Translations under genes and position numbers: made by a program
Part shown: one piece after another, positions 1-64,000 of the stretch
Position numbering within the stretch: the first letter of the stretch is position 1
Layout: each line of letters opens with the position of its first letter
Assembly: GCF_026684035.1 (NCBI RefSeq)
Contig: NZ_CP113361.1
Coordinates: 2,504,715 to 2,568,714 of the forward strand
Origin: Methanogenium organophilum
GTDB lineage: Archaea > Halobacteriota > Methanomicrobia > Methanomicrobiales > Methanomicrobiaceae
Direction: 5' to 3'
Length of the DNA stretch: 64,000 nt
Notes under the pieces: generated by a model
The model's input: the letters and a program-made list of their open reading frames with translations, nothing else
Databases searched by the model: none
What the model was told of the DNA's origin: nothing

Positions 1-389
1 AGGAAGATCTTCGCCCCACCATCGAACATCTCGACATCCTTCCTGACATTATCCTGAAAGATGTTATCCCCAAGAATAACTGCCACGTCCTCCTTCCTGG
101 CCCATCGCTCCGCAAGCCCGAGCGCCTGTGCAATGCCTCCGGCCTCGTCCTGGATCTCGTAGGTAATACGAACACCAAACTCCGAGCCGGAACCAAGGAG
201 TTCAAGGAAGTCACCGGCATGGCCTTTACCGGAGACAATCATGATCTCTGTTATCCCTGCGTCAATGAGAGTCTCAAGCGGATAGTAGATCATCGGTTTG
301 TCATAGACGGGCAGCAGGTGCTTGTTTGTCACCTTGGTGAGGGGGTGGAGACGGGACCCGGTCCCGCCGGCGAGAATGATTCCTTTCAT
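1..389 (-). CDS. rmlA: Glucose-1-phosphate thymidylyltransferase, N-terminal part (cut by window edge)
   Basis: Makes dTDP-glucose from glucose-1-phosphate and dTTP, the first step of dTDP-sugar synthesis. About 129 residues are visible. They start MKGIILAGGTGSRLHPLT, the nucleotidyltransferase signature (GGTGSRL) at residues 8-14, followed by a KHLLPVYDKPM segment and the ILGDNIF metal/nucleotide segment near residue 110. These are typical of RmlA, whose full length is about 290 residues, so more than half lies outside the window. The ATG overlaps the stop of rmlD by 4 nt (ATGA), so it is translationally coupled as the last visible gene of rmlCBDA. A close UTP-using relative cannot be excluded on the N-terminus alone, but the operon context makes RmlA very likely. 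Confidence 0.93.
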   Translation of the reverse strand, partial: MKGIILAGGTGSRLHPLTKVTNKHLLPVYDKPMIYYPLETLIDAGITEIMIVSGKGHAGDFLELLGSGSEFGVRITYEIQDEAGGIAQALGLAERWARKEDVAVILGDNIFQDNVRKDVEMFDGGAKIF

Positions 390-1195
390 AATGATGTCTC
401 CATGTTTTTTGTTCCCAGGTATTCTTTCAGGGCAGCCTGCCACGGACGCATCGGGCAGGTCTTTGTATTCTCAAGGACCGAAAACTTCGGCCGTTTTGCC
501 GGCCGGATGAATTCCTCAGACGAACAGGGCTCGACATTTGGGATAATTGCCGAGGCAAACTCGAACCAAGAGCAGACACCTTCATTTGTGATGTGATACA
601 TTCCCGGTTCACCGTTAGCGATTACCAGTGTCTTTGCAGCGAGATCGACAGTATAGGTAGGTTTCCCATACTGATCTTCAACAACCCGGACCGTCTCCAT
701 CTCATCAGAAATCCGGAGCATCGTGTCAACAAAGTTCGGGCCGTTCTGGCCGAAGAGCCACGAGGTCCGGATGATCCGGTAATCTTCCATTGCAGCCATG
801 ATCGCCCGCTCACCCCGGAGTTTCGAGGCACCATAGACATTGATCGGGTTCGGGATATCCGACTCTGTATATGGTTCCTGCGACCCGTCAAAGACATAAT
901 CAGTGCTGTAGTGGACAAGGGTCGCTCCCACCTCATGGCAGACAGCAGCAATATATCCCGGCCCTTCCCCGTTCACCGCAAACGCCAGATCCTCGTGATC
1001 CTCACACCCATCGACATTTGTGAAGGCCGCTGCATTGATGACGAGCGATGGTTTCAGATCTGAAATGAAAGAAAAGACCGCTGCTTCATCGGTGATGTCG
1101 AGCTCATGGCCCCGGCAGACTGCATCCGGATACACCTTCTGCAGGTCAGTACCAAGCATGCCGGACGCCCCGAGGATCAGCACCTTTTGGGCCAT
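386..1195 (-). CDS. rmlD: dTDP-4-dehydrorhamnose reductase
   Basis: Last step of dTDP-L-rhamnose synthesis: NAD(P)H-dependent reduction of dTDP-4-dehydro-L-rhamnose. It is a short-chain dehydrogenase-type Rossmann protein of 269 residues with the GASGMLG nucleotide-binding loop at residues 9-15, the STDYVFDG segment and a YGASK (YxxxK) catalytic motif. The start chosen is the ATG at 1195, which overlaps the rmlB stop as TAATG. A longer reading from 1231 adds 12 residues that precede the Rossmann strand and intrude into rmlB. The 3' end overlaps rmlA by 4 nt. Length is slightly short but normal for archaeal members. Confidence 0.94.
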   Translation of the reverse strand: MAQKVLILGASGMLGTDLQKVYPDAVCRGHELDITDEAAVFSFISDLKPSLVINAAAFTNVDGCEDHEDLAFAVNGEGPGYIAAVCHEVGATLVHYSTDYVFDGSQEPYTESDIPNPINVYGASKLRGERAIMAAMEDYRIIRTSWLFGQNGPNFVDTMLRISDEMETVRVVEDQYGKPTYTVDLAAKTLVIANGEPGMYHITNEGVCSWFEFASAIIPNVEPCSSEEFIRPAKRPKFSVLENTKTCPMRPWQAALKEYLGTKNMETSL

Positions 1196-2166
1196 TATTG
1201 GCTCCCTTCCTTCAGGGGCCGCCACCACCACTCGTTATCGATATACCACTGCACGGTCGCCGTCATCGCCTCGTCAAAGGAGAAGGCGGGCTCCCAGCCC
1301 ATCTTCCGGAGTTTCGAGAAGTCAAGGGAATACCGGAAGTCATGACCTTTCCGGTCCTCAACATACTCAATCACCGACTCGTCTTTGTCGAGCAGCCGGA
1401 GGATTGTATCCGTAATCTCAAGGTTCGTTTTTTCTTCGCCGCCGCCGATATTGTAGGCCTCACCAGGTTGCCCGTTCTCAAGCAGGAAGTCGATTGCCCT
1501 GCAGTGATCAATCACATAGAGCCAGTCACGAATGTTTTGGCCAGTGCCATAAACAGGGACTTTCTTGCCCTCCATGAGATTTGTCACAAAGAGGGGTATG
1601 AGTTTTTCAGGATACTGGAAAGGGCCATAATTATTCGTGCACCGGGTCACGATCACCGGGAGCTGGTGGGTATGCCAGTACGAGAGGGCGAGAAGGTCAG
1701 ACCCTGCCTTGCTCGATGAATACGGACTCGAGGGATTCAGGTTGTCGGTCTCGACAAAGGATCCCTCAGGAGTACTCCCGTAGACCTCATCGGTTGACAC
1801 ATGGACAAAACGGTCGATCCCGTGCGCAAGCGCTGCGTCCAGCATCGTAAAGGTCCCAAGCACATTGGTCTTCACAAAGACTGAACCATCGGCGATGGAC
1901 CGATCCACGTGACTCTCCGCCGCGAAGTGGACAATGGTATTGATATGGTATTGATCCAGGACGCCATCCACAGCTGACCGATCACAGATGTCGCCCTGCA
2001 CAAACGTGTAGCGGGGATCGTCCTTTATATCTTTGAGATTTTCCGTGTTTCCTGCATAGGTGAGGACATCCAGGTTTGTGATCGAAATATCGGGATGACT
2101 CTCGAGCATGTGGCGGATAAAGTTGCTGCCGATAAAACCGCAGCCCCCGGTGACGAGCAGATGCAT
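1195..2166 (-). CDS. rmlB: dTDP-glucose 4,6-dehydratase
   Basis: Converts dTDP-glucose to dTDP-4-keto-6-deoxy-D-glucose, the branch point between rhamnose and 4-amino-sugars. It is an extended SDR protein of 323 residues: GGCGFIGSN nucleotide-binding loop near residues 7-15, the STDEVYGS active-site segment (Thr-Asp-Glu) and YSSSKAGSD (YxxxK). It sits 22 nt after rmlC and overlaps rmlD by one base. Its product is the expected substrate of the WecE-type transaminase 45 kb away in this window, which links the two loci metabolically (inference). Confidence 0.96.
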   Translation of the reverse strand: MHLLVTGGCGFIGSNFIRHMLESHPDISITNLDVLTYAGNTENLKDIKDDPRYTFVQGDICDRSAVDGVLDQYHINTIVHFAAESHVDRSIADGSVFVKTNVLGTFTMLDAALAHGIDRFVHVSTDEVYGSTPEGSFVETDNLNPSSPYSSSKAGSDLLALSYWHTHQLPVIVTRCTNNYGPFQYPEKLIPLFVTNLMEGKKVPVYGTGQNIRDWLYVIDHCRAIDFLLENGQPGEAYNIGGGEEKTNLEITDTILRLLDKDESVIEYVEDRKGHDFRYSLDFSKLRKMGWEPAFSFDEAMTATVQWYIDNEWWWRPLKEGSQ

Positions 2167-2188
2167 CTTCTCTCACTCCCAAAATGGA

Positions 2189-2665
2189 TTAGCCGTGTTT
2201 TACGCCGGGGACAAGGCCCCAGTCGTAGGGTATTTCGTCAGTGTCGGGTGGCAATCTGAATTCATCCGGATCAGCATAGTTATAGGGGAGCGTGGGGACA
2301 CTTACGAAGAAGGCAGTTTCATCTCCGATTGCCTTGAATCCATGATATACTCCTGGCGGCACGGTGATAAGAGCCGGATTTTTCTCCCCGATGAAGAGTT
2401 CGATAAGGTTTTGGTATGTAGGTGAATCCTCCCTGCCATCATAAAGAGCGACCTTCATCATCCCGTGGACACAGGTGAAGTTGTCCGTCTGCTTCTTGTG
2501 GTAGTGCCATGCCTTGACAACACCGGGATATGCTGTTGTACAGTACACCTGCCCAAACTGTGTGTAAATTTCATCATCAGAACGCAGGATTTCCATCAAC
2601 CACCCGCGTTCATCGGGTATGACTTTTAGTTGTTTGATATACACCCCGTTTATATCAGTATTCAT
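2189..2665 (-). CDS. rmlC: dTDP-4-dehydrorhamnose 3,5-epimerase family protein
   Basis: Cupin-fold epimerase acting between RmlB and RmlD. It has 158 residues, somewhat shorter than classical RmlC (about 180). Recognisable family segments are KAWHYHKKQTDNF (metal-free cupin histidine region), VPPGVYHGF and the C-terminal YADPDE...DEIPYDWG. The start is the ATG at 2665. An upstream reading to 2737 would run through the promoter and adds a non-homologous leader. A TATA-like box 27 bp upstream suggests a leaderless message. First gene of the rmlCBDA operon. The family also includes sugar 3,4-ketoisomerase-like cupins, so the exact reaction is inferred mainly from the operon. Confidence 0.87.
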   Translation of the reverse strand: MNTDINGVYIKQLKVIPDERGWLMEILRSDDEIYTQFGQVYCTTAYPGVVKAWHYHKKQTDNFTCVHGMMKVALYDGREDSPTYQNLIELFIGEKNPALITVPPGVYHGFKAIGDETAFFVSVPTLPYNYADPDEFRLPPDTDEIPYDWGLVPGVKHG

Positions 2666-2687
2666 TGACACTGGATTGCACTTAATG

Positions 2688-2695
2688 TATATAAA
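2688..2695 (-). promoter_or_regulatory. TATA box of rmlCBDA, leaderless spacing
   Basis: On the minus strand the sequence TTTATATA is centred about 27 bp before the rmlC ATG at 2665. Archaeal transcription starts about 25-27 bp downstream of the TATA centre, so the message would begin at or next to the start codon. No Shine-Dalgarno sequence is visible there, in agreement with a leaderless mRNA. Confidence 0.55.
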
Positions 2696-3353
2696 TCCAC
2701 ACGTGCACAAATAGCTATTAGATAAAATTAATGTCAAATAATGTTTGCAGATAAATAAATAATATTTTAATATCTTAAATGTTCATTATCCATCAATTAT
2801 CTGAATATTTCAACTAATTCTTCCAATAGTAAGAGTAGATTTGATCTATCGTTATTGATCTGATGTTCATTGTCCCAGTTGTTATTAACTGGTATTTGGT
2901 CTGGCAGAATGAAGATTATATTTTCTCATTGCTCTGACTTTGCTTAACTCTGCTCTGGGATCCACTTCATCCAGGAATAAGAGAGATACAATGGCAATAA
3001 CAATTCTCTCTATTTGATTCTATCCTGATAATTCTGAATATGGTAGTTGAACCCGACCGCATGGAGGGAAAATATAAATCTGTGTCCGGGTTTTGCAAAT
3101 GGATCTGGATGGATCAGGGAATAAAACCGGCGCAATTGTCTCTAAAGGAACACCACAAACCTGGTGATGTGAAAGAGTGAACGAAAGGTCATTTAATTAA
3201 TTGTTGCAAGAAGTGGGTTCGATGAATTTTTTGGAAATAGAAATATTAGAATACGCGTTTTTCTCCCAAATACCCGATTAGAGTTATTGCATAATGTTCA
3301 GAATGGAACAGATTCCCGTTCTTATGAACAAAAAAAGAGTGTTGATCTAATCT
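2696..3353. other. Intergenic region, no gene recognised
   Basis: AT-rich spacer between the rml operon promoter and the end of the large beta-helix gene. A 39-codon open stretch on the plus strand near 3061-3180 has no recognisable features and is probably chance. The terminator-like A run at 3330-3336 lies at the right edge. I see no RNA gene or repeat. Confidence 0.5.
3330..3336 (-). terminator. Oligo-T terminator after the beta-helix/PKD gene
   Basis: Seven A residues on the plus strand give a T7 tract on the minus strand 18 nt downstream of the stop at 3354, the usual form of an intrinsic archaeal terminator. No strong stem is visible before it. Confidence 0.4.
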
Positions 3354-6300
3354 TCATTCATCGGTAACTGTGATGAATTCTGATTTCTGTTCAAAGTCAA
3401 TTCCTTCTTCATTGAGCACAACGAGTGTTACCCGGTATGTACCTGGCTCTGTGTAGGTATGTGTTGGGGCCTGCTCAAATGTGGCTTCCCCGTCTCCAAA
3501 GAACCATGTCCATGAATCGGGGATGCCCTCGCTCATGTCAGTGAAAGATACCTGTAATGGTGCTGGCCCTGTTACCTGGTCAGCATCAAACGCTGCCACA
3601 GGTTCGGTAGGTACCGGAGCGTCTACGGATATGTAGCTGGTTTTTGTTTCGATGTCTGATCCATCAGAATTTGTAACTTCCAAAGTGACAGTATATGTAC
3701 CTGCTTCGGTGTAGGTGTGTGACGGATTCTGTTCATTTGCCATCCAATCGTCACCAAAGTTCCATAACCATGTGTCAGGACTGTTAATGCTTTCATCTGA
3801 GAAGATAACTTCCAGCGGTGCGGTTCCTGATACAACATCCGCACTGAACGCTGCTTCTGGAGGATTCAGAACTGGTGCTGGTGTAAAACCAGCAGACCAT
3901 GCAACTGCTGCATCAAATAATGCCCAGCCATCCGTTGTCAGCATTGAGGGAGATGTATCATAAAGGAAGAAGCCCACACGCTTTGCGGGGGCGTTCATAC
4001 CCACCATTGCTGCACCCTTTTCATACCCATAAACAACGTATTTGTTTGGGTCATCTGAGAGAGATGCTACGGCGGCGCAATCATTGCCTGGTACACCGTA
4101 AGCCTGAAGATTATCTCCACTGGTCACCGTAACGGTGCCACTCAGGCCGGCCGCTAGTGGATGAGACTGGTCAGTAATCTGCACCTGGGTCTGACCTGTT
4201 TCCCAGTTATAATCTTCTGACAGGACAGGGCCGGTCATTTTCATATCGTCAGAGATTTCAGGTTCCCAGGTAATTACCGGGACTGATACGTCCACGAATT
4301 TGCTGTTGACGTATCTCGATAAGACAGTGGAAGAAATAATGACCAGATCCTTACCTTCTGCATCTGAGGCCGAGCTGGCATAATCGTCCACAATTGCCAG
4401 TGTATAACCATTGGCTTCAAGCTGGCTCTTTACTGCTGTATCACCTGCATTCAGGTCTGTATTACCAACAACAAACAGCACCTCACAAGAGGGCTCAACC
4501 GGTGTTGGTGTTGGTGTTGGCGTTGGTGTTGGCGTTGGTGTTGGCGTTGGTGTTGGCGTTGGTGTTGGCGTTGGCGTGGTACTTACAGACCATGCAACTG
4601 CTGCATCAAATAATGCCCAGCCATCCGTTGTTAACATTGTGGGGGATGTATCATAAAGGAAAAAGCCCACACGCTTTGCGGGGGCGTTCATACCCACCAT
4701 TGCTGCATCCTTTTCATACCCATAAACAACGTATTTGTTTGGGTCATCTGAGAGAGATGCTACACCGGCGCAATCATTGCCTGGTACACCAAAGGCCTGA
4801 AGATTTTCTGCACTGGTCACCGTAACGGTGCCACTCAGGCCAGCCGCTAGTGGGTGGGACCGGTCGGTAATCTGCACCTGTGTCTGGCCTGCCTCCCAGT
4901 TATAATCTTCTGACAGGACAGGGCCGGTCATTTTCATATCATCATAGATTTCAGGTTCCCAGACAATTACGGGGACAGATACATCCATGAACTTGCTGTT
5001 GACTTTCTTTGATAGGCAGCTTGAGGAAATGATAACCAGTTCCCTACCATCTGCATCCTGGGCAGAGCTTTCAGCATCGTCCACGACTGCCACTGTGTAA
5101 CCGCTGTCTTCAAGACGGTCTTTTACCGCTGCATCATCAGCAGTCAGAGTGGTCTTCCCGACGACAAACAACACCCCTCCAGAGGGCTGGATCGGTGTTG
5201 GTGTTGGTGTTGGTGTTGGTGTTGGTGTTGGTGTTGGTGTTGGTGTTGGTGTTGGTGTTGGTGTTGGTGTTGGTGTTGGTGTTGGTGTTGGTGTTGGTGT
5301 TGGTGTTGGTGTTGGTGTTGGTGTTGGTGTTGGTGTTGGTGTTGGTGTTGGTGTTGGTGTTGGTGTTGGTGTTGGTGTTGGTGTTGGTGTTGATGAAACA
5401 ACATTACAGTTTTCGATCTGGACTGCGCCAGAAGGAATCGCACTGGTCAATGTAACTCCTGTTGAACCTACCGGGAGTGTATTTGATAGTATTTCAACAT
5501 CATGAATGAGTGTGCTGCTGGTGTCAGATCCATCAAAGACAATCGGTTTAGCAACATCCGACACAATACTCCCGGTGTAATCCGAGTCTAAAGAATTGTA
5601 CACTTTGATAACATTTGATGCCTGGTTCCCTGATGCGTGGATATCAAAGCTAGATCCTGGCCTGATTCTATCAAGTTCTATGGCAGTTCCATCAACGCCT
5701 GCTGCATTAGTCACAACCAGGTTTTCTATCTGAGCCTGCGTCAAATATTCTTTTGAGCCTATATAGAGGCCTCGTCCATTTGAGTTTGTACTCGTGCAAT
5801 CCTTCATCACAATGGGATTATTGGGCCAGGTGTTGATGATGAAGAACGAGGCTGGCTTATACTGGGAAAAGTCGTTTCTTGTAATTGCAGTATTTTCATC
5901 AGTGCAATTGTATAATTTCACCCCAGATCCATCATCGATGAAAAATCCGGCTAAACCGTTCCCCTCCGTATGACAGTTCTGCAATGTGACATCTCCCCTT
6001 CCAATGAAAAATCCAGACATGAAATCCTGTTTGAATGTTGTTGGATATGGTTTCTGTCCATTGTTGTTCGCTATACAATCGGTAAATATGATATCAGTGC
6101 CAATTCCAGAATATTCTATGTGGAAACCTGATTCCCAGCATCCTTCCGCAATGCACCTTGTTATCCTAAGATTTTCAATATCATGCTCATTTTTTATTAA
6201 AAATCCTCCGACCCATTCATAAACCCGTTCATATTTTCCACAGTTGATCGCCTGACAATCCGTATACCGAATGTTTCGTATCAGTTTGTATGTGCCACTG

Positions 6301-6881
6301 GCAGAAGTTCTGAACCCCCATCCGCCACTATCAATGGCCTTGCAGTTTATAAACTCAATGTCTTCGATAATTTTGTTGTATCCGCTTGAATCGGACGATT
6401 GCACCAAGAACACAGCCATCTGAGTCGTATCGCATGTTCCGGTCAAATCATGGACGGCACAATGTCCCGCCCTTATGGTGATGACCCCCCCGGTGCCCCA
6501 ATTGCGGGATTTTCCAGAATAATAAAATTTTTCGAGTGTGACATATTCTTTGTCAACGATAATTGATCCATTTTTCGTTAACTTCAGGAATGTTTTCGAA
6601 TCACCCTGTCCGCTGAGTGTGATACCTGTCTGAGGATAAATCACTTCATCACAAATGAATGTTCCTTCGGAAAGGATCACCTCGCCCCCCTGGGGAAGTG
6701 CATTAATTGCCGCATTAATCTCATTCTGGTCATGAATTCCGTCACATACATAGTCAGCCTGACTTTTCCATAGTTCGCTGCTATCGCTTGCAGCAACCAG
6801 AAGCGAGGCTGCACTTACCGCCTGTACAAGGCAGATAAGAAATGCCGCTCCCAAGAGCAATTTGGTCACATGTTTTTTCAT
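3354..6881 (-). CDS. Large secreted surface protein: beta-helix, Pro-Thr linkers, duplicated domain, two PKD domains
   Basis: 1175 residues. In order: signal peptide (1-24, ending VSAAS); a right-handed parallel beta-helix domain of the pectate-lyase-like type (about 30-490, starting with the [18 protein letters not shown] entry motif); a long Pro-Thr linker (about 498-563); a roughly 200-residue alpha/beta domain beginning [10 protein letters not shown]; a second Pro-Thr linker (about 769-794); a near-identical copy of that domain (about 798-1000); then two PKD domains (FGDDW and FGDGE motifs, about 1004-1175). PKD domains and Thr/Pro linkers are typical of cell-surface proteins. The repeated domain resembles glutamine-amidotransferase-like folds, but I cannot name it with confidence. 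The function is probably binding or modification of surface or environmental polysaccharide. GAGGTGA 9 nt before the ATG supports the start. Paralogue of the next gene upstream. Confidence 0.85.
3893..4500. repeat. Direct repeat copy 1 (693-bp period) encoding the duplicated domain
   Basis: This segment matches 4586-5193 almost base for base, for example the shared CAGACCATGCAACTGC at 3893 and 4586 and the shared AGAGGGCT stretches near their right ends. The offset is 693 bp at both ends, i.e. exactly 231 codons with no net insertion or deletion. The unit includes the domain plus its Pro-Thr linker, so it looks like a recent in-frame tandem duplication. Confidence 0.85.
4500..4578. repeat. 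Short Pro-Thr linker microsatellite (GGTGTT/GGCGTT)
   Basis: About thirteen hexamers on the plus strand, alternating GGTGTT and GGCGTT, encode a Pro-Thr run on the minus strand. Unlike the longer array at 5193-5391, it carries interspersed T-to-C changes, so it has diverged more and is less prone to slippage. Confidence 0.9.
4586..5193. repeat. Direct repeat copy 2 (693-bp period) encoding the duplicated domain
   Basis: Second copy of the unit described at 3893-4500. Differences are scattered substitutions, some changing residues (for example the region coding YDDMKM against SDDMKM). It lies between the two Pro-Thr arrays, which may have been the site of unequal recombination. Confidence 0.85.
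5193..5391. repeat. Pure (GGTGTT)n hexanucleotide array encoding a Pro-Thr linker
   Basis: About 33 uninterrupted GGTGTT units. On the coding strand each unit is ACA-CCA, giving Thr-Pro repeats of about 66 residues. Because the period is six, copy changes never shift the reading frame. The array is open in several frames, so chance ORFs of poly-Val-Gly and His-Gln type appear there and are not genes. Confidence 0.97.
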
Positions 6882-6890
6882 AGTATGACA

Positions 6891-6897
6891 TCACCTC
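6891..6897 (-). promoter_or_regulatory. Shine-Dalgarno site fixing the start of the beta-helix/PKD gene
   Basis: The minus strand reads GAGGTGA, 9 nt before the ATG at 6881. A TATA-like AT stretch (around 6915-6945) lies upstream. Confidence 0.55.
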
Positions 6898-7980
6898 ATG
6901 TCATTGGTGATATGTGCGTGTGATATACATATGAATATATCTATCTTGTTACGGGGGTTCATATCACACATGCAAATATATACTGCATATCCTTGGCGAT
7001 TATCAGTACATGATAAATGTAACAAAAATTAATGCAAAAATTTAAATAATTAAATATTTGTGGGATATAATATCTTCTTTCAATCTCTTTGAGGATTTGG
7101 AATTATCTTTTGAAATTTTACGATATTTGATATGCCTTTCTTCCTAAAATTCACGCATCAAAAATGAATGCCCTCCATCACTATGATATAAAATATTGCC
7201 AGAGCCTTGCCATTTAATTATTACAAATTTCATTATGTTTGGATTTGTATCAATAATTAATATTGAGGAAAATAGCTAAAATCTAAAATTATGGCATCTA
7301 ACCACTTTCTTTCAGATACCATAAGATTCATTCCCAACATCTCTTTTGACGATTTCAGTAGTAAGCGTCCCCCGATTTATGATTCTTTAAGAACTTTCAT
7401 AGAGTGATTCCCTCCATTCTTAAAATCCAAACCATTTTGATGGTTATTCAACCCAGACATATCTCTTCTCGCCCCCCCCGGGTTTTTCTCACCCAAATCA
7501 CGTTCTGAATATGTCGGGAGCAAACCTCAAGTATGGCGGAAAAGTGTTTCTTTTCATCAGAAACCTGAGAAAAATTATCCCGGTGTAATGGAAGATTCCA
7601 TTTCGGAAAATAGGCGACAATGTGATTGATCCAATGTAAGAATGGGGAATATATCAGACTGGTAAGAGTCAGCCTTTCATATCCTGAAAGAGACTATGGG
7701 AGGTGTCCCAGCGTTTGATTTCTATGGGGGAGGTATGTCTTAAGCGAAATTTTTGTTTGCCAGACTCATAATTGTTGGCCGGATATCCACTCAAATCTTT
7801 ACAGAGGGCCAGGGTAGTGGGTATGGGATTTGAATTCAGGTAGGTAAGGGACTCCCTCAAGCGACGTACTGGATTTTAAGAGAGTAAAATCCATACCGAT
7901 CTTATGCTTCCTTGTGCACCAAATTCTGAAGAAATCGTATATTTGCAAAATAATCATATTTCCAATGATAGGTTCATTAA
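6898..7980. other. Long intergenic region between the two beta-helix genes
   Basis: Over 1 kb with no convincing gene. Two overlapping minus-strand reading frames of about 62 codons lie at 7669-7987 but resemble nothing I know and overlap each other. A C8G3 homopolymer block lies near 7472. The left part is very AT-rich and probably holds the promoter of the gene at 6881. Confidence 0.5.
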
Positions 7981-9573
7981 CTACCATCCTTCTGAAAGGA
8001 AACCAAAAAATGAATTTGGTGAAGTCACATGACAGTTTATTATCTGTACTGCTCCCTTTGGCACATTGCCGGTCATAGTTATTCCTGTTGAACCTACCGG
8101 GAGGGTATTTGATAGTATCTCAATATCATGAACGAGTGTGTTTTTGGTGTCAGATCCATCAAAAACAATCGGTTTGGCAACATCTGAAACAATACTTCCG
8201 GTATAATCCGAGTCTAAAGAATTGTACACTCTTATAAGAGTTGATGCCCGGTTCCCTGAAGCGTGGATATCAAACTCAGATCCCGACCTGATATGATTAA
8301 GCTGTATGGCAGTTCCATCCACTCCTGCTGCATTAGTCATGACAAAGTTTTCCACCCGTGCTTTCGTTGAATATTCTTTTGGACCCACGTAGAGTGCACG
8401 CCCATTTGAATTTGTACTTGAGCAATTCTTCATCACAATGGGGCTATCAGGATATGTATTGATAATGTAGAACGAAGCTGGTTTATATTGGGAAAAATCG
8501 CTTCTTGTGATTGCAGTATTTTCATCAGTGCAACCGTATAATTTCACCCCGGTTCCATCATCAATGAAAAATCCGGCTAAACCATTCCCCTCTGCATGAC
8601 AGTTCTGTAATGTGACATCTCCCCTTCCAATAAAAAATCCAGACATGAAATCCTGTTTAAATGTTGTTGGATATGGTTTCTGTCCATTATTGTTCGCTAT
8701 ACAATCGGTAAATAGGATGTCAGTCCCCGTGCCGGAATATTCTATATGGAAACCTGATTCCCAGTTTCCTTCTGCAATACACCTCGTTATTCTTACATTT
8801 TCAATATCATGTTCATTTTTTATTAAGAATCCTCCGACCCATTCATAAATGCGTTCATATCTTCCACAGTTAATTGCCTGGCAATCCGTATATCGAATGT
8901 TTCGTATCAACTGGTGTGTGCCACTGGCAGAAGTTCTGAACCCCCATCCTCCACCATCAATGGCCTTGCAGTTTGTAAACTCAATGTCTTCGATAATGTT
9001 ATTGTATCCACTTGAATCGGTGGATAATACCATGAACATGGCTTGTACAGTTTCGTCAGATGTTGCAGTTACATTGTGGACAGTACAATGGCCTGCCCGT
9101 ATGGTAATCAGCCCGGCAACAACTTCATCACAATCATTACCTGAAATATGAAATTGATCGAGGGAGACATTTTCTTTGTCTATTAAAATTACTCCCGATG
9201 TCGTTAACTTCAGAAATGTTTTCGTATCGCCCTGTCCACGCAGGGTAATATCTGTCTGGGGATATATTGCGTTATCGCACCTGAATGTTCCCTCGGAAAG
9301 GATCACTTCGCCCCCTTTGGAAAGGGCATCAATTGCCGCATTTATCTCTTTTTGATCATGAATTCCATTACAAACATAATCAGCTTGGGATTTTGCTTCC
9401 CTACTGCTGTCATGTGCTGCAATAAAGATGGAATTCGTGCCAGACATTTTGCCATAGGGTAAAGTAGTTGACATTGGTGTTATGGGCGTCGGCATCACAT
9501 CCACCCCGGTGATCTCAAAAACACAAGGAATAATTAAAATACCAACCAGCCCTGCCAGAATTGCCACTTTCAT
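7981..9573 (-). CDS. Secreted right-handed beta-helix protein, paralogue of the 1175-residue protein
   Basis: 530 residues. The N-terminal hydrophobic segment (about 3-22) serves as a signal peptide or anchor. A short Pro/Thr-rich stretch follows, then the beta-helix domain starting at the QADYVCNGIHDQKEINAAI entry motif (about residues 62-80) and running to near the C-terminus. It matches the beta-helix of the neighbouring large protein along its full length, with many identical blocks such as [20 protein letters not shown] and [20 protein letters not shown]. It lacks Pro-Thr linkers, the duplicated domain and PKD domains. The two are products of a tandem gene duplication. An enzymatic role (lyase or epimerase type) is possible but no catalytic residues can be assigned by eye. 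Confidence 0.85.
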   Translation of the reverse strand: MKVAILAGLVGILIIPCVFEITGVDVMPTPITPMSTTLPYGKMSGTNSIFIAAHDSSREAKSQADYVCNGIHDQKEINAAIDALSKGGEVILSEGTFRCDNAIYPQTDITLRGQGDTKTFLKLTTSGVILIDKENVSLDQFHISGNDCDEVVAGLITIRAGHCTVHNVTATSDETVQAMFMVLSTDSSGYNNIIEDIEFTNCKAIDGGGWGFRTSASGTHQLIRNIRYTDCQAINCGRYERIYEWVGGFLIKNEHDIENVRITRCIAEGNWESGFHIEYSGTGTDILFTDCIANNNGQKPYPTTFKQDFMSGFFIGRGDVTLQNCHAEGNGLAGFFIDDGTGVKLYGCTDENTAITRSDFSQYKPASFYIINTYPDSPIVMKNCSSTNSNGRALYVGPKEYSTKARVENFVMTNAAGVDGTAIQLNHIRSGSEFDIHASGNRASTLIRVYNSLDSDYTGSIVSDVAKPIVFDGSDTKNTLVHDIEILSNTLPVGSTGITMTGNVPKGAVQIINCHVTSPNSFFGFLSEGW

Positions 9574-9772
9574 TCCTATTCCTATATCCTCAACGATATC
9601 CTCATCGGGTATATTTAGGCACCCCCCATAAATTCAGTGATACACCGGTTCTGATTCCTGCATTATTATTTCAACTTGATAATGATCGGAATGATTCTGC
9701 GTATTTTTGATGATGGAACCAATGTTAATATTTGGAAAGGGATGTTTAAATTTATAAAATATTCCACAAGAG

Positions 9773-9778
9773 AAAAAA
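9773..9778 (-). terminator. Oligo-T tract after the DUF1616-type gene
   Basis: Six A residues on the plus strand, followed by GGGGG, lie 9 nt beyond the stop of the minus-strand gene ending at 9787. On the transcript this is a U6 tract, a plausible simple archaeal terminator. Confidence 0.3.
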
Positions 9779-9786
9779 GGGGGTCT

Positions 9787-10305
9787 TCACTCTTCTATCT
9801 GTATAGAGAGGTAAAGATCGCGATAATTGGCATTGATCCGATCTTTTCCCATCACCTGATCGGGAGGAGCATTCTCATCAAAGAGAAGAAATTCAAGGCG
9901 GTTGTATCCCGTTTTATCGACAATGAATGTGTATACCAATTCCTCATGTTGATCATGCTCCAGAGAAACTCTGAACCGATCTAGGGGCTCCATGCTGTTG
10001 ATAATTACCTCATTATTTTCAGTAGTCTGGTTCAGAAGATATATTTCCATAAGGTAAGTAATATCCCGGTACTCATGATTGTGAACACCAACGATTATCG
10101 TTTCGGGCTCTCCGATGTGAATTCGTTCTGGATAATCTGCTGCAATCCCATCTTTTCCAAGAATATAAAAATCCGTGTAATGTTCGCCCTCAGCAGGTAC
10201 AAGGATAACAAATACAATTGCGGCAACCGCTACAACCAATAATAATCCAAACACCAGGATCAGGAACCATTGGAAGATTGAAACTTGCTCGTTTCCGTCT
10301 GTCAT
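9787..10305 (-). CDS. DUF1616-type membrane-anchored protein
   Basis: 172 residues: one transmembrane segment (about 12-35, rich in Val/Ile/Leu) after a short cytoplasmic N-terminus, then an extracellular beta-rich domain. The segment FYILGKDGIAADYPERIHIG, followed by a GVHNHE motif, is the characteristic start of the DUF1616 domain, found in many methanogen surface proteins near polysaccharide genes. The function is unknown. The position next to secreted beta-helix proteins fits a surface role. The ATG overlaps a possible upstream small gene by 4 nt. Confidence 0.7.
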   Translation of the reverse strand: MTDGNEQVSIFQWFLILVFGLLLVVAVAAIVFVILVPAEGEHYTDFYILGKDGIAADYPERIHIGEPETIIVGVHNHEYRDITYLMEIYLLNQTTENNEVIINSMEPLDRFRVSLEHDQHEELVYTFIVDKTGYNRLEFLLFDENAPPDQVMGKDRINANYRDLYLSIQIEE

Positions 10306-10577
10306 CTACTACTCACCATACAAATATTCCATCCTGCATACCTGTTCTCCCAACTATCATTCTGATTACCACAACCTGAAATATTACCATTCATCCCCCC
10401 ATCCTGTGGTTCACATTCGCTGATACCGCCCGTGTTCTTTTTCAGCCCGTCCACAATACTATTAATATCTGGCTCAAACCGAGGTGGATTCCTTATCATA
10501 CAACGAGAGAGAAGAGAACGGCCAATCTTTATCGAAAGGGAGGATACATTGAGCTGATTGTCCAACACTTTCATCAT
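10302..10577 (-). CDS. Possible small hypothetical protein
   Basis: A 91-codon frame ending in an ATGA overlap with the DUF1616-type gene, which is the main reason to keep it. The protein has no transmembrane segment or motif I recognise. It is Asn/Gly/Ser-rich in the C-terminal half. It may be the remnant of a longer gene or a chance frame. Confidence 0.25.
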   Translation of the reverse strand: MMKVLDNQLNVSSLSIKIGRSLLSRCMIRNPPRFEPDINSIVDGLKKNTGGISECEPQDGGMNGNISGCGNQNDSWENRYAGWNICMVSSR

Positions 10578-11444
10578 ATGGGTGGGAAGGAAATCAGTCA
10601 GATAAAGGATATTACTCCACCCCCAATTTGAAAATCAATTATGCATCACTTCATAAGGTGTTTTCCCTGCCATGACAGATCTAGGACAAAGTTTTGATTA
10701 TCCCAATCCTACGATTACTCAATACACACATACTTAATTCCGTTTAATGGCATTCAGTGTCATCGCCACATTGCACAAATACTATTGCTGGCAAAAACCT
10801 GAACACAATAACGTTAAACAAAGCCATCCCAATACGTCATTACATTCTTCTCTCTACCATAGCATATCCCCAATCAGTATTTATTTTTTCCTCATTTTTA
10901 CGGATATGACAATTTAGTCAATTATTCAAAAGTCTTTTCAAAATAGGTGCACAATATTGCCTTTGATTTAATCATTCGAATTCCCATATCAATTGATTCA
11001 TATGGATTTTGGAAACAATTATTGTAGACCATAATAATATTACGGATATGTCGATAGAAATAATTTGCAAAAAATATGGTATCCAATTATGAAGGATTAC
11101 GACAATTCCATTATCGAAATACCCAATATGGATACAAATTCACCCGGTATAATTTTAATATTTGTGCGAATTTTCCCCCGGAATTGGACATAATTTTCCC
11201 AGTCAGTACGTCTCTCAACGTTTCCAAATTATCGTCCGGATTTAGAAATATGCTTATATTCTTGTTTAATTGCATAATTAGTAATATTTGGAATGAATTC
11301 GTGTAGGGCCCGGATGCAAAAAGTACTTCAAATAAACGGGAGTTTTAGAAATTCTCTTTTTTTAATTGCTCTGTATCAATGGCATTATTTTCCAGAATAG
11401 TAATAATGGGTTATAAATTCTGCACAATCAGCATACCATCACTG
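10578..11444. other. Intergenic region without recognised gene
   Basis: Very AT-rich stretch between the PAS protein (its 3' side) and the small genes at 9.8-10.6 kb. A 76-codon plus-strand frame at 11076-11306 has biased, low-information composition and no family resemblance. No RNA gene seen. Confidence 0.45.
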
Positions 11445-12608
11445 TTATGATTCACATTTATCCTGCAGATACCGAATGATATCAGAAATATCTGAACGAT
11501 CAATTAACGAAATACCATAATGCCTCACAATCATATTTCTGACCTTTTCTGACTCAATCCAGCCGTTATCCAGATTATTTATAAGATTATCAATCTCTTT
11601 GATGTACGGAAGAATCTTTTCAGTCACTTCATCACTACATTCAAGGTCAATAATACTGAGAATTACCTGCAGGGGATTTCTTATATGGTCATTTAAAACA
11701 GCAAACTGCTCCATATTTTTGTCAATCTGGATAAATGCCTCTTTTTTCATATTTTCAAGAACAAAATATTCTGTTGTATCCCTCATGTACAACACAGACT
11801 GCTTAAAAACACCATTTTCAACCATTGGCATATTTCGCAAGGAGTATATTGCAAATTTCCCATTATAGCGGTATTTAATCTCTTCTTCAAAATAATCCTG
11901 TAATACAAAAGAATTCAAAAAACCCGAATCCTTCTCATAAGAGAAAAATGAACCCATTGCTTTAAGATTCATCCCCTGAATATCTCCCCGAACTCCACTA
12001 TTTCTACACAGTGTTTCAAATGCATCATTGTAAATGATAATACGAAATGACTCGTCAATGACAACAAGAATATCATGAAGGGTATTAATTGTTGTTCGGT
12101 ATTGAAATTCCGAATACCGTATTGCCGCTTCCATCTCTTCGCGTTCTGTAATATCACGGCATAAAACAGTTATATAATTATCCTTCTCAAAATGGGCAGA
12201 ACTAATACTCAATTCCATTCGTATTACCTGCCCATCTCTCACAACCACCGGTGTCTGGATTATTTCTGATGAACCGGGTTCAGATCCTACCATTGCAAAA
12301 ATCTTATGAAGCCTGCCATGATCTGCCAGATCAAAAATGGTCATATTCAGGAGTTCTTTGCTGGTGTAACCAAGCATTTTCTCAGCCTGACTGTTGGCGT
12401 CAATAATGTGCCCCGTTAAAGGTTCAAGAATAAATACAATGTCACGGGTGCTGTCAAGTGTTACTCTGAACCGTTCCAGTTCCTCCTGTTTATACTGGAG
12501 CTGAGGATAATAGCTCTTTTTTATCGAGGATTCACCAAACCCGATAATCCTGTTTCGAATCTCTTTAAGATCTTCCTCATATCGCTTATTACCACTCGCC
12601 ATTTCCAC
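11445..12608 (-). CDS. PAS-domain sensor with degenerate histidine-kinase dimerisation region, no ATPase domain
   Basis: 387 residues, no transmembrane segment, so cytoplasmic. Order: short coiled start (1-45); PAS 1 (about 48-155, with the DANSQAEKMLGYTSKEL motif and a PAC-like tail CRDITEREEME); PAS 2 (about 165-280, YNDAFETLCRNSG); then a helical segment with NDHIRNPLQVILSIIDL (about 310-326). This segment resembles the H-box of histidine kinases (His then Arg-Asn-Pro-Leu). The HATPase part is missing: the protein ends about 60 residues later. Such truncated PAS proteins are common in Methanomicrobiales and may be phosphotransfer or signal-adaptor proteins. The signal is unknown. It lies alone, tail-ward of the alcohol dehydrogenase. 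Confidence 0.82.
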   Translation of the reverse strand: MEMASGNKRYEEDLKEIRNRIIGFGESSIKKSYYPQLQYKQEELERFRVTLDSTRDIVFILEPLTGHIIDANSQAEKMLGYTSKELLNMTIFDLADHGRLHKIFAMVGSEPGSSEIIQTPVVVRDGQVIRMELSISSAHFEKDNYITVLCRDITEREEMEAAIRYSEFQYRTTINTLHDILVVIDESFRIIIYNDAFETLCRNSGVRGDIQGMNLKAMGSFFSYEKDSGFLNSFVLQDYFEEEIKYRYNGKFAIYSLRNMPMVENGVFKQSVLYMRDTTEYFVLENMKKEAFIQIDKNMEQFAVLNDHIRNPLQVILSIIDLECSDEVTEKILPYIKEIDNLINNLDNGWIESEKVRNMIVRHYGISLIDRSDISDIIRYLQDKCES

Positions 12609-12668
12609 GCACCAGTTTTAGGAACAAATTAGACAGTTACCAAATTATTCATCACGTAATGTGGATTT

Positions 12669-13829
12669 TCAAAGGACACCAGCAAACAGATGAAAGAGAT
12701 CATCTGAATCAGGTATCCTTGGATTTGTTGCAATACAAGGATCAACAGCAGTATGTGCTACTAAATATGGAATATCGTCTTCTGTGGCACCATATTCAGA
12801 AAGCATCAGCACATTATCCGTCATCTCACTCATCCAGGATATTTTATCTACCATTGCCGTTACTACTTCTTTATCATCGGAAATGCCTGCAGAAATACCA
12901 AGGATATCTGCTATTTTTCGGTATTTTCGTGGAGATGAGGAATAATTATATTGAATAACACTCCGCATCGCAATTGAACTTGCAAGCCCGTGTGGCAGAT
13001 CAAAAAAGGCGCCAATAGCATGAGACATTGCATGGATCAGTCCAAGTCCTGCATTGGAAAATGAAATTCCTGCATACATACTTGCCATAAGAGACTGAAA
13101 CCGATAATCAGCATTATCTGCATCATCTCGTGAAAACGGAAACAAACCAGCGGTGACTTTTATTGATTCAATCGCCAGCATGTCACTAAAATGAGACGAA
13201 CCATTGGATACGTATGCCTCAAGTGCATGTGTGAAGGTATCGATGCCGGAATGAATGGTGACATCATCGGGTTGTGTCATCAGGGGGATGGTATCAATGA
13301 GAGACACATCAGGAACAAGGGATTTTGATATAATGAGATTCTTAGTTTTCTGTTTTGTATTACAGATGACTGCATATTGTGAAACATCTGCTCCACTTCC
13401 CGCAGTCGTTGGAACGCAGATCAACGGGGGCATTGGATTTCTGACGAGATCAACGCCAATATAATCCGTAATTGTTCCACCATTTGCGGCAATTATTCCT
13501 ATTCCCTTTGCACAGTCTAAAACACTGCCTCCCCCGATTGCAAGAATTCCGGTACACTCTTCACACAGATATGTGTCCGCACCTGCCATTACATTATAAT
13601 CCCGGGGATTTTCCTCAATTTCTGAAAAAATAACATATTCTGTCCCGGTTTCATCCAGACTCTGAAGGATTTCACGCATCCAGTTCTGGCAGAAGAGATT
13701 CTCATCTGTCGCGATAAGAATATTATCAGCATGAAAATTTTTGGTGTATCTGCCGGCAAAAATTCGTGAATTGTCCCCGGTAATAATTTCCGGAATAACA
13801 TATTTTCTGTGTTCACGAACTATTTCCAT
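12669..13829 (-). CDS. Iron-containing alcohol dehydrogenase
   Basis: 386 residues of the group III metal-dependent alcohol dehydrogenase family, which oxidises or reduces alcohol/aldehyde pairs with NAD(P). Visible motifs: GGGSVLDCAKGIG nucleotide-binding segment (about 98-110), PTTAGSGADVS, metal ligands in GIDTFTHALEAY (Asp and His), GLIHAMSHAIG (His) and LPHGLA (His). Full length with all metal ligands present, so probably active. Substrate cannot be told. Methanogens that use secondary alcohols often have other ADH types, so a role in aldehyde disposal is equally possible. Confidence 0.92.
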   Translation of the reverse strand: MEIVREHRKYVIPEIITGDNSRIFAGRYTKNFHADNILIATDENLFCQNWMREILQSLDETGTEYVIFSEIEENPRDYNVMAGADTYLCEECTGILAIGGGSVLDCAKGIGIIAANGGTITDYIGVDLVRNPMPPLICVPTTAGSGADVSQYAVICNTKQKTKNLIISKSLVPDVSLIDTIPLMTQPDDVTIHSGIDTFTHALEAYVSNGSSHFSDMLAIESIKVTAGLFPFSRDDADNADYRFQSLMASMYAGISFSNAGLGLIHAMSHAIGAFFDLPHGLASSIAMRSVIQYNYSSSPRKYRKIADILGISAGISDDKEVVTAMVDKISWMSEMTDNVLMLSEYGATEDDIPYLVAHTAVDPCIATNPRIPDSDDLFHLFAGVL

Positions 13830-14025
13830 ATAGCATATCCCCAGGGAAAAATCTGATCAGATATTCTCTGTTGATATTAAATAACATCCCATTATTGCAC
13901 ATGAAAGGCGTGAATGGGCATTATAATCTCATATGACATTACTTTCAGATATACGATATAATGGCTGATTCTGTGTTCATACCCTATAGAAATATCTATA
14001 TTCTTATCATTAAGATGAGTTCTTT

Positions 14026-14484
14026 ATGAGAATACCAAAGAAAGATACATTCCTATGGATTTCAATAGCCTTACTGTGCACCATATTTCTAACAGTATGT
14101 GGTGGCTGCACGGATTCTGTGCCTGATGGAATAACAGATGATGACATCATGGTTATACCCAACACTGTCACACCCACATCATCAACCGGCGAACAGGTAT
14201 ACGGAAATCTTGTCATTGATGTGCCGGATTTTGTTCAGCACTGGAAGCCTGACGGCACATGTTACTGGGAAGGACGTATCCATGTCACGAACACCGGCAA
14301 TGAACCTGAGATGAATACTGTCATTCGTTCATATCTCATTCGTGTATCCGATGACCACAAAGAATACGTCGACAGTAAATCACTTTCCCGAATTAATCCG
14401 AATGAACCGCTATCATATGTTTCACAACTATATGGCAGCTGTGATGAAGACTACTACATTGTGGTAACTGCAGATACCGAATAA
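14026..14484 (+). CDS. Putative lipoprotein, unknown function
   Basis: 152 residues. N-terminus has Lys residues, a hydrophobic stretch (about 8-24) and a Cys-rich end VCGGC (Cys25/Cys28) that fits a lipoprotein-type processing site. After a Thr/Ser/Pro-rich spacer (about 45-60) comes a beta-rich domain with an IHVTNTGNEPE segment, like extracellular adhesion or CARDB-like folds. It is a single gene between divergently arranged neighbours. Function unknown. Confidence 0.6.
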   Translation: MRIPKKDTFLWISIALLCTIFLTVCGGCTDSVPDGITDDDIMVIPNTVTPTSSTGEQVYGNLVIDVPDFVQHWKPDGTCYWEGRIHVTNTGNEPEMNTVIRSYLIRVSDDHKEYVDSKSLSRINPNEPLSYVSQLYGSCDEDYYIVVTADTE

Positions 14485-14758
14485 TATCTCCGCATATGAT
14501 TTCTTAAAAGAATAAAAAACAATCAATAACAGAATTAAAAGTCTTTCAGTATCAATCACATTTTTTACCTGATTTGCATTCATATTAAGATAAACCTGTC
14601 AAAGACCGCCCCCAGATCATCCCAAAAATGGTTTTCAGGGGGTGAAACATCTGAAATGGATGACTGGAAATTCAATCTGCTTACACAAGTATCGAGAATC
14701 TTGTCATATGCCGGAATAAATCCAAAAATTATTATTGTTTCTCCTCTTCAGTCCTGTT

Positions 14759-15427
14759 ATGAAGATTCTTGCAATAAATGCAAGCCCCCGTGGAAAAAAC
14801 AGCAATACGCTTCAGCTCGTAGAGGCAGCAATTGCAGGAGCAGCAGATGCAGGTGCACAAATAGAATATCTTGATATTTGCAGGTATGACATCAGATACT
14901 GTACAGGATGCGGGAAATGTTACCAGACAGGAGAATGCCCAATTCAGGATGATTATGCAGACATATTATCTAAAATGCAAAATGCTGACGGTCTGATAAT
15001 TGGAACTCCGGTATACATTAATGCCGTTACTGCCCAGCTTAAAACCATGCTGGACCGGATGGCAGACATTATTCATTGTCAGGCATTCACCCGGAAATAC
15101 GGTATTGTCATCACTACCGGTGGTGGAGGCGGTACAGATGACGTGATTTCATATCTTGGAAACACCCTCCAGGTACTTGGAGCAAACATGTGCGGCAGTG
15201 TTGGGGCAATTATGGCAGAGGGCCCTGAAAAATTTGAACAGCAAAAGAATGAAGCCACAAAAATGGGGAAAATTCTTGTAAATGCTATTACAAACCAGAT
15301 TGAATTTCCCGAACAGGAGGAATTGCATGCACAGATGCGGGTCCGTATGTCTGCACTTGTTAGTGCAAACCGCGAAAACATGCAGCATGAATACCAGTAC
15401 CTGAAAGAAAAGGGATGGATTGAATAA
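14759..15427 (+). CDS. Iron-sulfur flavoprotein / NADPH-dependent FMN reductase family
   Basis: 222 residues, flavodoxin-like fold. NASPRGKNSNT (about 6-16) is the FMN phosphate-binding loop. A compact cysteine motif CTGCGKCYQTGEC (CX2CX2CX5C, about 47-59) is that of archaeal iron-sulfur flavoproteins, which hold an FMN and a 4Fe-4S cluster and reduce oxygen, peroxide or unknown acceptors. GTPVYINAVTAQLK and TGGGGGT are further flavin-site segments. The start was moved to the ATG at 14759, because the 8 extra residues of the longer frame precede the first strand (MKILAINAS). Cytoplasmic redox enzyme, stand-alone. Confidence 0.88.
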   Translation: MKILAINASPRGKNSNTLQLVEAAIAGAADAGAQIEYLDICRYDIRYCTGCGKCYQTGECPIQDDYADILSKMQNADGLIIGTPVYINAVTAQLKTMLDRMADIIHCQAFTRKYGIVITTGGGGGTDDVISYLGNTLQVLGANMCGSVGAIMAEGPEKFEQQKNEATKMGKILVNAITNQIEFPEQEELHAQMRVRMSALVSANRENMQHEYQYLKEKGWIE

Positions 15428-15429
15428 TT

Positions 15430-16440
15430 TCAGATGACGATTGGAATGTTCTCTCCACATGCCGAACAGGTTGTGCCGTCAAGACCGACAATCTTAGTCC
15501 TGTATCCATTTCTTTCTATGAGTTGTGCACCGCAGGAATGGCAATACGTATTCTGATAGTCGGTATTTCCTACATTTCCGGTGTATGGGTACAGAATACC
15601 CTCTTCTTTTGCAATTTCACATGCTCTTTCAAGAACTGCCACAGTCGTCGGCATTTTATCAGTCATATGATATTGTGGATAAAATCCGGTGAAATGCATG
15701 GGAGTATCCGGCCCAATATTTTCCACTACCCAGTGGATAAGAGCACGGATTTCATCCGGACTATCATTCATTCCGGGAATAATCAGGGTCACGGTTTCAA
15801 TATGCATCCCGCACTCCTTTGCAACAATGGTAGAGTTGAGGACAGGTTCCAGACGGGCGGAACAGACAGATCGGTAAAAGGAATCAGAGAATGATTTGAT
15901 ATCAACTCTGAAGGCATCAAGCATTGATGATATGTCCTTCAGCGCCTCTTCGGTGATATATCCGTTAGTTACATAAATCGTCTTCAGGTTTTGTTTTTTT
16001 GTAAGTGTACCCATATCTTTGGTATATTCATGCCAAATGGTGGGTTCATTATATGTCCAGGCAATACTTTTGCATTCATTCTCCACAGCACGGCGCACTC
16101 CCTCTTCAGGAGAAATATCCCGAAGATATCCCCGATATTCTGATATCTGTGATATTTCCCAGTTTTGGCAATGTTTACATCGAAAATTACACCCAATTCC
16201 CCCAAGAGAATAAGTATACGTTCCCGGAAGGAAATGATTCAGCGGTTTCTTTTCAATTGGATCAATTGCTTCAGCACTTACTTTCCCATAGGTGAGGGGC
16301 GTAAGAGTCCCTGCAATATTTTTTCGCACACCACAGATTCCGGTTTTTCCATCATGGATTTTGCACCGGTGTGCACATAAATCGCAGCAGATTACATCCT
16401 CCCCACAGATATGACACATATCAGCTTTTCTTACCGTCAC
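15430..16440 (-). CDS. Radical SAM protein of the AmmeMemoRadiSam / pyruvate-formate-lyase-activase-like type
   Basis: 336 residues. The first 55 residues carry a Cys-rich knuckle (CHICGEDVICCDLCAHRC), then GCNFRCKHCQNW provides the radical SAM CX3CX2C motif binding the 4Fe-4S cluster (about 75-86). A zinc-ribbon-like CSACGENIPI closes the C-terminus. This arrangement is that of the COG1180 proteins called AmmeMemoRadiSam system radical SAM enzyme in archaea, of unknown substrate. The GTG at 16440 is taken as start: it follows GGAGGAGG by a few bases, whereas the longer frame would run into the divergent pyrH. Its usual partners are not adjacent. Confidence 0.85.
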   Translation of the reverse strand: MTVRKADMCHICGEDVICCDLCAHRCKIHDGKTGICGVRKNIAGTLTPLTYGKVSAEAIDPIEKKPLNHFLPGTYTYSLGGIGCNFRCKHCQNWEISQISEYRGYLRDISPEEGVRRAVENECKSIAWTYNEPTIWHEYTKDMGTLTKKQNLKTIYVTNGYITEEALKDISSMLDAFRVDIKSFSDSFYRSVCSARLEPVLNSTIVAKECGMHIETVTLIIPGMNDSPDEIRALIHWVVENIGPDTPMHFTGFYPQYHMTDKMPTTVAVLERACEIAKEEGILYPYTGNVGNTDYQNTYCHSCGAQLIERNGYRTKIVGLDGTTCSACGENIPIVI

Positions 16441-16443
16441 GAT

Positions 16444-16452
16444 CCTCCTCCT
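16444..16452 (-). promoter_or_regulatory. Shine-Dalgarno site deciding a GTG start
   Basis: The minus strand reads AGGAGGAGG just before ATC-GTG at 16440. This is the strongest ribosome binding site near the radical SAM gene and rules out the upstream ATG at 16584. Confidence 0.6.
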
Positions 16453-16529
16453 ACCAATCGGTTGCCATCTGAAAAATGGCAGGGAAATGTAATAAACCTT
16501 TAAGTCCTGCAGACAAATTAATATCCTGA

Positions 16530-17231
16530 ATGAAAACCGTAGTGATCTCACTGGGTGGCTCTGTTTTGGTACCGGATATCGCAAATAATAATATTATAAA
16601 ATATCGGGATCTTCTGATTAGTCTTAAAGACACATGCCAGATTTTTATTGTGGTGGGCGGGGGTGGCGAAGCCCGTCGTTACATCGGGGCAGCGCGTGAT
16701 CTGAACATTGATGAAGGAACAGCAGACGAAATAGGGATCCTCATCACCCGGCTGAATGCCCGTCTCCTGATGCATGCATTAGGTAAAGAAAGTTACCCTG
16801 ACATCCCTGAATCATATAATGATGCGCTCATTGCCGGTGAAAGCGGAAAGATTGTTATTATGGGTGGTGTAACTCCCGCACAGACAACAGATGCCGTTGC
16901 AGCGGTTCTTGCAGAGCGCGCAGGAGCAGATCTTCTGATCAACGCCACGGCAGTTGACGGAATATACACAGCAGATCCACGAAAAGACGCATCTGCGATG
17001 AAAATCCCGTATCTTACTCCGGATGAACTGATTGAAATCGTTCAGAAAGGAAGGATGGATGCAGGGTCCAATAATGTGATCGATCTTGTGGCGGCAAAAG
17101 TAATCCAGCGCAGTAAAATTCCAATGGTAGTGCTTGATGGAAGATATCCGGATGGACTACTTGCTTTGATCAAGACTGGTTCAAAAACGGGAAGCCTGGT
17201 ATCCTATAATCCGGATCAGACAGAATTTTGA
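16530..17231 (+). CDS. pyrH: Archaeal-type UMP kinase
   Basis: Phosphorylates UMP to UDP in pyrimidine nucleotide synthesis. 233 residues, amino-acid-kinase fold. Motifs: ISLGGSVLVP (phosphate loop), VVGGGGEARRYI, MGGVTPAQTTDAVAA and TAVDGIYTADPRKD (nucleotide-binding), AGSNNVIDLVAAKVI. Length and motifs fit the archaeal PyrH subfamily. Isopentenyl phosphate kinase, also in this fold, lacks the TTDAVAA and DGIYTADP arrangement. Divergent from the radical SAM gene and followed 56 nt later by tRNA-Pro. Confidence 0.93.
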   Translation: MKTVVISLGGSVLVPDIANNNIIKYRDLLISLKDTCQIFIVVGGGGEARRYIGAARDLNIDEGTADEIGILITRLNARLLMHALGKESYPDIPESYNDALIAGESGKIVIMGGVTPAQTTDAVAAVLAERAGADLLINATAVDGIYTADPRKDASAMKIPYLTPDELIEIVQKGRMDAGSNNVIDLVAAKVIQRSKIPMVVLDGRYPDGLLALIKTGSKTGSLVSYNPDQTEF

Positions 17232-17287
17232 AAATTAAAATCGGCAACTATTTTTACCCAACTCGCCAATATAATGTGCAACACAAG

Positions 17288-17362
17288 GGGGCAGTAGGGT
17301 AGCCTGGTCCATCCTAGAGCGTTTGGGACGCTTTGACGGCAGTTCGAATCTGCCCTGCCCCA
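17288..17362 (+). tRNA. tRNA-Pro(TGG)
   Basis: Cloverleaf folds by eye: acceptor GGGGCAG with CTGCCCC (17288-17294 / 17355-17361), D arm GGG...CTA, anticodon stem GAGCG/CGCTT with loop TTTGGGA (anticodon TGG), T arm GGCAG-TTCGAAT-CTGCC, discriminator A. No intron and no encoded CCA. Closely resembles other archaeal tRNA-Pro in the D loop (TAGCCTGGTCC). A TATA-like AATATAAT lies about 20 bp upstream. Confidence 0.96.
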
Positions 17363-17371
17363 TTTATTATT

Positions 17372-18013
17372 ATGATTCAGGAAGAAGCAAACCTGATTCT
17401 TGCTATTCTTGCAGAAGATTATCCTATACATAATGGCATAGTATCGTTCCTTAAATTTGAAAATCCATTTCAGATACTTATTTTGACCATTCTCTCTGCT
17501 CAAACAACAGATAGGACAGTAAATGGTATCTCCAAGGAGCTATTCGGAAAATATCCTGATGCAGATGCAATGGCACATGCCTCTCCTGAAGAAGTGGAAT
17601 CACTAATCCACTCAACCGGGTTTTACCATACAAAGGCAAAAAACATCATTGCAACCTCCCGCATTCTCGTTACACAATACAATGGGGAAGTTCCGCAGAC
17701 TATGAGTGATCTTGTCACCCTTCCGGGGGTCGGAAGAAAGACTGCAAATATTGTACTGAACCATGCGTTCGGACAGAATGTTGGAATAGCTGTTGATACG
17801 CATGTGAGACGGCTTTCCCAGAGAATTGGCTTTACCGATGCAAACACTCCTGATGCCATTGAAACAGATTTAATGAATCTTTTCAATCAATCCCAGTGGA
17901 AATATATTAATTATCTTCTCATATCACATGGGCGGGCCGTATGCACTGCTAAAAAGCCCCACTGTGGCGTGTGCAGAATTTCAGCCCACTGCCGTTTCTT
18001 TAAAGAAAAATAA
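17372..18013 (+). CDS. nth: Endonuclease III (DNA glycosylase/AP lyase)
   Basis: Removes oxidised pyrimidines and cuts the abasic strand in base-excision repair. 213 residues: helix-hairpin-helix LPGVGRKTANIVL with catalytic Lys (about 115-127), the catalytic Asp in VDTHV (about 139-143), and the C-terminal 4Fe-4S motif CTAKKPHCGVCRISAHC (CX6CX2CX5C). All active-site residues are present. The ATG at 17372 is 9 nt after the tRNA. The longer frame would start inside the tRNA gene and is rejected. Confidence 0.96.
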   Translation: MIQEEANLILAILAEDYPIHNGIVSFLKFENPFQILILTILSAQTTDRTVNGISKELFGKYPDADAMAHASPEEVESLIHSTGFYHTKAKNIIATSRILVTQYNGEVPQTMSDLVTLPGVGRKTANIVLNHAFGQNVGIAVDTHVRRLSQRIGFTDANTPDAIETDLMNLFNQSQWKYINYLLISHGRAVCTAKKPHCGVCRISAHCRFFKEK

Positions 18014-18117
18014 CAGTGCGAAAACCCATTCGATTTTATGAAATGTAAGGATCAGTCATCCCCATATTTCATGTGAAAGAAAGACATTAATATTAAAGAA
18101 CAGATCAGAAGAACAAT

Positions 18118-19881
18118 ATGAGAAGTATTGAAAAAATACTAGATATATATCTTCTGTTTGGGATTCTTTTCATCATTTATGTGCTATTGAATATACAGGG
18201 ATTTGATGTTACCGATTTTGGTTATCATTTTACCAATCAATATTCACTTCAAAATTATCCAATTGATACAATATATTTCAGTCCGTTGTATTTACTTAGT
18301 GATATTGCCGGAGGTTTGTGGCTATCACTTATCGGATTTCCATCTGTTTTATGGGCCAAGATTGGTGGGGCATTGCTTTATGCAACCTGTGCCTGCATAG
18401 TATATTCGATTCTGGTTAAATATTTTGATAAAATAATGGTTTTTTGTGTCGTACTGATTTCAACTCTTTTTTTGACAATGGGTAATAGTTGCTATATTCA
18501 CTATTTTACTTTTCCAGCGTTCCTGATTTTAGGCGAATTATGGATATTCAATGTTCTTTTATTGTCCAATCCTGAATCAAACAAATATAAAATATTTGGA
18601 TTTTTATTGGGATTTCTGCTTATTCCAATAATATTAAGCAGAATTACACTTGTTTTAATACTTCTCATTCCAATTGCATTCAGTATCTTTCTTATTTTAA
18701 AAAAGGAAAATTTAGATGAATATAAACGATTGGTATTTTATGCAATAATTGGTGTTTTTTCTTCACTCATAATATTCACGTGCGTGTATGTGTATCTGGG
18801 TATTTTTACTTCATCGATGGTAAACATCTTATCGATATTTAGTGAATCTGCAAGTGGAAATGTAACTAATTTCAGTGAAAGCCATACAATGGCAAGCTTA
18901 ATTTATTCCTATTTAATTGATTACAATACTATCCTCATTCGAACAGGAATTATTGTATTTGGGCTGTTTTTTATATCATATATAAAGGAAAAAACGGGAA
19001 ATTTATTTGCCAGTATCCTTTTGCTATTTATTCCATTGACGGGTATTTTATTCATATTTATTTCTGATAACCCATTCGATTTCTTTTCAACAAATATACT
19101 AAAAGTCACAATTGGATTAATATTATTATTGACAACCCTCTTCTTTTTTGTTGATAAAGGTAAGAACAGGAATCTTTCATTGTTATTAATTGCTGGTGCA
19201 ATAATAATGATTATCAGTCCAATTGGATCAGATACAGGAGTTGTAAAGTCATTATATGGATTTTGGTTTATATTGCCACTCTCATTATTGTGTGCATACC
19301 AAATTAGAACATCAATTAAATATCCTCGAATCTCTTCAATATTGTCGATGACACCCGTCATACTGATTGCATTGTTGATCGTTGCAATATTCTTTCAATC
19401 AGTAAATATATATCGTGATGATCCAAACCGAATGAATCTGAATGAAGGTTTTTCACATCCTTCGTTATTTGGGATTTATTCAACAGATAAGCGGGTAAAA
19501 GTTGTTGATGAATTGCTAATAGCAATTGAAGATAATTCACAAAATGGTGATGAATTGTTGATGGTGAATGCTATCCCTATGTTTTACTATCTAACTGAAA
19601 CAAAACCTGCTTTAGGCAATCCATGGTTATTTTTAGAACCAATTGAAATGATCAAACTTGAGCAGAAAAAATTAGAGAATGAGCGTAGATATCCTAAGTT
19701 GCTCGTAATATCAAAAGTAAATACTTTGTATAGATATTGGCCTGAAGATAGCCCAATAACAGTACAGAATCCATATGTAGAAAAGACACAATATATAAAA
19801 TCCACCTATATTAATGATTTGAATTATTCCTTATTATGGGAAAATGAGGCTTTTGAAATATATAATCTGCCGGATTCGTAG
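18118..19881 (+). CDS. Multi-spanning membrane protein, GT-C-glycosyltransferase-like
   Basis: 587 residues with roughly a dozen hydrophobic segments up to about residue 430, followed by a soluble domain of about 150 residues that lies outside. After the first transmembrane helix is a loop with an acidic/aromatic motif (FDVTDFGYH), where GT-C enzymes carry their catalytic acidic residue. This architecture fits a lipid-linked-sugar-using transferase, but sequence conservation cannot be judged by eye. Strongly AT-rich, in contrast to the household genes before it, marking the left end of the polysaccharide locus. Oligo-T follows the stop. Confidence 0.6.
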   Translation: MRSIEKILDIYLLFGILFIIYVLLNIQGFDVTDFGYHFTNQYSLQNYPIDTIYFSPLYLLSDIAGGLWLSLIGFPSVLWAKIGGALLYATCACIVYSILVKYFDKIMVFCVVLISTLFLTMGNSCYIHYFTFPAFLILGELWIFNVLLLSNPESNKYKIFGFLLGFLLIPIILSRITLVLILLIPIAFSIFLILKKENLDEYKRLVFYAIIGVFSSLIIFTCVYVYLGIFTSSMVNILSIFSESASGNVTNFSESHTMASLIYSYLIDYNTILIRTGIIVFGLFFISYIKEKTGNLFASILLLFIPLTGILFIFISDNPFDFFSTNILKVTIGLILLLTTLFFFVDKGKNRNLSLLLIAGAIIMIISPIGSDTGVVKSLYGFWFILPLSLLCAYQIRTSIKYPRISSILSMTPVILIALLIVAIFFQSVNIYRDDPNRMNLNEGFSHPSLFGIYSTDKRVKVVDELLIAIEDNSQNGDELLMVNAIPMFYYLTETKPALGNPWLFLEPIEMIKLEQKKLENERRYPKLLVISKVNTLYRYWPEDSPITVQNPYVEKTQYIKSTYINDLNYSLLWENEAFEIYNLPDS

Positions 19882-19883
19882 TC

Positions 19884-19890
19884 TTTTTTT
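19884..19890 (+). terminator. Oligo-T terminator after the GT-C-like gene
   Basis: T7 immediately after the TAG stop, followed by a second T5 tract, as in simple archaeal terminators. It marks the end of a one-gene transcript before the flippase gene. Confidence 0.5.
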
Positions 19891-20309
19891 AATTTTTATT
19901 GTTTTAAAATGTATTTCTACAAAGAGTATTCTTAAAAATATATCCGCGACGGTTCAGATTTTAGGGAATATACATTTTATGGAAGTAATTAGGAAGTTAA
20001 GTGACTGTTTATAATGATGCAGATATGTAGAAGATCAGAGTTACATTCTGATCCTGTGCGGACTCAGAAATATTTTTAAAAATATGGGATTAAAGTTCAT
20101 ATCTGGTAAAATCAGACCGTTGGCATTTGAGGAGTTTTAAAAATTGCTCGAAGTAATTCATTCGCAATTCTGTTTTTTATGAAAAAATTCCACCAAAAGT
20201 AATTAATAAAATAAAATAATACTCAGTTTGAATTTAAACAATGTTTTGAAAAATACATTGGCGGATATAAATAACTGAAAATTGATTTATTGTTCAAGGC
20301 TTATTGATC
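19891..20309. other. Intergenic region upstream of the flippase
   Basis: AT-rich, no gene recognised. Several AT-only stretches near 20210-20230 could be the promoter of the flippase/AsnB pair, but no unambiguous TATA/BRE element can be fixed. Confidence 0.4.
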
Positions 20310-21752
20310 ATGTCATCTTTTCTAAAAAATACCCTAAAACTGGTGTCAGGCAGTGTAATAGCTCAAACTGTAGGCATACTTTTAATTCCCATTGTTACAC
20401 GCTTATATTCACCAGATGACTTTGGCATTCTTCAGTTATTTATTTCAATTACTGGTATCCTTGCAGCTGTGTCCTGTTTTGCGTATCAGCTTTCAATAAT
20501 GCTCCCAAAAAAGGATGAGGATGCCGCAAATATTGTTGGATTGTGTATAGGACTGATATCTGTAACATCAGTAATTAGCGGATTTATTTTGATTATTTTT
20601 GCAGAACAGGTTGCCTCTTTACTGAATGCTCCCGAAATTGCAAATTATATGGTATTAATTCCTGTTGTTGTTTTTCTTAACGGGGTTTTCCTGGTATTTA
20701 ATTACTGGTTGTCAAGACATGTTAGATTTGGATCCGTTGCAACTGCCAGGGTCGCGAATTCATTAACGGGAAAAGTTGTTCAGATTGGGGCAGGAATGGG
20801 TACCCCATCCGCACTCGGACTTATTGGAGGTACTATTGCAGGATACAGTTTTGGAAATCTGATTATGTTGAAAGAAATTTGGAAACATTCTGAATTGTTT
20901 AAACAGATTTCCTGGAAAGCCATCAGGATAAATGCAATAAGATATAAGAAATTTCCAATCTACACGACTTGGTCAACAGTTGCAAATACCATGTCTCTCC
21001 AGATTGCACCCTTTATGCTATCAGCTTTTTTTACTGTTGCAGTCGTTGGCCAATATTCTATTGCAAATCAGGCAGTTCATCTTCCGATGGGATTAATTGG
21101 TGGTGCTGTTGGCCAGGTGTTTTTCCAGAAAGCCAGCGAGCAAATGAACAAAACCGGGAATATAAATGGACTTGTAAGGGATGTTTACACAAGGTTAATT
21201 TCAATCGGAATATTCCCAATACTTATTTTGATAATTATTGGCGAAGAGTTATTTGGATTTGTCTTTGGAGCGAATTGGATTACCGCTGGATTATATGCAA
21301 AAATTCTGGCTCCATGGTTGCTTCTTGTTTTTATAGCATCGCCCCTCTCAACTCTTTTCAGTGTTCTTGAAAAACAAGGTGTAGGATTATCGTTTAACAT
21401 AGCGATGCTTTTATCCAGAGTAATTGTTCTTTATGCTGGTGGAATGTTTGGAGACCCTCTGATTGCCCTTGTGTTATACTCAATAACAGGAGTGTTTTTT
21501 TGGGGGGGTATGAATATTTATATCCTGGAAATGTCAGGTGTTAAAAAAGCCGATGCTATTAAAAAATTCATAGGATATATCCTGTTAGCATCATTTGTTT
21601 CATTACCATTAGTTATTGCAAAATATTTGAATTTGGATTTATATCTTCTGTTTGCTATTGCTTTGATGGTGACTGTTGTTTATTATTTTATTGTAATTAT
21701 CAACGATAATGTGTTAAAATACGAATTTACAAAAATATTAAAGAGGGATTAA
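20310..21752 (+). CDS. Oligosaccharide flippase (Wzx / polysaccharide biosynthesis membrane protein)
   Basis: About 480 residues with 12-14 transmembrane helices, of the MOP superfamily that flips polyprenyl-linked oligosaccharides to the outside. N-terminal signature LVSGSVIAQTVGILLIPIVTRLYSPDDFGILQLF is the typical first helix pair plus the Y-x-P-x-x-F/Y-G motif. The ATG at 20310 is preferred over a TTG 6 nt earlier. The stop is directly followed by the ATG of the AsnB-like gene, so the two are co-transcribed. Confidence 0.9.
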   Translation: MSSFLKNTLKLVSGSVIAQTVGILLIPIVTRLYSPDDFGILQLFISITGILAAVSCFAYQLSIMLPKKDEDAANIVGLCIGLISVTSVISGFILIIFAEQVASLLNAPEIANYMVLIPVVVFLNGVFLVFNYWLSRHVRFGSVATARVANSLTGKVVQIGAGMGTPSALGLIGGTIAGYSFGNLIMLKEIWKHSELFKQISWKAIRINAIRYKKFPIYTTWSTVANTMSLQIAPFMLSAFFTVAVVGQYSIANQAVHLPMGLIGGAVGQVFFQKASEQMNKTGNINGLVRDVYTRLISIGIFPILILIIIGEELFGFVFGANWITAGLYAKILAPWLLLVFIASPLSTLFSVLEKQGVGLSFNIAMLLSRVIVLYAGGMFGDPLIALVLYSITGVFFWGGMNIYILEMSGVKKADAIKKFIGYILLASFVSLPLVIAKYLNLDLYLLFAIALMVTVVYYFIVIINDNVLKYEFTKILKRD

Positions 21753-23423
21753 ATGACCAAAGGAATCGTTCATCTCAAGAATCAGTATTTACCATGGAAT
21801 GAATTCAAATCGGGTCAGATTACGTATTGGTTCAAAGGAAACATATTTTATAAAAATAAACTATTGAATAATTCAGAAACCGTCAATTTACTTATTTCAA
21901 TAGTTCCATTTGAGGAAATACTAACAAAAGTACTCAATGAATTAAATGGTGAATATGCAATTGTAATTGAAACACCAGAAACAGTCGTTGCTATCGTTGA
22001 CCGTATCCGAAGTATTCCTCTATTCTATGCCATGAACGGGATAGGAGTTGTTTTCTCTGATGATGCAAATTACCTTAGAGAGAGTCTGAACTCCTCATTT
22101 AATGAAGAGAACGGTGCTGAACTTTTGGTAACTGGATTTGTTACCGGTTCTGAAACCCTTTTTAATGGCATATCACAACTACAGGCAGGGGATTATCTCA
22201 GATATGGAAAAACAGATGGTTCCCTTACTACTTCACATTACCATCGTTTCTGGCACGGAAATTATTTTCTGGATTCTGAAGAAGAATTGATGAACCGTTT
22301 AGATGAAACCTTTGTGCATGTTTTTCAGCGACTTATTGAATCAACAAAAGGTCTCCAGATTGTCGTACCACTAAGTGGAGGACTGGATTCGAGGATTATC
22401 GTTTCAATGCTGAAGCGGCTCGGTGTGGATGATGTAATCTGTTTTACGTATGGAAAGAAGGGCGATAAAGAGGCTGAAATTAGCAGGCAGGTCGCAGAAG
22501 CACTGGGTTACGAGTGGCACTTTGTGGAGTACACAAAAGAAAAATTATATAAATGCTATCACTCTGAGATAATGGAATCATATCATGCATTTAGTGGAAA
22601 TTTAATTGCATTACCTCACATACAGGATTTCATTGCCATTAACGAACTGAAAGAAAATGGAAAAATCCCTGAAAATTCAGTTTTTGTCCCTGGGCACAGT
22701 GGTGATATGCTTGCAGGGAGCCATATACCTTTGGACTATGTGCAGCCTCAAACCTATACCTATGAAAAATTTCTTGAGGATAGCCTGAATAAACATCACA
22801 CTCTATGGAAATGGGAAGATGAGAAACTTGAATCTCTTTTCAAACAAAGGATCCGAAAAAGTGTTGGAGATATTTCAATCCACGACAATGAATCCTGTGC
22901 TAATGCAATGGAACTATTTGATTTTAACGAAAGGCAGGCAAAGTACATAGTAAACTCAGTTAGAGCTTATGAATTTTTTAATTATGGATGGAGACTTCCC
23001 TTGTGGGATTCAGAATTAATAAATTTCTATTTAAGAGTCCCGTTAAAATATCGAATCGCTCAGGAATTATATATCAAATATGTAAACAAATGCCTGTTTG
23101 GTGATAATTTCAAATTTTTGAGAAATATTGAATGTACAACAAGTATTGTAGAAAAAGAAAATTCACCCAATAAAATATTACGATATATGTCTTTGATAAA
23201 TAACACAACAAAGAACTTTTCGGATATAAGATGGTATAGATATTTTAAATTTCCATTACTATCCCGATTATATCTGGTGAGGAAATATGATCTGCGCAAC
23301 ATTAATAAATTTAAATCTATTAAAATATGGTCACAAAATATTCACCAGATATTTGTATCCCTGGGAGGTTATCAATCGATGACATACCTCATACAAACAA
23401 TAAAAAAAGCAAATAATGATTGA
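21753..23423 (+). CDS. Asparagine-synthetase-like protein with degenerate amidotransferase domain
   Basis: 556 residues. The C-terminal synthetase domain has the ATP-pyrophosphatase loop PLSGGLDSR (about 207-215), so it should adenylate a carboxylate. The N-terminal domain keeps the Ntn-like layout (NGEYAIVI, VDRIRSIPLFY) but begins MTKGIVHLKN without the Cys2 nucleophile of glutamine-using AsnB. It probably uses ammonia or another amine. Such proteins occur in polysaccharide clusters, where they may amidate uronic acids. A link with the UDP-sugar dehydrogenase further on is an inference. Start immediately follows the flippase stop. Confidence 0.85.
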   Translation: MTKGIVHLKNQYLPWNEFKSGQITYWFKGNIFYKNKLLNNSETVNLLISIVPFEEILTKVLNELNGEYAIVIETPETVVAIVDRIRSIPLFYAMNGIGVVFSDDANYLRESLNSSFNEENGAELLVTGFVTGSETLFNGISQLQAGDYLRYGKTDGSLTTSHYHRFWHGNYFLDSEEELMNRLDETFVHVFQRLIESTKGLQIVVPLSGGLDSRIIVSMLKRLGVDDVICFTYGKKGDKEAEISRQVAEALGYEWHFVEYTKEKLYKCYHSEIMESYHAFSGNLIALPHIQDFIAINELKENGKIPENSVFVPGHSGDMLAGSHIPLDYVQPQTYTYEKFLEDSLNKHHTLWKWEDEKLESLFKQRIRKSVGDISIHDNESCANAMELFDFNERQAKYIVNSVRAYEFFNYGWRLPLWDSELINFYLRVPLKYRIAQELYIKYVNKCLFGDNFKFLRNIECTTSIVEKENSPNKILRYMSLINNTTKNFSDIRWYRYFKFPLLSRLYLVRKYDLRNINKFKSIKIWSQNIHQIFVSLGGYQSMTYLIQTIKKANND

Positions 23424-24424
23424 ATATTCTTTCACATTTTCATAGACAATTGTTTTGAATGATCTTAGTTGCTAAATCACTTATAGTCATTATCAGCCAC
23501 AATTGTATGACCCAAAATTTGCCGGTTTGAGTGCAATTATTCAAAGCGACAATCCACTACAGCGATCAGAATTTTCATTTTTTTATCCGGACACTCTCTC
23601 AGACAGTTAACATATCTTCCTGATATATCATGAGAGCACTCATAATTATGATGGAAAATTAGCGTGTTAATGGCATTAAAATTCGGATGGATGGAAAAAC
23701 AAAACGGGTGATAATACTATATTTTATACAAATTCAATCTTCTTATTGACAGGAATTACGATTTGATTCGAAGAATTCCTCCACCAACTGCCTCTTTTCA
23801 TGACACCCATTTGGATCTGTCTGATGAAGAAAGACTGTTTGCAGTATCAAACAGTATATTCAGTATGGACCGGTGAAAGTGACTGATCTAGAGAGCAGGG
23901 GCAAAAAGAATACATTATCTATATTTTTTACAACCTATTTTAGATGATAACAATTGAAAAGCAAAGGATATGGGAGAGGATACCTGAAAAGAGAGATCTT
24001 TAGCTTGGATAAACAGGATTTACAGAGCTGGACATTGAATTTTTTCATTCATATTTTATATTCATATGGTATTTCAACAAATGGAATCTCCAAACCATTC
24101 GGTGATAAAAAAAATTTATAATTGATCATTCTGCCATAATTTTTGCGGTTCTACATGGTCAGACTGCGAAATCATTATACAATTTAGAAACCTAAACGGA
24201 CGATCTAATGTGGAATTGATAGTTCCACAAATTCACTGCAAAAAATCATCAACACACACAGGCATATATCATAGGATATCTTTGCCTGAAGTCAATCAGA
24301 ATATCAATGCAGAATTTAACAAATGGGCATAGAGGTCGTGTAATTATGCAATTAAATTTGCAGAAAACAATATAGACTGAAAATCATTGGAAATGGATAT
24401 CAGGTACGTTTGTGGGGGCAAATA
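23424..24424. other. 1-kb gene-poor region containing a transposase remnant
   Basis: No intact gene. Contains one recognisable broken reading frame (23715-23876, separate entry). The rest is AT-rich and without RNA genes or clear repeats. Probably a decayed mobile-element site separating the flippase/AsnB pair from the glycosyltransferase operon. Confidence 0.5.
23715..23876 (+). pseudogene. Fragment of an IS5-like DDE transposase
   Basis: A 53-codon open stretch bounded by stops reads ...NLLIDRNYDLIRRIPPPTAS followed by FHDTHLDLSDEE. This resembles the block between the second and third acidic residues of IS5-family transposases, where a (D)xxYxLIRR...TxASxHDSxxDLS pattern is usual. It then loses similarity and stops. 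No terminal inverted repeats were found. Identification is by motif memory only. Confidence 0.45.
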
Positions 24425-25519
24425 ATGAAAATATTGATGATAACCAATAATACATCCGGGGGTATGGTCCATTATACTTCACAACTTGCGAATAGTCTGT
24501 CTGAAAACGATTCAGTTACGGTAGTGGCACCAATTGGTTTGGATGAGAAATATTTTTCAGACCGCATTAATATAAAGACAATGAAAATGGGAAATGTCAA
24601 AAAGAATTTTCTTATTGATACATTGATATTTACCCGCCTTTTGGATTTTAAGAATATGATCTACAAAGAAAACCCGGATATTATACATTTCCAGGAATGT
24701 CCACTTTGGATCGCCCCATTATTGCCATCATTGAGTAAATTTCCAATTATTACAACAAAACATGATACTAATCCACATCCTGGAACCAGAGTATTCGATC
24801 AAATACTCAGCAAACATATCTATACTAAATATTCGGACTCAATTATTGTCCATGGAGAAAAAGCAAAACAAGACATAAATACGTATAAAAAGTGTTTTGT
24901 TATCCCTCATGGCGATTACTCCTTTTTTTTAAAATATATTGATCAGAATATCAAGGAGGAAAATTCAATCCTATTCTTCGGTAGAATTGAAAAATATAAA
25001 GGATTAGAATATCTTTTTGAATCCATGCCACTAGTAAAAAAAGAAATCTCAAATATTAAGTTAATAGTTGCAGGTAGTGGAAATTTAGATGATTATCATA
25101 ATTTATATGATAATTTATCTGATATCGAAATACACAATAGATATATAAAAGACGAAGAAATACCGATTTTTTTCCAGAGGTCAAAAATTGTCGTTTTACC
25201 ATATATCGAAGGTACACAAACCGGAATTATACCTATTGCTTATGCTTTTAAAAAACCAGTAATTGTAACGAACGTAGGGAGTATTCCTGAGGTTGTTGAA
25301 GAAGGAAATACCGGATTCATTGTTCCTCCAAGAGATCCGGATGCATTGGCCCATGCAATTATTCGGTTATTTAATGATGAATCTCTTTGTAAACAGATGG
25401 GAATAAACGCATATATTAAAATGAATAATGAACTTTCCTGGGAAAGTATTGCAAAAAAAACCATATCTGCCTATAAATTTACAATTCAAAACCATTACTC
25501 AATGGATTATCATACCTGA
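24425..25519 (+). CDS. Glycosyltransferase, GT4 family
   Basis: 364 residues, GT-B fold, transfers a sugar from a nucleotide donor in the cytoplasm. N-terminal ITNNTSGGMVHYTSQLA is the acceptor-site Gly-rich loop. FFGRIEKYKGLEYLFES starts the C-terminal domain. The E-x7-E type donor motif appears as EGTQTGIIPIAYAFKKPVI. GFIVPPRDPDALA near the end is typical GT4. ATG at 24425 preceded by GGGGG; a TTG 15 nt earlier is less likely. Sugar and linkage unknown. Confidence 0.9.
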   Translation: MKILMITNNTSGGMVHYTSQLANSLSENDSVTVVAPIGLDEKYFSDRINIKTMKMGNVKKNFLIDTLIFTRLLDFKNMIYKENPDIIHFQECPLWIAPLLPSLSKFPIITTKHDTNPHPGTRVFDQILSKHIYTKYSDSIIVHGEKAKQDINTYKKCFVIPHGDYSFFLKYIDQNIKEENSILFFGRIEKYKGLEYLFESMPLVKKEISNIKLIVAGSGNLDDYHNLYDNLSDIEIHNRYIKDEEIPIFFQRSKIVVLPYIEGTQTGIIPIAYAFKKPVIVTNVGSIPEVVEEGNTGFIVPPRDPDALAHAIIRLFNDESLCKQMGINAYIKMNNELSWESIAKKTISAYKFTIQNHYSMDYHT

Positions 25520-25889
25520 TTATATCCTGTCAATTTTTGAATAATTCTTTTACCTATTCGGGGTTTGGTTGACTATTTCTAATGTCTTTAGAAGCGATTC
25601 ATAATTGGGTGCGAACAATCAAATACACAACATTAATATATACGTAATTTATGGGAGTTCGTATTATTTTATGAGAATTCAAAATTTCAATTTTAATTAT
25701 TATCCCATATATTCTTGAATTAAAGGTATTATGCCAATATACAAAATAATAATAAATGATTATGAAATCAAAAAATAATATGGTGATTTGAAATAATGAG
25801 AAAACTATATTAAGCATTAGAGTCATGTGAGGGACTAATGAAAGTATTGGTCTTGGAATTTTTTAATGGAGTAAATTTCAAAATGCAAT
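25520..25889. other. Intergenic region between two GT4 genes
   Basis: Extremely AT-rich, no gene recognised. A 75-codon minus-strand frame here is low-complexity and rejected. Probably contains the promoter for the operon that begins at 25890 (TATA-like stretches near 25700-25750). Confidence 0.4.
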
Positions 25890-27026
25890 ATGTATTCAGA
25901 TGAATTACCAGGAGATTTTGATTTGAAAATTCTTCGTGTTATAAGTGATCTTTATCCTGATGTTGTAGGGGGCCTTGGACTACATGCGCACGAAATGTCC
26001 AAATTACAAGCAAAGTCAGGTCATCAGGTAACAATTTTCACATCACGGATAAATGGAAACCCAATAAATGAGAATGTCGATGGGTATCAAATATTCAGAT
26101 TTAAAAATACCTTCAAATTGTTAGGAAATTCAGTGAGTATATCACTGGTAAGACAGTTGCTTAAAGAGAGAAATAATTATGATATTATCCATGCACACTC
26201 TCAACATTTTTTCTCAACAAATGTATGTGCACTCATCAGAAAATTTGGAAGCCCACCACTTGTCATAACGAATCATGGCTTGGTTTCACAGACGGCACCC
26301 TCGTGGATACAAAAAATTCATACTTCTACAATTGGAAAATGGACATTTAAAGCAGCAGATGGAATTATCTGTTATACCGAAAGTGAAAAAGGCAAACTTG
26401 TTGAATTGGGAATAGCGCCTGACAAAATATTTGTTATCCATAATGGAATCGATACAAACAAATTTATTCCTGCTGAGAAAACCGAAACTACCGGACAAAT
26501 ATTATGGATAGGAAGATTCACCCCCGGCAAAGGAGTGGATTACTTAATTGAAGGATTTAATCTTTTATTAAACAAACATCCTGAAGTCAGACTTATCATG
26601 ATCGGGAGAGGTCCGAAAAAGAAAGAATCTCTCCAAAAAATTCAGGAACTTGGTTTATCAGACAAAGTGATTATTAAAGACTTTGTTGAAAATTCAGAAC
26701 TTACTAAAGTATATCAGAATTCAGATGTTTTTGTATTACCTAGCTTATCTGAGGGCATTCCAAGAACAATTCTTGAATCAATGTCATCTGGTATTCCCGT
26801 CGTATGTACTGACCTGCCACAACTGGTAGATATCGTCAATGGGTGTGGTCTTTTAATCCCCCCCATGGATTCACAGGCAGTTTCAGACGCGATATCGAAA
26901 ATCCTTTCAGATGTATCCCTTGCTCATGAACTGGGTCAAAATGGAAGAAAAAATCTAATGTCGAATTTTTCGTGGGAAGATACGGTTGAACAAACATTGT
27001 TTTTTTACGGGAATTTGATAAAATGA
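25890..27026 (+). CDS. Glycosyltransferase, GT4 family
   Basis: 378 residues, GT-B fold. VVGGLGLHAHEMSKL (acceptor loop), HNGIDTNKFIP, WIGRFTPGKGVDYLIEGF and the donor motif SEGIPRTILESMSSGIPVV are all standard GT4 elements. Alternative start TTG at 25923, directly before KILRVISDLYPD and preceded by CAGGAG, would remove an 11-residue leader and may be the real one. The stop overlaps the next gene by 4 nt (ATGA), opening a five-gene operon. Confidence 0.92.
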   Translation: MYSDELPGDFDLKILRVISDLYPDVVGGLGLHAHEMSKLQAKSGHQVTIFTSRINGNPINENVDGYQIFRFKNTFKLLGNSVSISLVRQLLKERNNYDIIHAHSQHFFSTNVCALIRKFGSPPLVITNHGLVSQTAPSWIQKIHTSTIGKWTFKAADGIICYTESEKGKLVELGIAPDKIFVIHNGIDTNKFIPAEKTETTGQILWIGRFTPGKGVDYLIEGFNLLLNKHPEVRLIMIGRGPKKKESLQKIQELGLSDKVIIKDFVENSELTKVYQNSDVFVLPSLSEGIPRTILESMSSGIPVVCTDLPQLVDIVNGCGLLIPPMDSQAVSDAISKILSDVSLAHELGQNGRKNLMSNFSWEDTVEQTLFFYGNLIK

Positions 27027-28294
27027 AGATAAGTGTAATCGGATGTGGATATGTTGGCGCAATAACAGGAGCATGTCTTGCTGACCTTGGAAATGAAATA
27101 ACCCTTGTCGACGTAGATCAGACAAAAATTGATGCAATAAATACATCCTGTTCTCCAATATTTGAACCTGGTCTGGATGAACTATTACAAAAAAACCACC
27201 AGAGAATTATTGCTACAAAAGATCTCAAAACAGCGGTTCTCAATAGCAATATAAGCTTTATATGTGTGGGCACACCATCAAAGGATGACGGGTCTATTGA
27301 TCTAGGGTATATCGAATCAGTCAGCAAAGAGATTGGATGTGCACTCAGGAATAAAGATTCATTTCATACTGTTGTTGTAAAAAGCACCGTATTTCCGGGG
27401 ACTTCTGATAATATTGTTGCTCAAAATATTGAACGCGAATCCGGTAAAAAACTGCATACTGATTTTGGAATCGTATCCAATCCTGAATTTTTACGGGAGG
27501 GTGTTGCTGTTGATGACTTCTTCAACGCAGATCGCATAATCTTAGGAACCAGTGATACGAAATCCAGACAAAATATTGAAGAATTATACTCTTCTTTTGA
27601 TTGCCCGAAATATTTCACTGATACAAAAACCGCTGAAATGATAAAATATGTAAGCAATGCATTTCTTGCAACAAAAATTAGCTTTGCAAATGAAATTGGT
27701 AACCTCTGTAAAAAAATTAGTATTGATTCACGGGATGTCTTTGATGGAGTAGGTCTCGATAAAAGAATTAATCCGGCATTTTTCAATTCTGGAATTGGGT
27801 TTGGAGGATCTTGTTTCCCAAAAGATGTCATGGCTCTTATCAAAGGAGCTGAAGATCAATTTGGCGAACATGCACATATATTAAAATCGGTTATAGCAGT
27901 GAATAACGAACAGCCACTACGGCTGATAACTCTGCTTGAAAAACATGTTCCTAATCTCAAAGGAGCCAAAATCGGGATTCTTGGTCTGGCATTCAAACCT
28001 GAGACCGACGATATCCGTGAAAGCCGGGCAATTCCAATTGTGAAACAGCTTCTGGATAAAGGTGCGGAAATCACCGCATATGATGCCCAGGCAGCGAATA
28101 ATTTCAGGGAATTATTTCCTTCGGTTACTTACTGTGAAAGGTGTAGAGATGTCCTGAATTCAGATGCTGTTCTTATTCTTACTGAATGGCAGGAATTTGA
28201 AAATATGGATTACTCAGGTAGAATTGTTATTGACGGACGAAGGATACAGAAAGCCATAGAGACTGCCGGGCAGTATGAAGGGGTGTGCTGGTAA
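27023..28294 (+). CDS. UDP-glucose 6-dehydrogenase family (nucleotide-sugar dehydrogenase)
   Basis: Oxidises UDP-glucose to UDP-glucuronate with NAD, two-step via a thiohemiacetal. 423 residues. GCGYVGAITGACLADLG Rossmann loop at the N-terminus, PEFLREG segment, catalytic Cys in GFGGSCFPKDV (about 255-265), and the C-terminal FKPETDDIRES motif. All catalytic residues present. The neighbouring galU makes its substrate and the following epimerase can act on its product, so UDP-GlcA/UDP-GalA supply is likely. UDP-ManNAc dehydrogenase is a less likely alternative. Confidence 0.92.
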   Translation: MKISVIGCGYVGAITGACLADLGNEITLVDVDQTKIDAINTSCSPIFEPGLDELLQKNHQRIIATKDLKTAVLNSNISFICVGTPSKDDGSIDLGYIESVSKEIGCALRNKDSFHTVVVKSTVFPGTSDNIVAQNIERESGKKLHTDFGIVSNPEFLREGVAVDDFFNADRIILGTSDTKSRQNIEELYSSFDCPKYFTDTKTAEMIKYVSNAFLATKISFANEIGNLCKKISIDSRDVFDGVGLDKRINPAFFNSGIGFGGSCFPKDVMALIKGAEDQFGEHAHILKSVIAVNNEQPLRLITLLEKHVPNLKGAKIGILGLAFKPETDDIRESRAIPIVKQLLDKGAEITAYDAQAANNFRELFPSVTYCERCRDVLNSDAVLILTEWQEFENMDYSGRIVIDGRRIQKAIETAGQYEGVCW

Positions 28295-29130
28295 TGCCGG
28301 TAAAAAAGGCAGTCATCCCTGCAGCAGGATTTGGAATACGTTTTTTACCGGTTACTAAAGCACAGCCAAAAGAGATGCTCCCCGTAGTTAATAAGCCTGT
28401 TATTCAGTATGTTATTGAAGAGACATACCAATCGGATATCCATCAGATTTTGTTAATAACCGGTAGACATAAGAGAGCGATCGAAGATCATCTGGATAAA
28501 GCCAATATTAACGGTCATTCTGATTTGCTTGAAGAATTCGAAGAATTACTGGAAAAAATGCAAATATTCTACATCAGGCAGAAAAAACAGTCCGGTCTGG
28601 GAGATGCGGTGTCGTATGCTGAATCCTTTATAGATGGGGATCCCTTTGCATTACTATTGGGGGATAATATTACTCTCCCTAACTGTACGAAGGAACTCGT
28701 TGACATTTATGAACAGTACAATGCACCTGTTATTGCAATTGAAGAAATACCTGATGATAAAATAAAAAATCATGGGGTTATTAAAGGAAAGAAGGTTTCT
28801 TCAAATATATTTAAAATTGAAGAAATGGTCGAAAAACCCGATGAACCAATTTCAAATCTGGCAATTATTGGGCGTTATATTCTAACTCCGGATATTTTTG
28901 ATTATCTGTCAAAAACAGATAGAGGATTAAATGGAGAACTCCAGTTAACAGATGCACTGAGGGACATGGTTCTTGATGGAAAAGAGATGTATGCCGCGAT
29001 TCATACAGGAAGGCGCTATGATCTGGGGAACAGTTTCGACTGGCTAAAAGCTAATATTGAACTCGCACTCGAAGATAACGAGATTGGTGTATCACTGAGA
29101 AATTGCCTTAATGCAAAATTAGGGAACTGA
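28294..29130 (+). CDS. galU: UTP-glucose-1-phosphate uridylyltransferase
   Basis: Forms UDP-glucose. 278 residues. VIPAAGFGIRFLPVTKAQPK (nucleotide loop), EMLPVVNKPVIQYVIEE, FALLLGDNI and VEKPDEP are family hallmarks. The ATG overlaps the stop of the dehydrogenase gene by one base (TAATG). A GTG 9 nt earlier is the alternative. Length is normal for archaeal/bacterial GalU. Confidence 0.95.
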   Translation: MPVKKAVIPAAGFGIRFLPVTKAQPKEMLPVVNKPVIQYVIEETYQSDIHQILLITGRHKRAIEDHLDKANINGHSDLLEEFEELLEKMQIFYIRQKKQSGLGDAVSYAESFIDGDPFALLLGDNITLPNCTKELVDIYEQYNAPVIAIEEIPDDKIKNHGVIKGKKVSSNIFKIEEMVEKPDEPISNLAIIGRYILTPDIFDYLSKTDRGLNGELQLTDALRDMVLDGKEMYAAIHTGRRYDLGNSFDWLKANIELALEDNEIGVSLRNCLNAKLGN

Positions 29131-29133
29131 GAT

Positions 29134-30090
29134 ATGGCAAAAATTGTAATAACCGGAGGAGCAGGATTTATTGGATCTCATATTGCAGAAAGTCTGGTAA
29201 CTGATAATGAAGTTGTTGTCATCGATAATCTTGATGGTTATTATTCTCCTTCATTAAAACAGAGAAATCTGGACAGTATTTCTGCGAAAGGTGATTATAC
29301 ATTCATTAATGGTGACATAACAGATCTCAAATTTGTAAGGAGCGTTATCAGTAGTGATGTTGACTATGTCTACCATGAAGCAGCACAGGCAGGAGTCCGA
29401 ATTTCAGTAGAAGATCCGTTCAAACCAAATGATGTTAATGTAGTAGGCACTCTGAATGTCCTTCAGTCATCCCTTGATGCTGGTGTAAATCGTGTTATCA
29501 ATGCATCATCTTCTTCAGTTTACGGCAAAGTCGAATATCTTCCATTCGACGAAAAGCATCCAACTCAGCCAGTCTCTCCTTATGGCGTGTCAAAGCTTGC
29601 AGCCGAGCACTACTGCAGAGTCTTTAATGAAGTATATGACCTCTCGACCGTGTCCCTTCGGTACTTCACTGTCTATGGTCCGAGGATGCGCCCAGACCTT
29701 GCAATCTCGATATTCACCGACAGGATGCTGAAAAATGAACCGATTACTATCTTTGGCAATGGAGAACAGACACGGGACTTCACCTACATCGATGATATTG
29801 TAAAGGCAAATCTGAACCTGCTAAAGAAGAGTAACGCCGATGGTTGTGCAATGAATATCGGCGGAGGAAACCGAATTACCGTAAATGAACTGTTGACCTA
29901 TTTACGGAAGATTACAGGAAGTATGTCTGAGGTGATTTATTCAGATCAGCAAAAGGGTGATGCAGAGCATACCCTTGCGGATACGGGATTCGCAAGGGAA
30001 CATATTGGATACGTGCCAGAGATAGACATAGAAAATGGTCTGAAGAAATTTGTAGAGTGGTATACAAAATCTCTACAGCACCTGTCCTAA
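29134..30090 (+). CDS. NAD-dependent nucleotide-sugar epimerase (UDP-glucose/glucuronate 4-epimerase-like)
   Basis: 318 residues, extended SDR. GGAGFIGSHIAESL (NAD loop), ASSSSVYG (catalytic Ser/Thr region), YGVSKLAAEHY (YxxxK), FGNGEQTRDFTYIDDIV. Begins 3 nt after galU. Following galU and UDP-glucose dehydrogenase in the same operon, it most likely makes UDP-galactose or UDP-galacturonate. The slightly higher GC of its 3' half relative to its neighbours is a mild oddity. Confidence 0.9.
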   Translation: MAKIVITGGAGFIGSHIAESLVTDNEVVVIDNLDGYYSPSLKQRNLDSISAKGDYTFINGDITDLKFVRSVISSDVDYVYHEAAQAGVRISVEDPFKPNDVNVVGTLNVLQSSLDAGVNRVINASSSSVYGKVEYLPFDEKHPTQPVSPYGVSKLAAEHYCRVFNEVYDLSTVSLRYFTVYGPRMRPDLAISIFTDRMLKNEPITIFGNGEQTRDFTYIDDIVKANLNLLKKSNADGCAMNIGGGNRITVNELLTYLRKITGSMSEVIYSDQQKGDAEHTLADTGFAREHIGYVPEIDIENGLKKFVEWYTKSLQHLS

Positions 30091-30106
30091 TGGATTACAT
30101 ATTTTC

Positions 30107-31240
30107 ATGAAGTTATTGGTCTGCACATCAGAATATTTTCCTCAGGGCGCCGGTATCGCCAATGTTGTTTACAATGTCGTTGAGCAACTCAAAGAAATGG
30201 GTGTTGAGTGTACAGTATGTTCGCCAACAGGGCCAGACATCAAACTTGGAAGCCTTACTTTAATACAAAAGACCGGTATAATCGGGCTGATAAGCTACTG
30301 GAACCAGGTTTCGCACCATTTTAAGAATAATGACTATGATGCTGTATGGCTCCAAAATCCATTTATTATCTCAGGAAATCCTTTTGCAAACTGCCTTGTA
30401 ACGATGCATTCAACATATTATGGATCGAGTACCCGCGGAGTTGGGAATCTTCCGTTTCATCTGTATAAGTCATTTGTTGCCCATATCGAACGATTCTGTC
30501 TCACTCGCATGCATCCGGATACGTACTTTACCGGAGTTGCTCAAACAGTCTGTGAGGAAATGGAGAAAATTGGGATTTCCAGAGATCAGATCACCTATAT
30601 CCCAAATGGGGCAAACACCTCACAATTTTTTCCCTCAACAGAAAAAGAAATGCTACGGAAAATGCTTGGAATACCCGAAGGTGAGATTGTCCTTCTAAGC
30701 GTAGGTCGTTTAACCGCAGCCAAACAACCTTTTACCCTTATCAAGGTCTTTTCAAACCTTGAGAGTACGCTGAAAAATGTAACTCTCTATATCGCAGGTA
30801 CAGGCGAACTCTTTGAGGAAACAAAAAACCTTGCACAGAAAATGGGGGTGAAAAAAGTTATTTTCCTTGGGTATGTGGATCACGATTGTGATCTTTCAGA
30901 CTACTATGCCTGCTCTGATTACTACATTATGACTTCAAATTACGAAGGGCTACCTCTTACACTGTTGGAGGCTATGGCATCCGGATTGCCGTGCATTGTA
31001 TCTGATATCCCAAACTTAAGGATTGTAAAGGATGCAAATTGTGGGATTGCTGTTGAATTTAGAAGCGTAGATAAATCAACCAATAAAATTATTGATTATC
31101 TTAATTGTGAACACAAGGATCATTCAATTAATGCCAGAAAATGTATAGAAAATAATTTTGACTGGAAAATCATTGCAGAAGAATATCAGAAGATATTTTA
31201 TAAAACAAACCCCGAAAATGATGCCGATAACCATAATTGA
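30107..31240 (+). CDS. Glycosyltransferase, GT4 family
   Basis: 377 residues, GT-B fold. TSEYFPQGAGIANVVYNVVEQL at the N-terminus, IPNGANTSQFFPS, LSVGRLTAAKQPFTLIKVF and the donor motif NYEGLPLTLLEAMASGLPCIV. Starts 16 nt after the epimerase and closes the plus-strand operon. The last part of the gene (after about 31050) becomes more AT-rich. Sugar specificity unknown. Confidence 0.92.
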   Translation: MKLLVCTSEYFPQGAGIANVVYNVVEQLKEMGVECTVCSPTGPDIKLGSLTLIQKTGIIGLISYWNQVSHHFKNNDYDAVWLQNPFIISGNPFANCLVTMHSTYYGSSTRGVGNLPFHLYKSFVAHIERFCLTRMHPDTYFTGVAQTVCEEMEKIGISRDQITYIPNGANTSQFFPSTEKEMLRKMLGIPEGEIVLLSVGRLTAAKQPFTLIKVFSNLESTLKNVTLYIAGTGELFEETKNLAQKMGVKKVIFLGYVDHDCDLSDYYACSDYYIMTSNYEGLPLTLLEAMASGLPCIVSDIPNLRIVKDANCGIAVEFRSVDKSTNKIIDYLNCEHKDHSINARKCIENNFDWKIIAEEYQKIFYKTNPENDADNHN

Positions 31241-31562
31241 GCCAATATTCATATTTATATTCGCCCTCCGATGGCCTCAGGAACACGGAACAGAATCTTT
31301 TCACTGAATTATTCAATCTGATACTCAGGATTTCATATTTTTGGTTTACCCGTTCAATTCCATCACCTGGAGAAAGACATATTTTCAATTAGCTAAAATA
31401 GGATCTACTTTCAGTTTTCTCTTTATTTTGTCGATACAAACCGTGCTCAGAACATATATATTGTTGTCAGCTAGCAAAGTCAGTTTCATAAAATATCCTT
31501 TTTTTAATCTGTTTGATATTTCATTTAAACTGCCAAAAAACAGAATTTAAATATTATTCAAT
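31241..31562. other. Convergent intergenic region
   Basis: Meeting point of the plus-strand locus and the minus-strand locus. No gene recognised. T-rich stretches on each strand (for example around 31498-31505) may terminate transcription from both sides. Confidence 0.4.
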
Positions 31563-32087
31563 CTACACCCTGTATTTTACCACCTTTGCAGGATTCCCGA
31601 CAGCAATTCCATAATCCGGGATATCCTTTACCACGATGCTCCCGGCACCGACAACTGCACCTGTTCCAATAGTAACCCCCTTAAGAATTGTGACATTAGC
31701 TCCGATCCACACATCATCACCAATAAAAACAGGTTTTTTGTAATGTGGTTGTTCCCGGATAAGAAGATCTCGTTTTAAGCCATGATCCCTGGCCCAGATA
31801 ATTGTTTTTGGGCCAATCTGAACATCATTGCCTATTGTAATCTCTCCAAGAAAATGGCATCCGGCATTCATATAAAAATTATCACCAATTGTGATAATCG
31901 GATCTCCCAAAAGTCTACAATATGGTTCGACTATTGCTTTTCCGTTAAAATTAACAGAAGAAAAAGTACAATTCTTATGTATTAAAACGCCATTACGTCT
32001 TAAATTAACTCTTTTAATATAATTGATCAAATAATTTTTAACGCCCTTAGACATACTTCCACCACACTCATGAAAATCGCTTTGCAA
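31563..32087 (-). CDS. Hexapeptide-repeat O-acyltransferase (maltose/colanic-acid acetyltransferase-like)
   Basis: 174 residues, left-handed beta-helix acyltransferase transferring acetyl (or another acyl) from CoA to a sugar hydroxyl. Hexapeptide repeats appear as ITIGNDVQIGPKTII and VFIGDDVWIGANVTILKGVT, followed by IGTGAVVGAGSIVVKDIPDY and the family end GNPAKVVKYRV. The His of WARDHGLKRD is in the usual catalytic position. Starts at 32087 or 32054 (MSKGVKNYL). Both overlap the ATP-grasp gene, by 61 or 28 nt. Confidence 0.87.
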   Translation of the reverse strand: MQSDFHECGGSMSKGVKNYLINYIKRVNLRRNGVLIHKNCTFSSVNFNGKAIVEPYCRLLGDPIITIGDNFYMNAGCHFLGEITIGNDVQIGPKTIIWARDHGLKRDLLIREQPHYKKPVFIGDDVWIGANVTILKGVTIGTGAVVGAGSIVVKDIPDYGIAVGNPAKVVKYRV

Positions 32088-33205
32088 TCTATCAGAAATG
32101 GCTTGATATCATGCAGATCATAAATCGCAAAATATGTTTTTTTTGATTTGAAAATATTGTAAACAAAAATTTTTCTGTAGTATTTCCTTCTTATCAGATT
32201 AAGAATCTCATGTTTCAGATAAACAAAATGTATTTCAATATCCTTTATCTGTGTTTGTTTCTCTATAATTTGTCCGATTGCATCGAGATATTGTGCATAT
32301 TGAACAGTAACATTTGATAAATTTCCTACCCTATTCCACATCGTTGAACGGAGATTAATTTCCATTAATTTGAATTTACCATCCCGAGAATCATACTTAA
32401 ATTCCGATTCGATAATTCCTTTGAGATCCATACCTTCAAAAAGAATTCGTCCCTGTTGCAAAACCTGGTTTGGCGCTTCATTTGAAGCACTGGAAAAAAC
32501 CCCATAATCATCTGGAAACTGGGATAATTTTTTTCCGGTCCATTCACTAAGAATCTCTCCATCCTGACTCCGATATCCTACATATGCATAAATATTTGTA
32601 CTATCTCCGGGGATTATTTCTGATGCCAAAAACGTTATCCCGGACCCAAGATAATCCTCAAGCAATTCCCGTTTTTCTTCCAGTTCGTTTTTGCTTTCCA
32701 GTTTAAGATTTTTAAAAACATTGATCTTCTGATCATCCCGTCTATTTGGTTTTATTAAAATGGGATATTGAATTGTATTAATAGAATTTAGCTGATCAAT
32801 GTCATCCACCGGGATTGTCTTGGGATGAGGTAATCCTAATTTTTCACAGTATAAATATTGAGAATATTTATCAAAGCATTCCAAAAAATTATCATAATTA
32901 TAGGGCAAAAAGCAGAATGAAGCAATATCCGGGTGTATTTTGTGAAGATTTTGCATTTGCAGTTCATCAGTTGGAAAAATAATAATCTGTTCATATTCCT
33001 TATGTAAACTGTTAAGTTTCTCATATAAGCACTCTGGCGATTTGTTAATAAGAACAAATTTTTTTATTTTATTACTATATGATGCAATTTTTCTGGAGGT
33101 ATCAAAAAGGATGATATTTTCGACATTTTTTTCATAAAGTTCCTGAATAATTGAATAACCGTTTACATATCCTCCGAGAACTAAAGCACAATTATTTTTC
33201 TTCAT
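32027..33205 (-). CDS. ATP-grasp family protein
   Basis: 392 residues. N-terminal ALVLGGYVNGYSIIQELYEK is a Rossmann-like preATP-grasp part, then YPILIKPNRRD (about 148-158) is the ATP-binding Lys strand and LMEINLRSTMWNR near residue 290 the metal-binding Glu/Asn/Arg end, as in carboxylate-amine/thiol ligases of the ATP-grasp fold. Similar proteins sit in many polysaccharide clusters and are thought to attach amino acids or other amines to sugar acids, but the substrate here is unknown. It overlaps the acyltransferase and follows the deacetylase by 35 nt. Confidence 0.8.
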   Translation of the reverse strand: MKKNNCALVLGGYVNGYSIIQELYEKNVENIILFDTSRKIASYSNKIKKFVLINKSPECLYEKLNSLHKEYEQIIIFPTDELQMQNLHKIHPDIASFCFLPYNYDNFLECFDKYSQYLYCEKLGLPHPKTIPVDDIDQLNSINTIQYPILIKPNRRDDQKINVFKNLKLESKNELEEKRELLEDYLGSGITFLASEIIPGDSTNIYAYVGYRSQDGEILSEWTGKKLSQFPDDYGVFSSASNEAPNQVLQQGRILFEGMDLKGIIESEFKYDSRDGKFKLMEINLRSTMWNRVGNLSNVTVQYAQYLDAIGQIIEKQTQIKDIEIHFVYLKHEILNLIRRKYYRKIFVYNIFKSKKTYFAIYDLHDIKPFLIDCKAIFMSVVEVCLRALKII

Positions 33206-33240
33206 TTATCGTACCAGACATTTTGGTAACAATAATTATG

Positions 33241-34293
33241 TCACCGATTTCTCATATACCTGAAATTGTGTTCAATTTCCTCTCCACTTGTAATCCATGC
33301 ATTTTTCTCATAGCAGTATTCAAGAATCTTAATATACATCTTTTTCTCAGTTGTTCCATCCAGGAACATAGAATTATGCCACAAAAGCGTGAAAACTCCC
33401 CTGCATTCTTCAACTCTATCAATGAGACGTTTAACACAATCCAGAGCTACATCAGAGCTAAGTCTCATATAATCAGAAAATATCGTACCATCCATCACCA
33501 CAAGTGGAATCTCAAGAATATCTATTATAGAACCAGAATTAAGGTTATATGGCATAAAGGGGTGGCACATTCCGTTCCTAAAACCGATACAATCTGCATA
33601 CCCCAATGTTGTATCATAGAGAAATCCTGCATTGGCTATATGTTCCCATGTATCCGGGGTGCGGAAGCGGAGATAATGATTCCGGTAACCAACAATCGTT
33701 GTTCCAAGGACATTCTCCAGTCTCTTTTTTTCATCACTGATACGATCATAGGAATTATAAGCTTCATGCCCCCCATGAAGTCCCACCTCACACCCACGAG
33801 ATCTGATTATTCTCAGATCATCTTTCAGATCCATAACATCGTATGAATAATCCAGATCTCCTGGTTGTAAAGCAAGGAAATAAAAACTTGATTTGGCATT
33901 ATATTTTTCTTCCAAATCCATTATTTCTTCAAAATTACATAATGGGTATCGTTTATTGAGTGCACCTTTGATGGATACTGAAAGTCCATTTTTGTCCAGT
34001 CTACAGAGATTTTTTGCTACAAGATATCTTCTTTCGGGAATACTGCGGAAAACAATGTCGATATCATGTGTAAGGCAAACAGCAAATTTTTTACCATCCG
34101 GGTATTCTGGTTTATAGCCAGAATCCATCAGAAATTGGGATACATCCGGTTTAAAAATGTCTCTTGTTTTGCTGAGATAATATGAAAAACGATCGTGCTG
34201 ATCTCGGAATTCGGGATTGTATTCTTCCTTTCGGGTAAAATTATCCCATAATTCCGCCTGATTTTGAATTCTTTCAAGATATTCCCTGTTCAT
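33241..34293 (-). CDS. Polysaccharide-deacetylase-like (NodB fold) protein
   Basis: 350 residues. The CE4-type elements are LTHDID (about 74-79), the HGGHEAY histidine pair (about 174-180) and YRNHYLRF, matching the metal-binding Asp/His/His and the following Arg motif. No signal peptide, so cytoplasmic. It may deacetylate a nucleotide- or lipid-linked N-acetyl sugar before modification. It lies 11 nt after wecB, whose product is an N-acetylhexosamine nucleotide. Confidence 0.82.
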   Translation of the reverse strand: MNREYLERIQNQAELWDNFTRKEEYNPEFRDQHDRFSYYLSKTRDIFKPDVSQFLMDSGYKPEYPDGKKFAVCLTHDIDIVFRSIPERRYLVAKNLCRLDKNGLSVSIKGALNKRYPLCNFEEIMDLEEKYNAKSSFYFLALQPGDLDYSYDVMDLKDDLRIIRSRGCEVGLHGGHEAYNSYDRISDEKKRLENVLGTTIVGYRNHYLRFRTPDTWEHIANAGFLYDTTLGYADCIGFRNGMCHPFMPYNLNSGSIIDILEIPLVVMDGTIFSDYMRLSSDVALDCVKRLIDRVEECRGVFTLLWHNSMFLDGTTEKKMYIKILEYCYEKNAWITSGEEIEHNFRYMRNR

Positions 34294-34304
34294 GAATAAT
34301 CCTT

Positions 34305-35423
34305 TTAATCATTAATTGAGGAGATTACTGAACAGATCTTTTCTGCAGCATCCCCTTTGCCAAATCTATCAAATGATTTTATTCGTTCAGATGGAACATC
34401 ACGGACCGAATCAACAATTTTTTTAGAATCCGCCCCGACTAGCACATTCCACCCGTTTTCCAGTGTCTCCATCCACTCAGTATTTTCCCGTAGTGTGACA
34501 CAGGGCACTTTAAGGATATACGCCTCTTTCTGTACCCCTCCAGAGTCAGTGAGAATCATCTTCGCATGTTTCATCAGATGGAGCATGTCTAGATACGAAA
34601 AGGGTTCAGTCAAACGAATATTCCCAGGGAGGTCACTATATATTCCATATTCTTTCAGGCATTTTACTGTCCGTGGGTGGGCAGGAAATATGATTGCCGA
34701 ATTGAAGGAATTACCCGTTTTGCAGACATCACCCATACCATTTGATTCACTGATTACCCCAAATGCCTCCATAATATTTCTCAGGTTCTCTTCAGAATCA
34801 GTGTTTGAGGCCCGGTGGACGGTTGCAACATAATATTCACCCTCATAAATACCCAGGTCATCAAGAATTTTTGAGGACTGTTCTGCAATTTCGACATTAT
34901 TGATAAGAGCGTCAACCATCACATCCCCTGTGAGATAAACTCCCTTTGTTATTCCTTCCGCAGCAAGATTCTCAACCGCTGTTTGTGTCGGGCAGAAGAG
35001 CAGATTTGAAACATGATCGGTTATAATTCGGTTAATTTCCTCTGGCATCGACCTGTCATAACTCCGCAGACCTGCTTCCACGTGGGCAACGGGAATATGC
35101 AGTTTCACAGCCGCAAGGGACCCCGCGAGTGTGGAATTGGTATCACCATAGACAAGTACCATATCCGGCTGCTCTTTTTGAAGAACGTTTTCAATCTCAG
35201 CAAGCATCTTCCCGGTCTGCCCACCCTGGGGGCCGGACCCAATACCCAGATTATAATCCGGTGCCGGTATTGCAAGTTCGGTAAAAAAGATATCCGACAT
35301 ATTGGCATCATAATGCTGCCCGGTATGGACGATTATTTCTTCATGCTCTTTTCTAATTGCCTGTGAGACAGGAGCACACTTAATAAACTGGGGACGGGCC
35401 CCAACTATGGTGACAATCTTCAT
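34305..35423 (-). CDS. wecB: UDP-N-acetylglucosamine 2-epimerase (non-hydrolysing)
   Basis: Interconverts UDP-GlcNAc and UDP-ManNAc. 372 residues, GT-B-like fold. VGARPQFIKCAPVSQAI at the N-terminus, HTGQHYDANMSD, VYGDTNSTLAGSLAA, HVEAGLRSYDRSMPEEINR and LTDSGGVQKEA are all family-defining. First gene of the wecB-deacetylase-ATP-grasp-acyltransferase unit. Its GC is higher than that of the genes around it. Confidence 0.96.
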   Translation of the reverse strand: MKIVTIVGARPQFIKCAPVSQAIRKEHEEIIVHTGQHYDANMSDIFFTELAIPAPDYNLGIGSGPQGGQTGKMLAEIENVLQKEQPDMVLVYGDTNSTLAGSLAAVKLHIPVAHVEAGLRSYDRSMPEEINRIITDHVSNLLFCPTQTAVENLAAEGITKGVYLTGDVMVDALINNVEIAEQSSKILDDLGIYEGEYYVATVHRASNTDSEENLRNIMEAFGVISESNGMGDVCKTGNSFNSAIIFPAHPRTVKCLKEYGIYSDLPGNIRLTEPFSYLDMLHLMKHAKMILTDSGGVQKEAYILKVPCVTLRENTEWMETLENGWNVLVGADSKKIVDSVRDVPSERIKSFDRFGKGDAAEKICSVISSIND

Positions 35424-36418
35424 CTGTTTAATACCCTCATTCTCAATTTAGCAGTATTTTTCTCATTTTCAAGTTATCTGTAGGTATTCAGACTGAATCT
35501 GAAATAATGAGGTTCCCAATCCATCACTCCAGCGAAATAATACCGGAATACCTATAATACAGACAAATACCGGGTCATGTTTTTAGCCTTAGAGTCAAAT
35601 TCCAGTAGATTATACACTCCTGCAATCCAGGCATCAGACTTAGGCAATGTCTCTCCCCGTAACCGTTCATATTCAAGTTATAGTAATTGGCAATACATAA
35701 ATAGTACATGCAATAATTTTATTTTTTGATATGCACGACAGTGCACATATTAAGATTAGTTATTCTGTAATTGGTTGAATCAGGATTGTCTGTCTTCATG
35801 GAAAAAGGTTTAAAGAGACCTTGCTGAAACGTATGGCGGACATTCAATTTTACTGAAAATATATATAGGATCTTCTGGTTCATTCATGTCCAGAGAGAGG
35901 TCTGTTATTTATCTGGTATGTGATCAAAGCCGTACTCATACATTCTCATTAATAATTCATTTCCATGGAGCAGAATACTGGTCCGGTCCATGTTGATATC
36001 TATCCCCTGTGTTTTCTTTTTCCAAAAAAATATCTCTGAAATTCAGTATTTCATACAACGAGGTTATCGAATCAGTCGTACCAATAGAAAATACCATATT
36101 TCAGCTCGATTACATGCGGTCATAATTTTGTCTGCATTTTGGTCAATTGAAATATTTCTATGAACAAACATAGTTCTTTTAAAATGGATAAAATTAGGCT
36201 AAAACAGATTATAATAAGATAATGGGCCTCAAAAACCAATGAAGATAAATCAAAATAGTATTTTATGAGGATACGTAATCCTAAGTAAAATACGTGCATT
36301 TCAAAGAAGGTTTGAAGAGAGAAATCATCATACCAACTCCTCCTTTTAGCATATAAAAAATGATGAAATATCCAAAAAAAAGAACTATTTATTTATGCCA
36401 AATAAAACGTGTTCAAAA
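35424..36418. other. 1-kb gene-poor region
   Basis: No gene recognised on either strand. Holds the promoter region of wecB on its left and, on its right, the tail of the transporter module. AT-rich, with no clear repeats. Fragmented reading frames only. Confidence 0.45.
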
Positions 36419-36775
36419 TCATATAAAATCTAAATTAAATATCGCCACTCCTAAAATAATTATCAAAACAGATCCGATTATCCTTGGATTTACCTCCTCT
36501 TTCAAAAAAACCGATGAGAAAATTACCACTACAACAAAATTTAATCCCGTAAGTGCATAAAATACTTTAAGGTCTATCTCACGGAGCGCTAACACGGTTG
36601 AAATTGTAACAAGCACAAAAATCGCATATGCACATACAATCGGTAATTTCAAATAATCACCAATAAATCCTCTGAATCTCCCATCACGCCCTGCTGCCCA
36701 CTTTAAAATCGTCTGTGATATCCCAGTCAGAAGAATTGATAAAATTGCAAAAAAAAGACCTCCGGTTGGTATCAT
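36419..36775 (-). CDS. Small EamA/SMR-type transporter (ArnF-like)
   Basis: 118 residues with four hydrophobic helices, the size and layout of small multidrug resistance proteins and of ArnE/ArnF, the pair thought to move undecaprenyl-phosphate-aminoarabinose across the membrane. Overlaps the preceding, similar gene by 4 nt and follows an ArnC-like transferase, so a heterodimeric flippase for a polyprenyl-phosphate sugar is the best reading (inference from context). Confidence 0.75.
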   Translation of the reverse strand: MIPTGGLFFAILSILLTGISQTILKWAAGRDGRFRGFIGDYLKLPIVCAYAIFVLVTISTVLALREIDLKVFYALTGLNFVVVVIFSSVFLKEEVNPRIIGSVLIIILGVAIFNLDFI

Positions 36776-37179
36776 TGTACATCACTTTTCAGATCAGAAT
36801 TGTCATCTAAAGTTTGCCTGTTTTTGAACTCCCGTGATAGCACTGCAATACCAATAGAGATCAATAAAAGACCGATGATATTTTCAACAGTAATTCCTTC
36901 GCTAAAAAGCACAGCTGAGGCAATAAGGATTACAAAATTAACAATACTCATAAAGGGATAAGCTAATGATAGAGGGTAATGTTTCAGGGCCTGCTGCCAT
37001 ACCAACGCCTGAAATACCATACATACGAGAGAGAATATATAGAACATATTTGTTAGGATATTTAACGGAAAAGATGACAGGATAGAGATGCTCATCGCTG
37101 CATATTTCCCGGTGATGCCCGCCATTGCCTGAAAGAGGATGGCAAGAATAATAAAGAGATAATTTGAATGTTCTTTCAT
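36772..37179 (-). CDS. Small EamA/SMR-type transporter (ArnE-like)
   Basis: 135 residues, four predicted transmembrane helices (for example YPLSLAYPFMSIVNFVILIA) with a hydrophilic C-terminus. Starts one base after the stop of the GT2 gene and overlaps the second small transporter. Expected partner in a two-subunit flippase. See the following gene for reasoning. Confidence 0.75.
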   Translation of the reverse strand: MKEHSNYLFIILAILFQAMAGITGKYAAMSISILSSFPLNILTNMFYIFSLVCMVFQALVWQQALKHYPLSLAYPFMSIVNFVILIASAVLFSEGITVENIIGLLLISIGIAVLSREFKNRQTLDDNSDLKSDVQ

Positions 37180-37180
37180 T

Positions 37181-38116
37181 TTAAAGATATTTCTCCCCGA
37201 TTACATACTGTTGTCCATACGATACTTCAACAAGAACTCTCCTTAAATATTCTCCAATAATGCCAAGAGACAGTAATATCATTCCTGATAAAAATGACAC
37301 CGCAACCATAAGGGAACTCCATCCAATAATGCCAAAAGAAGGATCTGTCAGACTTCGTATAATCACTGATATTCCATATAAAATGCTAAGAATACTGGTA
37401 ATAAATCCTAATGAACTAATCAGTGTCAATGGAAGAACAGAGTGATTAATAATTAAGTTTAATGAGAGTTTTATATACTTCAGAAATGAATAATTAGATT
37501 GTCCTTTTTTTCTTGGGTTATGAATAACTTCAACATCGGTAACATTGTCCATTGATGTACTTTCACTGATTACTGCTGCCAAAAAAATATATGAGCCTTT
37601 AAACGTACAGGCATTTTTTATTACATCTCTTGAAAAAATTGCAAAACTCGAAAGATAAACAGAATCAGGGATTTTTAAAATATTATGCATTAATTTTTCA
37701 AATATATGGCTGAAAAAATTTTCAGTCCTGCTATGTTGTTTTTGAATATATCTCCCATAAACGACATCATATCCTTCTTTTATCTTATTTAACAGCACAG
37801 GTATCTCTTCAGGAGGATGCTGAAGATCATCATCCATGATAACTATATAATCTCCTTTGGCAAAATGGAAGCCGCATAGCGTTGCATTATGCTGTCCAAA
37901 ATTTCTCTGCAAATGGATAATTCGTATATTATTATTTTTCCGGCTAATTTTTTGTAATATGTCCCAACTATTATCAGAACTGCAGTCATCAATAAAGATG
38001 ATTTCATAATCTTCAATTCCCTTTGAAAATACTGCAGCAAGCCTGTCAGTTAATTCAACTAACGTATTCTCGCTGTTATAAACAGGAATTACTACTGAAA
38101 TTTTTTGATTTGCCAT
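37181..38116 (-). CDS. Polyprenyl-phosphate glycosyltransferase, GT2 family (ArnC/GtrB/DPM1-like)
   Basis: 311 residues. GT-A catalytic domain with VVIPVYNSENTL, DDCSSDNSW and the metal-binding DDDLQHPPEE (about 95-104), then two C-terminal transmembrane helices (about 232-255 and 267-290) and the short tail GEYLRRVLVEV. This is the arrangement of enzymes that move one sugar from a nucleotide to a membrane polyprenyl phosphate. Followed by two ArnE/ArnF-type proteins as in bacterial aminoarabinose operons. Confidence 0.92.
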   Translation of the reverse strand: MANQKISVVIPVYNSENTLVELTDRLAAVFSKGIEDYEIIFIDDCSSDNSWDILQKISRKNNNIRIIHLQRNFGQHNATLCGFHFAKGDYIVIMDDDLQHPPEEIPVLLNKIKEGYDVVYGRYIQKQHSRTENFFSHIFEKLMHNILKIPDSVYLSSFAIFSRDVIKNACTFKGSYIFLAAVISESTSMDNVTDVEVIHNPRKKGQSNYSFLKYIKLSLNLIINHSVLPLTLISSLGFITSILSILYGISVIIRSLTDPSFGIIGWSSLMVAVSFLSGMILLSLGIIGEYLRRVLVEVSYGQQYVIGEKYL

Positions 38117-38272
38117 TTTCTGCCCCCCCTTCAGGATTATTTACACTCTTTTTAAATCCTCTTTTGATTCCTGTCCGACCCTCTACGCTACCTCATGTAT
38201 CTTATGGGATACATCTGCGACTCAAACACATATGCATTTCAGGATACTCCATTGCATTTTAAGCAAAATATA

Positions 38273-39019
38273 TTATTCATAGATTTTCCTCATAACAATT
38301 TTTTCATCAGTTAAATGAAAGCCAAAATGAATATATACATTAAATACATCCAGATTATGACTGGATATCGAAGTGGTGGCTACCTTAATTCCCTGCGAAA
38401 ATGCAGAATTAAGACAATCAGTCAATAAACCAACAATGAATCCATACCCTTTGAATTTTTCTGAAACACCCCCTAACATAAAATGCATTTCATCAGATTC
38501 ATTTTTGATCATTGAAAATCCAATAATATCCCTGTTTTTTTTTGAAAGATATACATATGTCAAATAATTCTCATCATCAAATGAATTTAAGAACCAGTTC
38601 TTATATCGCAACCCAGAATATTTTTGATCTAATTTTGGATCTAAAAAATAGCGATCCGTATCAAATGTCGTTGTAATAATCTTTGTTATTTCATGCACTG
38701 CTTTTTGATCAGAATAATCCAGTCTCTGCAAAAAGCAATGCTTTGAATAAAACGAATCAGGATATTTTATACTAATCTCTTTCTTTAATTCGTATAGTGA
38801 CTCCATATAATTAAAGCCAAGTTCTTCCAGGTAGTGGATTTTCCTAAAATCTCTGCTATTTAATTTTATAAAACTCATAAACGCATTATCAATCGAACAA
38901 CTCTCATCAATCTCTTTTAATTCAGGTTTGCTGAAATAATCAGTGTTCTGAATCTCAAACACGTTTTTATGAAATAATTTAGTGTCCCATTCAATCAAAT
39001 CCTTTTTCATGCGAATCAT
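38273..39019 (-). CDS. GNAT-type N-acyltransferase, WecD-like
   Basis: 248 residues. N-terminal part WDTKLFHKNVFEIQ resembles the start of dTDP-fucosamine acetyltransferase WecD. The C-terminal GNAT domain carries the acyl-CoA loop region around VSEKFKGYGFIVGLLTDC (an altered Q/RxxGxG/A). WecD acylates the 4-amino group made by WecE, and a WecE orthologue is encoded upstream on the same strand, which supports the call. Donor may be acyl-CoA or, given the ACP nearby, acyl-ACP (speculative). Start at 39019 or the Met three codons on. Confidence 0.68.
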   Translation of the reverse strand: MIRMKKDLIEWDTKLFHKNVFEIQNTDYFSKPELKEIDESCSIDNAFMSFIKLNSRDFRKIHYLEELGFNYMESLYELKKEISIKYPDSFYSKHCFLQRLDYSDQKAVHEITKIITTTFDTDRYFLDPKLDQKYSGLRYKNWFLNSFDDENYLTYVYLSKKNRDIIGFSMIKNESDEMHFMLGGVSEKFKGYGFIVGLLTDCLNSAFSQGIKVATTSISSHNLDVFNVYIHFGFHLTDEKIVMRKIYE

Positions 39020-39114
39020 TTAACCGTCATAAGCTATATCACAATATAAATATTTGCACAAAACGGCATGGCAATACAGAATAGAATATATTGGGTATAG
39101 AAAATTATATCCCA

Positions 39115-40128
39115 TCAAACAGTGTCTGGACCATCTATTTCGTGCATATTTTTCCCATCATTAGAATATTCACTAATAATTCTATCTGCAATCTGAGGTC
39201 CGGTAAGATTATTCTCTTCCAGAAGATATTGATAGTCACCAACTCTTTGAAAAGCATCATGAATGCCAATTTTTACTTGTCGTGGTGTATTTGCAATTTC
39301 GCTCAGGCATTCTGCTACTGCTCCACCAAGACCTCCAATCACTGAATGTTCTTCAACAGTCACAATAAGGTTTGAGTGTAGACACACATCATTGATTATC
39401 GCAGTGTCAAGTGGTTTTATCGTATGCATGTTGATAACAGATGCCGACACCCCTTTTTCATGTAATATTTCAGCAGCTTTGAGGGATTCATAGACCATAG
39501 TGCCGGTTGCAATAATTGCTATGTCTCTTCCATTTTTGAGTTGTATTGCTTTACCAAATTCATATTCATAATCTTCATTATAGACTATCGGATTTTTCAT
39601 TCCACCGCTTAGACGGACATACATTGGCCCCTGATAACGTGCTGCACTTTTAATGACTTTTACCGTTTCCAATCCATCAGCAGGCGAAACCACCATTACA
39701 TTTGGGATGGCTCTCATGAGGGTAAGATCCTCTATACCATAATGGGTATTTCCGGACATCCCCATAGCAAGACCACTTCCCGTTCCGATGACTTTGACAT
39801 TGGATTTCATATATCCAAGCTGGACACGAATTTGTTCATACGAACGCATTGCCAGGAAATTTGAATATGTCGTTACGAAAACATTCTTTCCCTCTTTTGC
39901 CATTCCGGCAGCGACACCCACCATATTCTGCTCTGCAATTCCGGTGTTAATTAATTTTTCAGGAAATTTTTCCTTAAATCGCGTAAGCCCTGTGAGGGTT
40001 GTTAAGTCTGCAGTTAGAACGACTATTTCATCATCCTGGGCAGCAATTTCCTCCATACTTATTGCAAATGCTCCACGTTGGCCAAGTTTTGAAATAAAAC
40101 GGATATTTAATAGATTTGAATTAGTCAT
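39115..40128 (-). CDS. Transketolase, C-terminal subunit
   Basis: 337 residues: pyrimidine-binding domain (FPEKLINTGIAEQNMVGVAAGMAKEG, which includes the catalytic Glu of TPP enzymes) plus the C-terminal transketolase domain (VEEHSVIGGLGGAVAE). Pairs with the adjacent N-terminal subunit to make one TPP-dependent enzyme that moves two-carbon units. Start set at the ATG at 40128, giving an 8-nt overlap with the partner; the longer frame adds 12 residues inside it. Its location among sugar-modification genes suggests a specialised acceptor rather than central metabolism. Confidence 0.92.
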   Translation of the reverse strand: MTNSNLLNIRFISKLGQRGAFAISMEEIAAQDDEIVVLTADLTTLTGLTRFKEKFPEKLINTGIAEQNMVGVAAGMAKEGKNVFVTTYSNFLAMRSYEQIRVQLGYMKSNVKVIGTGSGLAMGMSGNTHYGIEDLTLMRAIPNVMVVSPADGLETVKVIKSAARYQGPMYVRLSGGMKNPIVYNEDYEYEFGKAIQLKNGRDIAIIATGTMVYESLKAAEILHEKGVSASVINMHTIKPLDTAIINDVCLHSNLIVTVEEHSVIGGLGGAVAECLSEIANTPRQVKIGIHDAFQRVGDYQYLLEENNLTGPQIADRIISEYSNDGKNMHEIDGPDTV

Positions 40129-40987
40129 TATTTGCCCCCCGTATTTCTTCAATGGCCTGATCATATTGCTTCCGGGACAGAACAGAATGATGCCACGCTT
40201 TGTTGTTCTCCATAAATGAGACGCCTTTTCCTTTTATCGTACTTGCAATGATCACATGTGGTTTTACGATAGCAGATTGCGTACAGCATGAAAAGGCATG
40301 ATATAAATCCCTAATATTATGACCGTCAACTTCTGTTACTTCCCAGCCAAAACTCTCCCACTTGGCCTTAAAATTATCCAGATTCATAACATCACAACAC
40401 GGCCCGTCATATTGCAATTTGTTATGATCAACAATCACAATCAGATTTGACAGATGATAATGCGATGCAAACATGGCAGCTTCCCATATCGAACCTTCAT
40501 CACATTCTCCATCCCCGACAAGAACATACGTAAGATAGGGCTTTTTTTCCATTTTTCCTGCCAGAGCAATTCCGGCTCCAAATGGCAATCCCATTCCAAG
40601 ACTGCCAGTTGAACATTCAATGCCCTTCTCCATATTGAGAATTGGATGACCGGGTAAAAATTCCCCGCTGACTTCAAATTTTAGTAATTCATCTGTTGAA
40701 AAAAATCCTGCTTCGGCGAGTGCGGTATAATAAGCCAGAACACCGTGTCCTTTGCTAAGAATAAAACGGTCTCGATTATCCCATTCCGGATTATCCGGAT
40801 CAAAACGAAGGATTCCCCCATAAAGGGTTGCCATAATTTCTATCATTGACAACCCTCCGCCAATATGTGAACCAATTGATCCAACTGAATAGGCCATTTT
40901 TAATGCTTGTTCCCGCATTCGCCCAGCCATTTTTTCAATAAAAGAAATTTTATTCTCTATTTCATCACTTTCAAATGTATACTCCAT
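40121..40987 (-). CDS. Transketolase, N-terminal (TPP-binding) subunit
   Basis: 288 residues. SVGSIGSHIGGGLSMIEIMATLYGG, KGHGVLAYYTALAEAG, and the TPP/metal motif VGDGECDEGSIWEAAMFASHY...DHNKLQ (GDG-x-N-type, about 155-195). Split transketolases are usual in archaea, but this one is encoded in the surface-sugar locus directly after the LuxC block. Together with the C-terminal subunit it may transfer a ketol group to an aldehyde. Confidence 0.93.
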   Translation of the reverse strand: MEYTFESDEIENKISFIEKMAGRMREQALKMAYSVGSIGSHIGGGLSMIEIMATLYGGILRFDPDNPEWDNRDRFILSKGHGVLAYYTALAEAGFFSTDELLKFEVSGEFLPGHPILNMEKGIECSTGSLGMGLPFGAGIALAGKMEKKPYLTYVLVGDGECDEGSIWEAAMFASHYHLSNLIVIVDHNKLQYDGPCCDVMNLDNFKAKWESFGWEVTEVDGHNIRDLYHAFSCCTQSAIVKPHVIIASTIKGKGVSFMENNKAWHHSVLSRKQYDQAIEEIRGANND

Positions 40988-41509
40988 TTTTTACGCCCCC
41001 CACCCCGATAATCACCTCAAGCATATGATGAAAATATGCCAAAATAATGTGACAAGGGTATCCCGTTTGGTTCCCCGTAACCTACAGGACACACATTGAT
41101 GCCAAAATCGTTTTGACTTTCTCACCCATGTTTTTTTATCATATTAATTTCTGTCATATCAGGCACCGGAATATCAATTTGTAATTGTTTCAGATGATAT
41201 TCCTCTCATAGTATTATTACATCTCCAAAGACTTCCTAACAAGAGAAATTGTCTGGATTTTCGGGATATCATCAACACCTGCTATATCCGTCAGACATTT
41301 AATACTTTTTGGCAGAAGCCAAAATATTCGGTTGAATGTATTGAAGATTAACCATATGTTTATGGAAAAAACCGGTGGTTGGATATTTCTTAAATCCTGA
41401 GAATTGGGTTAAAATGAATATAAACGACGCTAATTAATTTTGGATGATGGAGAGTATCATAAAATGACATATGTGAAGTAACAGTTGCGTTTTGGAATAT
41501 TTAAAACAA
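40988..41509. other. Intergenic region between luxC-type gene and transketolase
   Basis: No gene recognised. AT-rich, probably with the promoter for the transketolase/WecD/ArnC unit near its left edge (GGGGGGCGTAAAAA upstream of 40987 on the minus strand supplies a purine-rich ribosome binding site). Confidence 0.4.
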
Positions 41510-42802
41510 TTATTTAAGTATTGTCCACCTCACAAGTCTGCTTAAAGGTAGAATTCCATCCCAGGGAAGATCATAATCATGAATTGTTCCGGGACTAACA
41601 ATTCTGTCGACGCCACAATATGTTGCTTCAAGAGCAAAATTCTCTCTTTTTTCCGGATCTAATATTGAAACAGATAATGCCTGAATTTTTCGTGTAATTA
41701 GTTCAGTAACATTATCAACAGAATCAACTTCTTTCAGAAAAATGCATTTGCCATGAATCGGTTCTTCTAACCGAAGATCATTATCGATTAAAATTGTCCA
41801 GCTTAAATCATCAGAGGCAATGACTGACTTATCATCTGACAATAAATATTTTGCACGGATGTTGATGATATTTGCAAGTATTCCTGGATCCGTGGGCTGT
41901 ATTCTCAAATCTTCCGGAAGATTTGCAAAATACCCGCCCAGTCGCTCCCCAATGTGCTGGAGCTGATATTTACTTTTTTCAAAGAATAGCACCTGAGGGG
42001 ATGAACAAGCCATCTGGTTGAAAGATGCAATGTCTTTTGCAGTTTTTTCTAAAGAATTTTCGAAAAGATCACTCTCAATAAATGCATGGTCAAACACACA
42101 AAATGAATATTTTGGCCCATATACTATTGTTTCACAGTGGTCTTTTTGTGGCAATGCCAATATTGACTGTATTGCTTTTGAACCACCATATATCAATCTG
42201 CAATCAGCATTAATTGAAAAATCTGCACTTATTTCATGATTTCTTCCTTCAAAGGAGACGACTGAAATTGCTTTAACAATATCAATTGCAGAATAGTTTG
42301 TGTCATCATATGAAATTTCAACTGTTGCAAGTTCCTGTAGAAAATCAAGAAGAACATCTTTGTTCTCTTCAGGAACCTTGACAATACTTCCGTTCTTTGA
42401 AAGAATTGTCTGAATAATTGAGATAATTGCTAAGTTCGGGATATTCGCTGCAACCCAAAGGCAAACAACTCCTCTTGGCTGCGCAGTCAATTTGAAACGA
42501 TTTTCTACTTTAGAAAAGGAATCCGGATAGGAAAGGTTTCCATAATTTATTCGGCAGATTTGTTCCAGATTTTTCTTTCTCAACCACAGGGACAAATATG
42601 TCATTCCCTGGATTTTGTTAAGATGTGGATTTTTTATGATTTTTTTCCCCATTGCGGATAACATCTCAATGATTATCGGCAATGGCAATTCATAGAGTGC
42701 CCTGCGATTGGCATTCACAATATGTGATATAGCGGCAAAATTATCCGGATTTTGCTCAGAAAATTTCCCATCAAGCAAATAACACTTAACCACAAAATTC
42801 AC
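41510..42802 (-). CDS. luxC: Acyl-CoA/acyl-enzyme reductase, LuxC family
   Basis: Reduces an activated acyl group to an aldehyde with NADPH. 430 residues, aldehyde-dehydrogenase-like fold. GVVCLWVAANIPNLAI (about 110-125) matches the LuxC nucleotide/acyl region, and FNQMACSSPQVLFFE (about 267-281) carries the catalytic Cys that is acylated in LuxC. Begins in a 4-nt overlap with the LuxE-like gene, as luxE and luxC are partners in bacterial fatty acid reductase. LuxC proteins are known mainly from luminous and polysaccharide-making bacteria, and an archaeal copy next to an ACP is unusual. The substrate need not be a fatty acid. Confidence 0.88.
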   Translation of the reverse strand: MNFVVKCYLLDGKFSEQNPDNFAAISHIVNANRRALYELPLPIIIEMLSAMGKKIIKNPHLNKIQGMTYLSLWLRKKNLEQICRINYGNLSYPDSFSKVENRFKLTAQPRGVVCLWVAANIPNLAIISIIQTILSKNGSIVKVPEENKDVLLDFLQELATVEISYDDTNYSAIDIVKAISVVSFEGRNHEISADFSINADCRLIYGGSKAIQSILALPQKDHCETIVYGPKYSFCVFDHAFIESDLFENSLEKTAKDIASFNQMACSSPQVLFFEKSKYQLQHIGERLGGYFANLPEDLRIQPTDPGILANIINIRAKYLLSDDKSVIASDDLSWTILIDNDLRLEEPIHGKCIFLKEVDSVDNVTELITRKIQALSVSILDPEKRENFALEATYCGVDRIVSPGTIHDYDLPWDGILPLSRLVRWTILK

Positions 42803-43914
42803 TCCTTAAACGTATCTCCACATCCACGAATCTCTGCTTTTTCAATGCGTGATGAGAATCTGAAATATGTTCCTTTTCGTCCGCACGGGCAGTCATCAAT
42901 TCCCACTACATACCCTAGATCTTCAGTAAGGATCGCCTGAGAATAATAGCTATCTGACAATATGCTCAAAATTTCAATCATTCCAATTTCGCCTACTGCA
43001 CAGGGCTGAAGGGAGTAGGGGTTTCTAACAATTACCTGTGATATATTTGGAACATGTTTATTTCCACACTCACAGTCTACAAATATAATACCTGTCTGTT
43101 CAGCCATGCCATAAAAATCCAGAATATTACCTGTATCAGTATTAAAAACTGAAGACAAAGCTTCTGAAAAGAATTCTTTTGAAACCTTTTCTTCTTTAAG
43201 CTTCTTCCACCCTCCGCTATGAAATAACAAAATGTCATTAAATGCAAAACTGATGTCTTTCTCAATTATTTGCTTATAAAATACCGACCAGATTATATAG
43301 GTGAAGCCAAATGCATACACATCTTTGCCAGAGTATTTTTCAATAACTTCCTTAATCACTGGCTCATTTAATGTCAGTTTCCCGTTTTCTTCCTTAAGAA
43401 GATAATATGTGTCCTTTGCATAGATGCTAAGCCCCCTTACACCAGCAGTTCGTGCGGAAAATTCAGAAACAGAATTATTGATACCTTCATGATCAATTAC
43501 AAGGAATATTTTCCGTTTATTTCCCATATAATCCGAAAGAATTTGTTTTAATGATTTCATCTGCTTTAAAACAGTTTTCTTGTTTAACGGCACCATACTG
43601 GTATTGTCACTTGTTGTGCCACTTGAACGCAGAATTTTAACAATATTTCCGGAATCACAGGTTGATAAATTAAAATATTTAAACATCTGAACAGGAATTT
43701 GTGGAATCTCTTCTATTTTTGTAATTGAGGAAATATCTATGCCCTGTTTTGAAAACATGTTTTTTATGTGAGTGTTATTTTCAACGGCATTTTCAAGCTG
43801 AATTTTAAGTATTCCGGTTAAAATCTGATTTTTTTCCCGATCTTCTAAGATATACGGTGATTTCGTCAACAATTCATTGATCTCAGAATCGAGGTTTATC
43901 ATAGAATCAGTCAC
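42799..43914 (-). CDS. luxE: Acyl-protein synthetase, LuxE family
   Basis: 371 residues, ANL-superfamily ligase that adenylates a carboxylate and passes the acyl group to its own Cys and on to LuxC. LRSSGTTSDNTSMVPL (about 98-113) is the ATP loop of the LuxE type, FYGMAEQTG a second adenylate-site motif. The C-terminus ends RGCGDTFKE, with Cys365 placed as the acyl-carrying Cys near the end of LuxE. Overlaps the preceding ligase gene by 8 nt and luxC by 4 nt. Confidence 0.88.
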   Translation of the reverse strand: MTDSMINLDSEINELLTKSPYILEDREKNQILTGILKIQLENAVENNTHIKNMFSKQGIDISSITKIEEIPQIPVQMFKYFNLSTCDSGNIVKILRSSGTTSDNTSMVPLNKKTVLKQMKSLKQILSDYMGNKRKIFLVIDHEGINNSVSEFSARTAGVRGLSIYAKDTYYLLKEENGKLTLNEPVIKEVIEKYSGKDVYAFGFTYIIWSVFYKQIIEKDISFAFNDILLFHSGGWKKLKEEKVSKEFFSEALSSVFNTDTGNILDFYGMAEQTGIIFVDCECGNKHVPNISQVIVRNPYSLQPCAVGEIGMIEILSILSDSYYSQAILTEDLGYVVGIDDCPCGRKGTYFRFSSRIEKAEIRGCGDTFKE

Positions 43915-45376
43915 TTAAAATCATCTCCATAATTTTATTCCGATCTACTTTGCCTGATGAATTCAATGGAAATTCTTTGAAGACAAATACTTTTTTTGGA
44001 ACCTTATATGAAGGCAGATTTTTATTGCAACAGGAAAGAATAATATCGTCAATCTGATTTTTTTCATCAATTTTTGACCGGACTGCTGCAACAACCCCTT
44101 CACCCATTATATCATCTGGTATCCCGATTACCACACATTCAAATATGGAATCAAGACTGAGGATAACATCTTCAATTTCTTTTGGGGAAATTCTGTATCC
44201 CCCGGATTTTATAATGTTTTTTGAGCGACCGACGATGTAGATAAAACCATCAGAATCGATTGTTGCAAGATCACCGGTATATAGTCTCCCGTTTTTTAAA
44301 ACTTTAGCTGTTTCCACAGGGTCTCCATAATATCCTTTCATAATATTGTTGCCACATGCTGTTATCTCACCAATCTCACCATGTTTGATTTTATTTCCAT
44401 TCTTATCAAGGACTTCAAGTAATACCCCCGGGATTCCTTTTCCAATAGAACCCATTTTTTCCCTGATTAGATGCGGAGGCAAATAGGACAGTCTTGAAGT
44501 TGCCTCTGTGGCTCCATACATTAAATAAAATTCCTTATCGGGAAATGAATCCACAATTTTTTCTATGTATTTATTGGGAAGATGCCCCCCGGACTGTGCA
44601 AAATAACGTAAAGATGGATAATCTCCTTCTAATAGCGGTGATTTATTTATTAATATCTGATAGGTGCTGGGAACACCGGCAAACCCTGTACAATTGTGCT
44701 TATTTATATCCTTAATAACGGAACCCAGAAATGGTTTATTATGCAGATAAATGCTGCCGCCTGCACGAATATGTGTATGAAGTAGAGAAGCACCAAAACA
44801 ATAGAAAAAGGGTAGTACAATATAAATTCGATCATTTTTTGTTAAATTCAAATATTCAACAATCGAATTCGTATTCTCACAGAGATTTCTGTGTGTCAGC
44901 ATCACTCCCTTTTTTGTTCCGGTACTGCCGGAAGTAAAGATTATGACAGCGACATTATCGTCATAATTTTCCGGAGTGATTATTTTTTTTGTTTCATAGA
45001 ATGATTCCTTTAGGAAAGATTCAGTGTATATATCATCACTGATTCCTGGAAATTTACATTGGTATTTTTCCTGAATGAAATATGCACCTAATGAACATGT
45101 ATCAAGAACATCCTGAAGATCTTTATTACTAATCTGTGTTTCAATGAGTACAGCTATATTTCCACTTTTAATTATTGCCAAATAACTGATAATAAAAAAA
45201 TCATTGTTATCAGAAAGGAGCAAAATTTTTTTTCCCGTGGAATATTTGGTTTGGATAAAATAAGCCAGATTAATTATTTTTTCATACATTTCATTATAAC
45301 AAATTTCATCCTTACCTGCGAGTACAGGATTTGTGGATAATTTATTCTCTTCAAATAAATAATCTACAAAATTCAT
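43907..45376 (-). CDS. AMP-dependent acyl ligase (acyl-ACP/acyl-CoA synthetase-like)
   Basis: 489 residues, ANL superfamily. IIFTSGSTGTKKGVMLTHRNL (about 150-170) is the phosphate loop, LMYGATEATSRL the adenylate motif, YTGDLATIDSDGFIYIVGR the hinge region, and GKVDRNKI the C-terminal catalytic Lys. Directly follows the acyl carrier protein gene (start one base after its stop; a Met 8 codons earlier is inside that gene). This suggests that it loads an acid or amino acid onto the carrier. Second acid-activating enzyme in the operon beside LuxE. Confidence 0.9.
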   Translation of the reverse strand: MNFVDYLFEENKLSTNPVLAGKDEICYNEMYEKIINLAYFIQTKYSTGKKILLLSDNNDFFIISYLAIIKSGNIAVLIETQISNKDLQDVLDTCSLGAYFIQEKYQCKFPGISDDIYTESFLKESFYETKKIITPENYDDNVAVIIFTSGSTGTKKGVMLTHRNLCENTNSIVEYLNLTKNDRIYIVLPFFYCFGASLLHTHIRAGGSIYLHNKPFLGSVIKDINKHNCTGFAGVPSTYQILINKSPLLEGDYPSLRYFAQSGGHLPNKYIEKIVDSFPDKEFYLMYGATEATSRLSYLPPHLIREKMGSIGKGIPGVLLEVLDKNGNKIKHGEIGEITACGNNIMKGYYGDPVETAKVLKNGRLYTGDLATIDSDGFIYIVGRSKNIIKSGGYRISPKEIEDVILSLDSIFECVVIGIPDDIMGEGVVAAVRSKIDEKNQIDDIILSCCNKNLPSYKVPKKVFVFKEFPLNSSGKVDRNKIMEMILSD

Positions 45377-45377
45377 T

Positions 45378-45620
45378 TTACTCAGCCAAATATTTTGCAA
45401 TAGTCTCTTTAATTAATCCAAAATTTTCCATTGCAATAATATCGTCCATTTGAAATTCCAGATCAAATTGATCTTCATATTCTGACACTAACTGAAGATG
45501 TTTTAAGGAATCCCACTTGTCGAAAGAATTATATGCAGTATCATCATTGACATAAGATTCTTCAACACCCATTACATTGCAGAATATCTTTTTAATCATG
45601 TATTCTGGTTCATTTGTCAT
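45378..45620 (-). CDS. Acyl carrier protein
   Basis: 80 residues, acidic, four-helix. FDKWDSLKHLQL holds the phosphopantetheine Ser (DSL, about Ser36). The IRR-like start MTNEPEYMIKKIFCNVMGV and the hydrophobic ends fit ACP. Overlaps the holo-ACP synthase gene by 4 nt. Archaea as a rule lack ACP-based fatty acid synthesis, so this carrier must serve a specific pathway, presumably with the adjacent ligases and LuxC. Confidence 0.93.
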   Translation of the reverse strand: MTNEPEYMIKKIFCNVMGVEESYVNDDTAYNSFDKWDSLKHLQLVSEYEDQFDLEFQMDDIIAMENFGLIKETIAKYLAE

Positions 45621-45997
45621 TTTTCCAACACCCCATAAATAATTGCAAATGCGATTGCTTTATCTTCACAATGTGAAATACTGATTTCAGTCTTTAGTTT
45701 TTCATAACTTTTAACCTTTATCCATACCTTAGGCACTCCATTTTCATCATTCAGTATCTCAATTTTTTTGTAGGCTACCGGTTTTAATCCATATGCATAA
45801 AGGGCTTTAATTACAGCCTCTTTCCCTGCAAATCTACCTGCTAAATGAGAACATGCATTTTCCTTTGAAAAGCAATAATCAAGTTCATTGTCAGAGTAAT
45901 TCTTTTGCAAAAAAGAGTATTCTTCATTATTTACAATATCATTAAAGCGACGAATGGTTACTATATCTGTTCCAATAGAGATTTGCATAAAATCCAT
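45617..45997 (-). CDS. acpS: Holo-ACP synthase (4'-phosphopantetheinyl transferase)
   Basis: Transfers phosphopantetheine from CoA to the Ser of the adjacent carrier. 126 residues: SIGTDIVTIRRF (Mg-binding Asp), HLAGRFAGKEAVIKAL (RFAxKEA signature with catalytic Glu/Lys) and EISISHCEDKAIAFAII. Complete AcpS-type enzyme at normal length. Placed 12 nt after the transaminase gene and just before the carrier, so the two are a functional pair. Confidence 0.93.
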   Translation of the reverse strand: MDFMQISIGTDIVTIRRFNDIVNNEEYSFLQKNYSDNELDYCFSKENACSHLAGRFAGKEAVIKALYAYGLKPVAYKKIEILNDENGVPKVWIKVKSYEKLKTEISISHCEDKAIAFAIIYGVLEK

Positions 45998-46009
45998 CCT
46001 TTTTCTAAT

Positions 46010-47170
46010 TTATATTACATTATACGAATATATCAATTTCAATAACACATTATCGATATATTTTTGTTCATTTAATCCAATACCTGCAAAAATAGGCAAC
46101 CTCAGTAACCGCCCACTGATATCCTCTGTGATTGGAAGATCACCTTCAGCATATCCATATTGCCGTCCCATAGGAGCAGAATGTAATGGGACATAATGAA
46201 AAACAGCATAAATGCTTTGCCTTTTAAGTTTTTCAAGCATTTCATTGCGAACAGCCTCTGTTTCAAAAAGTATATAGAATAAATGGGCATTGTGTTCAGC
46301 ATATTCAGGAATAACAGGAAGCCGAATCCACCCTCTCTGTTCGAATGGTTTTAACGTTTCATAATATGAATTCCAAACAGAAAGCCGCTTTTCTTGAATA
46401 TCATCCAGATGCTCAAGTTGGGCATATAATAAAGCTACCAGAATATCACTGGGTAGATAACTTGAACCAATATCAACCCAAGTATATTTGTCTACTTCTC
46501 CACGGAAAAACTGGCTACGGTTAGTACCCTTCTCTCTTAAAATCTCTGCACGATCATTGATTTTGGGTTCATCTGTGTTGATGAGAAGAGCACCTCCTTC
46601 TCCGCAGACATAATTCTTTGTTTCATGGAAACTATAACACCCAAAATCTCCTATAGTTCCAAGATATTTCCCTTTGTACTTAGCATTCACTCCCTGAGCA
46701 GCGTCTTCCACTACTGAGAGACCATGAGTGTCCGCTATCTCCATAATTTCATCCATGGCACATGAAACGCCTCCATAATGAACAGGACATATAGCACGGG
46801 TATTTTTAGTGATCTTTTTCCTGATATCCTCAGGGTCAATGTTTAGGGTATCGCTGGAAATATCTGCAAAAACAGGCTTTCCTCCGGCCAAAATAATTGC
46901 ATTCGCGGTCGAGGGAAATGTGTAAGATGGAAGAATTACTTCATCTCCAGGTTTGAGATTTAGCAAATAAAACGCAAGCTCAAGGGCGCTGGTACCTGAT
47001 GTTGTTAAGAGAGCCTTGCGTGCACCAAAACGATTTTCAAAAAATTGCTGAACAAGCTTTGTATATTTACCATCACCACTGATATGGCCACCCGACTGAG
47101 ATAACTGGATCGCATCTTCAATATATGACAGTTCATTTCCTGTCAGATAAGGACAGTTAAATGGAATCAT
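46010..47170 (-). CDS. wecE: dTDP-4-amino-4,6-dideoxygalactose transaminase (WecE/RffA type)
   Basis: Converts dTDP-4-keto-6-deoxyglucose with glutamate to the 4-amino sugar. 386 residues, PLP fold type I. Begins IPFNCPYLTGNELSYIEDAI; SGTSALELA, VEDAAQGV (PLP Asp), SFHETKNY (PLP Lys), EKGTNRSQFFRGEVDKYTW and VFHYVPLHSAP match WecE closely. The ATG at 47170 reproduces the family N-terminus. The frame is open 36 codons further (to 47278), but that part is unrelated to the family. Substrate supplied by RmlA/RmlB. Confidence 0.92.
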   Translation of the reverse strand: MIPFNCPYLTGNELSYIEDAIQLSQSGGHISGDGKYTKLVQQFFENRFGARKALLTTSGTSALELAFYLLNLKPGDEVILPSYTFPSTANAIILAGGKPVFADISSDTLNIDPEDIRKKITKNTRAICPVHYGGVSCAMDEIMEIADTHGLSVVEDAAQGVNAKYKGKYLGTIGDFGCYSFHETKNYVCGEGGALLINTDEPKINDRAEILREKGTNRSQFFRGEVDKYTWVDIGSSYLPSDILVALLYAQLEHLDDIQEKRLSVWNSYYETLKPFEQRGWIRLPVIPEYAEHNAHLFYILFETEAVRNEMLEKLKRQSIYAVFHYVPLHSAPMGRQYGYAEGDLPITEDISGRLLRLPIFAGIGLNEQKYIDNVLLKLIYSYNVI

Positions 47171-47278
47171 TGGAATTTTATCCGAATGGATGAAATATTC
47201 AATAACTGAAGATTCACTCCCCTTCAAAATGGGATGTTTACGTGGAATCCTTGTTTTTTCCCTGACTGGATCAAACAT

Positions 47279-48105
47279 TTATCCCAGCCCCATATCAGCA
47301 AAGACCACGCTCTTCCGTTCACCAGTACTAAAGGAACAGACAGCTGCATCCGCAATCGAATTTTTCAATACCATGATTGGCACTACGCCTATACACACCC
47401 TCAACATCCGCAAAATATGTACATTATTTCCCATATTTACCCCCCAGAGATTGTATCACAAAAGACGACGGACCCCCCAGCCAGTCATCAAATTCACGAG
47501 GGTCTATAACAATTTTCTGCATATAAATATTACGGCCACTGGAACCGACCAATAGTTGGGACGTTGCATTATGCTTCCCAGGATATTAGGACATTTACAA
47601 CGCTCATTCCCTGAAAAAACTCCCAATAGCATTATAATTTTGAATACACAACAATAGCATTAACAAAAAAAATTAAAACCCCAATATTAGGCCAATATTC
47701 TATTTTACTCACATTTACGGATTCATTTCAGAGCAGATATCTGTAATTCGTGAATATCAGCAGATATAATACACCCACAAATAATAATGTTGCACTCAAT
47801 TTAGTAAATTGATTGGAACATTTTGAACAAATGTATATAATGGCAACGTTTCACACGATATTTTTCTAATTTTGGTCTATTATATGGGTTTTTGGAATTT
47901 GCTAATATCATTTCCCTTTAAGAATCGAATATGGCATACAATTAATACTGAATAATCCAAAAGGGGCAACTAATCTAATTTAAGAGAATTACCCTATCAA
48001 TGAAAATCAGGGGGGAAATAATCCAACAAAAATTAATAGATAAAATAACCTGGAACATGAATTGAGGAAAACAATACCCGGATCAAAATAGCGAGGAAAT
48101 TTAAG
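47279..48105. other. Intergenic region with two short unassigned frames
   Basis: No named gene. On the minus strand lie two adjoining short frames: one of about 33 codons (about 47430-47522, reading MQKIVIDPREFDDW...) and one of about 50 codons (about 47282-47437, reading MGNNVHILRM...). The second ends directly before the extended frame of wecE. They could be a decayed gene. The remainder (47560-48105) is AT-rich and silent. Confidence 0.4.
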
Positions 48106-49044
48106 ATGGATATAATAATTGTTGTTCATACAGAGTTCGGTTTTGTACACAATCATGAAATAATCTACAATAAAATGGCAACAGAGGGTGTAAGCAAAGG
48201 TGTTCCAAATCTGGTAAAGATTGCAAATAAATACGAAGCAAAAATAACATTTGCTGTAATGCCTGAAGTCGCTAAATCATTCCCTAAAGATATTAATCAC
48301 GAGATAGGTTTGCATATTCACGCAGGATGGGAGGAGTTCAGGAGTGGTGAATTTACATACCATGTTGGTGATAGATATTTACGTGATCATTGTAACCAGT
48401 CATCCTCATCAACGGTGCTGAGAGGATATCCATACAATGAACAACTAGACATGATACAGACTGGAATTGATTATTTATATGATATATTTGAGGAAAAGCC
48501 AACCACGTTTGTGGCAGGCAGATGGTCTATTGACAACAACACGGTAAAGGCTCTAACCAAAACAAGAATGGAAAGAGATTGCTCTGCACCGGCACATGCA
48601 AAATCATCTTATTATGATTGGTCTAAACTGCCCCGGATTTGTATGCCCTACCATCCGGATGAATATGATTATCAAAAGAGAGGGAATGATCCGCTCCTGA
48701 TTATTCCAATATCGCAAATGTTTCCAAAAGGTATTGTCAGTCCGGAAATAGTACCTCTAGTTGGACTTTCCTGGATGAAGGCATGTTTTATCGAATATAT
48801 AAATCAAAATATCCCAATATTTCACATTTGTTTACATTCTCCTTGTATGACTGATCCTTTTTTCATATCTGTTATGGATGAGTTTTTACATTTTATTTCA
48901 ACCTATCATGACATACATTTTAAATTTGCATCTGAGATTCAGGAATATAATCCTGTTAATCCCTCAACATCATTTTCCCCATATGCTCCAAAAATATTCG
49001 AAACAGTGGCCCACATAATCCAAAAAAGCATATATGGTTGGTAA
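48106..49044 (+). CDS. Polysaccharide-deacetylase-fold protein, unknown substrate
   Basis: 312 residues. The beginning DIIIVVHTEFGFVHN and the motif NHEIGLHIHAGWEE (about 65-78) recall the catalytic barrel of CE4 deacetylases (EIGxHxHxH region), with FVAGRWSIDNN as the next conserved strand. The canonical first Asp-Asp pair is replaced by a THTE-like HTEFG. No signal peptide. Single plus-strand gene between two minus-strand blocks. Could be a deacetylase or a related hydrolase. Confidence 0.65.
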   Translation: MDIIIVVHTEFGFVHNHEIIYNKMATEGVSKGVPNLVKIANKYEAKITFAVMPEVAKSFPKDINHEIGLHIHAGWEEFRSGEFTYHVGDRYLRDHCNQSSSSTVLRGYPYNEQLDMIQTGIDYLYDIFEEKPTTFVAGRWSIDNNTVKALTKTRMERDCSAPAHAKSSYYDWSKLPRICMPYHPDEYDYQKRGNDPLLIIPISQMFPKGIVSPEIVPLVGLSWMKACFIEYINQNIPIFHICLHSPCMTDPFFISVMDEFLHFISTYHDIHFKFASEIQEYNPVNPSTSFSPYAPKIFETVAHIIQKSIYGW

Positions 49045-49101
49045 ATTATTAATTGACCAAATCATCATGTGACATGCAACATATAATTCTGCCAATACTC
49101 A

Positions 49102-49839
49102 TTAATTGAATGATTCATAGACTTTCTTAGCTAATGAAAATATTTTCGAGTAATCTTTTTGGTAATGATAATACGTAACCAAATCTCCACCAAACGATTT
49201 CTTGAATCTATTTATCCCCTCCATTTCTTCATCCGTTACTTTTTCAGTGGAATATCCTCCCATGTCAAAAAATCTCTTTCCACATGATTTTGCATGAAGC
49301 ATTGCATTCCAGATTATCATTTTATTGGCATTTCCAATCAGATTCTTTTTTAGATTATAACAATCATCCAATCTTTTTGAGGCGCCCAATAAGCCCCGGA
49401 AATAGTCACGATCATTTAAGTACAACAGTCCCCCCAGGATATCACCTTCATATTCCGAAATAAATAGGGTACAGTAATTTTTCATGTATTCAATACTCAA
49501 ATTATATCTGGGAAGACCCTTATATTTCCTAAAATTACTATTTAATGCGTAAAATTCTTCATATCCTTCATTAATTTTTATTGTTACACCAGAATTTCTT
49601 GCCTTATTTATAGCAGATCTACAAGAAGAACGACCCATATTTTTCCAGAGTTCATCCTCGTCCAATGTGAGGTCGATGACAATTGTTGAAAATTCCTGCT
49701 TTGAAAAACCATCTGCTTCAACATCTTGGGAACATTGGTAGAAATTGACTGAATCATACCCTTTTACATCATAAGGATGATCGTAAAACCATATTGTTTT
49801 CCATTTGAAGCCATATGCACTCTGATCAATCTCTAACAT
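49102..49839 (-). CDS. FemAB-like/GNAT acyl- or aminoacyl-transferase
   Basis: 245 residues. DEDELWKNMGRSSCRSAINKARNSGVTIK (about 58-88) is the first GNAT-like half with the KxxRxxxxKA pattern of FemAB-type proteins, and the second half (SEYEGDILGGLLYLNDRDYFRGLLGASK) contains the acyl-donor fold. Bacterial relatives use aminoacyl-tRNA for peptidoglycan bridges or acetylate sugars. Archaea lack peptidoglycan, so a role in decorating surface sugars is inferred. Confidence 0.72.
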   Translation of the reverse strand: MLEIDQSAYGFKWKTIWFYDHPYDVKGYDSVNFYQCSQDVEADGFSKQEFSTIVIDLTLDEDELWKNMGRSSCRSAINKARNSGVTIKINEGYEEFYALNSNFRKYKGLPRYNLSIEYMKNYCTLFISEYEGDILGGLLYLNDRDYFRGLLGASKRLDDCYNLKKNLIGNANKMIIWNAMLHAKSCGKRFFDMGGYSTEKVTDEEMEGINRFKKSFGGDLVTYYHYQKDYSKIFSLAKKVYESFN

Positions 49840-50943
49840 TTTACTTCCTTCTTAAAGTCTTGATACCAAAAGAGCGATAATTAAAGCAATATTATCTCAG
49901 GCTCTCTTGCCATTTATCCTGAATAATAATACTTATAATTTATGCAAGAAACAGAATATCATACCCTCATGCCAATCAAATATTACCATAATAAATGCAA
50001 AAATCAGAATCGATAATCCATAAAATTCCTTTTAAAAATTCCACGGTAACATTTTGTACAAACTCAGTAGCATAAATATCCAGAATTCTAAAAAACACTA
50101 CCCTACATTGAATATAGAACAAATATACACAGAGAATGAGAGATAATTGTTCCTGCAGTCTTCCCCGCAAAAGGGAAACCAGAATGGTCGTGTCTCAGGA
50201 AATATGCAGATGGAATTTCGGAACTGAGAAAGAGAAATCGATATTTATGTATGCAATTATCAACCTACTACTCGGGAATATCGGAATCATATTGCAGCAA
50301 ACATACTTCTCTCCGGTGAAGAGAGGGCCGATAACAGCTGAAAATATATGGTCTGGAAAAATATCAGAACAGTGTTGAAACGGTCACAGAAATCTCCGTT
50401 TTGCAGTTCCCGGGTTAAAATATTAGGGTGGCGAAAGGATTTTTAGATTATCTAATGGGGATATATTTAAGAAGTATTGAAATTGGATAATGTATCAGAG
50501 AACCTCAAGAATTGTATAAAAATATTCAATATATGATATTTATGAATAAATGATCCCATGGGCATTACCACAAACGAAAATGTAAACATGATGATTTTTC
50601 GATATTCAAATGGCCCGATTTAGATTTAGTCTGAATAGACTTTTCTGGAATTGTGATGAAATTGTTTCGCGTCAATCAGTTTTTAACTTCCCTGGTTGAT
50701 CGCCCAATTCGGCAATGTTCTTAGAATCTGTTTAACAACAATTATTGTAAAAATTGGTCATAGATCACTGATATATTTATACTATAAAAATAATTGGTAA
50801 AGAGAATTTGATTGTTTCATCTATGATGGAAAATTGATAGTTTAAAGAGCAATTGCCAGATAAATTATTTATAAAATCTTCTGATTCCAGAAATAATTAA
50901 ATAGTATATGATTAATTGTTCCATAAAATGGGGCATTCATTTC
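49840..50943. other. 1.1-kb gene-poor region
   Basis: Very AT-rich, no gene recognised. Short frames on both strands (for example near 49976-50170 and 50136-50378) look random. Probably carries the promoters of the divergent genes at 49839 and 50944. Confidence 0.45.
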
Positions 50944-52476
50944 ATGACAAAAATAAATACCAAACCAAATGTATTTCTTATTACACTTGATGCTTTTAGC
51001 TATAGAATTTTCAAAGAACATCTAGATAGATTTCCATACATAAAGCATTTGGAAGAAGAGTCCGTTGTATTTGAAAATGCATTCTCAATAGGCCCCAACA
51101 CTTTTTTTTCTTTTCCAGGAATAATTGGAGGAATATATCCCTACCACTTCGGAGTAGGTATCCCGGAAAATGTTACGACACTGTATGGCTATTTAAAGAA
51201 ATTTGGATATGATACTGCATTAATAAATGAGTCAAATGCATTATTAACTCCACTATTTGGTTATGGAAATGGTCTGGATTTTCAAAACCATTTTCTTGAA
51301 TACTCTCACTGTGAATCGGACCGAAAAAACCAAACCAAGTTCTTAAAAACTAAAACCAGTAAACAGACAGACCAACGCAATGTATCGTTAAAAGACAGGA
51401 TATTAAAAATATATAACTTGTTTGATAACAAGTTGATCAAAGATGCTGGAAGGATTTTTGCATGCTCACTCGTCTATGCACAGATGCGAATAAATGGTAC
51501 AACTGAAAGTTATCCTGAAAGATTACATTTATATAACCAATTTCACCACGGGATACTCGACTACATCGAAAATATCGCATTGGAACCTAATCAACCACAC
51601 TTTGTATGGATACATACAATCGTTAACCACCTGCCTTATTTGCCAAAAGATAATGCATCAAGATTCTCAGTTAAAGAAATTAATAAACTGAATTATTATG
51701 GAATTTCTCAATTTTATACAAAAAAGCGCTCTGCTAAATTAAAAGACCTATATATCGAATCATTAGAGAAAACTGAAGAATTATTAGAGAGCGTAATTCA
51801 TCATATCAGGGAAAAAGGATTACTTGAGAATAGTATTGTCATAATCACTGCAGATCATGGCGAAGAATTTCTTGAAGATGGGTATTTTGGGCACACGCCG
51901 GTGTCTAGCTCCGATAATCTTCTAAATGTACCACTAATGATATATGCGCCCGGAATACTACCAAGCACAAAAATTGACTGTCCGGTTTCAACAATCGATA
52001 TTTTTCCAACGATAATCGATCTAATCGGTATCGGGGAAAATGAAAATAATAGAGGTATTTCACTGAAGGATTTGATCTTTGCTACTCAAGATACACAAAT
52101 CACAAAATACCGGAACAGAACGTTTTTTTCTGAAAGCTGGAGTATAGAAGGATTAACAGATAGAAAACCAGGATATGGGAGAGAGAAGAAATTTTTCACA
52201 GTCAGAACAGGTGAATATAAGTTAAAGATCATTAAAGAGAGAAAATCCACTAATAGAACCATAGAAAATTATGAACTTTATCGGTGGACAATGAGAACCC
52301 CACTTTCGATATCAGACAATATTGAAATATTTGAGGGACTTAGAAATCAACTCTCTGCCCATTTATATGAGGAGGGCAAATATGCCCAAATGGTCAGGAA
52401 CGTGCAGAAAACACCAGTTAATACCGAAAAACAAAAATTGATAAATGCCGCAAAAAAAATAAAATTAAAAATGTAA
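50944..52476 (+). CDS. Sulfatase/alkaline-phosphatase-superfamily enzyme
   Basis: 510 residues from the ATG at 50944 (or 522 from 50908). The superfamily core is visible: NVFLITLDAFSYRIF (first metal Asp, about 9-23), the nucleophile region TFFSFPGIIGGIYPYH (about 60-75), TADHGEEFLEDGYFGHTP (Asp-His and His ligands, about 300-318). The nucleophile motif is Ser-Phe-Pro-Gly without the Arg of the sulfatase CxPxR/SxPxR motif, so formylglycine modification is doubtful. A phosphatase, phosphoglycerol or sulfo transferase is as likely. No signal peptide. The upstream Met is not excluded. Confidence 0.82.
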   Translation: MTKINTKPNVFLITLDAFSYRIFKEHLDRFPYIKHLEEESVVFENAFSIGPNTFFSFPGIIGGIYPYHFGVGIPENVTTLYGYLKKFGYDTALINESNALLTPLFGYGNGLDFQNHFLEYSHCESDRKNQTKFLKTKTSKQTDQRNVSLKDRILKIYNLFDNKLIKDAGRIFACSLVYAQMRINGTTESYPERLHLYNQFHHGILDYIENIALEPNQPHFVWIHTIVNHLPYLPKDNASRFSVKEINKLNYYGISQFYTKKRSAKLKDLYIESLEKTEELLESVIHHIREKGLLENSIVIITADHGEEFLEDGYFGHTPVSSSDNLLNVPLMIYAPGILPSTKIDCPVSTIDIFPTIIDLIGIGENENNRGISLKDLIFATQDTQITKYRNRTFFSESWSIEGLTDRKPGYGREKKFFTVRTGEYKLKIIKERKSTNRTIENYELYRWTMRTPLSISDNIEIFEGLRNQLSAHLYEEGKYAQMVRNVQKTPVNTEKQKLINAAKKIKLKM

Positions 52477-52647
52477 TACCTCTCTGACCACTAAACGGTG
52501 CAAATAGCAAAAGAAAAAAAAAGAACACATTCACAATCTTCAATGTATGGACCTATTCTAAATTTATGCAGAAAATACATTCACGAATCCGAAAAAACAT
52601 CTAAAAGGAAAATGAAATGAAATAATAATAACTGTTTATAATATGAT
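52477..52647. other. Convergent spacer with oligo-A tract
   Basis: Lies between the sulfatase-like gene and the small RHH gene. A run of A9 (around 52514-52522) gives oligo-T on the minus strand and could terminate the RHH transcript, although it is about 125 nt past the stop. Confidence 0.3.
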
Positions 52648-52866
52648 TTAATCCATATACCCAAGAGCTCGAAGTCTCTCTTTTACCATTTCTTCATCTT
52701 CTTCTGAATAATCAATCTCGTCATCAGATATTAATTCGTTCATTACTTCGGAAAGAACGAAGTTAACATAATCATCAACAGAGTCATATTCTAAATCAAC
52801 AATATAATTGTTGATTAAATCATAATTCTCTTTTGAAATAGATACAGTAACATTTTTTTCATCCAT
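52648..52866 (-). CDS. Small ribbon-helix-helix protein with LRALGYM tail
   Basis: 72 residues. N-terminal NVTVSISKENYDLINNYI is a beta strand and helix as in CopG/Arc-type DNA-binding proteins, SVDDYVNFVLSEVMNEL the second helix. An acidic linker (DDEIDYSEEDEEMV) leads to the C-terminus KERLRALGYMD. Start set at ATG 52866, behind GAGGTG at 6 nt; the longer frame begins on a GTG within that site. Function unknown, likely regulator or small partner of the neighbouring phosphatase-like and sulfate genes. Confidence 0.72.
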   Translation of the reverse strand: MDEKNVTVSISKENYDLINNYIVDLEYDSVDDYVNFVLSEVMNELISDDEIDYSEEDEEMVKERLRALGYMD

Positions 52867-52916
52867 ACCAAACACCTCATTTAATCATTTTTCAGATTAT
52901 TACTCACATCCATAAA

Positions 52917-53630
52917 TTAAACCAAATAATTATTTATGTACGTTATTCTTGGATACGGAGAAATATTCATGCTTTCCCCGCAACTCCAAAATCCATAATT
53001 TGAGTGGTCCCCAAAAATTCCAACAGCCTCCATTCCATGATCAGACAAAACCATGAATGGATGCTCAATAGATCCTGCAATTTCATCCATATCATTATAT
53101 AGCATCTTCATTATCATCATATTACCAAAGTTTAGATGCCCAATCACATCAATAGCTGAGAAATATCCCAGCACAAAGTCAAAGTCACCATTAAGAGCCT
53201 CTGTGAACTCTTCCTTAATTGCCCGATGGTGAGCAAATGCATCCTGATTGTACTCATTTCGTATCGACGTTTTCTCTTTGGAATCAGATGAATTAAAAAA
53301 AGCCGCCAATAACTCGCGGGATCTTGCATGAACCTGACTATTATAGTTATACCCCGGAAGATCAATCACTTTCGGATTTTCAAACTTTGAGAAAAATGTA
53401 TTTTCATGAGGAATACAAAGGTTCCACATATCTTTATCACCAAGGGCTAACACCTCTTCCTCCTTATTCTCACCGGTCATGAATGAAGACCAAAGAACCA
53501 TTGTCCTTGGCTGGGAAAATTCAGAGATGTCTGTCTTCCCATAATTTGACTGCATTAGGTTTTTGCAACCAAATTTTTCAACCAGAGTGAATTCAAGGGC
53601 ATCAATTGCAAGTAATACAATCATACTCAT
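52917..53630 (-). CDS. Alkaline-phosphatase-superfamily protein (phosphodiesterase/nucleotide pyrophosphatase-like)
   Basis: 237 residues. LLAIDALEFTLVEKF (metal Asp), FSQPRTMVLWSSFMTG (Thr nucleophile region, like PxxTxPxWxSxxTG), GHLNFG and VLSDHGMEAVGIFGDHSNYG (DHG and H metal ligands) are seen, so the fold is clear though the protein is short for the family. ATG overlaps the cysN stop by one base (TAATG), hence co-translated with sulfate activation. Substrate unknown. A second Met (53624) is possible. Confidence 0.8.
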   Translation of the reverse strand: MSMIVLLAIDALEFTLVEKFGCKNLMQSNYGKTDISEFSQPRTMVLWSSFMTGENKEEEVLALGDKDMWNLCIPHENTFFSKFENPKVIDLPGYNYNSQVHARSRELLAAFFNSSDSKEKTSIRNEYNQDAFAHHRAIKEEFTEALNGDFDFVLGYFSAIDVIGHLNFGNMMIMKMLYNDMDEIAGSIEHPFMVLSDHGMEAVGIFGDHSNYGFWSCGESMNISPYPRITYINNYLV

Positions 53631-54883
53631 TACAACTCCGTGATTATCCCACCCGCACAGGTATCATCATACCCAAGAACAAATCTTCCAAGTGTCTGTA
53701 TTTCATTAAAATTATCTACAGCAATGGGTTTTGTTGTTTTAATGGTAACTTCTGCAACCTCACGGTTTTTTATGACTGCCTGTTCCCCTTCATTAAAAAT
53801 TACAGGTTCGAGAGTAGAGGAATTCATAACAGAATTTATTTCAACAGAACACGTCACTTCCTGAGTAGCACACCGGAAATAAATACTATCTCCAGATGTA
53901 AAGGGAGTCTTATCCATCCAGAAGATACGTGCCTTAATTGTATCCGTCACAACAGGCAGTTGATCCGGTGCAGATTGCATACATACAACATTTCCTCTAT
54001 CAAAAAATAGCTTATCCCGGGTGGTAATGCCGGTAGCACGTCCAGTTTCTGCCTCAGTCGGTTCAGCCAAAAATTCTTCTATCGATGCAACAACGGTTTC
54101 TTCACCTGAAGGTAATACTATGATATTATCTCCTTTGTGAATAATTCCAGACTCAACACGCCCGACAATAATTCTCTTGGTAAAGTTGTACACATCCTGG
54201 ACAACAAATCTCATTGGACTTTCATTTGCAGATGGTGTCACCTCAAAGGTATCAAGAGCCTGTAAAACTGTCATGCCTTTATACCAATTCATCTCTTCGG
54301 ATCTTTTTGCGACATTGTCTCCTTTACTTGCAGAGATTGGGAGCACATATGAGGGCTCTATACCTATGTTCTCAAGGAAGTGAATGAGTTCTTTTTTAAC
54401 TTCAATAAATCTCTCTTCACTAAAATCAACAAGATCCATTTTGTTTATAACCACAATCACTTGTTCAAGTCCAAGCATAGAGAGGATATAGGCATGACGT
54501 TTCGTTTGCTCTTTCACTCCTTCGTCAGCATCAACAATGAGTATTGCAGCCTCCGCCTGAGATGCACCTGTAATCATATTTTTTACAAATTCCACATGTC
54601 CGGGAGCATCAATGATAACATAATTTCTCTTATCCGTATTGAACCAGACCTGGGCAGTATCAATTGTTATTCCCTGATCTCTTTCCTCCTCAAGATGATC
54701 CATGACATACCCAAATTCCATGTCTTTACCAAGCATCTCGCATACTAAACGAATTTCCTCAACTTTTTCCTCAGGAAGAGAATCCGTATCGTACAGTAGG
54801 CGGCCAATTAACGTACTTTTTCCATGGTCAACGTGACCGACAATCACAAATTTTAGATATTCTTCATTTGAATTTTTTGCCAA
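53630..54883 (-). CDS. cysN: Sulfate adenylyltransferase, GTPase subunit
   Basis: 417 residues. [19 protein letters not shown] (P-loop), [22 protein letters not shown] (DxxG), INKMDLVDF (NKxD) are complete, followed by two elongation-factor-like beta-barrel domains. Uses GTP hydrolysis to help CysD make adenosine 5'-phosphosulfate (APS) from ATP and sulfate. There is no fused APS kinase domain at the C-terminus, and none is encoded in the window. Starts 13 nt after cysD. Confidence 0.95.
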
Positions 54884-54896
54884 TTTAACCCCCCCC

Positions 54897-55700
54897 TTAC
54901 ATATATCCTAGTGCACGAAGCTTTTGCATCATATATGCACGCTCCTTATCCTGTGCCCGGCCACTCCTCTCTGTAACCTCAGTAGTTCTCAACTCTTCAA
55001 CAATTTCATCGACAGTATCTGCATCTGAATCAACTGGATTGCAACAGGTTTCACATCCAATACTTCGATATCTCTTTCCGTCTTTTGCAAAATATAAGTC
55101 AACAATTGGGAGGTTTTCACGCTGGACATATCGCCATATGTCGAGTTCGGTCCAATGAAGAATTGGGTGTACTCGAATGTGCTCCTCTCCTGCCTGTTTA
55201 TTTTTGAATTGATCCCATAATTCAGGTGGTTGATCTTTATAATTCCACTGAAAATCCCTATTTCTCGGAGAAAAAACTCTTTCCTTTGCTCTAATGCCAT
55301 GTTCATCACGGCGGATCCCAAGAAGTAATGCTTTGAATTTTTTCTCTGCAATACAGTCTTTAAGACCCTGTGTTTTCAGGGCTGTACAACATGCTAATTT
55401 ATCACTATTATCCGGACCCATACCAGCATCCAGTGCAGCCTGATTGCATGCAACTACAAGATCAATACCCCAATTATTACTCCACTGGTCTCTGAAATCA
55501 TAAATTTCTTTAAATTTATATCCAGTGTCAATATGAAGTGCCGGAAAGGGCACATTGCCATAAAATGCCTTTCTTACCAGATGAAGAAGTGTTGTCGAAT
55601 CTTTTCCAATACTCCAAAGGACGGCAACATCCTTGAACTGTTTATATGCTTCACGAATAATGTAGATGCTCTGACTCTCAAGTTTGTCAAGATGATCCAT
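54897..55700 (-). CDS. cysD: Sulfate adenylyltransferase, catalytic subunit
   Basis: Forms APS. 267 residues. [23 protein letters not shown] (PP-loop, SxGKDS, about 24-46), [34 protein letters not shown] and [23 protein letters not shown]. The C-terminus ends [11 protein letters not shown], where standard CysD has MExKKREGYF-like residues. Its start follows the RHH gene stop directly (TGA-ATG). Length normal (about 300 in bacteria). Confidence 0.95.
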
Positions 55701-55931
55701 TCATTTACCCCCCGATAAATATCCTAATTTTTCTAGTCGTTCACGAACAGCATTTATCTCTGTGCCGGTAAGTCCTTCAATATCATTTATGCTGCCTTCT
55801 CCTTTTGTTGCAATTGAACGAAGAACGAAAACAGAAAATTCCGTAACACTTGAAAATCCGGTGCCACTAATCATTTCACTCAAAGTCTGATACAGGTCAC
55901 GAGGAATTTTTAGCGTTACTTTGTCAGACAT
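55701..55931 (-). CDS. Small ribbon-helix-helix protein with LEKLGYL tail
   Basis: 76 residues. DKVTLKIPRDLYQTLSEMI is a strand-helix start, SVTEFSVFVLRSIATKG the second helix, then a short linker and the C-terminal EINAVRERLEKLGYLSGGK. Related in plan to the small protein at 52648-52866. First gene of the cysD-cysN-phosphatase unit, ATG preceded by GGAG. Probably a DNA-binding regulator, or an accessory protein of sulfate activation. Confidence 0.72.
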   Translation of the reverse strand: MSDKVTLKIPRDLYQTLSEMISGTGFSSVTEFSVFVLRSIATKGEGSINDIEGLTGTEINAVRERLEKLGYLSGGK

Positions 55932-56168
55932 GACACTCCATTAAGAGTGTTTGTTTTTATATTTATTATTTATCCAGTAATTGGACTTATTTGAATTAAT
56001 AATTAATAACAGAACAATTATTGTACATTATAATAGTAGTAAACAATAATTTTACACTATCAATAACGCATCAAAAATTATGATAGTAATAATTAGATTG
56101 TGAAATCATACGATAATTCCACCAAATCATCCGGTATGAATCAGACCTTACTGCTGCATTCCACCCAC
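55932..56168. other. Intergenic region between pstB and the RHH/cysD operon
   Basis: AT-rich. Contains the promoter of the minus-strand RHH-cysDN operon (AT stretches around 55960-56000). No gene recognised. Confidence 0.4.
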
Positions 56169-56921
56169 CTATATCGAACCTTCAAGATATTGTTTCATAC
56201 GTGGATCAGAAGGATTGCCAAATATTTTTTCAGCGGGTCCATGTTCAACAATCTCACCAAAATAAATAAATACTACATAATCAGCAATTCTTCTTGCCTG
56301 ACGTAGAATATGAGTCACAAAAAGTATAGTATAATCTTTTTTTAGCTCGAGTAATTCAGTTTCAATTTTCTTTGCAGAGGTAGGATCAAGGGCCGATGTT
56401 GTTTCATCACAAAGAAGTATATTTGGATCATTTGCAATCGTCCTTGCAAGGCAAAGTCGTTGCTGTTGACCAATAGACAACTTATTTGCCGGTGCATCCA
56501 AACGTGTCGAAACCTCCTCCCAAAGACCCACACGTTCAAGTGAATTTTTTACAATCTCGTCCTTTTTGACTTTATCTTTAAGGCCATGAATTCTGGGACC
56601 ATAAATCACATTTTCATAGATCGACATTGGAAGGGGATTTGGTGTTTGTGCTATCATCCCAATTTTCCTTCGAATTTCTGTCACATCAGTATTGGGAGAT
56701 AGAATATTATCCCCATCGACAGTGATCGATCCTGTATACTCAAGTCCTTCAATCAGATCATTCATTCGGTTAATACTCCTGAGGAGTGTGGATTTACCAC
56801 AACCGGAGGGTCCGATAATTGCAATTATCTGATTTTTAGGCAATTCAAGATTGATATCAGTTAATATCTTCGTTCCCTCAATTGACAAATTAAATTTTTT
56901 TATCACAATTGCTGAATTCAA
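56169..56921 (-). CDS. pstB: Phosphate ABC transporter ATP-binding protein
   Basis: 250 residues. Walker A GPSGCGKSTLLRSINRMNDL (about 33-52), LSIGQQQRLCLART signature (LSGGQ-like), Walker B ILLCDETTSALDP, H-loop FVTHILRQARRIAD. PstB of the high-affinity phosphate importer. 8 nt after pstA. The ABC signature reads LSIGQ rather than LSGGQ, a common PstB variant. Confidence 0.95.
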   Translation of the reverse strand: MNSAIVIKKFNLSIEGTKILTDINLELPKNQIIAIIGPSGCGKSTLLRSINRMNDLIEGLEYTGSITVDGDNILSPNTDVTEIRRKIGMIAQTPNPLPMSIYENVIYGPRIHGLKDKVKKDEIVKNSLERVGLWEEVSTRLDAPANKLSIGQQQRLCLARTIANDPNILLCDETTSALDPTSAKKIETELLELKKDYTILFVTHILRQARRIADYVVFIYFGEIVEHGPAEKIFGNPSDPRMKQYLEGSI

Positions 56922-56929
56922 TTTACCAC

Positions 56930-57778
56930 CTACCGGATAACATATTTCATGAGTCTTTTGGACACAATTCTTGAAATTACAATTAACAGTAAAACAATAA
57001 TTATTAAAATGATCCCCGATGCATATGCCCTCCCCTGAACTTCAGGATATGGTGAACTAATTTGAAAAAATATTGCCAATGGCAAAGTAGCAACAGGATC
57101 AAATAGCGAATTGGGGATATTGTCTGTATATCCAGCGGTAAATAACACAGCAGCGGCATCACCAATGCCCCTTCCAAATGCAAGTATTATCGCACCGACA
57201 ATCCCTGGCATTGCCTGACGTGTGATTACATTTTTTAATGTTTCAAATTCGGTTGCTCCAAGGCTATATGATGCTTCTTTTAAATCCCTATTTACTGTTT
57301 GCATAATCTCATCCATTGCCCGAACAAGAATTGGGATGATAAATATTGCAACCGTCACAATTCCCCAGATTAATGCAGCTCTTTGGTGAAATGAAACCAG
57401 AAACAGGAATACAAATGCCCCATAAATTAGAGACGGGATTCCACAGGAGACATCAAGGGACAATCTAACAAATTCAGTGAATTTCGATTTTTTGTTACTT
57501 TGGTTCAGATACCATGATATTGGAATACTAACGATGGTGGCCAGAATTATTGCTCCACCCGCTAAATATAGAGAACCAACAATTGCATTGAGAATACCCC
57601 CGCCTTTTCCAAGATAATATCCACCATCCGGTACTTTAGTGATCATATCAAAATTCAGGAAATCAATTCCTTTGAGTATCACCATCGAAAAAACCAAAAG
57701 CAGGGACCCAAGTACTATGGCAATAGAGAGATACATAATAATTTTTACTATCTTTTCTTCCATTATCCGGACATTCAT
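56930..57778 (-). CDS. pstA: Phosphate ABC transporter permease
   Basis: 282 residues, about six transmembrane helices. EASYSLGATEFETLKNVI (about 170-190) is the EAA loop contacting PstB. Typical PstA elements GIPSLIYGAFVFLF and GRGIGDAAAVLFTAG. Overlaps pstC by 4 nt. Confidence 0.94.
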   Translation of the reverse strand: MNVRIMEEKIVKIIMYLSIAIVLGSLLLVFSMVILKGIDFLNFDMITKVPDGGYYLGKGGGILNAIVGSLYLAGGAIILATIVSIPISWYLNQSNKKSKFTEFVRLSLDVSCGIPSLIYGAFVFLFLVSFHQRAALIWGIVTVAIFIIPILVRAMDEIMQTVNRDLKEASYSLGATEFETLKNVITRQAMPGIVGAIILAFGRGIGDAAAVLFTAGYTDNIPNSLFDPVATLPLAIFFQISSPYPEVQGRAYASGIILIIIVLLLIVISRIVSKRLMKYVIR

Positions 57779-58686
57779 GATCCCAACCTCGCCTTTATTC
57801 GGATAAGCATGTACTTTGAAAGAACAGTAAAGGCAATGACAACAATTAGGAGAATAAATGCTGCAAACATCAACGCAGAATCGTACATGGGAATTGACAT
57901 CATTTCTCCATAATTGTTCGCAATGAGTGCCGGTATTGGGTATGCTGGATCAAAAACTGATTGCGGTATGATAGGCACGTTTCCAACAACCATTAAAACG
58001 GCCATTGTTTCCCCGAATGCACGACTAAATCCAAGAATTAATGCTGCGATGAGACCCGGATATCCTGCTGTTATAACAACATGTTTTACCATCTCCCAGT
58101 TTGTCGCTCCACAGGACAGGGAAGCCTCCCTCATATCAAATGGAACAGCCTGAAATACTTCAAATGATACGGATATCAAAATTGGAAATACCATAATTGC
58201 AAGTACAATGCCCCCTGAAAGAACAGTATATCCACTGCTGGTAATATTGAAAAATGGGGCAATTGAATCACGAATCAGGGGTACAATAAGAATTATCCCA
58301 AATAACCCATAAACAACAGACGGTATGCCGGCAAGTAAATCAATGAAAGGTTGAATGGTAATCTGAACTCTCTTTGGTGCATATTCTGAGAGGTATAAAG
58401 CACAAAATAGAGAAATCGGGATACAAATGATCATTGAAAGAATTGTGACCCACAGGGTGCCCATAATAAATGGTAAAAATCCAAAATCTCCTGACATTGG
58501 CTTCCATATAGAAGAAAATAATAGATCGGTAATGGGATACATTGAAAGGATCGGGATTGATTTAACCAGAAGAACAACAGCAATTGCAATAAAAATTAAT
58601 GCAGACAAAAATGTGGGGACAAACAACCCTTTTCGAACTAGTGAATTGATATTTTGTCGGGAAAAAAAAATATTTTTAAATTCCAC
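57775..58686 (-). CDS. pstC: Phosphate ABC transporter permease
   Basis: 303 residues, about six transmembrane helices. LLAGIPSVVYGLFGIILIVPLI, EASLSCGATNWEMVKHVV (EAA loop) and GFSRAFGETMAVLMVVGNVP are PstC hallmarks. Overlaps the end of pstS by 11 nt. Confidence 0.94.
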   Translation of the reverse strand: MEFKNIFFSRQNINSLVRKGLFVPTFLSALIFIAIAVVLLVKSIPILSMYPITDLLFSSIWKPMSGDFGFLPFIMGTLWVTILSMIICIPISLFCALYLSEYAPKRVQITIQPFIDLLAGIPSVVYGLFGIILIVPLIRDSIAPFFNITSSGYTVLSGGIVLAIMVFPILISVSFEVFQAVPFDMREASLSCGATNWEMVKHVVITAGYPGLIAALILGFSRAFGETMAVLMVVGNVPIIPQSVFDPAYPIPALIANNYGEMMSIPMYDSALMFAAFILLIVVIAFTVLSKYMLIRIKARLGS

Positions 58687-59650
58687 TTTCCATCACCGTA
58701 TTCAATTCACTCGTTAATACTTCTTCAGGAAGGGGAATATAGCCGTTCTCAGTAACATATTGCTGACCTTCTGTCAGAATCCATTCAACAAAATCTTTGG
58801 TTGGTCCGGTAAATTCATTTTTAGTTACAAGATTTAAATCACGGGACGGAGGTGAAGGATAAATGCCCTTTGCAATAGCTTCCATAATTTCTGCACGCGT
58901 TGAATAGAAAGATTCATTGGAGTCAATCTTTCCATTTTCATTTAAATCGAGTGGGAGTATTAACAATCCTTCAATGGGCAATTCAGTTGTCGGATCATAT
59001 GCATAATTAATATTGTTGAATCCTATTCCAAAGGTATCTGCCCGAACTGCTTCCGCAAGTCCTGGATCACCAGATACAGCGATACCCCCTATATTTTCCT
59101 GATGATAATCACCAATGTATTTTGCCCAGATGGAGGCAGCACCGCATGCATCTGCCCGTGAATATTGATTGATTCTGACATCGACTCCTTCCATGCCATC
59201 GAGTTGACCCCAATTTGTCACACTGTTGTTGACAAATATTTTCTCCAGATCAGATTTTGTAGCACCACGTGATAGGATCTTTTCTGCAGCAGGGTTATTA
59301 CTGTTAATCGTTCCAACAACTGCATCCTTTGTGACAGCAACCCAGCATGCACCCTGACTTTGTTCTTCGGGATATATTTCTCTGGAAACCATCCCTATAT
59401 CAACCATGCCCGACAATGCATCCGTCATTCCTTTTCCAGCTCCGCCTCCGGAGATCTCAAATTGTATTTCTGGATGAATTTTCTGATATTCTTCTGACCA
59501 TGTTATCATCATTGGATAAAGGGCAAAAGCGCCAGATATGAATATCTTGCTCTCAGCACTGTCTCCATCAGCGGAAGCATTTGTGCAACCACATGTGCTG
59601 ACTACTGCTATTAGAACCAGTATTATCACTGTTGCGGATACCAATTTCAT
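58676..59650 (-). CDS. pstS: Phosphate-binding lipoprotein of the Pst transporter
   Basis: 324 residues from ATG 59650. Hydrophobic signal (about 4-16) with TCGC lipobox-like Cys. Phosphate-binding strands FISGAFALYPMMITWSEEYQ, SGGGAGKGMTDALSGMVDIG and SRADACGAASIWAKY are PstS features. A longer frame to 59722 is not a normal signal sequence and crosses the promoter, so it is rejected. First gene of pstSCAB. Confidence 0.94.
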   Translation of the reverse strand: MKLVSATVIILVLIAVVSTCGCTNASADGDSAESKIFISGAFALYPMMITWSEEYQKIHPEIQFEISGGGAGKGMTDALSGMVDIGMVSREIYPEEQSQGACWVAVTKDAVVGTINSNNPAAEKILSRGATKSDLEKIFVNNSVTNWGQLDGMEGVDVRINQYSRADACGAASIWAKYIGDYHQENIGGIAVSGDPGLAEAVRADTFGIGFNNINYAYDPTTELPIEGLLILPLDLNENGKIDSNESFYSTRAEIMEAIAKGIYPSPPSRDLNLVTKNEFTGPTKDFVEWILTEGQQYVTENGYIPLPEEVLTSELNTVMESGI

Positions 59651-59668
59651 GATGGCCCTTATACCACC

Positions 59669-59684
59669 ATATATCATATATATG
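59669..59684 (-). promoter_or_regulatory. TATA-like box of pstS
   Basis: AT-only stretch CATATATCATATATATG lies about 20-35 bp before the pstS ATG on the minus strand. This spacing implies a very short or absent leader. No Shine-Dalgarno is evident. Confidence 0.45.
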
Positions 59685-59697
59685 TATTGGTAGATTG

Positions 59698-59712
59698 TTG
59701 GTATCATACCAA
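59698..59712. promoter_or_regulatory. Palindrome TTGGTATCATACCAA upstream of pstS
   Basis: Perfect 6-bp inverted repeat (TTGGTA-tca-TACCAA) about 15-30 bp upstream of the TATA-like box. Half-site copies occur at 59687-59692 (TTGGTA) and, less exactly, 59722-59727 (TTGGTT). This is an activator-type operator position. A phosphate-responsive regulator would be the natural ligand (inference). Confidence 0.5.
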
Positions 59713-60137
59713 AATATATCATTGGTTACAAAATACCTATAAATACATTATGACATAAATTTCGGGAACAATTTTGATTATTACCATTTTGTTAGAAAAA
59801 TCCATTCACGTGGACTGATTAGACATGCATAGTTCATTTTCTAATTTTGGCAAAAATATAGATGCAAATTCTCTCTTTGCGTAATCACAAAATTAACCGA
59901 TATTTCTAACCTGAGATACAATCAGATGATTTGATACCATTCATACCATTTAACAGTTTTATGAAAAATAATTAAATTAACCACGAAAAAATCCGGATAA
60001 TCTGTGTATATATAAAGGGTTAAAGGAGAGCCAACATAGCATGTACAATATATTTTGCATACGCACCATGGTGCAAAATTTTACCTCTGCAGTTATTTAT
60101 TGCGATTTTTGTATACCTAATTTTTGGATGAAATAAT
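59713..60137. other. Intergenic region upstream of pstS
   Basis: No gene recognised. Contains half-site-like ATACCATTCATACCATTT repeats near 59935-59952 and a TATA-like sequence near 60008-60015. It ends 10 bp before the stop of the AbrB-type gene. Confidence 0.4.
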
Positions 60138-60407
60138 TTATTCAGTTTCTGGCACATTTATTTCATTATTTTGTTTAATTTTTGTAAGATACACCGTTCC
60201 ATCCTTCAAGGCAACCCATCGAAGTGAATCGCCGGGCCCTATTTCCAATAACTTATATATTTTTGATGGAACGGTTGTTCTCCTTCGATAAGATCTAACA
60301 GTTATTGCAGTTTCTTCTACGCATATGATATCATTAGAATTTATTAATGACAAATCAACACCACACCTTTCACCTGTTGGCATAATACCTAATAAAGATA
60401 GTAACAT
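60138..60407 (-). CDS. AbrB-type (SpoVT-fold) DNA-binding protein
   Basis: 89 residues. TAITVRSYRRRTTVPSKIYKLLEIGPGDSLRW (about 37-70) is the swapped-hairpin AbrB fold (strand, TVP turn, LGxxxGD-like end). The short, varied N-terminal segment has a Cys pair (ERCGV). AbrB domains occur on archaeal PhoU-type regulators, and this small protein precedes pstS on the same strand by about 490 bp, so it may regulate phosphate uptake (inference). Start not certain. Confidence 0.75.
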   Translation of the reverse strand: MLLSLLGIMPTGERCGVDLSLINSNDIICVEETAITVRSYRRRTTVPSKIYKLLEIGPGDSLRWVALKDGTVYLTKIKQNNEINVPETE

Positions 60408-60949
60408 ACCGTTCTCACATTTTATTTTAATATGAGAGAGATCATTATGAATATTTTAAAGATATATGTAACTATTCCCCCCATAACCATTTTTAGCGAC
60501 AGTAAACTATTTTGATCAAAAAATATTTCTACACATTAATTTCCAATGAATGTGCATCATAATCGGGAACAGATATCCCATCTGTTTTGACGGATCCATA
60601 AATCACAATGGGTATTATCTTTCATCTGTATCTCACCGTTCTGAAAAAATTGAGACGAACGCTGAACGTGAATTTCGGATTGAGGATTTAAAGGCACAAT
60701 TAAAACAAATAGTCATAACAGCACTCATCTCCCCCTCAAACGTTCTCACCAAACCAAAACCCAAGAGTCCAAAATAAACATAAAAGGGAAAACCTTTGCA
60801 ATGAGAGAAAATCCCGATGAGATCATTTCACAGACCGTCTCAACACATGAATGCGGTCATTCACTCCATACATACCAAAGTACCAAAAAAATCTTGAGAA
60901 GGCAGGTCATTATAATAGCAAAAAATGGTAGAATCGAAGTTCCCTTCTA
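60408..60949. other. Intergenic region with two short frames
   Basis: Contains plus-strand frames at 60550-60777 (75 codons, no recognisable features) and about 60801-60953 (50 codons, convergent into the end of pit). Neither has homology I recognise. Otherwise AT-rich spacer holding the promoter of the AbrB-type gene. Confidence 0.35.
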
Positions 60950-62131
60950 TTAAAGGAAAGTTGCGGCATAAAGGACATACACCACCCAGGAAACAACTGC
61001 AGTTGCCGGGATAGTGATAATCCATGCCACCACGATTTCACGAACAATGCCCCATCTCACCGCAGACGAATAACCACGTGTTGCACCTGCCCCCATGATT
61101 GCACCACTCATCGCATGCGTCGTTGAAACGGGCACACCCAGGGATGTCATCAGGGAAAGAACGGCACCGCCTGCCATGGAAGCGGAAAAACCCTGATATG
61201 GCCGAATTTTTGTTATTTTATTGGCCATTTTATCAACTACTCTCCACCCACCAAGAAGAGTACCCATTGAAATTGCACCACATGATGCCAGAATTACCCA
61301 GAGAGGTACAGAAAACTCAGTGAGAATTCCTCCGGCAACAAGCATAGCAGTAATAATACCCATAGCATTCTGAGCATCATTTGCACCATGCCCAATCGCC
61401 TGGAATGAACCGGCGGCAATCGTGAGGGGCCTGAACATATTGTTGAGACGGGAGGGATTCTCCTTCCTGCCCAAATGCATAATAATGACACCCAACAGGA
61501 AGGAAGAAATCAGACCAAGCATCGGCGATATTACAATAAATATTACAACCGCAAGAATGCCTGAAACCTTTAAATAGCCACCAATGATGAGTGCCGGAAT
61601 AATGATTGTGACGCCCACCAGAAAGGCCAAAGGTGCTTTGCCCTTCCAGTCACCCTTGCGCAGAACTGCTATTGCAATATAAAGGAACATACTAAAGAGT
61701 CCACCGGCAACCATTGCGAAAACAACAGTTTTCACGAGATCCCAGTCCGGCCAGAGTATCGCACCAACACCGGCACCCGCAATACCCGCTCCAAGAAGAC
61801 CTCCTATAAGTGCATGTGAACTTGATACGGGAATTCCCAGCATTGATGTGGTAAATACCCAGATAACAGCACCAAACATAGCTGCAAGAAGAATATGAGT
61901 CGTCAGAAATCCGGAGTCAACAATTCCTTTACCAATAGTTGCCGCAATTGCTGTTGTAAAGATGAGAGGTCCCAGAAGATTGAAGAACGTGGCCAGTGCC
62001 ACTGCTTTAACCGGGGACAAGGACTTTGTTGCAATGATCGTTGCAATTGAATTTGCTGCATCATTCAGCCCATTTGCAAAATTAAATGCCAGCGCCAGAA
62101 AAATTCCCAGTCCTATTATCAGAGTATCCAT
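60950..62131 (-). CDS. pit: Inorganic phosphate transporter, PiT family
   Basis: 393 residues, about ten transmembrane helices. Inverted duplicated PiT motifs: FANGLNDAANSIATIIATKSL (about 17-37) and the second repeat GHGANDAQNAMGIITAMLV, with GIPVSSSHALIGGLLGAG and VPVSTTHAMSGAIMGAG. These are the two halves of a cation-coupled low-affinity phosphate carrier. Follows the DUF47 gene by 9 nt, the usual PhoU-like partner of Pit. Confidence 0.95.
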   Translation of the reverse strand: MDTLIIGLGIFLALAFNFANGLNDAANSIATIIATKSLSPVKAVALATFFNLLGPLIFTTAIAATIGKGIVDSGFLTTHILLAAMFGAVIWVFTTSMLGIPVSSSHALIGGLLGAGIAGAGVGAILWPDWDLVKTVVFAMVAGGLFSMFLYIAIAVLRKGDWKGKAPLAFLVGVTIIIPALIIGGYLKVSGILAVVIFIVISPMLGLISSFLLGVIIMHLGRKENPSRLNNMFRPLTIAAGSFQAIGHGANDAQNAMGIITAMLVAGGILTEFSVPLWVILASCGAISMGTLLGGWRVVDKMANKITKIRPYQGFSASMAGGAVLSLMTSLGVPVSTTHAMSGAIMGAGATRGYSSAVRWGIVREIVVAWIITIPATAVVSWVVYVLYAATFL

Positions 62132-62140
62132 AATTTATCT

Positions 62141-62770
62141 TCAGGAATGGCGAATAGCAATATCACTCAGGACATTTGCAGCATTTTCACATCGGTCAGT
62201 TGCACTTTCCAGCTTTTCATAAATATCTTTGTACTTTATCAGACTAATAGCGTCAGGACACCGGAATATTTCCTGAATTGCCTCACCCAGAAGATCATCA
62301 CCCAGATTTTCAAGGCGGTTGATTTCAATGCATCGTTCCTCAATTCCATTTGGATGTTTCAAATCCCGTATTCCTTTGACCGCGTGTAGAAGCTCTTCAG
62401 CCGAAACCAAAATCAGTTTCGATAATTCAACCATAAATCGGTCAGTCTCAGGGATGCCATAGAGGTACATCATGCGCGTTGCTCCATCGATATAGTCCAG
62501 AATGTCATCCAGGGATGAAGCAAGGCGTGATATTTCATCCGGCTCAATTGGTGTGATAAATGTTGTATTAAGCAGCTGGTAGATCTTGTGAGTTATTTCA
62601 TCCCCTTTATGCTCAATAGCCTTCATTTTATGACATTTGTTCTTCAGGTCCTCAAAATTTTCAACCGTATAAACGAGAAATTCAGCTCCATCTCTTACAT
62701 TTTCAGCTGATTCCTCTAAAAGGTCAAAAAATTGTTTGTCCTGTGGAATAATCCAGTCTTTCATCCCCAT
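62141..62770 (-). CDS. DUF47 / PhoU-like regulatory protein
   Basis: 209 residues, all-helical. KAIEHKGDEITHKIYQLLNTTFITPIEPDEISRLASSLDDILDYIDG (about 48-94) has the E..GDxxxH and D..DD metal-binding helices of PhoU/DUF47 proteins. Encoded just before pit, and thought to control Pit in response to phosphate. Cytoplasmic. Confidence 0.93.
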   Translation of the reverse strand: MGMKDWIIPQDKQFFDLLEESAENVRDGAEFLVYTVENFEDLKNKCHKMKAIEHKGDEITHKIYQLLNTTFITPIEPDEISRLASSLDDILDYIDGATRMMYLYGIPETDRFMVELSKLILVSAEELLHAVKGIRDLKHPNGIEERCIEINRLENLGDDLLGEAIQEIFRCPDAISLIKYKDIYEKLESATDRCENAANVLSDIAIRHS

Positions 62771-63871
62771 GCAGATACCTGCAAATTAATTCACCGGAAC
62801 CCGTAAAAGTCTTTGGAAAGAGGCGAGAAAACGATTGGATGAATCGTTGATATTACCATATTATTAAGGAATAAACAAAAATACGGGCTGCCATTCATCA
62901 TTTTATCTGAAATTTTTTGTTTTGGAAATCAATATGTCCAGAACAGTCAATTGACGTTGAAATAACCAAGTTAAGTCAATTCTTTTCAATTGAAAAAACC
63001 GGTTATAACCTCAGTATGAAAGTGAAAACTCAGAATATTTTCCATACTACATTTTGGAGGAAAAATCTGAAAAATGTCCTGGCATCCCGTGGAGAGCAGA
63101 ATCAGAAGAAAACATGCAGAATTGTGCAGACAGGCAGTATAAATGAGAGAAACGGGACCCGGACCTTCTTCGAGTGTTTGTACACCTTATTCACCCTGCT
63201 ATGAACCCATTTTAGATGAATCGGGTGACAAAATGGACGTATTTTCCGCCCAATTTTTTTCAATAAAATATACGGACATAATGGCATTTATTTGCCAAAA
63301 ATACAGATTATTGCGGACTATTAAGCGGTTGCTATTGACAGATTATTTGAGAAGACGTATTGATTGTCTCCCGTTGAGATTGGCCCACACAAGGCTTCTG
63401 TGTGGATCTGTTTTCCAAAGGGGTAGCCCATTTCAGGGCATATTTAAGCTTTCCTTAACAAAACATCAGATTTTCGCCAAATAAACCGAATTTTTTCATC
63501 ACACCCTGCTGAAGCTAAAAATAATCTGTCCAGTGACTATCGCCCTGAAAAGGAAACTATATCCCGGTGATTTGAGAAACAGAAGATTTGAACAGCCAAT
63601 ACAGCAGCAGAAATGAAATCGCCATTTTGCCGGGGCATGCGAATTTACACCGACCACATATCATTTTTTCCCAATCTCATGGGATTTTCACAAGACCAGT
63701 TCTGTATATTCGGTAAAAAAGGTGATCTGTGTTTTTCCGAATCATTCCATGCACTGAATCATAATTTGAGAATAGAAATATCTGATGGAATGAAAAACCA
63801 TAGCATCAGTCAGACATCACCTTCAAAAAATTCAAAATGACAACAATACGCAAGGCGTACCTAAATTCAGA
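62771..63871. other. 1.1-kb gene-poor region before tRNA-Ala
   Basis: No gene recognised. A plus-strand frame at 63143-63484 has no family resemblance. Contains the hairpin at 63385-63405. The end is AT-rich. Confidence 0.45.
63385..63405. other. Perfect 7-bp stem hairpin
   Basis: CCACACA and TGTGTGG face each other around a 7-nt loop (AGGCTTC). No following T tract, so not a typical terminator. May be part of an unannotated small RNA or just chance. Confidence 0.3.
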
Positions 63872-63943
63872 TGGACCGAGCGGGAATTGAACCCGCGGCC
63901 TCTACCATGCCAAGGTAGCGATCTTCCCCTGATCTATCGGCCC
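63872..63943 (-). tRNA. tRNA-Ala(GGC)
   Basis: On the minus strand: acceptor GGGCCGA with TCGGTCC (one G-U), D arm GATC-AGGGGAA-GATC, anticodon stem CTACC/GGTAG with loop TTGGCAT (anticodon GGC), T arm GCGGG-TTCAATT-CCCGC, discriminator A. No intron or encoded CCA. Sequence pattern (CTTGGCATG, AGGCC variable region) matches other archaeal tRNA-Ala. Confidence 0.94.
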
Positions 63944-64000
63944 ACTGTGCATATTAACTTCGTATTCATAGGATAAAATGATTATTTATTCTTCCTTGTC

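Follow-up and report, generated by a model that had tools for sequence, protein, structure and literature searches.

Genes for an acyl carrier protein (ACP), FabG, an ANL ligase, LuxE and LuxC are carried by the group II flagellin glycosylation islands of Aeromonas (PMC7874193) and by enterobacterial islands of this type (PMC4875605), where the only roles given for them are those of fatty acid or fatty aldehyde genes. An insert in the flagellar locus of Dickeya zeae EC1 (W909_12275-12315) encodes an acyl-CoA reductase, LuxE, FadD, TktA, TktB, two FabG proteins, an ACP and an O-acetyltransferase; it was described as a fatty acid biosynthesis cluster, unlikely to be tied to flagella (PMC4522980). 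Bacterial versions of the module analyzed here are already known, without a mechanism, from these published flagellar and flagellin-glycosylation loci. No mechanism for the module, whether with a transketolase, nonulosonic acid or acetolactate synthase or in archaea, was found in the open-licence literature.

Gene run and acid-to-aldehyde core in Methanogenium organophilum

We analyzed a stretch of 64,000 nt of the Methanogenium organophilum genome (NZ_CP113361.1, 2,504,715-2,568,714), hereafter the window, in which all module genes lie on the minus strand. The six genes in one direction with tight junctions reported in the initial annotation were confirmed as intact ORFs on this strand. The gene for a WecE-type dTDP-4-keto-6-deoxyglucose C4 aminotransferase (46010..47170) is separated by a 12-nt gap from that of AcpS (45617..45997), a holo-ACP synthase and private phosphopantetheinyl transferase, which overlaps by 4 nt the gene of an 80-aa ACP (45378..45620). 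The longest ORF of the ANL acid:ACP ligase reaches 45400; a start at the codon-9 ATG places the gene at 43907..45376, 1 base beyond the ACP stop. It overlaps by 8 nt the gene of the LuxE acyl-protein synthetase (42799..43914), itself overlapping by 4 nt that of the LuxC acyl-thioester reductase (41510..42802). The unit had been thought to end at LuxC. The run goes on downstream on the same strand with the relic of a FabG-like SDR gene (40988..41306) and the N-terminal and C-terminal halves of a split transketolase, TktN (40121..40987) and TktC (39115..40164), all of which belong to the unit, then a WecD-like GNAT (38273..39019) and a GT2 glycosyltransferase (37181..38116; PF00535, 4.5e-40; 82% and syntenic in locus L074 of Methanogenium marinum). 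Two small EamA/ArnE-like membrane proteins, a possible flippase pair (36419-36775 and 36772-37179, minus strand; NF002816, 3.6e-8; PF00892, 2.2e-5), are also syntenic in that locus (78-82%).

Family profiles were clear and key residues were invariant in the seven aligned archaeal loci, in agreement with the gene identities and catalytic motifs first proposed. AcpS passed the curated score of TIGR00516 (73.7 bits, cut-off 59.8; Pfam ACPS, 3e-13), was the sole PF01648 match in a profile search of the genome and keeps its Mg-binding residues D11 and E60 in all seven loci. The ACP fell just below the Pfam PP-binding cut-off (19.9 bits against 20.8; 8.7e-4) but is clear by alignment, with the carrier-protein serine, Ser38 (WDSL), invariant. 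The ANL protein matched PF00501 (AMP-binding, 3e-58) and PF13193, and its translation contains the P-loop TSGSTG and the A10 Lys motif SGKVDR; its nearest solved structures are a mixture of NRPS adenylation domains and acyl-CoA ligases. LuxE is a clear PF04443 member (7e-54; 183.6 bits, cut-off 24.9) and matched the only solved LuxE, 7xc6_E, by profile with an E value of 2.3e-29; its SSGTT loop (S97-T101) and near-terminal acyl-accepting C365 are invariant. LuxC is likewise a PF05893 member (1.6e-60; 205.5 bits, cut-off 21; 7xc6_A, E 1.1e-21 by profile), with an invariant active-site C266 (ACSSP). It is single-copy in the genome, the other PF05893 match being an ordinary ALDH-like partial match.

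The AcpS, ACP, LuxE and LuxC families and residues support the dedicated holo-ACP and acid-to-aldehyde route of the initial annotation, which would have been in doubt had the LuxC Cys been lost or the ACP been impossible to pantetheinylate; both the Cys and the ACP Ser are invariant in the aligned archaeal loci. Several bacterial loci carry a thioesterase between ANL and LuxE. In bioluminescence LuxD feeds LuxE, and we count this parallel in favor of the acid-to-aldehyde reading. Judged from these sequences, the core probably serves to convert an acid to an aldehyde. Production of a long-chain fatty aldehyde or alcohol for lipid, in the style of a lux operon, would fit the family membership of LuxE and LuxC and the fatty-aldehyde channelling assigned to the Aeromonas genes (PMC7874193). 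We consider it improbable, given that LuxE and LuxC score far below the bioluminescence equivalog cut-offs (83.1 against 550 bits for NF052244 and 83.8 against 750 for NF052251), that the genes are located in sugar loci, and that a family profile search found no PF00550 carrier-protein match elsewhere in the genome, hence nothing to indicate a fatty acid synthase of bacterial type.

Distribution of the module and decay of the SDR gene

Among 393 genomes sampled from the host phylum, seven carried the AcpS-ACP-ANL-LuxE-LuxC core. Its gene order is the same in six further members of the host's taxonomic order and across bacteria, so that the core neighbors expected to be conserved in related genomes are indeed conserved. 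The module is also found among other archaea and in many bacterial phyla, with at least 571 LuxE relatives and usually an SDR, and the window shares with the bacterial surface-glycan module the adjacency of ACP, ANL, LuxE and LuxC on one strand. The uniqueness suggested by the initial annotation was not supported: modules of this kind occur widely among bacteria, in several archaeal phyla and in the published bacterial loci. What is new is the private AcpS of the archaeal copies, found in 12 of 15 archaeal loci versus 1 of 72 bacterial ones. Within the genus the distribution is patchy. Two stretches of the Kosakonia copy, used to look for a serotype whose O-antigen structure is known, gave no match in E. 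coli genomes. The LuxE relatives on plasmids, from Rhizobium, Priestia and others, were all distant. The module is probably shared horizontally with many bacterial surface-sugar loci.

An SDR is usual rather than universal in the module (61 of 81 loci). No intact FabG-like SDR sits at this place in the window: the gap downstream of LuxC contains no ORF and was not detected by the SDR profile, and the relic is called from DNA similarity to M. marinum (blastn, 67.7% over 433 nt, E 9e-23, to positions 12623-13046 of L074). The M. marinum relic does match the SDR profile (7.8e-18), with an altered catalytic Ser/Lys region. Simple absence of the SDR was rejected, as the gap aligns with this relic of the sister species. 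Two SDR matches lie elsewhere in the genome (28-32%); this part of the pathway may have been lost or be served by one of them. The relics in both species, the patchy occurrence in the genus and a M. marinum TktN ORF that begins after a frameshift (real or a sequencing error) could also point to an imported gene set that is in decay and no longer functions in the lineage. This is very unlikely in view of the remaining genes, all intact in the window and, with dN/dS of 0.09-0.17 against M. marinum, all under purifying selection, which argues that the gene set is not due to chance.

A split transketolase without its phosphate site

TktN matched PF00456 (7e-45) and 6yak (4.5e-74), and TktC matched PF02779, PF02780 and 6yaj (1.9e-71). 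The ThDP domains, the catalytic His equivalents in TktN and the catalytic Glu in TktC (E366, human numbering) identify a transketolase. The residues of a housekeeping sugar-phosphate enzyme are replaced in the window (H416 to G, D424 to S and R474 to G). None of the 41 module TktC sequences examined has the His and Arg of the phosphate site or the Asp that gates the acceptor, and all 41 keep the catalytic Glu; as read from these alignments, this loss with retention of catalytic residues is new. All three residues are retained in seven housekeeping-type split transketolases of 41-45% identity, six of which come from genomes that also carry the module. The phosphate ligands are missing as well from four further divergent TktC-like proteins that lie outside LuxE loci; their loss is thus not confined to the module.

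Split transketolases are common in archaea, and the stretch with the SDR relic puts 522 nt between LuxC and TktN; an enzyme of ordinary pentose metabolism that merely adjoins glycan genes might look like this. Such a role is highly improbable, because the phosphate ligands are gone in all module copies and kept in housekeeping ones, the TktN-TktC pair accompanies the module across phyla, and a close TktC was found only in the window genome, its congener and one other among 21 near relatives. No second transketolase was found in the window genome. Of 81 loci, 35 (~40%) have TktN-TktC within the gene run of the module; the pair is optional, some loci being without it. Seven other loci carry an acetolactate-synthase-like ThDP enzyme and none of these seven a TktC (p 0.017; loci counted regardless of relatedness), which suggests that a ThDP carbon-carbon step recurs in the module. 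Aldehydes without a phosphate group, aliphatic or aromatic, are substrates of E. coli transketolase variants altered at the matching positions S385, D469 and R520 (PMC5073344, PMC10787763). That the module transketolase acts on the LuxE-LuxC aldehyde is, on these residues, an evenly balanced proposition.

The amino-sugar branch and a proposed pathway

The longest WecE ORF spans 46010-47278, and the family start at Met37 gives 47170. The protein is a WecE equivalog (NF008687, 558.6 bits, cut-off 375; second curated score 525.7, cut-off 434.85) of the DegT family (1e-90), with 6blg as nearest PDB entry (E 2.4e-126) and the PLP-lysine motif HETKNY kept. RmlD, RmlB and RmlC-like genes lie at 386..2737 on the minus strand (RmlB, TIGR01181, 482 bits, cut-off 365; RmlD, TIGR01214, 297, cut-off 224; RmlC-like, 48 bits, below cut-off), and the predicted RmlB would supply the WecE substrate. 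The GNAT, 2.5 kb downstream of LuxC and 75% identical in M. marinum, was modeled with AlphaFold2 (mean pLDDT 89.9). Its nearest PDB fold is WecD (2fs5; Z 21.9, 220 aligned, rmsd 2.9; next Z 18.9; Foldseek E 9.9e-16), whose two-domain fold it shares, although it falls below the WecD equivalog cut-off (NF008212, 31.3 against 219 bits). The model points to a probable acyltransferase on a 4-amino sugar. WecE orthologues (50-56% identity) and the GNAT family occur together beside the same module in seven bacterial loci, and we reject adjacency of WecE by pure chance on this ground. A WecE-type DegT was present in 8 of 12 GNAT loci versus 2 of 74 without GNAT (p 4e-7; loci counted regardless of relatedness). 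Together with the WecE equivalog, the rml-type genes and the WecD-like GNAT, the seven loci uphold the suggested link to a dTDP-amino sugar. WecE is not the constant partner that the initial annotation proposed to look for: five of the six other order-level relatives lack it, and the sixth has a DegT protein of 29%.

The paired WecE and GNAT could also mean that the module makes only an N-acyl sugar. ANL would then load the ACP and the GNAT move the acid to dTDP-Fuc4N, with LuxE-LuxC and the transketolase making a separate glycan constituent or pre-forming the acid. WecD N-acetylates dTDP-Fuc4N, and the acyl-ACP would suit such a transfer as donor. DegT and GNAT are missing from many loci, whereas LuxE-LuxC is in every locus (by search design). 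The general role of the module must therefore be something other than acylating a 4-amino sugar, and we hold this account to be rather unlikely.

In the pathway that we favor, AcpS would turn the ACP into its holo form, and ANL would activate a carboxylic acid and could load it onto the ACP. LuxE would re-activate the acid as an acyl-cysteine, and LuxC would accept the acyl moiety on a Cys of its own, reducing it to an aldehyde. TktN-TktC would add a two-carbon ketol unit to this non-phosphorylated aldehyde, a reaction that we infer from the loss of the phosphate site, and in most relatives the SDR, decayed in Methanogenium, would reduce the product. In parallel, RmlB and WecE would make a dTDP-Fuc4N-type sugar, to be acylated or decorated by the WecD-like GNAT before GT2 and polymer assembly at the cell surface. 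The transketolase product would be a ketone, not an acid, and the aldehyde and amino-sugar branches may be separate. We give the model as a whole, from acid loading through aldehyde and ketol addition to sugar decoration, an even chance; final attachment to the WecE-made sugar is more tentative.

More broadly, and tentatively too, a natural transketolase subfamily without a sugar-phosphate site might be at work in bacteria and archaea alike, as a carbon-carbon ligase that takes the aldehydes of LuxE-LuxC and turns them into components of surface glycans, either non-sugar or sugar-like; archaea would have acquired the carrier chemistry along with a phosphopantetheinyl transferase dedicated to it. 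For a gene set that many bacteria carry, and that has been filed only under fatty acid genes, this puts forward a specific chemical hypothesis. Archaea are mostly without ACP and AcpS, and here they would have taken up a self-sufficient carrier-protein pathway for the cell surface. Should the transketolase step hold true, an active site altered in the way that engineers devised for joining free aldehydes would already be in natural use, and it would become possible to test what several flagellin and surface glycans contain.

Comparison with known systems

The Aeromonas and enterobacterial islands share the core enzymes and the surface-glycan setting, but neither AcpS nor a transketolase is named for them and they include no archaeal case (PMC7874193, PMC4875605). 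The Dickeya zeae EC1 insert has the same module including the transketolase pair; neither AcpS nor WecE is mentioned for it (PMC4522980). With the fatty acid reductase LuxC-LuxE of bioluminescence (7xc6) the locus shares families, catalytic cysteines and the acid-to-aldehyde logic; it differs in its ACP, ANL ligase, transketolase and sugar genes and in scores far below the equivalog cut-offs. As in the WecE-WecD pair of enterobacterial common antigen, a WecE equivalog is found with a GNAT whose nearest fold is WecD, but this GNAT is below the WecD cut-off and tied to LuxE-LuxC and a transketolase. The split transketolase of Carboxydothermus hydrogenoformans (6yaj, 6yak) has the same two-gene layout and catalytic Glu and His, whereas the module enzymes are without the H416, D424 and R474 equivalents. 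The engineered E. coli transketolase S385Y/D469T/R520Q (PMC5073344) is changed at the same S385, D469 and R520 positions as the window enzyme; it is man-made, whereas in the natural module enzymes the equivalent of H461 is gone too and the residues present are different ones.

Gene content and distribution of the module

The six minus-strand genes described in the initial annotation were recovered by profile matches to the expected families, namely AcpS-ACP-ANL-LuxE-LuxC (window 41510-45997) and, upstream, WecE (46010-47170). The right end it gave, 47170, corresponds to the WecE family start Met37. Junction overlaps of 4, 8 and 4 nt were confirmed, the one-base junction holds with the ninth codon taken as the ANL start, and the catalytic residues of the key motifs are invariant across seven aligned archaeal loci. 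The genome encodes one LuxE, one true LuxC and one AcpS, and no carrier protein elsewhere in it outscored the module ACP.

Absent from that annotation were the genes following LuxC on the same strand: after a 522-nt gap come TktN and TktC, the halves of a split transketolase (40121-40987 and 39115-40164), a WecD-like GNAT (38273-39019), a GT2 and a pair of small proteins resembling EamA/ArnE. In relatives, one or two FabG-like SDR genes occupy the gap position. The Methanogenium marinum locus (L074), with a LuxE 84% identical to the window copy and the same gene order including WecE, carries there a damaged SDR ORF (profile match 7.8e-18). The window gap aligns to this relic with 67.7% identity over 433 nt (E 9e-23), compared with 82% for LuxC DNA; an SDR was therefore once present in the window lineage and has since decayed. 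The M. marinum TktN ORF begins past a frameshift, which is either genuine or an artefact of sequencing. Between TktC and GNAT, this cluster also carries a PseF-PseG-like fusion and a NeuB-type synthase (L074 14943-17703), both absent from the window.

Among 393 genomes sampled from the phylum, seven, the window genome included, have the core. A profile scan of GTDB genomes confirmed at least 571 LuxE relatives, of which the best 80 loci were kept. These 80 come from archaea (Methanobacteriota, Thermoplasmatota, Asgard archaea, Aenigmarchaeota, Nanohaloarchaea), from bacteria (Bacillota, Bacteroidota, Pseudomonadota, Spirochaetota, Melainabacteria) and from further groups. The gene runs (n = 81) contained ACP (65), SDR (61), TktC (35), DegT (27), NeuB (17), PglD-like (17), GNAT (10), thioesterase (9), KASIII (8), FabA-like (8), LDH (8) and ALS-like ThDP enzyme (7) genes. 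In a module variant (L082, L099, L107, L115, L121, L139, L140), the ALS-like enzyme and a NeuB-type synthase replace transketolase; this enzyme co-occurs with NeuB in 7/7 loci and with TktC in 0/7.

In the LuxE tree, to which long-branch warnings apply, a fully supported branch sets ten archaeal rows (the window's included) and one Acidobacteriota MAG on one side, while two other methanogens (L042, L043) are nested in the bacterial part; this split points to at least two separate histories in archaea. In three methanogens (L035, L036, L038, at the locus start), the module adjoins the genes for DNA topoisomerase VI A and B and an unassigned gene homologous to window 33241-34293; this site may be an insertion hot spot for glycan islands. 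Beside a UDP-GlcNAc 2-epimerase gene, window 32027-34293 holds two neighbouring ORFs (392 and 350 aa) that match no Pfam family. Two related beta-helix proteins (3354-6881 and 7981-9573), the larger with PKD domains, are probable surface proteins.

Active site of the split transketolase

In human and E. coli transketolase, the substrate phosphate is bound by H416, R474, R318 and S345 (human numbering). When the 41 module TktC proteins are compared with the human and Carboxydothermus enzymes, the catalytic Glu (E366) proves to be retained in every one, H416, D424 and R474 each in none, and S345 in 12. TktN retains H37, H77 and H258, and mostly H110. H, D and R are all present in the housekeeping-type split transketolases of module-bearing genomes (L170-L174, L181), which share 41-45% identity with the window protein, and also in L156, which comes from a different genome of this family; DXS proteins retain the residue pattern proper to them. 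No second close TktC was found in the window genome. Since four divergent TktC-like split transketolases outside LuxE loci (L157, L175, L176, L182), perhaps other specialised ThDP enzymes, likewise lack H/D/R, phosphate-ligand loss is a mark of specialised transketolases in general.

The window TktC is changed at the equivalents of E. coli S385, H461, D469 and R520. S385 is a phosphate ligand, S385Y/D469T/R520Q alters aldehyde acceptance (PMC5073344), and D469T was reported for propanal (PMC10787763). We infer that the module transketolase uses a non-phosphorylated acceptor, for which the LuxC aldehyde is the obvious candidate. Engineering towards pyruvate included changes at H100 or H473 (PMC10787763); conservation of both equivalents argues that the donor is a ketol and not pyruvate.

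Carrier protein modification and the amino-sugar link

A neighbouring AcpS gene accompanies the module at 12 of 15 loci in archaea and at 1 of 72 in bacteria (p 3e-11), and matches to PF01648 above cut-off occur in 32 of 393 phylum genomes, yet in 7/7 with the module (p 1e-8); as loci are related, both p values are only a guide. We read this as the module carrying its own modifying enzyme into ACP-less hosts, with bacteria relying on housekeeping AcpS, which makes a working holo-ACP likely. Thorarchaeota and Lokiarchaeota MAGs (L080, L081) have ACP-ANL-LuxE-LuxC with no recognised AcpS alongside.

The proposed tie to a dTDP-amino sugar holds for one common version of the module but is no general rule. 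WecE is a clear equivalog, RmlB and RmlD lie within the 64-kb window, and the GNAT fold is WecD-like. WecD is the solved structure nearest to the GNAT model (mean pLDDT 89.9; Z 21.9, next 18.9), also ranked first by Foldseek; the protein scores below the WecD equivalog cut-off. Moreover, nine bacterial loci of the set carry a WecE-type DegT (at least 50% identity), seven of them with the window's GNAT family.

Proposed pathway and known loci

Judging by homology, ANL would activate an acid and load it on ACP, then LuxE would activate the acid again for reduction by LuxC. The acid would be released between the two activations, a step that the thioesterase of some bacterial loci would perform. 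Transketolase may then add a ketol, the SDR, where present, may reduce the product, and GNAT may decorate the WecE-made sugar. As the transketolase product would be a hydroxyketone, GNAT would have to draw on another acyl-ACP, unless the ketone itself serves as a building block. In Aeromonas AH-3, whose island contains ACP-FabG-ANL-LuxE-LuxC, the flagellin glycan terminates in an unknown 102 Da unit, which is no more than a lead.

We found no report in the open-licence literature of the archaeal module, the private AcpS pattern or the lost phosphate site. The bacterial module has been published, with no mechanism given: in Dickeya zeae it includes the transketolase pair (PMC4522980), whereas the Aeromonas and enterobacterial modules are without it (PMC7874193, PMC4875605).
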